From the IMG/VR virus record IMGVR_UViG_3300017962_000116, positions 1 through 24,234 of that record: a stretch of 24,234 nt of DNA. The stretch is one strand, 5' to 3'. Each line of letters starts with the position of its first letter. Positions within the stretch are counted from its first letter, which is position 1. Positions 1 through 24,234 of this stretch are shown here, piece by piece. The position numbers and the translations under genes are program-made. The notes below the pieces were generated by a model, which searched no databases, was not told the origin of the DNA, and saw nothing but the letters and a program-made list of their open reading frames with translations. Origin of the DNA: a virus.

Positions 1-3000
1 AAGGAACATTGTTAAGTCCATCAGAAAGCGGATATGCAAGCAACTTCAGCACAAGTGGCGCAAGATTACCGTTCAAATACGGTGACGGAAGTCCTGTAGA
101 ATCTTCTTGGAGAAGTAGCAGTGACTATCCTTTTGCCATAATTACAAGTTGGTTACTAAATCAACCTAATAAAGTAATGTCTACAGGTTTTGATAGAGCC
201 AGACAAATTAGAAACAGTGCAGGACAAATTGTATACAGTGCAACCGGAAAACAAGTAACACTCAAGGACATTGTATTTCCAAATTCTATTAATGACACTA
301 CTCAAATTTACACTAGCGGTTTAATAAATTATGTAGCAAATTATCTAACATTTAACACTGCTAGTCAGTATACTACATATAAAGAAAATTTGTTCAACAT
401 AGAAAACCAAATTGGTGCAAAAATAGCAGGTTACACAGAAAAAGAAAAATTTAAATTAATTTTAGATAGTAGAACACCCCTCAATGAAGGAAACGTTTTT
501 ATTCCTGATGAAAACTACAGTGTGTTTTTAAATACCAGCTCGCCAATAGATTTACTTTCTTATAGCGGAGTATTAATAGAAAAAACTTCTAGCGGATATA
601 TCGTAAGCGGTTATGACACTGTAACACCTAGTTTTAAATATTTTAAACCAATACCTCAAACAAATGATCCTTATGTAACTGTAGGAGGAATATCAGAATC
701 TTTTGTTGATTTTGACGGCGGCAGAACTTATGCAGAAGGAAGTGTAGTTAGAGTAAGTGATAAATTTTACAGAGCTAAAGAAACACACACAAGTGGCGCA
801 GAAATAGACGCTGAAAAATTTGTGCTATTACCTCAACTACCCGTAGTAGGCGGAAAAACAGCACAATTTAGAAGAATATACGAAACCAAAGAAAGTGTAT
901 TAGAATATGGAGTAATTCTTTCAACCCTGCAAGACGTTGTAGACTTTTTACAAGGATACGGTGCATGGTTAGAAAGTAAAGGATTTATTTTTGAAGAATT
1001 TGTATCAGGGTCGAATACTGTAAGTGACTGGCGAACAACTTCAAAACAGTTTATGTTTTGGACTACACAAAACTGGGGACAAGGGTCGGTTATTACATTA
1101 AGTCCTGCAGCAGAAAAAATAAAATTCAAAACAGATTATGCAATAGTAGATAATGTATTTGATACTTTCTATGGTTACAGTGTTTTAAAAGCAGATGGAA
1201 AAAAATTAAAAGATGAATATCTAAAAATTTATAAAGAATCTGACAATACATTTAGCATGTATACTGTTAATACTGCTGACGGAATTTATGCTGTAAGACT
1301 TCCTTTGGTGCAGAAGGAGCATGTTGTTTTATTAGATAATACAACAGTGTTCGGTGACGTAATTTACGATCTTGAACCGGGTTATAGACAGGAAAGAATA
1401 AAGGTATTAGGTTATAGAACTGACAACTGGAACGGAAGTTTAAACATACCTGGTTTTATATTTGATAATGCAAGACCCAAACTTTGGGAACCTTGGACAG
1501 ATTATACTATTGGTGATTTAGTAAAATACAAAGAATTTTATTATAGTGCTGATAAAAAGATAGCAGGCAAAGAATTTTTTAATGCCAACGATTGGAATAG
1601 GTTATCTGAAGAACCTACATCAAGATTACTTACTAACTTTGATTATAAAATAAATCAATTTGCAGATTTTTATGATTTAGATAGTGATAATTTTGATACT
1701 GAACAACAACGACTTGCTCAACACTTAATTGGATATCAAAAAAGACAATATTTAGAAAATATTATTAATGATGATGTAAGCCAATATAAATTTTATCAAG
1801 GTTTTATTCAAGACAAGGGAACAAAGAACGCATTAACAAAATTATTTGATGCACTAGCAAGTGCAGACAAAGACAGTCTAGAGTTTTATGAAGAATGGGC
1901 AATTAAAGATGGACAATACGGTGCATCTGAAGGTTTTGAAGAAGTTGAATATTTACTAGATGAGAAAAAGTTTAGATTAACACCTCAGCCTATTTTATTA
2001 ACCAATAATGTAACCGGAAAAGAAACAGATTTAATTTACAGAATTCAAAGCTATGAAACTTATTTAAAACCAAAAAATTATAATCATAGACCTTTGCCTG
2101 CAAAGTACATTGATCAAGGTTATACAAAAAATAGCGGTTATGTAAATCCTGAAGATGTAAGTTTTGTATTATCTACATATGATGACATTTTAACACTTAA
2201 TTTGTCTGATGTTACAAACGGTGCATATGTTTGGGTAGGAAATGTAGAAAAATCATGGAATGTATACAAACATATTAACAGCGAATTAAAAATTAACAAA
2301 GTAATTTCTGGCACTGAGGAATTTAGTGTAGAGTTAGACACTACTGCATTTAATGTAGCGGTAGGCGATATACTAGGTGTTTTTGATATTATTACTACGG
2401 TTGTAGATCCTGCAGATTCTACTCAGCAAGTAAGTCAAACAACGGCTCCTGTAGAAGGATTTTTTAAAGTCAAAAAGGTAAGCCTAAACAAAATTACTTT
2501 TGAAACTTCGCAAAGCATTGCTGATGTAGATGACTGTACTGGAATATTAACAAAGTTTGTAAGTGTACGTGCAGACACTCTTTCAAATGCAAATAAAATT
2601 GCAGAGTATTACACTAGACTTAATGACAAGATTTGGGTAGATGACGATACCACAGGTAAATGGCTTGTGCTTGAAAATAAAAATGAATACAATGAATTAC
2701 AAGCATTGTCTAACACAGAAGAGGGAACAGATCACAACTATGGTATAAGCATTAGTGCCGATGAAAGAAACTCTGTTATGGTTGTTGGCGCACCTAATAA
2801 TGCTGACGGAAAGGTTTTAGTATACTCTAGAGCAAGTAATGCAAATAACTGGGTACTAAGGCAAGTAATAGAAGCAGACAGTACCATAGCCGATGCTGAA
2901 CAAAACTTTGGAAAAAGTGTAGATGTATCTGCTGATGGAAAATATTTAATAGTTGGCGCACCTAATGCATCTAATGTAAAAACAAACTTCAAAGGCGATT

Positions 3001-6000
3001 ATGTTGACACACAAAATTATCAAGCAGGAGAAATTGTTCGTAGACAGGATAGTTTGTGGCAAGCAGACTTTGACATACTAGGAGCAGAAGCAAACATCCA
3101 ATTTGATAGTTTTCAAAGTGTTCCACAAATAATAGATACTTTAAATTTAGAAGCAAGTGATGCAGAAGACATTCCGTTTTTACTAGCTGGAAATTATCCT
3201 TTTACTAACCAAACAACGGATCATTTTTTAATACGTGCACCTAAAACAATGTATGATGGTACAGGTTTGGGTGATGAAATTGTGCTTCACTGGAACAGCC
3301 TAGCAAATGCTAATCAAGATCAAGATACGCTTGTAGAGACAGAGCCTTTTGCAAATACAATACCATATATTAATAAAAATTATTTAGAAAGTGCTCACAC
3401 TGTATTTGATAAAATAGATGCAGTTCTTTATGTAGATACAAGCACAAATATACCTAGTGTAGGAAGCACTATAAGCACAATAGGAGCAACAGCTACAGTT
3501 GCTTACACATATAATGAAGGCGCAAGTGTAACGATATATGTTAAAGATGTTAATGGTACATTTCCTGATGCAAATAGTTTAACAATTGACAATGGTGATT
3601 TTGTTGGTGAATACGAAAGAGTAGGTCCTATTGAAGAGACTAGCACTTCTACAGTGCTTGGCGGCTTTTGGTTGGTTAAAACTAGCACACCATATCAAGT
3701 AGGTGAAGTAACTAGTGATATTGCCGGAGGTTTAATTTTTAAAGATGTAATTCCTGATAGCACTGCTACCGGAAGAGTATATTTTAATTCACTTGATTAT
3801 TCAACAAATACAATATCTTCTGAAGATACTTTAAACAACTTTTTACAAGTTTTAAGTTTTAATGGTGCTCCAGGGCCCGGAGGAACCACAGGTCCAGTTG
3901 AAAGCCAGTTATATGTAATGAGAGCTCCTAAAGATCTTACAGACAATATAAATCCTGGAGACCAAATTTACACCTATGTAAATAACCTTGCAAAACATAG
4001 CGACGGAGCATTAGAAAATCCTAGTTCAATCGGGTTAAATTTTGCAACAACAAATGCTGAAAAAACAGTTTATGATGTTTGGGATGGTTATATTAATTAT
4101 AAAAATCAATTTTTCTTAGATGATGAACCATTTGAACCTGTAGTTGGTCAAACAGTTCGTGATGTTACTACAGGAGCAGAAGCCGAAGTAGCATACTATA
4201 TAAGAAATCTTGACGATGTTACAATATTTGTAAAAAATGTAACCGGAACGTGGAGTAAAGGCGATCAATTTGGTCAAGCTGCTGAAATAGAAATGCTGGC
4301 TTATCCTGGAGGACCTGACCCCGATGCGTTTGGTAGACCTGGCATTTATGGAGTAGACAGAAAAGTAGGTGTGTCTCAGAGAATAAGTTTGGGATATTCT
4401 GCAAGCGGAATCGGAAAACTACTTGTATTCCAAGCCGCTGTACCTATATCAGCACCAACTGGAGATTATAGATACACTAGTGTTTTAGGAGCAACACCTG
4501 TTTTTGATAGTATAGGTAATTTCTTATACTTACAATCAAATTCAGATTTTGAAATTTGGTTCTATAATGTAGGAACAGTTTTAGGTATACCTCGTCTTGC
4601 TAACATTCCTGCAGGTGATAACTTAGATTGGACTGAAGTTTTTAAAATACCTACAAGCGTTAACGGAACTTCAGAAGGATATGTAAACGAAGGTATCTAT
4701 TATATCTATGAAAGAAATAGAGCAAATACATATGTTTCATTGGGTAGTTTTGTAGGGCCACAACGACAAAATAATAACTATTTAGGAACCAAAGTTGAAA
4801 TAAGACAAACAGGTAATCTATATAGAGGATTTATCAGTGCACCTGCATCTGAAACTGTAGATAATCCGGGAAGAATTTATTTTATTAAAAACGGATTTGA
4901 AAATGGTGAAACATATAATTGGGATTATGCTAAAGACAAAAATTTCAAAGGTGAATTCAGTGAATCTCAAAGATACTTTACAGGAAATAAAGTATATCTA
5001 GCAAATAGAATTTACACAGCAATTACAAATGTTAATGCTGGACCTTTTGATACGTTGCAGTGGACTAGTACTGATGATTTAATCGATTATGTGGGATTTG
5101 TTCCTAATGATACAGGGCTAGTTGTAATAACTGACAGTTCGTACGTTCCTGGTGATGTGTTTGATCCTGATAATATTTTACCGGGTGATAGTACAGTTTT
5201 AGATCAAGGAAGTTTGTATGATTTTGCAACAGCATTTGATGTTAGTGCAAGTGGTGATGTTTTAGTTGTTAGTGCAAAGTATGGTAATGATAAACCAAAT
5301 CTAGTTGTAATTTATAGAGTTTTAAATGGACAATACTTGCGTGATCAAACAATAACTGCACCAAACAATTTTATAGGATTTGGTGATAGTGTAAGTATTA
5401 GTTCTGATGGAAGATTACTTGCAATAAGTGCACCATTTGACGATAGTGCAAAAAGAGATCAAGGAAAGGTCTTTGTTTATAAACAGCAAAGTGGAAAATT
5501 TGTTCAAACACAAATTTTAAATAGTCCTTTTGATGAAAGTGCTGAACAATTCGGAAACGTTATCCAATTTGACGGTGACACATTAGCCGTTAATGCACAA
5601 AATACAGACACTACTACATCAACAACGTTTGATAACAAGCAAACAACGTTTGACGATCAGTTTACAAAGTTTAATTATGAAAATGAAAACGGCGGAACAG
5701 TATATGTTTATGAAAGAATTAATGATAATTTAATCTATGCACAAAATCTAGATTTTGAAAGTCAGTTTAGTGACGTAAATTATTTTGGTAGAAATTTATA
5801 TCTTAAAAATAATCATATATACGTTGGATTACCTACAGTAAAAACAAACAGCACTTATCAAGGAACAATAGTTGATTATAGAAAACTAGACAATTCTACA
5901 TTGTTTAATAAATTGCGCGAGCCAAAAGACACTATAGATTTAAGTAAAATCAAACGTGCAATACTTTACAATACAGAAACAAATCAGTTGCTAACATATC

Positions 6001-9000
6001 TAGATTATATAGATCCTATACAAGGCAAAATTGCTGGCCCAGCAGAACAAGACATTAGTTATAAATTGTATTATGATCCTGCAACTTACACAGTTGGACC
6101 TGACACTGTTAATGTCAATGAAACAAACAGTTGGGGACCAGAACAAGTTGGTAAAATTTGGTGGAACTTGAATAATGCAAAATTTTATAATCCATATCAA
6201 TCTGATATAATTTATAGCACAGCTAATTGGAGTAAACTTTTTGAAGGTAACAGCATAGACATCTACGAATGGGTGCAATCATCTGTGCTTCCATCGGAAT
6301 GGGATACGTTATCAGGAACAGATAGAGGTGTAGCAAGAGGTATTACAGGCACAAGCGTTTACGGTGATACTACATATGTTTCTAAACGTAAATTTGATTC
6401 AGTATCTCAAACATTTAGCAACATATATTACTTTTGGGTAAAAGATAAAAGAACAGTTCCTGATGTAGAGTTTAGAAGCATAAGTGCAAGAGATATTGCA
6501 AATCTAATTGCAGATCCGCAAGGACAAGGATATCGATATGCTGCTTTAGTATCACCTGATAGCTTTGTTTTATATAACTGTGAATCATTAATAGAAGAAA
6601 ATAATGTTGCAGTTAGTTTCCAATATTATACTATTGATGATCAAACAATCAATACACACAATCAATACCAAATTATAACAGACGGCTTGGCCACAAGCAC
6701 TCCGAATAGAGATATAGAACGCAAATGGATTGACAGTTTAGTAGGATATGATGAGTATGACCGAGAAGTACCTGCAACTAATCTTTCACCTAAAGAAAAA
6801 TATGGTATTTTAAATAGTCCTAGACAGAGTTGGTTTGTAAATAGAGCTGAAGCGTTAAAACAGTTAATTGAAAGGGTAAATGGTGTACTCAAAGAAAATT
6901 TAATTGTAGATGACAAAAATCTAACCAAATTAAATTTGAGAGATCCTGAGCCTAGCACTGTATCTAATCTTTATGACACAACAGTAGATTCTGTAGCTGA
7001 TCTACAATTTATTGGTGTAGCTAAAGCAGAGCAAGCAAAATTAAATTTAGTTGTCGAAAATGGAAAAGTTGTTAGAGTTTTAATTACAGATCCAGGTAGG
7101 GGATACAGAACAGTTCCTACATATACAATAGACGGCGCCGGCTCTGGATTAGAATTAGCCATTACAATAGATAATTTTGGATCTATATCTGGAGTCAAAG
7201 TTACAAACCAAGGAAAAGACTACACAGCAAATGATTCAATCGAAGTTAGAAAATTTACTGCACTAGTTTTAAACGACGAAACTATCCAAGGCAAATGGGC
7301 ATTGTATGAAAGAGACACTAATCTTAGATTGTGGCAAAGAATTTCTAGTCAGTCTTATGATGTGTCATTATATTGGGATTACATAGATTGGTATGCAACT
7401 GGATATAGTGAATTTACTAAAATAGACTATGTTATTAGTGATGCTTACCAATTACAGAGTTTAGATGATGTACTCGGTGATGTAGTAAAAATTGAAAACA
7501 TAGGATCAGGCGGCTGGCTATTACTAAGAAAAATTGACGTACAAAACGATGTTGATTATACTGTTAATTATGAAACTATTGGTAGACAAAATGGTACTGT
7601 TAGTTTTAAGAATACTTTGTATGATACACAACGAAATCAGGTAGGTTTCGACGTTGTAAGTTATGATATAAGATCTTTTGATAGTTTACCTACGGTTGAA
7701 ACACGTACAATTTTAGATAGTTTAAAAACAGATATCTTTACAGAAGAACTTGCAATAGAATATAATAAGTTATTCTTTGCAAGTTTACGTTATGTTTTTT
7801 CAGAACAAAATTATGTGGACTGGGCATTTAAAACTAGCTTTATAAAAGCCAGACATAATGTTGGTGAACTTAGAGTTGATAATACATTTAACAATGACAA
7901 TCTTTCTAGTTACGAAGATTACATTAATGAAGTCAAACCATTTAAAACTAAATTGCGTGAGTATGTTAGTGCGTATGAAAAAGTTGAAAACTCTAACAGC
8001 CGGATTACAGATTTTGATTTACAACCAAGTTATAACGAAGACTTTAAAAAGATTCTACCACAGAGTATAAAAGTAGTTAACAATAGCCTTATTGGTGTTA
8101 ATGATAAACTTGATAGTTATCCGTTTAAGAATTGGGCAGATAATGTTGGCTTTAATGTAGTTGCTGTTGAAATTGCCGATGGCGGTATGGGATATCAAAC
8201 TCCACCAGTTTTAACTTTCAGCGGCGGAGGCGGCAGTGGAGCAAAAGCAATAGCAAAATTAGGTACTGGCGGTAAAATTACATCAGTAGAAATTACATCT
8301 AAAGGTACAGGATATATAAGTGCTCCAACTCTTTCTATAAACGGTTCTATATCTGATGGAGGAAAACAAGCAAAACTAAGTGTGATACTTGGCGAAGGAC
8401 TTCCTAAAACTATTAAAACTGAAGTTAAATTTGACAGAACAGGCAGCAGATATTTTATTACTAATTTAACAGAAACTGAATCATTTGTAGGAACAGGTTC
8501 TAGATATATATTTGATCTAGTATGGCCTATGCAAGTGAAAAACACTGATGTAAGTGTAACTGTTAACAATATTCAGCTATTAAGAAGTGAATACACATTT
8601 GAAAATGTAAAAGATTTAACCAAAGGATACACTAGATATTTTGGTAGAATAATTTTAACAAATCCTGCTGTAATAGGAACAAGCATTGTTGTAGAGTATA
8701 AGAAAGATATTACACTATTACATGCTGCTGATAGAATTAATTTAGCATACAATCCTGAAACAGGACAATTTGCAAAAGATCTAGGCCAATTAATGGACGG
8801 TGTTGACTATGGCGGCGTTGAAGTTAAAAGTTTTGAATTTTTAAAACCATTAGGATGGGAATCTAATCCTTGGGGTACTGGAACTTATGATACATACGAC
8901 GAAACTTATCTTGATGAAGAGTTTGTTAGGAAATTTGTATCATTAACCTTTAACAATAATGTTAATGCTCTACGTTATGCAAATATTATTCAAGACAACA

Positions 9001-11921
9001 CAAATGCTACAGGAGTTGTTTCAGCTGATGTAACTAATTCTACTACTATAGTTGTGGAAAGTTCATTTGATATCAACTTTACAACAGAGCATGAGGTTAG
9101 ATTTGATGATAGTACATTAATATCTAATTCAAACGAAAATGCAAAGCCTACAACTATACAAAATTATGTAAAATTAAAAAATCCTTTAGATTCGGCAGTT
9201 GTGTATAATGTTTACAAAAATGGTGTAAGAATAGACGATCCAAATTTTGGAACATTAGATCCTGTGACAAATCCTAATGCAGTGATGCAAAGTTTAACAG
9301 GAGACGGAACAACAACTATAGTAGCTTTACCTGATATAGCATATACTAGCACTGACAAGATTATTGTAAGAAAATCAACAAGTGATGGAAGTTTCCTACC
9401 ACCAAGTGACACATATGATACTTTGATTGGCGGAGGCAGTCTTGATTATTCAAATGCAAGAGGTATAGACTCTGCAGAAATTAATATAGACGGCGACGGA
9501 TTTGTTACCCCTACAAGTTCAAAAGGACCAGAAGAACTTGTTCCTGGACAAGTGCTTGATACAGTAGATATACAAGTTTATGAAAGACCAACAACTGGTG
9601 CAAGTAATATTATATCTATGAACTATAGAGGTGACGGCGTTACTAAAGTATATAATATAGGAACCAGTCCTGTAACAGACACAGCCATATTTGTAAAAGT
9701 TGATTATATTATACAAAAACTAGATACTGATTACACTATTGATTATGATGCAAAGACTTTGACATTCACTACAGCACCTAGTAATAATAGTTTAATAAAT
9801 TTTGTTACATTAGAATATAGCGGATCAAATGTTCTTGACATTGATGAGTTTACTGGCGATGGAAGCACAGTTAATTTCTTAACAAACATTACATTTACAA
9901 AAGACAACAGTAGTTTAATTACAGTTGACGGAAAAGAAGTAGAACACGTTCTAGTTGAAGCTGACAACTCGTATGCTATCCCAGGAAATTTTGTAATTAA
10001 ATTTTCATCAGCACCAGCAGATGGATCTGTAATTAGATATGCTATATTCGAAGGACAAATACAAAATTACAGTGCAGTAACCATAGACGAATTTGTAAGT
10101 GACGGAAGTACAACTTCTTATCAATTAACACAAACACCATTTAATCAAGCACCAACTGAATGGTATACAATAGTTAAAATAAACAATACTATTTTAAATG
10201 CAGGTTACAATGAAGTATTTGATGTTACCGATACAAGAGAATATACATTAAAATTATGGCAAGTTCCGTTGGGGTCACTTTTAACTAATCAAATTAAAGT
10301 GTATCTAAACAACAGAGAATTAGAACCGATAGGAGAATTTACTTTTAGTAGTGCTGATGCATTTGATCCTACTTTACCTCTAAATGCCCAAGCGGGTAGT
10401 ACTATCACACTAAATGAGAATGTAGGATCTACTGGAGACAAATTGCGTGTGTTTGTTATGGGTTGGGACGACAGCACACAAAGCGGCGGCGACTATCGAT
10501 TTGGATATTTTGACGAACAAGATGAGTTTGTTTCTACACCAGGCGAATTGTTTATTAGCAAGAATTATGAACTAGATGATATTATCACAGTTTACCAATT
10601 TAGCAATCATGATAGTCAAGATATCGATAGACAAAGTTATGATATTGTAGAAAGAACCGAATTAGTCAAAGGTATTAATTCGTCAGTTGAGACTTTTATT
10701 GCAGATGGTAGCACAGATAGTTTTGATCTAGAAAATGTATTACAAGCAGGCCAATATTATGCAGTTTATAAAAATAACATTCGTATAGATGATCCAAACT
10801 ACGGCACTTCTTTACAAAGAAATTCAAATGCTCAAATGCAAACTATACTAGGCGACAATATTACACAGCAACTTAAATTAGATGATCTAGGAGTTATTGC
10901 TGGAGTAGGTGATGTGTTTAGGATTGAACAGTTAAAAGCCCAAACTATTCCTGATTCAGGAACAGCAGATTGGTATCAACTGCGTAGATTGAGAAACGGA
11001 GTTATAGATCTAAGATATCCAGCCGTAGATGATCAATATGTTTGGGTGGTGAAAAACGGACAGTTGTTAAGTCCAAGTGTAGACTATTATGTTACACCCA
11101 ACAAGATGACTGTAAAACTAATAGAAACACTTGCTGAAAATGATACCATTGAAACAATACATTTTAGCAATGACATCTTAAAAAATAAATTTGGATGGCG
11201 TCAGTTTAAAGATATTTCTAATAGAAACATATACAAACGTCTAGATGGTAGTAAGAATTTTGAATTAGCAGAACCTTTAAATTGGTATGATAAAAGTATC
11301 CATGTTGTAGATGCTAACGAATTACCAGCACCGCCAGCAGGTGCAAACATACCAGCTGTAATTTTTGTTGAAGGTGAACGTATAGAATATTTCATAAAAG
11401 ATGGAAATTATTTAAAACAGTTGCGTAGAGGAACTTTTGGTACAGGAATTAAAAGCACATACGCAGAAGGTACTGAAATTTATGACCAAAGTGGTCAGCA
11501 TACAATGCCTTACAAAGACGAAACACTAAGTACATTGTTTACAGCTGACGGAACAACTAAAACATATGAGTTAGACTTTACACCGACAACTGTAAATGAA
11601 TTTGAAGTATTTGTTGCAGGTAGAAGACTTAGAAAAACTTCTATAAAATCTTATCAATTAGATACAGATCTAAGGACAACATATGCTGAAAATGGTGAAA
11701 TTATAGCACAAGATAGTCCAGAAGGAGATATAACTTTACCAGCAGAATTTGAAATTCAAAACGGTAACGAGCTTGTTTTACATGATTTACCATTAGAAAA
11801 TCAAAAAGTAATAGTTATAAGAAAGAAAGGAAGAATTTGGAGTGAGTTAGGTACAAGATTAAGCGATTCTGATACAGATATTGCAAGATTCTTACGTGCT
11901 ACAACAGTTGACTTACCCTGA
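1..11921 (+). CDS. Giant modular virion structural protein (5' truncated)
   Basis: The frame is open from the first base, so the N-terminus lies outside; at least 3973 codons remain. Residue numbers count from the TTG at base 9, which is not a credible start. Four short carbohydrate-binding-module-like segments (aromatic, G-x-[VI]-V, then Y or W) lie near residues 239, 499, 1004 and 1655. FG-GAP/beta-propeller-like repeats (for example MVVGAPNNADGKVLVYSR) lie at about 910-990, 1738-1868 and 1924-1960. A domain of about 135 residues is duplicated (1073-1208 and 1301-1434). Glycine-rich beta repeats with a GxGYxxxP signature occur near 2352-2415 and 2718-2794. An array of DGST-type repeats occupies 2828-3970. 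A segment with FVEGERIEYFIKDGN, near residue 3785, resembles large structural proteins of marine T4-like phages as I remember them. The protein probably sits in the baseplate or tail-fibre apparatus and contacts the cell surface; its position before the fibre genes fits. I cannot equate it with a T4 gene. Confidence 0.85.
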   Translation, partial: GTLLSPSESGYASNFSTSGARLPFKYGDGSPVESSWRSSSDYPFAIITSWLLNQPNKVMSTGFDRARQIRNSAGQIVYSATGKQVTLKDIVFPNSINDTTQIYTSGLINYVANYLTFNTASQYTTYKENLFNIENQIGAKIAGYTEKEKFKLILDSRTPLNEGNVFIPDENYSVFLNTSSPIDLLSYSGVLIEKTSSGYIVSGYDTVTPSFKYFKPIPQTNDPYVTVGGISESFVDFDGGRTYAEGSVVRVSDKFYRAKETHTSGAEIDAEKFVLLPQLPVVGGKTAQFRRIYETKESVLEYGVILSTLQDVVDFLQGYGAWLESKGFIFEEFVSGSNTVSDWRTTSKQFMFWTTQNWGQGSVITLSPAAEKIKFKTDYAIVDNVFDTFYGYSVLKADGKKLKDEYLKIYKESDNTFSMYTVNTADGIYAVRLPLVQKEHVVLLDNTTVFGDVIYDLEPGYRQERIKVLGYRTDNWNGSLNIPGFIFDNARPKLWEPWTDYTIGDLVKYKEFYYSADKKIAGKEFFNANDWNRLSEEPTSRLLTNFDYKINQFADFYDLDSDNFDTEQQRLAQHLIGYQKRQYLENIINDDVSQYKFYQGFIQDKGTKNALTKLFDALASADKDSLEFYEEWAIKDGQYGASEGFEEVEYLLDEKKFRLTPQPILLTNNVTGKETDLIYRIQSYETYLKPKNYNHRPLPAKYIDQGYTKNSGYVNPEDVSFVLSTYDDILTLNLSDVTNGAYVWVGNVEKSWNVYKHINSELKINKVISGTEEFSVELDTTAFNVAVGDILGVFDIITTVVDPADSTQQVSQTTAPVEGFFKVKKVSLNKITFETSQSIADVDDCTGILTKFVSVRADTLSNANKIAEYYTRLNDKIWVDDDTTGKWLVLENKNEYNELQALSNTEEGTDHNYGISISADERNSVMVVGAPNNADGKVLVYSRASNANNWVLRQVIEADSTIADAEQNFGKSVDVSADGKYLIVGAPNASNVKTNFKGDYVDTQNYQAGEIVRRQDSLWQADFDILGAEANIQFDSFQSVPQIIDTLNLEASDAEDIPFLLAGNYPFTNQTTDHFLIRAPKTMYDGTGLGDEIVLHWNSLANANQDQDTLVETEPFANTIPYINKNYLESAHTVFDKIDAVLYVDTSTNIPSVGSTISTIGATATVAYTYNEGASVTIYVKDVNGTFPDANSLTIDNGDFVGEYERVGPIEETSTSTVLGGFWLVKTSTPYQVGEVTSDIAGGLIFKDVIPDSTATGRVYFNSLDYSTNTISSEDTLNNFLQVLSFNGAPGPGGTTGPVESQLYVMRAPKDLTDNINPGDQIYTYVNNLAKHSDGALENPSSIGLNFATTNAEKTVYDVWDGYINYKNQFFLDDEPFEPVVGQTVRDVTTGAEAEVAYYIRNLDDVTIFVKNVTGTWSKGDQFGQAAEIEMLAYPGGPDPDAFGRPGIYGVDRKVGVSQRISLGYSASGIGKLLVFQAAVPISAPTGDYRYTSVLGATPVFDSIGNFLYLQSNSDFEIWFYNVGTVLGIPRLANIPAGDNLDWTEVFKIPTSVNGTSEGYVNEGIYYIYERNRANTYVSLGSFVGPQRQNNNYLGTKVEIRQTGNLYRGFISAPASETVDNPGRIYFIKNGFENGETYNWDYAKDKNFKGEFSESQRYFTGNKVYLANRIYTAITNVNAGPFDTLQWTSTDDLIDYVGFVPNDTGLVVITDSSYVPGDVFDPDNILPGDSTVLDQGSLYDFATAFDVSASGDVLVVSAKYGNDKPNLVVIYRVLNGQYLRDQTITAPNNFIGFGDSVSISSDGRLLAISAPFDDSAKRDQGKVFVYKQQSGKFVQTQILNSPFDESAEQFGNVIQFDGDTLAVNAQNTDTTTSTTFDNKQTTFDDQFTKFNYENENGGTVYVYERINDNLIYAQNLDFESQFSDVNYFGRNLYLKNNHIYVGLPTVKTNSTYQGTIVDYRKLDNSTLFNKLREPKDTIDLSKIKRAILYNTETNQLLTYLDYIDPIQGKIAGPAEQDISYKLYYDPATYTVGPDTVNVNETNSWGPEQVGKIWWNLNNAKFYNPYQSDIIYSTANWSKLFEGNSIDIYEWVQSSVLPSEWDTLSGTDRGVARGITGTSVYGDTTYVSKRKFDSVSQTFSNIYYFWVKDKRTVPDVEFRSISARDIANLIADPQGQGYRYAALVSPDSFVLYNCESLIEENNVAVSFQYYTIDDQTINTHNQYQIITDGLATSTPNRDIERKWIDSLVGYDEYDREVPATNLSPKEKYGILNSPRQSWFVNRAEALKQLIERVNGVLKENLIVDDKNLTKLNLRDPEPSTVSNLYDTTVDSVADLQFIGVAKAEQAKLNLVVENGKVVRVLITDPGRGYRTVPTYTIDGAGSGLELAITIDNFGSISGVKVTNQGKDYTANDSIEVRKFTALVLNDETIQGKWALYERDTNLRLWQRISSQSYDVSLYWDYIDWYATGYSEFTKIDYVISDAYQLQSLDDVLGDVVKIENIGSGGWLLLRKIDVQNDVDYTVNYETIGRQNGTVSFKNTLYDTQRNQVGFDVVSYDIRSFDSLPTVETRTILDSLKTDIFTEELAIEYNKLFFASLRYVFSEQNYVDWAFKTSFIKARHNVGELRVDNTFNNDNLSSYEDYINEVKPFKTKLREYVSAYEKVENSNSRITDFDLQPSYNEDFKKILPQSIKVVNNSLIGVNDKLDSYPFKNWADNVGFNVVAVEIADGGMGYQTPPVLTFSGGGGSGAKAIAKLGTGGKITSVEITSKGTGYISAPTLSINGSISDGGKQAKLSVILGEGLPKTIKTEVKFDRTGSRYFITNLTETESFVGTGSRYIFDLVWPMQVKNTDVSVTVNNIQLLRSEYTFENVKDLTKGYTRYFGRIILTNPAVIGTSIVVEYKKDITLLHAADRINLAYNPETGQFAKDLGQLMDGVDYGGVEVKSFEFLKPLGWESNPWGTGTYDTYDETYLDEEFVRKFVSLTFNNNVNALRYANIIQDNTNATGVVSADVTNSTTIVVESSFDINFTTEHEVRFDDSTLISNSNENAKPTTIQNYVKLKNPLDSAVVYNVYKNGVRIDDPNFGTLDPVTNPNAVMQSLTGDGTTTIVALPDIAYTSTDKIIVRKSTSDGSFLPPSDTYDTLIGGGSLDYSNARGIDSAEINIDGDGFVTPTSSKGPEELVPGQVLDTVDIQVYERPTTGASNIISMNYRGDGVTKVYNIGTSPVTDTAIFVKVDYIIQKLDTDYTIDYDAKTLTFTTAPSNNSLINFVTLEYSGSNVLDIDEFTGDGSTVNFLTNITFTKDNSSLITVDGKEVEHVLVEADNSYAIPGNFVIKFSSAPADGSVIRYAIFEGQIQNYSAVTIDEFVSDGSTTSYQLTQTPFNQAPTEWYTIVKINNTILNAGYNEVFDVTDTREYTLKLWQVPLGSLLTNQIKVYLNNRELEPIGEFTFSSADAFDPTLPLNAQAGSTITLNENVGSTGDKLRVFVMGWDDSTQSGGDYRFGYFDEQDEFVSTPGELFISKNYELDDIITVYQFSNHDSQDIDRQSYDIVERTELVKGINSSVETFIADGSTDSFDLENVLQAGQYYAVYKNNIRIDDPNYGTSLQRNSNAQMQTILGDNITQQLKLDDLGVIAGVGDVFRIEQLKAQTIPDSGTADWYQLRRLRNGVIDLRYPAVDDQYVWVVKNGQLLSPSVDYYVTPNKMTVKLIETLAENDTIETIHFSNDILKNKFGWRQFKDISNRNIYKRLDGSKNFELAEPLNWYDKSIHVVDANELPAPPAGANIPAVIFVEGERIEYFIKDGNYLKQLRRGTFGTGIKSTYAEGTEIYDQSGQHTMPYKDETLSTLFTADGTTKTYELDFTPTTVNEFEVFVAGRRLRKTSIKSYQLDTDLRTTYAENGEIIAQDSPEGDITLPAEFEIQNGNELVLHDLPLENQKVIVIRKKGRIWSELGTRLSDSDTDIARFLRATTVDLP
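3225..4310 (+). repeat. Internal duplication in the giant protein (two units of about 135 residues)
   Basis: Two segments of the giant protein align by eye, the first at about 3225-3632 and the second at about 3909-4310. Unit 1 opens FLIRAPKTMYDGTGLGDEI and unit 2 opens LYVMRAPKDLTDNINPGDQI. Both continue with a VxD-containing strand, then PSVGSTISTIGATATVAY against PVVGQTVRDVTTGAEAEVAY, then VTIYVKDVNGTF against VTIFVKNVTGTW. The order of motifs is conserved while the sequence has diverged, so the duplication is old. Unit 1 ends in a section that includes a short proline/glycine run (APGPGGTTGP). The fold is not identified. Confidence 0.75.
8490..11590 (+). repeat. C-terminal DGST-type beta-repeat array of the giant protein
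   Basis: Eight copies of a pattern [GAS]-[DT]-G-[ST]-x-x-x-[FY]-x-L start near residues 2828, 3098, 3208, 3283, 3364, 3565, 3615 (degenerate, LGDNIT) and 3846. Each is usually followed by a strand with V-x-[VI]-[DN]-[GN]. Two copies are preceded or followed by a nearly identical segment, VYKNGVRIDDPNFGT (about residue 3068) and VYKNNIRIDDPNYGT (about 3586), which shows duplication of a larger block. The pattern resembles small beta-sandwich repeats of phage tail proteins; this assignment is by motif only. Confidence 0.7.
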
Positions 11922-11927
11922 TAAATA
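11920..11927 (+). promoter_or_regulatory. T4-type late promoter box (GATAAATA)
   Basis: The octamer GATAAATA matches seven of eight positions of the T4 late promoter TATAAATA. It overlaps the stop codon of the giant gene, and initiation would fall just before the ATG at 11946. T4-like phages read such boxes with a phage sigma factor (gp55) and a sliding clamp. The same octamer recurs at 16537. A match this short can occur by chance in AT-rich DNA; the gene-boundary position is the support. Confidence 0.55.
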
Positions 11928-11945
11928 ACACTGTAGGATAACAAA

Positions 11946-12560
11946 ATGACAGATAAATTACATGAAAATAATGGTATAGTAGTTCAAGGACACATCAAAA
12001 TTTTTGATCCTGAAACTAAAGAAGTTTACATCAACAAGCGTAATGCTATTCATTATGAGAATATGAGTATTGCTCTTGCGGAAAGCATTGCCAATGCAGG
12101 CCAGGGTTGGATATATGAAATGAGTTTTGGTAATGGTGGTACTAGTGTCGATCCTACAGGAATTATTACATACCTAACACCAAATTCAACAGGAACAAAC
12201 GCCAGCTTATACAATGAAACATATTCGAAAGTTGTTGACGATAACTCCATTAACAACCTAGATCCTGTAAGAAACAAAATAGAAACACGTCATATAAGCG
12301 GAACAAACTATACAGATGTGCTTGTAACTTGTTTACTAGACTACGGTGAGCCTAGTGGGCAAGATGCATTTGACACAGCAACAGACGCAAACAGTCTTTA
12401 TGTGTTTGATGAATTAGGATTAAAAAGTTGGAATCCAAATGGCGATGGAAATTTGTTAACACATGTTATTTTCCATCCTGTGCAAAAAAGTTTGAATAGA
12501 TTAATACAAATAGATTACACCGTAAGAATTCAAAGTCTAAGCGGACTAGCTGAGGAATAA
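11946..12560 (+). CDS. Virion structural protein, probably baseplate or fibre-associated (204 aa)
   Basis: A 204-residue protein beginning MTDKLHENNGIVVQGHIKIF. AGGA at 11935-11938 lies seven bases before the ATG. The N-terminal half contains a helix (MSIALAESIANAGQGWIYEM) followed by FGNGGTS. The C-terminal half has alternating hydrophobic strands including FDELGLKSW and LIQIDYTVRIQ. There is no signal peptide or membrane segment. I recall similar proteins annotated as structural in marine T4-like phages, in the same place between the giant protein and the fibres. A gp8-like wedge role is possible but cannot be shown, since the protein is shorter than T4 gp8 (334 aa). It ends three bases before the next gene, so it is probably co-transcribed with the first two fibres. 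Confidence 0.75.
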   Translation: MTDKLHENNGIVVQGHIKIFDPETKEVYINKRNAIHYENMSIALAESIANAGQGWIYEMSFGNGGTSVDPTGIITYLTPNSTGTNASLYNETYSKVVDDNSINNLDPVRNKIETRHISGTNYTDVLVTCLLDYGEPSGQDAFDTATDANSLYVFDELGLKSWNPNGDGNLLTHVIFHPVQKSLNRLIQIDYTVRIQSLSGLAEE

Positions 12561-12563
12561 TAG

Positions 12564-14576
12564 ATGGCATACGAAATAGCGTATACAGATCAGGCAAACA
12601 AAGGTACTATCACAATTGAAGATAGAACTATTAACCAGGAAACTTCGCTTAGTATTCCTGGTAGAAATGAAACTGCATATGGTCCTGCTATAGCAACTAA
12701 TTTTTTACATTTATTAGAAAATTTTGCCGCACCTACAGAACCGGCTAGACCACTCGAAGGACAGTTATGGTATGATTCTACACCAGGCATAGAACTTTTA
12801 AAAGTATATGATGGAACTAACTGGATACCAAGCGGTGGTTTAAAGAAAGCAAATACTGAACCTGAAGCATCACAAAGTCAAATTGGTGATTTATGGGCTG
12901 ATACTGACAACCAACAATTATATTTGTTTACTGGATCCGGTTGGATACTAGTAGGACCAGAATTTAGTGACGGATTATCTACCGGAGCATCACCATTAAC
13001 AGTAGTAGGTACTGATGACAATACATATAACATTTTACAAATTGAAGTAGATGCTCAACCTGTTGCCTTAATAAGTACGAGAACATTTACTCCTAAGGTT
13101 GTTATTCCTGGATTTAGTACAATCCAACCCGGTGTAAATTTATCTACAAGTAATATCACTGGTGACGGTGTTTCTAAATTTTATGGAACTGCTGAAAAGG
13201 CTGAAGGTCTTATTGTTTCAGGAAACACAGTTGCAGCAGGAAACTTTTTAAGAGGCGACACAACAAGTACAACAGCATTTCCTATTAATGTACAAAACAA
13301 TACAGGTATCAACTATGGCATAAACGCAGAAATGAATATCGGTGTTGAAGGTAATATAGGAATTATAAGACATAATATTGCAGGATCAAGTGTTGATATT
13401 CAAGTTAAAAATGATGGATTATTAAAAACTGCATTACGTGTAGATAGTAATTTAAAAATAGGAATAAACAACGTTGCACCAGAACAAGAATTAGATGTCA
13501 CTGGAAACATACAATCTAGTGGTTTTGTCAAAGTTAATGATGTTACACAAAGTGATACTTTTGACACAGGTAGTATTATTACACTTGGAGGGCTTGGCGT
13601 TGCAAAAAATATTAATATTGGCGAAAATTTAAATGTACTTGGAAATATTACAACAACACAAGTTTTGCCAGACCAAAACAACACACGGAATATAGGTAGT
13701 AGCACATCTAAATATGCAAATATGTTTGCAACTACATTTGTTGGAAACTTAACAGGAAATGTTAGCGGTACAGTTTCTGGTAGAGCAGGTAGTGCAGATA
13801 AGTTAACTTCTGCAAGCACTTTGAGAATTACAGGTGATGTATCTGCAAATGATGTTGTATTTGACGGACAATCGGGTGGAAGTTTAAAATTATTCCAAAC
13901 TGTAATTAGCAACCAAATTATTGCAGGTAAACCATCAGTAGGCCAATCACAAGCAGACGACGAATTTTTAATAAACAGAACTAGCGGGGCAACTGGATTA
14001 AAGAAAATAAGCAGAGTAAATTTGTTATCTGCTGTACCTAGAACACCGATAGGCTTACTTGCACCGTATGCAGGACTAGCCGCACCTAGCGGTTGGCTAA
14101 TATGTGATGGTAGTGAAGTAGACATTGCTGCTTACAGTGCATTATATGATATTATTGGTACTATATACAAAGCAAGTCCTACACCAGGAAAGTTTGCCCT
14201 TCCAGATTTAAGAGGTAGGGTGCCTATGGGTGCAGATAATATGGGTGGCACAAGTGCAGATACTGTAACTGCTGCTTCTGCAGACGTTGTAGGTGCAAAA
14301 GACGGTGCTGAACAAGTAAACATCAACGTTAAAAATTTACCTGAGCACAATCACGATTTACGTGGACCAAGTGGTGACCAATATTATGCTATAAGAGATG
14401 TTAGCGGAACGCCTACTGATAACGAAGCAATTATCTATGATGCACCAACAGGCACAGGTGCTGGACAAGCATTTCCAAATAGTGGTGGTATACTTACAGA
14501 TGGCGATTTAGGTGATCCTATTAATGTAATGAATCCTTACATTACAATTAATTACATAATATATACAGGAACGTAG
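12564..14576 (+). CDS. Tail fibre protein with C-terminal phage Collar domain (670 aa)
   Basis: First of three paralogous fibre genes. The N-terminal ~150 residues carry two W-x-D modules, GQLWYD (residue 66) with VYDGTNW, and GDLWAD (residue 108) with FTGSGW and VGP. This module is shared with the next two genes and is probably the docking part. A GTAEKAEGL element and beta-rich repeats follow. From residue 497 comes a Collar domain: APSGWLICDGSEVDIAAYS, then FALPDLRGRVPMG. The end has LPEHNHDL, giving an H595-x-H597 pair, and MNPYITINYIIY. In T4 gp12 an HxH pair per chain binds a metal ion inside the trimer, so the same is inferred here. GAGG at 12551-12554 precedes the ATG. The product is probably a trimeric receptor-binding fibre. 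Confidence 0.88.
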   Translation: MAYEIAYTDQANKGTITIEDRTINQETSLSIPGRNETAYGPAIATNFLHLLENFAAPTEPARPLEGQLWYDSTPGIELLKVYDGTNWIPSGGLKKANTEPEASQSQIGDLWADTDNQQLYLFTGSGWILVGPEFSDGLSTGASPLTVVGTDDNTYNILQIEVDAQPVALISTRTFTPKVVIPGFSTIQPGVNLSTSNITGDGVSKFYGTAEKAEGLIVSGNTVAAGNFLRGDTTSTTAFPINVQNNTGINYGINAEMNIGVEGNIGIIRHNIAGSSVDIQVKNDGLLKTALRVDSNLKIGINNVAPEQELDVTGNIQSSGFVKVNDVTQSDTFDTGSIITLGGLGVAKNINIGENLNVLGNITTTQVLPDQNNTRNIGSSTSKYANMFATTFVGNLTGNVSGTVSGRAGSADKLTSASTLRITGDVSANDVVFDGQSGGSLKLFQTVISNQIIAGKPSVGQSQADDEFLINRTSGATGLKKISRVNLLSAVPRTPIGLLAPYAGLAAPSGWLICDGSEVDIAAYSALYDIIGTIYKASPTPGKFALPDLRGRVPMGADNMGGTSADTVTAASADVVGAKDGAEQVNINVKNLPEHNHDLRGPSGDQYYAIRDVSGTPTDNEAIIYDAPTGTGAGQAFPNSGGILTDGDLGDPINVMNPYITINYIIYTGT

Positions 14577-14577
14577 G

Positions 14578-16524
14578 ATGAGTTATAGATTAAATAGAAC
14601 TGACGGAGAATTATTAGTTGATCTAACAGATGGTATTTTGGATAATACCACTACTGATATAACTCTTATAGGTAAAAATTATAAAGGTTTCGGCGAGTTT
14701 TTAAATGAGAACTTTATAAAACTTATGGAAAACTTTGCATCCACTAGCCAACCTGCCAATCCTATGACAGGTCAACTATGGTTTGACAAAGAAGAAAATA
14801 GATTAAAAGTTTATGACGGTACAAGTTTCCGTCCAGCTACAGGATCTGTTGTAAGTAGTACAAGACCTACCAACTTAACTGTAGGTGATATTTGGATTGA
14901 TAATGAAGCAAACAAACTATATATTTGGGATGGAACTGATTTAACACTTGTAGGTCCTGAATATGATGCAAGCCAAGGTAAAACAGGGTTTGAAGTAGCA
15001 AGCCAGTTAGATAGTACTGATGTACAAAGAACTATTTTAAAATTATTTTTAGGAAACACACTAGTTGGCATTTATTCCCCAGCAGAGTTTATCATACCTA
15101 CAAACTTTGCTATATCAGGATTTCCTGTTTGGGAAGATGATACATTTTCACCTAAAAGACAATTACTAAAACAAGGTTTTAATCCTACAACACTAGCATT
15201 TAAATATAACGGTACAGCAACGAGTGCAGAAGGTTTGATAGATGATGCAGGTAATATTAGAACTGCTGAAAACTTCCTACCAACTGATGCTAATGGTGTA
15301 ACAACAGGAAGTTTACGTGTAAAAAATAGTGCAGGTGTAAGTATCGGTGTTGGCGATACGGAATATATGATTGCTAAAATTGTCGGTACTACAAGTACAA
15401 TAGAAACACAACAAAGTAACAGAGATTTTGCACTAAGAGTTCGTTCAGGAAGTAGTTTTAAAAATGCTGTATACGTAGATAGTAGTCAAGACTACATTGG
15501 TTTGTGGAATACAGCACCAGCGGCAAGTTTAGATGTTACTGGTACAGGTAATTTTTCAAGTGATCTTACAGTAGGCGGTAATTTAACAGTGCTAGGTGAT
15601 GCTACATATTTAAACACAAGCACACTTAGAGTAGAAGATAAAAATATTGAATTAGCTTTACTAGATGATAGCACCGAAGGCAATGATACACAAGTAGACG
15701 GTGCAGGAATAATCGTAAGAAGCACACAAGGTTCTAAGGATTTTACTTGGACACAATCAACATCTAGTTGGACTTCAAATCAAGATATAGATATTAGATC
15801 TAATCCTAATAACACTACAGCACATTTAAAAATAGACGGCACAGATGTTTTAAGTAAAACAGAATTAGGTTCAACAGTAACGTTAGCAAGTGGTTTAACA
15901 AGCATAGGAACGTTGACAGAACTTACAGTTGATGATATAAATTTAAACGCTGCTACAATTACAAGAATTAACGGAACAGGTTTAAACATAGTTGCTGGTG
16001 GCACTATTACTGTTGACTCACAAAAAATTACTGGATTAGCAGATCCTACAACAGCTACAGATGCAGCTAACAAACAGTATGTTGATGCAAGCATATCAGG
16101 TGAAACACGTTTTATATCGATGGATATCACAGGGTTAGCAGATCCTAGTCCGATTACTAGTTTTGACGGAGTAAGCAATTACGGTCCCCAAGATAGTATT
16201 AAAAATCTTTTAACTAATTTAATTGATCCGTCAACTGTAGAAAATGGAACCACTGCTAAAGTGTTAGCAACTACATTTAGTGGATCGACAGTATCAGGTA
16301 TTAATATTAGTATCAGTACAGACGGTACAGCAGTGCTTGAAAAATCATATGTAGATGTAAGAGATGCCGCAGATACAGGAACAGAATCGGTGATACAGGA
16401 CGTTTCCGCTGCAAATACTGCGTCTGGTGCAGTTAACTTAACACCAACTCGTTATATTTACGAATATCAAACAGGGGGCGGCGTATGGGTATTCCAAGAT
16501 GCTACTCTACAGACGGTTACTTAA
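14578..16524 (+). CDS. Tail fibre protein, second paralogue (648 aa)
   Basis: The ATG lies one base after the previous TAG, with AGGA at 14567-14570 as the likely ribosome site. The N-terminus repeats the family module: an NENFIKLMENFA helix, GQLWFD at residue 65 with VYDGTSF, and GDIWID at residue 103 ending LVGPEYD. The middle has the GTATSAEGL element and beta strands with LRVKNSAGV and ALRVRSGSS. Near residue 342 starts a segment with YLNTSTLRVEDKNIELAL, and at residue 489 DPTTATDAANKQYVD, a motif common in phage fibres. Unlike its upstream neighbour it has no Collar domain, and it ends in a beta-rich segment with RYIYEYQTGGGVWVFQDA. It is probably a trimeric fibre or fibre segment sharing an attachment point with its paralogues. 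Confidence 0.85.
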   Translation: MSYRLNRTDGELLVDLTDGILDNTTTDITLIGKNYKGFGEFLNENFIKLMENFASTSQPANPMTGQLWFDKEENRLKVYDGTSFRPATGSVVSSTRPTNLTVGDIWIDNEANKLYIWDGTDLTLVGPEYDASQGKTGFEVASQLDSTDVQRTILKLFLGNTLVGIYSPAEFIIPTNFAISGFPVWEDDTFSPKRQLLKQGFNPTTLAFKYNGTATSAEGLIDDAGNIRTAENFLPTDANGVTTGSLRVKNSAGVSIGVGDTEYMIAKIVGTTSTIETQQSNRDFALRVRSGSSFKNAVYVDSSQDYIGLWNTAPAASLDVTGTGNFSSDLTVGGNLTVLGDATYLNTSTLRVEDKNIELALLDDSTEGNDTQVDGAGIIVRSTQGSKDFTWTQSTSSWTSNQDIDIRSNPNNTTAHLKIDGTDVLSKTELGSTVTLASGLTSIGTLTELTVDDINLNAATITRINGTGLNIVAGGTITVDSQKITGLADPTTATDAANKQYVDASISGETRFISMDITGLADPSPITSFDGVSNYGPQDSIKNLLTNLIDPSTVENGTTAKVLATTFSGSTVSGINISISTDGTAVLEKSYVDVRDAADTGTESVIQDVSAANTASGAVNLTPTRYIYEYQTGGGVWVFQDATLQTVT

Positions 16525-16536
16525 TATGCAAAATGC

Positions 16537-16544
16537 GATAAATA
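16537..16544 (+). promoter_or_regulatory. T4-type late promoter box (GATAAATA)
   Basis: This octamer is identical to the one at 11920 and lies in the 43-base gap between the second and third fibre genes. Transcription would begin about 10-13 bases after it, just before the AGGGG ribosome site (16557-16561) of the gene at 16568. It sits in the loop of a weak AATGC/GCATT inverted repeat. Confidence 0.6.
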
Positions 16545-16567
16545 ATATTAAGCATTAGGGGTAAAAA

Positions 16568-18094
16568 ATGGCATATACGATAAACAATTATAACGGCGCC
16601 CAGCTTACAGTAGTTGAGGATGGTACATTAGATCAAACTACTGACCTTAAGTTGGTTGGTAAAAACTACGCAGGTTATGGTGAAATACAGAACGAAAATT
16701 TTGTATTTTTGTTAGAAAACTTTGCAGGTGGCAACGCTCCACCTAAAGCAATTAGCGGTCAATTATGGTTTGACACTACAAATAGTAAGTTAAAATTTTA
16801 TGATGGTACTAAATGGCGTACTACAGGCGGAGCAGAAGTAAGCGGCACTACCCCAGCTGGCTTATCAGAAGGTGACTTTTGGTGGGATAATGCAAACGAA
16901 CAATTATATGCCTATAACGGAAGCTCTTTTGTTCTTGTAGGTCCACAAGGCGTTGGCGACACAGTTACACAATTCCAAAGTGCAAGTATTAGAGATAATA
17001 CAGGTATTGCAAGATCAGTTATTAAAAGTATTGTAAATGATGAAGTTATACATATAATAAGTAATTTAGAATTTACAATAGGAACAGAAGACGCAGGAGA
17101 TTATCCAGGGTTTGATGTTATAAGAAAGGGTCTTACCCTTAAAAATACAATTAATTCTACAGGCGGAGTTACATCAACAGATCATAGATTCTGGGGAACT
17201 GCATCTAATGCAATAAAACTGAATGGTTTGGATGCAAGTAATTACGTTATTTCAACACCAGGATCGCCTACCAGCTTTACTACACTAACCGAGTTTGCAG
17301 ATGTAGGTATTGCTATTGGTGATTCAAACGATTTAGAAGTAAAAATTGTTGATGATAACAAAGGATTGATTGCAAACAGTCAAGGACAACAAATTTTCAT
17401 TCAAGTACAAAATCCAAGTGCAGCACAGAAAATGCCTTTACGTATTACATCAAGTGCAATATTACCAGGATATAGTACATTTACAAATTATGCAAGTGCA
17501 TCAGGAGTAGAAACAGTAGACATTGGTGGAGCATCAAATAAATTCAATACTATGTATGCTAATAACTTTAACGGTACAGCATCCACTTCGCTAACATTAG
17601 ATATGAGTGGTAATGCACGTTCTGGTTCTACAAGTGCTACAAGTAACACTGTAGCTGTAAGAGATGCATCAGGAAATTTAAGTGCAAACGTTTTCCAAGG
17701 TACAGCAACCAGTGCAAGATATGCTGACCTTGCAGAAAAATACACAGCAGATAAAAATTACGACCCAGGAACAGTTCTTGTGTTTGGCGGAGATAAAGAA
17801 GTTACAGAATCTACTGCTTTTTGCGATCCAAGAGCTGCAGGAATAGTTTCAACTGATCCTGCTCATTTGATGAACAGTGATATCGACGGAGTTGCAATAG
17901 CACTCAAGGGAAGAGTCCCTTGCAAAGTTGATGGTCCTGTGAAAAAAGGTGATATACTTGTTACCGGACCTATTGCAGGCACTGCAACTGCTTTGAGTAA
18001 AGAAAGTGCTACTCCTAATCCATGGTGCGTTATAGGAAAAAGTTTAGAAGACAGCAACGAGTCAGGCGTCAGATTAGTTGAAGTGGCTGTTTAA
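16568..18094 (+). CDS. Tail fibre protein, third paralogue with distinct C-terminal domain (508 aa)
   Basis: The shortest of the three fibres, with AGGGG at 16557-16561 before the ATG. It has the common N-terminal module: NENFVFLLENFA, GQLWFD at residue 64 with FYDGTKW, and GDFWWD at residue 102 ending VLVGPQG. A GTASNAIKLNGLDASNYV element follows and then beta-rich sequence with GTASTSLTL and GTATSARYADLAEKY. The last ~120 residues (385-508) form a separate domain: DPGTVLVFGGDKEVT, an AAGIVSTDPAHLMN stretch, VALKGRVPCKVDGPVKKGD, and an ending in GVRLVEVAV. I recall this YADLAEKY...GRVPCKV domain at the C-terminus of many phage fibres; its function is not clear to me. Its small beta-barrel look would fit a trimer cap or a self-cleaving end, but neither is shown. 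It has its own late box. Confidence 0.85.
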   Translation: MAYTINNYNGAQLTVVEDGTLDQTTDLKLVGKNYAGYGEIQNENFVFLLENFAGGNAPPKAISGQLWFDTTNSKLKFYDGTKWRTTGGAEVSGTTPAGLSEGDFWWDNANEQLYAYNGSSFVLVGPQGVGDTVTQFQSASIRDNTGIARSVIKSIVNDEVIHIISNLEFTIGTEDAGDYPGFDVIRKGLTLKNTINSTGGVTSTDHRFWGTASNAIKLNGLDASNYVISTPGSPTSFTTLTEFADVGIAIGDSNDLEVKIVDDNKGLIANSQGQQIFIQVQNPSAAQKMPLRITSSAILPGYSTFTNYASASGVETVDIGGASNKFNTMYANNFNGTASTSLTLDMSGNARSGSTSATSNTVAVRDASGNLSANVFQGTATSARYADLAEKYTADKNYDPGTVLVFGGDKEVTESTAFCDPRAAGIVSTDPAHLMNSDIDGVAIALKGRVPCKVDGPVKKGDILVTGPIAGTATALSKESATPNPWCVIGKSLEDSNESGVRLVEVAV

Positions 18095-18097
18095 TAA

Positions 18098-18105
18098 TAT
18101 AAATA
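18098..18105 (+). promoter_or_regulatory. Consensus T4-type late promoter (TATAAATA)
   Basis: A perfect TATAAATA lies three bases after the stop of the third fibre gene and 28 bases before the next ATG (18134). AAGGAAG at 18118-18124 is the likely ribosome site. This is the best late-promoter match in the window and implies gp55-type, late, replication-linked transcription of the downstream structural gene. Confidence 0.7.
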
Positions 18106-18133
18106 TATACGTATTTAAAGGAAGTCGAAAAAA

Positions 18134-19096
18134 ATGGCAGTAAGTGTAGGAGATACAATAACAGCGGCACAGTACAACGGACTGCAAAGTCGTGTTGCTA
18201 CCATTATGGGAGTTGGTTCAGGTAACGAAGGTTATGGACAAACTTTATCCAGTGCCCAAGTTGCTGTGTCAAACACTGTTACAGCAACACAAATGGATAA
18301 TCTTCGCACTGATTTAAACAAAGCAAACAATCACCAACTTGGAACAAATGCATCAATTGGTAATATAGCTGCAGGTGATATTATTGGTGCAGACGCAAGC
18401 GGCTTAAACATTTCAAGTTTAACAGATATTGACAAAGGTTTCAACGATTACGATGCAGCAGTTTCTTCTATAGAAGCAAACAGGTATGCTATAGATGCTG
18501 GAAACAGCTCAGTAGAAGCAGCCATAACAAGCACACGTACAACAAACTGGAATGGTATAATTGATCACGTGTTTACTGTAACATTTGCAAGCGCAAATGA
18601 TAGAAGATACTTTTTTAATAGTGGCGGAGAAATACGTTTTAGTGCAAACTTATCTGGTCAGTCTGGTGCAAAATCAGACGATTGGGCAACATTGTTATCA
18701 AACATGGGAACAATAAAATTTAACCATACAGAAACAACAGCAACAGGCACAGGAACAGGTACTACTATAGGAAACTATGATTTAACATCTGTTTATCAAA
18801 CAATTTTTACAAAAACAGGTAGCGGTAACTATGCCGAAAACGACTACAACATTGCCGCAAAAGAAACCAGCACAACAGTTATTGACTTTAGAATTCAATT
18901 TAGAGACGATGACACAGGTGACCAAGTTTTACCTGGAAGCGAAAATCCTGGCGATGTTGACGGTGTAATTGTTCCAGGACCAGCAGTTGACGAAGATGTA
19001 AACGGCAACCTAACTAGTACAATCCAACAATTACGTGCTACTGGATCAAATGTTTCTGTAGCTTCTCCGTCCTACGCAAATACATCAACTCTTTAA
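18134..19096 (+). CDS. Probable virion/tail structural protein (320 aa)
   Basis: A 320-residue protein with no membrane segment or signal peptide. The N-terminal ~100 residues repeat a motif: VGDTITAAQYNGLQSRV and, about 40 residues later, VSNTVTATQMDNLRTDL, each with a helix after a short strand. The middle is beta-rich, with HVFTVTFASANDRRYFF and GGEIRFSANLS. A threonine/glycine-rich stretch (TATGTGTGTTIG) precedes further strands. The end is acidic and then Ser/Thr-rich. I recall proteins with the RYFFNSGGEIRF pattern near the fibre genes of marine T4-like phages, usually labelled structural. The consensus late promoter directly upstream supports a virion role. Fibre accessory protein or neck/whisker component are both possible. 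Confidence 0.72.
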   Translation: MAVSVGDTITAAQYNGLQSRVATIMGVGSGNEGYGQTLSSAQVAVSNTVTATQMDNLRTDLNKANNHQLGTNASIGNIAAGDIIGADASGLNISSLTDIDKGFNDYDAAVSSIEANRYAIDAGNSSVEAAITSTRTTNWNGIIDHVFTVTFASANDRRYFFNSGGEIRFSANLSGQSGAKSDDWATLLSNMGTIKFNHTETTATGTGTGTTIGNYDLTSVYQTIFTKTGSGNYAENDYNIAAKETSTTVIDFRIQFRDDDTGDQVLPGSENPGDVDGVIVPGPAVDEDVNGNLTSTIQQLRATGSNVSVASPSYANTSTL

Positions 19097-19107
19097 TCAA
19101 TAAATCA

Positions 19108-19136
19108 TTGACAATCAGCGTTTTTTAGTATATACT
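19108..19136 (+). promoter_or_regulatory. Near-consensus sigma-70 promoter (TTGACA-N17-TATACT)
   Basis: TTGACA occupies 19108-19113 and TATACT 19131-19136, with the preferred 17-base spacer, which holds a run of six T. It lies in the 64-base gap before the gene at 19161, and a start near 19143 would leave a short leader with AGGAG. It differs from the late boxes upstream, so the five-gene cassette is probably transcribed by unmodified host polymerase at another time. An equally good match occurs inside a fibre gene at 15913-15941, so the sequence alone is not proof; the position adds most of the weight. Confidence 0.65.
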
Positions 19137-19142
19137 AGTATA
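19131..19142. promoter_or_regulatory. 12-bp perfect palindrome over the -10 box (TATACTAGTATA)
   Basis: TATACTAGTATA equals its own reverse complement. It covers the -10 hexamer and the probable transcription start of the sigma-70-like promoter. A dimeric repressor or activator could bind here, but no regulator gene is in the window and AT-rich DNA gives palindromes easily. Confidence 0.35.
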
Positions 19143-19148
19143 AAATCT

Positions 19149-19153
19149 AGGAG
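19149..19153 (+). promoter_or_regulatory. Strong ribosome binding site (AGGAG)
   Basis: AGGAG lies seven bases before the ATG at 19161, the best-spaced Shine-Dalgarno site in the window. It fixes the start of the first gene of the cassette; the genes after it appear to depend partly on coupling through overlapping starts. Confidence 0.6.
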
Positions 19154-19160
19154 TATCCAT

Positions 19161-19511
19161 ATGGATGATAAACTTAAAAACGCTTTAGAATTTGCCAATT
19201 ATTCGCACACATTGCACAATCAAAAACAACTTATCAAGCAGAAGTTTATTGACGATTGTGTATTTTATCATAATGCTGGTAAATTTACAGTTAATAGAGA
19301 GTTGCTAGTTTATTGTGGATATTGTCAACAATGGAACAGGAATATTCCTGTAATTTTACTTGATGATAATAATATTCCTATAGAAATAAAAGATATTGAT
19401 AAATTTACAATAGATATACTAAAACTTTACAAAAAATCTTCAGAAGAATATCACAATGCTTATCAAAAATTAGTTGGTAATAAAACTGTAAAAGGACTAA
19501 TTGATGAGTAA
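19161..19511 (+). CDS. Conserved small phage protein of unknown function (116 aa)
   Basis: First gene of the sigma-70-like operon. Residues 1-45 look helical and basic (FANYSHTLHNQKQLIKQKF). A middle part follows with VILLDDNNIPIEIKDIDKF, and then a C-terminal helix with KKSSEEYHNAYQKLVGNK. Two cysteines sit close together (YCGYCQQW), which could be a redox or metal pair, but there is no second pair to complete a zinc site. There is no signal or membrane segment. I recall similar short proteins in T4-like cyanophages beside fibre genes, without assigned function. Its last 8 bases overlap the next gene's start region, so the two are translated together. A chaperone or assembly role for the fibres is possible from position only. 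Confidence 0.7.
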   Translation: MDDKLKNALEFANYSHTLHNQKQLIKQKFIDDCVFYHNAGKFTVNRELLVYCGYCQQWNRNIPVILLDDNNIPIEIKDIDKFTIDILKLYKKSSEEYHNAYQKLVGNKTVKGLIDE

Positions 19512-20307
19512 AGGATGTCTAGTTTTTGCATTCAACAATGAAAAGATAGACTACATAAAACAAGCAACATATCTTGCTAAAAATGTTAGTAAGTATTTGA
19601 ATTTGCCGACTACGCTAGTAACTGATGTAGAAGTTGAATCAAAAGAGTTTGATCAAATTTTAGTTATAGAAGATTCATTTTACAAAAGTAAAAAAACATA
19701 TCATGATGGCAATCTTGCAAATGAAAGATTAACTTTTAAAAACGCCGCAAGAATAAAATCTTATGAACTTTCACCTTATGATAATACATTTGTATTTGAC
19801 ACAGATGTTTTGCTTGCAAATGATAATTTTTTAAAATGTTTTGATCAAGAGAAGTCAGTTTGTATGTATGATAAATCTTTTGATGTGTGTTCATATAGAA
19901 AATCTCAAGAATTTACATGGATTAGTGATATAGGTTGCAAGTTTTACTGGGCAACTTGTCTATACTTTAAAAAAGATGATCAGTCTAAAATGTTTTTTGA
20001 AGTTGTAAATCATGTATATGAAAATTATTCATATTATAAGCGTTTGTATCAAATAAATTCTAACCTATATAGAAATGATTTTGCTTTCAGTATTGCAGCA
20101 CATATTATGAACGACTATCAAAAAGGTGATTTTGTAGGTAGTATGCCGGACACTATGTACTACAGTTTAGATACAGACAAAATATTAAGCATAAACAATG
20201 ACAATTTTTTGTTTTTAAGTTATATAAACAATAAACCCTTGGCCATAAAAACAAAAAAACAAACAGTTCATGCTATGAACAAGTATGATTTGGAAAAATT
20301 GCTATGA
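19504..20307 (+). CDS. GT-A-fold glycosyltransferase-like protein with DTD motif (267 aa)
   Basis: The start is taken as ATG 19504 rather than TTG 19501, since it follows an AAGG and overlaps the previous stop by only 8 bases. It opens with CLVFAFNNEKIDYIKQA, a beta strand and helix typical of nucleotide-sugar binding folds, then TLVTDVE. The key motif is SPYDNTFVFDTDVLLAND with D99-T-D101, the D-x-D that binds metal and nucleotide sugar in GT-A enzymes such as family 8. It should therefore transfer a sugar from a nucleotide donor in the cytoplasm. The acceptor is unknown: fibre protein, DNA or a host glycan are all open. It is paralogous to the next gene. The call rests on the motif and on the Rossmann-like opening. 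Confidence 0.72.
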   Translation: MSKGCLVFAFNNEKIDYIKQATYLAKNVSKYLNLPTTLVTDVEVESKEFDQILVIEDSFYKSKKTYHDGNLANERLTFKNAARIKSYELSPYDNTFVFDTDVLLANDNFLKCFDQEKSVCMYDKSFDVCSYRKSQEFTWISDIGCKFYWATCLYFKKDDQSKMFFEVVNHVYENYSYYKRLYQINSNLYRNDFAFSIAAHIMNDYQKGDFVGSMPDTMYYSLDTDKILSINNDNFLFLSYINNKPLAIKTKKQTVHAMNKYDLEKLL

Positions 20308-21062
20308 CACAAGGATATTTAATATATGCTCAAGGTGTAAAACATAAAAAATATGCGTTACATTGTGCTAAAAGTTTAAAAAAACTTGGAGATACTAGAC
20401 CTATAAGTTTAGTAACCGACGAAAAGAAACCTAGTGATTTAAAAGTATTTGATTATATTATAGAAATTGAAAAAAACAATGATAAGTTTCATGTACAAAA
20501 TAGATCTAAATTGTTTGAGTATTCTCCATATGACGAAACTACAGTAATAGAAAGTGATTGCATAATTACTCAAGATTTAAACAACTGGTGGACAAGGAAT
20601 AAAACTAAAGAATTATCCTTTATAAGTCAAGCCTATACATATAGACAAGAAAAATTAGACACAACTGTGGATAGAAAAACTTTTTTAGAAAATAATTTAC
20701 CAAATCTTTATGTAGCATTGCACTATTTTAAAAAAACTAAATTTACAAAAAGTTTTTTTGATTTAGTAAGTCTAATTAACACCGATGAAGATTTACGCAA
20801 GAAGTTATTACCTAATAGAAGTCCTAAAATTCCTAGCATGGATGTAGCAATATGTTTAGCGACCAAATTGCTTGATTGCGAAGACGCTGTAAGTTATACA
20901 GGATTAGACCCAATGTTTATTCATATGAAACCTTATGCTCAAGGATGGCAAGAACCATTTGAACAATGGAGTAAACGCATACATTATTTTCCTGGTGATG
21001 AAATTTTTGTAGGTCCGTTTAAACAAAAAGGTGTATTTCATTATATAGAGGATGTAATATGA
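20304..21062 (+). CDS. GT-A-like glycosyltransferase paralogue with ESD in place of DxD (252 aa)
   Basis: Translation is coupled to the gene before it by an ATGA overlap at 20304-20307. The layout matches that gene: GYLIYAQGVKHKKYALHCAKS, ISLVTDEKK, then SPYDETTVIESDCIITQDL. At the metal-binding position it has E83-S84-D85 where the neighbour has D-T-D. The first acidic residue is thus a glutamate, which may alter metal use or activity, or mark a non-catalytic partner. Further on, SMDVAICLATKLLDC resembles the second conserved helix of the paralogue (FAFSIAAHIMNDY). The C-terminus has KRIHYFPGDEIFVGPFKQKG. Predicted cytoplasmic. It could act as a second transferase adding the next sugar or as a heterodimer subunit. 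Confidence 0.68.
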   Translation: MTQGYLIYAQGVKHKKYALHCAKSLKKLGDTRPISLVTDEKKPSDLKVFDYIIEIEKNNDKFHVQNRSKLFEYSPYDETTVIESDCIITQDLNNWWTRNKTKELSFISQAYTYRQEKLDTTVDRKTFLENNLPNLYVALHYFKKTKFTKSFFDLVSLINTDEDLRKKLLPNRSPKIPSMDVAICLATKLLDCEDAVSYTGLDPMFIHMKPYAQGWQEPFEQWSKRIHYFPGDEIFVGPFKQKGVFHYIEDVI

Positions 21063-21559
21063 TTTTTTATGTTTACTTTGACAATGAAACTAGAGAAATT
21101 GTTAGTATTACAAATGAAAAAATAGAATCTAATCATTCGTATGTAGAAAAACAACGCAATGACGTAGAAGATTTTATTCAAGGTAGAAAAAATTTTGTAG
21201 ATTTTAAGTTTGATAGTAGATTTAATTTTGTTGTAAAAAACAAACAAACAAAAGATGTTGTAACTAATACTTTTGTAGAAATTAAAACTAAAATAAATCC
21301 TATGCTAAATGTTACACACAATAATTGTTGGCAATTTAGTTTTGAAAAACCAAATCAAAGCATAAACGGAGACTTATTTTTTGCGGTTACAGAAAAAAAT
21401 AATCCTAACAAATTAATTAGGACAATACATTTTAATAGCCAACTAGCAAACAGTGTGTATGAAGTAGATTTTAAATACAACAGCGAGAAAAGTATAAAGA
21501 ATATTAGTATATGGGCAATAAATCCGCCTTATGAATCAGCAGGACTACAAACAAAATGA
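21059..21559 (+). CDS. Unknown protein in the glycosyltransferase operon (166 aa)
   Basis: Starts at an ATGA overlap with the previous gene and ends in another with the next, so it is firmly part of the operon. It opens MIFYVYFDNETREIVSITNE, a beta hairpin. A charged section follows with EDFIQGRKNFVDFKFDSRF, and then a beta-rich C-terminal half with CWQFSFEKP, LFFAVTEKN and ISIWAINPP. There are no catalytic motifs, signal peptide or membrane segments. The C-terminal half looks like a small beta-sandwich, which could bind a glycan or protein partner. I do not recognise the family; similar short proteins exist beside glycosyltransferase genes in marine T4-like phages as far as I remember. Confidence 0.65.
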   Translation: MIFYVYFDNETREIVSITNEKIESNHSYVEKQRNDVEDFIQGRKNFVDFKFDSRFNFVVKNKQTKDVVTNTFVEIKTKINPMLNVTHNNCWQFSFEKPNQSINGDLFFAVTEKNNPNKLIRTIHFNSQLANSVYEVDFKYNSEKSIKNISIWAINPPYESAGLQTK

Positions 21560-24234
21560 GTCAAGAATTTAAAGTTTATGATTATGATATAATTTATCTC
21601 AGCTATGACGAACCAAATGCTGAAGAAAATTACTACGATCTAAAACAAAAGATTCCATGGGCAAAACGCATACATGGAGTAGAAGGATCTGATGCAGCAC
21701 ACAAAGCCTGCGCAGAATTATCTGAAACTGAACGTTTTATTACTATCGACGGAGATAATAAAGTATCTCATAATTTTATTTCTGAAGAACTACATTTTAG
21801 TGACGACAAAGATCTAAGCAAATGTGTCATAAGTTTTAGTGCATATAACATGATAAATGGTCTTGTATACGGTAACGGCGGAATAAAATGCTGGCCAACA
21901 GAGCTTGTCAAAATTATGCGTACACACGAAAACGCAGATCCTGACAATACTGCTGCAGGAATTGATTTTTGTTGGGATTTAGAATACTTGCAAATTAACA
22001 AACTTCACAGTCATGTTTACAATAACGCAACACCGTGGCAGGCTTGGAGAGCCGGATTCCGTGAAGGTGTAAAAATGAGTCTGCTCGAAGGCAAAAAACC
22101 AGACAAGGACAAATTTAATACACAAGTTGCAAGAAAAAATCTTGATAGGTTAAAAATTTGGACAACAGTGGGCGAGGATGTAAAAAATGGTCTTTGGGCA
22201 ATCTATGGAGCTCGCGAAGGTGTGTATAAAACCATGTGTACAGACTGGGATTATGTAAATGTTCGTGACTTTGAGTATCTAAATAATTTATGGAAAGAAG
22301 AATACAGTAAAATACGTGAAGAGGATTTAAGATACGAAATAATGGGACTAGGGCACACACTGAGAGAAGAATTAGATCTTAATATTCCTGTAGATCATTA
22401 CAATACTGAACAAAGTAAGTTTTTTAAAAGTGTTTATACACCGCCAGAAAGAGCTCCTCAGACGTTTTTATCTGAAAAAGAAAAATCAGAATATGATATT
22501 GTAATGATTAGTTACAACGAACCTAATGCAGAAGAAAATTATCACAAACTAAAAACACGTTTCCCCCGTGCAAAGCGTATTCACGGTGTAAAAGGAATTC
22601 CAAAAGCACATCAGGAAGCTGCAAAACTTTGTAAAACAGATTTAATTTGGATAGTTGACGGTGATGCTGATATAAAAGATGATTTTAATTTTGATTACAA
22701 GTCGCCTAACCATGAAATGAACTATGTTAAGGTTTGGAGAAGCGAAAATCCAGTAAATGGGTTGAAATATGGTTACGGCGGAGTAAAACTTTTTCCTAGA
22801 CAGGCAACAATTGAAATGGATATTACCAAACCCGATATGACCACTAGTATCAGCAGGCATTTTAGACCTATGCCTAGTGTAAGTAATGTAACTTCCTTCA
22901 ATACAGATGCATTTAGTGCATGGAAAAGTGGATTTAGAGAATGTGCAAAGCTAGCCAGTAGCATTATAGATAGACAAAAGCAAGACGAAACAGACAAACG
23001 TCTTACAGCCTGGTGTCAAGATGCTGACCAATCTATACCTTTTGCTAATGAAGCAGTTCAAGGTGCAAGAGAAGGAAGAAAGTATGGTGAAAAATTCAAA
23101 AATAATCTAGAGAAATTAAATCTTATAAATGATTTTGACTGGTTGCAACAGCAATTCAAAAAAAGCTATAAAACTGAGGATAAACCTTCACAGACAACCA
23201 ATGATAACGCAGACGAATTTGTAAAAGAAATTTTAGATAGATTTGAAATATTATATCCTAAAGAAAAAGTTAGTAATTTTAGGAGATTTTATTCTTCACA
23301 GGAACTTACAAGTTTATTCAAACTCGTAGATAACGATGATTTAAGAAAAGCAATAGTAGAAAAAAATCTACACAGTATTTTTAGATTAGTAGACGTTGAC
23401 GATGATTTAAGAAAAGCAATAGTAGAAAAAAACCTACATAGTATTTTTAGAATAGTTGAAACCGATGATGATTTAAGAAAAGCAATAGTAGAAAAAAATC
23501 TACACAGTATTTTTAGATTAGTAAATGCTGACGATGATTTAAGAAAAGCAATAGTAGAAGAAAACTTGCATAGCATTTTTAGATTATTAGATAATGATGA
23601 TCTAAGGAAAGCAGTAATTGATAAAAACATGTACAGTCTTGCGAGATTACTACCAGAACTTCAAGACGAAATGAAAGTTGCGTTGAACAACGATCAATAT
23701 GCGCTATGGAGAGTGTTAGAAAATTATACTAGTAGTTCTTTAATTAAACCTATAAAAACGTTAGTAAATGAAAATAAAAACTTTGACAAAGATTGTATTA
23801 GTAGAGGACAACTCAAAAGTAAAATATGGTTAATTGATACACTATTACAACTTGATGTGAAATTAGGCAATGTATTTTTATGTGCTGGTTGGTATGCTAC
23901 TATAGTTCCTCTTTTAGTTGAAAAAGGATTACAGTTTAATTCCATAAGAAGTTTTGACATTGATCCAGATGTTTGGAAAATTTCGGAAATATTTAACAAA
24001 GATCTAGTTGCAAATGGTTGGAAATTTAAAGCTCAAACTTTAGATATACATGATTTAAAATATGATGAATTTAAATTCACAACTATTAAAAGCAATGGTG
24101 AAACAGAACAATTAAAAGAAAGTGCTAATACAATTATTAATACAAGTTGTGAACACATAGAAAACTTTAGTGAATGGTATAATAAAATACCAACAGGTAA
24201 ATTGGTCATTTTACAAAGTAATAATTATTTTGAA
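21556..24234 (+). CDS. Tandem glycosyltransferase-like / helical repeat / methyltransferase-like protein (3' truncated)
   Basis: Read directly from the ATGA overlap at 21556, the frame stays open for 893 codons to the window edge. Two tandem copies of one domain are clear. YDIIYLSYDEPNAEENY (residue 10) matches YDIVMISYNEPNAEENY (313); D65-G-D67 matches D368-G-D370; GLVYGNGGIK (102) matches GLKYGYGGVK (402); GAREG at 218 matches GAREG at 503. DGD is the likely metal/nucleotide-sugar site of a glycosyltransferase-like fold. Residues 594-701 hold 21-22-residue helical repeats. From about 756 comes a class I SAM-methyltransferase-like domain: NVFLCAGWYATIVPLL (772, motif I), FDIDPDV with D801, and NTSCEHI (862, motif IV). 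It ends unfinished after LVILQSNN. It probably adds sugars and methyl groups to one target, which is unknown. Confidence 0.75.
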   Translation, partial: MSQEFKVYDYDIIYLSYDEPNAEENYYDLKQKIPWAKRIHGVEGSDAAHKACAELSETERFITIDGDNKVSHNFISEELHFSDDKDLSKCVISFSAYNMINGLVYGNGGIKCWPTELVKIMRTHENADPDNTAAGIDFCWDLEYLQINKLHSHVYNNATPWQAWRAGFREGVKMSLLEGKKPDKDKFNTQVARKNLDRLKIWTTVGEDVKNGLWAIYGAREGVYKTMCTDWDYVNVRDFEYLNNLWKEEYSKIREEDLRYEIMGLGHTLREELDLNIPVDHYNTEQSKFFKSVYTPPERAPQTFLSEKEKSEYDIVMISYNEPNAEENYHKLKTRFPRAKRIHGVKGIPKAHQEAAKLCKTDLIWIVDGDADIKDDFNFDYKSPNHEMNYVKVWRSENPVNGLKYGYGGVKLFPRQATIEMDITKPDMTTSISRHFRPMPSVSNVTSFNTDAFSAWKSGFRECAKLASSIIDRQKQDETDKRLTAWCQDADQSIPFANEAVQGAREGRKYGEKFKNNLEKLNLINDFDWLQQQFKKSYKTEDKPSQTTNDNADEFVKEILDRFEILYPKEKVSNFRRFYSSQELTSLFKLVDNDDLRKAIVEKNLHSIFRLVDVDDDLRKAIVEKNLHSIFRIVETDDDLRKAIVEKNLHSIFRLVNADDDLRKAIVEENLHSIFRLLDNDDLRKAVIDKNMYSLARLLPELQDEMKVALNNDQYALWRVLENYTSSSLIKPIKTLVNENKNFDKDCISRGQLKSKIWLIDTLLQLDVKLGNVFLCAGWYATIVPLLVEKGLQFNSIRSFDIDPDVWKISEIFNKDLVANGWKFKAQTLDIHDLKYDEFKFTTIKSNGETEQLKESANTIINTSCEHIENFSEWYNKIPTGKLVILQSNNYFE
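23335..23658 (+). repeat. Tandem 63-66-bp coding repeat (five units)
   Basis: Units begin at 23335, 23401, 23467, 23533 and 23596. The first three are exactly 66 bases and the last two 63. The protein unit is DDLRKAIVEKNLHSIFRL plus a variable VDxD-type linker. Units 1 and 3 differ only near their ends, in the linker codons. Unit 4 has several changes, and unit 5 is degenerate (DDLRKAVIDKNMYSLARL). Degenerate flanks (SSQELTSLFKLVDN before, and LQDEMKVALNNDQYALWRVL after) suggest a longer, older solenoid from which the middle was recently amplified. The spacing D-x-x-x-R-x-A-[IV] recalls leucine-rich-variant repeats, but this is tentative. Confidence 0.85.

What the first reader, a model, noticed from the sequence alone, without database searches (positions are those of the whole stretch)
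21556..24234. Fusion of two glycosyltransferase-like domains, a helical repeat array and a methyltransferase-like domain
One reading frame holds two tandem DGD domains (offset about 300 residues, supported by four motif pairs), then a repeat solenoid, then a SAM-binding-type domain with GWYAT, FDIDPDV and NTSCEHI motifs. A protein that could glycosylate twice and methylate the same target, with a solenoid as spacer or substrate grip, would be an unusual modification enzyme. It sits directly behind tail-fibre genes, so fibre decoration or capping of host glycans are both possible.
Basis: partly seen in the sequence, partly recalled or inferred. Interest (0 to 1): 0.72.

Follow-up and report, generated by a model that had tools for sequence, protein, structure and literature searches.

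The report
Phage sugar-adding and methylating fusion enzyme
A gene near the tail genes of an uncultured tailed phage encodes one long protein that looks like two sugar-transferring enzymes, a stretch of short repeats and a methyl-transferring enzyme joined together, probably to build and cap a sugar chain.

Summary
The frame at 21556 is open and cut only by the window end; L002 (5 mismatches in 7,679 nt) gives the complete 936-aa protein. The two DGD domains are homologous (30% over 251 aa, E 1e-30) and modelled as GT-A folds; the C-terminal domain is modelled as a class I methyltransferase fold (Z 16.1). Between them lies a 22-residue repeat array, helical only in a low-confidence model. Among 226 viral loci the three modules occur as one, two or three genes. 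DxD is kept in 142 of 142 D1 and 207 of 207 D2 domains. The linker varies from 93 to 479 aa while the catalytic segments hardly vary. No Pfam, NCBIfam or PADLOC model covers it. The nearest parallel in layout is Klebsiella O7 ORF6: methyltransferase, coiled coil, two glycosyltransferases. A polymerase, ruler and terminator in one chain is not excluded.

The parts
21556..24234 (+). Whole reading frame, 893 of 936 residues; 3' end cut by the window
21580..22443 (+). D1, first GT-A-like domain (about residues 9-296); DGD at residues 65-67 (21748-21756)
   Evidence: model of D1-D2 pLDDT 86.2; Foldseek match to K4CP over both domains; homology to D2; DxD kept in 142 of 142 readable viral D1
22492..23175 (+). 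D2, second GT-A-like domain (about residues 313-540); DGD at residues 368-370 (22657-22665)
   Evidence: VIA Z 12.0 to 9h6j, 139 aa, rmsd 2.7, model 308-448; DxD kept in 207 of 207 viral D2
23170..23799 (+). Linker between D2 and the methyltransferase-like domain, holding the 22-residue repeat array (residues 539-748)
   Evidence: period 22 aa; 66-nt units at 23333-23591; helices at low pLDDT
23800..24234 (+). MT, class I methyltransferase-like domain from SRGQ (residue 749 on; continues to 936 in L002); CAGWYA 776-781, FDIDPD 800-805, NTSCEH 862-867
   Evidence: VIA Z 16.1 to 3ofk NodS, 168 aa, rmsd 2.6; signature near-invariant in viral and genome-contig relatives
21059..21559 (+). 166-aa protein of unknown function, overlaps the start of the fusion gene
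   Evidence: no Pfam match; homologue in 15 of 61 loci
20304..21062 (+). Small gene of the cassette, possibly a sugar transferase (weak; phrog_1903, unknown function)
   Evidence: homologue in 61 of 61 loci; the gene at the same place in L040 has a sub-threshold Mannosyl_trans3 hit
19501..20307 (+). Small gene of the cassette, no credible family match
   Evidence: homologue in 59 of 61 loci
19161..19511 (+). 116-aa protein of the cassette, unknown
   Evidence: homologue in 59 of 61 loci
18134..19096 (+). Tail-fibre-like protein upstream of the cassette (name inferred from position and make-up, not from a call)
   Evidence: no Pfam match; homologue in 61 of 61 loci

Best explanation
The protein is a multi-step glycan enzyme. 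D1 and D2 are two different, probably active GT-A glycosyltransferases that add two sugars, or two linkages, in sequence to one acceptor. The MT domain then methylates the same product, most likely a sugar at the growing end. The repeat array is a spacer of adjustable length between the transfer sites and the methylation site. The acceptor is most likely an envelope-type glycan, made to change the host surface during infection. Shown here by computation: the domain folds as predictions, the conserved DxD motifs, the lasting association of the three modules, the variable array. Inferred: donor sugars, acceptor, order of steps, the purpose of the array.
For: Folds: D1-D2 model pLDDT 86.2; the best PDB Foldseek match is the two-domain chondroitin polymerase K4CP, E 2.5e-6 over 572 columns; VIA Z 12.0 to B4GALNT1 for the D2 part. 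MT model at block-mean pLDDT 87-98 over the domain, VIA Z 16.1 to NodS. Pfam, at E up to 0.1: 18 of 40 A1 members match Glycos_transf_2 (best 5.3e-4) and 8 of 40 Glyco_tranf_2_3 (best 1.8e-5). Active-site letters: DxD in 142 of 142 D1 and 207 of 207 D2; RE of the FRE motif in 143 of 143 and 207 of 207 (near-copies counted). Two functions, not one: D1 and D2 are two sides of one branch, SH-aLRT 100, in a quick 147-row tree. One pathway: the three modules occur fused, half fused or separate among 226 viral loci, and an MT gene starts within 50 bp of the stop of a gene ending in D2 in 88 of 145 cases. Glycan setting: in the bacterial contigs L113 and L096 a D1 gene lies directly upstream of MT; nearby are a family-2 glycosyltransferase (E 2e-16, L096), an amine-oxidase-type flavoprotein and a PP-loop protein (L113) and radical-SAM genes; in Mesorhizobium L099 an MT relative lies beside GT28 and GT1 genes and an ABC transporter. 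Published view of similar phage islands: host-surface change (PMC7029224, passages).
Against: The window protein itself has no Pfam match to a glycosyltransferase or methyltransferase at E up to 1, and the L002 copy no NCBIfam match. The GT-A match list also holds nucleotidyltransferases with the same core (IspD, Z about 10-11), and 13 of 40 A1 members match DUF6492, a family of unknown function. The MT domain lacks the classic DxGxGxG motif; it has mostly [CLYH][AG]GW[YFN] there. In 28 of 145 cases no MT gene follows D2 in the fetched stretch. None of the ten window genes scanned with Pfam (the giant gene at 3-11921 was not scanned) looks like a sugar-nucleotide, flippase or export gene. A tail-fibre-like homologue is present in 61 of 61 loci, which fits a virion acceptor at least as well. 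No activity has been measured.
Confidence: 0.5

Rival explanations
1. Virion decoration. The enzyme glycosylates and methylates a tail-fibre or baseplate protein encoded nearby, changing adsorption or stability. Precedent: the flagellin cassette of Clostridioides difficile, where a glycosyltransferase with a methyltransferase domain lies downstream of the filament gene.
For: A homologue of the tail-fibre-like gene in 61 of 61 loci with at least 4.9 kb before a D1 gene; collar-domain protein at 12564-14576. C. difficile GT2 adds two rhamnoses to the flagellin glycan and is held to methylate them (PMC5207246, passages).
Against: The bacterial D1-MT pairs (L113, L096) lie in stretches of about 10 kb without a homologue of that gene. 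The C-terminus of the tail-like protein is not specially conserved.
Confidence: 0.3
2. Tailoring of a peptide or small molecule together with the radical-SAM enzymes, as in mycofactocin, a peptide-derived cofactor with a sugar chain.
For: A radical-SAM homologue in 107 of 107 viral loci with 3.5 kb beyond MT, and in several genome contigs with D1 or MT. Mycofactocin carries a cellulose-like sugar chain (PMC7491314, search listing only).
Against: Radical-SAM cassettes are also reported in glycosyltransferase-bearing islands of pelagimyophages (PMC7029224, passages). No search for a precursor peptide gene was made, so this is weakly tested.
Confidence: 0.1
3. Hypermodification of phage DNA with sugars against restriction.
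For: Phage glycosyltransferases are known to act on DNA (stated in PMC12619734, passages).
Against: The gene travels with tail-like genes; none of the ten window genes scanned with Pfam is a base-modifying enzyme; bacterial relatives examined lie near glycan genes.
Confidence: 0.04
4. A partly dead enzyme: one or both GT-A domains are scaffolds or sugar-binding units, as the DxD-less units in front of D2 in relatives suggest.
For: 65 of 134 complete D2-only genes carry 1-6 N-terminal units of about 105 aa; a crude regex sample of 176 strings from them, not all true units, shows no D-x-D.
Against: D1 and D2 themselves keep DxD in 142 of 142 and 207 of 207 copies.
Confidence: 0.06

Closest known systems
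Klebsiella pneumoniae O7 ORF6 (PMC11231755, passages)
   Same: One polypeptide with two GT2 modules, a spacer and a methyltransferase; polymerisation and termination in one chain.
   Different: Reversed order; it also has a kinase and a carbohydrate-binding domain; the spacer is a coiled coil; bacterial O-antigen locus with ABC transporter. No sequence relation was tested.
WbdA/WbdD of Escherichia coli O9a (PMC3482155, abstract and outline; PMC11231755, passages)
   Same: Dual glycosyltransferase plus a methylating terminator whose spacer length sets chain length; resembles the split state D1-D2 | repeat-MT.
   Different: The methyl goes on a phosphate added by a kinase; no kinase match was seen here.
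Chondroitin polymerase K4CP (2z87)
   Same: Best PDB Foldseek match, two GT-A domains in tandem.
   Different: No methyltransferase (recalled); 10% identity; whole-chain superposition poor (TM 0.18).
C. difficile type B flagellin GT2 (PMC5207246, passages)
   Same: Glycosyltransferase and methyltransferase domains in one protein behind a filament gene; methylation may stop extension.
   Different: Flagellin acceptor; no repeat array is described in the passages read.
Host recognition cluster of pelagimyophages (PMC7029224, passages)
   Same: Island of tail fibres, glycosyltransferases and radical-SAM cassettes in T4-like marine phages.
   Different: The word methyltransferase does not occur in that paper's main text; the fusion is not in the passages read; the window's giant structural protein resembles jumbo-phage proteins.
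Uncultured phage proteins in BFVD
   Same: A0A6J5L5L5 and A0A6J5LK21, uncharacterised, match the D1-D2 model at E about 1e-24; A0A6J5M7M7, named Methyltransferase FkbM, matches at 2.5e-6, so other glycosyltransferase-methyltransferase fusions probably exist in phages.
   Different: None is characterised; their methyltransferase parts were not compared with MT here.

Membership tests
GT-A fold glycosyltransferases | GT-A fold | tested here: met
   Prediction only: pLDDT 86.2, VIA Z 12.0, 139 aa, rmsd 2.7 for the D2 part. D1 rests on homology to D2 and the two-domain Foldseek match.
GT-A fold glycosyltransferases | DxD metal/donor motif | tested here: met
   142 of 142 readable D1, 207 of 207 D2
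GT-A fold glycosyltransferases | sugar transfer | not testable with these tools
   no assay
Pfam Glycos_transf_2 (PF00535) | window protein matches the model | tested here: not met
   No hit at E up to 1; 18 of 40 relatives hit at E up to 0.1, best 5.3e-4. Not filed as a member.
Class I SAM methyltransferases | Rossmann MTase fold | tested here: met
   Prediction only: VIA Z 16.1, 168 aa, rmsd 2.6
Class I SAM methyltransferases | glycine-rich SAM motif DxGxGxG | tested here: not met
   mostly [CLYH][AG]GW[YFN] at that place; acidic D801/D803 follow. The fold is there; SAM use is inferred, so it is called methyltransferase-like.
Class I SAM methyltransferases | SAM binding and methyl transfer | not testable with these tools
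   no assay
WbdD / O7 ORF6 polymerase-ruler-terminator | glycosyltransferase and methyltransferase modules joined by a spacer of variable length | tested here: met
   linker 93-479 aa in 32 complete fusions
WbdD / O7 ORF6 polymerase-ruler-terminator | coiled-coil spacer | tested here: inconclusive
   helices separated by short turns, block-mean pLDDT 39-48
WbdD / O7 ORF6 polymerase-ruler-terminator | chain length follows spacer length | not testable with these tools
   no assay. Not filed as a member.
Pelagimyophage host recognition cluster | next to VrlC, with tail fibres, glycosyltransferases, radical SAM | tested here: inconclusive
   tail-like and radical-SAM genes present; one 1000-aa slice of the giant structural protein gave no clear match to Mosig VrlC, best E 0.005 over 24 aa

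The most novel reading that the evidence does not exclude
Uncultured T4-like and jumbo phages carry a complete glycan machine, in some of them in one chain: two glycosyltransferases make the polymer, an array of 22-residue units acts as a molecular ruler, and a methyltransferase stops the chain. Phages tune glycan length by gaining or losing repeat units, and the same modules are shuffled between one, two and three genes.
Probability: 0.2. Interest if true: 0.82.

Novelty: new variant of a known kind. Interest (0 to 1): 0.62.

Why it matters
Phage islands beside tail fibres often hold sugar-modifying genes whose targets are unknown. Here a large environmental family offers a single gene with both the transfer and the capping steps, and a natural series of array lengths that would let the ruler idea be tested directly. 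It would also help to say whether such islands change the host surface or the virion.

Tried and rejected
Closeness to Campylobacter phage CP220 glycosyltransferases was tried because of matching gene sizes and rejected: no similarity. A radical-SAM gene of L002 does match CP220, F379 and Mosig weakly, 23-24%. A conserved C-terminal acceptor peptide on the tail-like protein was looked for and not found. Mosig VrlC against one 1000-aa slice of the window's giant protein: no clear match. tblastn against deposited phages gave no match for the whole protein (E limit 1e-5), MT, D1, an L292-type protein or a bacterial D1 (E limit 0.01); one split-type MT query hit Pelagibacter phage Mosig at 26%. 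Sequence search of solved structures found nothing credible. NCBIfam and PADLOC: no match. Weak Pfam hits (ToxA_barrel E 0.0035, DUF3283) are below cut-off and were taken as chance. The VIA list for the D1-D2 model is filled by D2 (model 308-470), so D1 was barely tested by structure alone. The repeat part was never folded alone. The D2 tree needs at least 4 changes for fusion to D1 and 2 for fusion to MT; well-supported branches force only 1 in the group tables, so repeated fusion is not proven.

The 226 loci are those left after dropping 12 that I judged by eye to lie on a contig already counted. D1 or MT may lie outside the fetched stretch. Neighbour counts count a homologue anywhere in the locus. 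The repeat counts and the DxD-less sample use fuzzy regular expressions; some of the 176 strings are not true units. One of 143 D1 rows has a gap at DxD. The genome-contig loci L082, L083 and L090 look like phage contigs in bacterial bins, by their gene content as I read it.
Full report
What is there. The frame at 21556-24234 is open, starts with an ATG that overlaps the stop of the gene before it, and is cut only by the end of the window. A viral contig with 5 mismatches in 7,679 nt, L002, gives the full protein of 936 residues. The two DGD segments are homologous at 30% identity over 251 columns, residues 9-250 with 312-538, E 1e-30. The array between the second DGD domain and the third domain has a period of 22 residues and shows as 66-nt units in the DNA.

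What the domains are. The D1-D2 alignment of 40 sequences gave an AlphaFold2 model of mean pLDDT 86.2. Its best Foldseek match in the PDB is the bidomain chondroitin polymerase K4CP (E 2.5e-6). VIA-align puts the D2 part on GT-A enzymes, Z 12.0 with 139 residues at rmsd 2.7 for B4GALNT1. The list also holds nucleotidyltransferases with the same core fold (Z about 10-11), so fold alone does not prove sugar transfer. In Pfam at E up to 0.1, 18 of 40 alignment members match Glycos_transf_2 (best 5.3e-4), 13 of 40 DUF6492 and 8 of 40 Glyco_tranf_2_3 (best 1.8e-5), while the window protein itself matches none of these. The C-terminal domain was modelled at block-mean pLDDT 87-98 and matches class I methyltransferases, Z 16.1 with 168 residues at rmsd 2.6 for NodS; all 50 rows listed have Z 14 or more. 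A Mesorhizobium relative matches Methyltransf_25 at E 2.3e-4, below the curated cut-off; the six other relatives scanned with it had no match at 0.05. The repeat part was modelled at block-mean pLDDT 39-48 and cannot be called a solenoid.

Conservation. D65 and D67 are kept in 142 of 142 readable viral D1 domains; D368 and D370 in 207 of 207 D2 domains. The GGxK and FRE motifs are nearly or fully invariant in both. In MT, N862 and G934 are kept in 159 of 159 viral and 49 of 49 genome-contig sequences, and H867 in 157 of 159 and 49 of 49; other signature positions vary more. In a quick tree of 147 domains D1 and D2 form two sides of one branch with support 100, stand-alone and genome-contig copies included; five rows have long branches. 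They are thus most likely two old, separately kept functions.

Modules on the move. In 226 viral loci (after dropping 12 repeats of a contig) the states include: all three fused, 32 complete plus 6 cut; D1-D2 fused with a separate MT gene, 18 plus 2; three separate genes, 24 plus 4; D2 and MT seen without D1 in reach, 59 plus 6; separate D1 and D2 without MT in reach, 33 plus 4; the other 38 are smaller classes and cut pieces. Where a gene ends with D2 and at least 900 bp follow, an MT gene starts within 50 bp of its stop in 88 of 145 cases, in 29 further cases MT follows later, and in 28 none is seen. In split genomes the repeat array belongs to the MT gene: 77 of 128 separate MT genes have at least one unit, up to 8. 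In 32 complete fusions the D1-D2 segment measures 529-553 residues and the MT segment 186-197, but the linker 93-479; of 192 pairs with 60-99% identity in the joined catalytic segments 167 differ in linker length by 20 or more. L009 and L011, 93% identical, have 6 and 8 units; some fusions have none. Four near-identical pairs with arrays from different metagenomes (L013/L014, L023/L025, L026/L027, L028/L057) agree exactly in linker length, which argues against assembly error.

Surroundings. All 61 first-scan loci with at least 4.9 kb before a D1 gene hold a homologue of the tail-fibre-like gene at 18134 and of the gene at 20304; 59 of 61 hold the genes at 19161 and 19501; only 15 of 61 the 166-aa gene. 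All 107 viral loci with 3.5 kb beyond MT hold a homologue of the radical-SAM genes that follow in L002. The window's giant structural protein is most like proteins of jumbo phages such as Vibrio phage 2.275.O and RaK2 relatives, about 25-32% identity over a third of the stretch or less in the rows listed. D2 relatives lie on contigs up to 357 kb, the full fusion on contigs up to 182 kb, and 7 of 10 contigs tested carry the T4-type prohead protease. This points to an uncultured T4-like or jumbo phage; an aquatic, probably marine source is inferred from the names of relatives and is not told by any search.

Relatives outside phages. The MT scan of genome contigs found 52 loci, by their titles 32 rhizobial and 7 of Bdellovibrio-like groups. 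In L113 and L096 a D1 gene stands directly before MT. Pfam finds a PP-loop protein and an amine-oxidase-type flavoprotein near it in L113, a family-2 glycosyltransferase and radical-SAM proteins in L096; L113 also holds a radical-SAM homologue. In Mesorhizobium L099 MT stands beside GT28, GT1 and an ABC transporter. This is the main reason to prefer a glycan acceptor over a tail-protein acceptor. It is indirect and rests on three contigs.

How it works, and what it is like. The parallel with Klebsiella O7 ORF6 is close in layout though reversed: methyltransferase-kinase, coiled-coil ruler, two GT2 modules, tested there by in vitro reactions (PMC11231755, passages read). The split state resembles WbdA plus WbdD. 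C. difficile flagellin GT2 shows a glycosyltransferase with a methyltransferase domain behind a filament gene (PMC5207246, passages read). None of these was tested for homology here, so the protein is said to work like them, not to be one of them.

Novelty. No Pfam, NCBIfam or PADLOC model covers the protein, and its PHROGs hits are weak (best E 0.0015). Literature searches returned no paper that I could identify as describing this fusion from the listings; preprints and most subscription papers are not held. BFVD holds two uncharacterised relatives from uncultured phages and other phage proteins named as glycosyltransferase or methyltransferase. Fusions of glycosyltransferases and methyltransferases are known, so it is a new variant of a known kind.

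Noticed in passing
L199:6033-8687, L179:6111-8684, L292:3483-5708: Relatives of D2 carry 1-6 N-terminal units of about 105 aa that look like shrunken D2 domains without DxD, in 65 of 134 complete D2-only genes. Their use is unexplained.
   Followed up: partly
L002:8021-12679: Radical-SAM genes and an SGNH-like gene follow the fusion gene; radical-SAM homologues are in 107 of 107 loci with enough flank, the SGNH-like gene in 7 of 107. The SGNH label is recalled from its sequence start; Pfam gave no match.
   Followed up: partly
L099:4833-5507 and other rhizobial contigs: A chromosomal, unnamed methyltransferase-like family with the same signature; in Mesorhizobium L099 it sits beside GT28 and GT1 genes.
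   Followed up: partly
window 3-11921: A 3,972-aa open structural protein cut at its start, with about 25-32% identity to jumbo-phage proteins in the rows listed.
   Followed up: partly
L082, L083, L090: Metagenome-assembled bacterial bins hold contigs that look like phage carrying this cassette.
   Followed up: no
L077:1168-5335: One contig has two D1 genes around a D2 gene, a possible step in module duplication.
   Followed up: no
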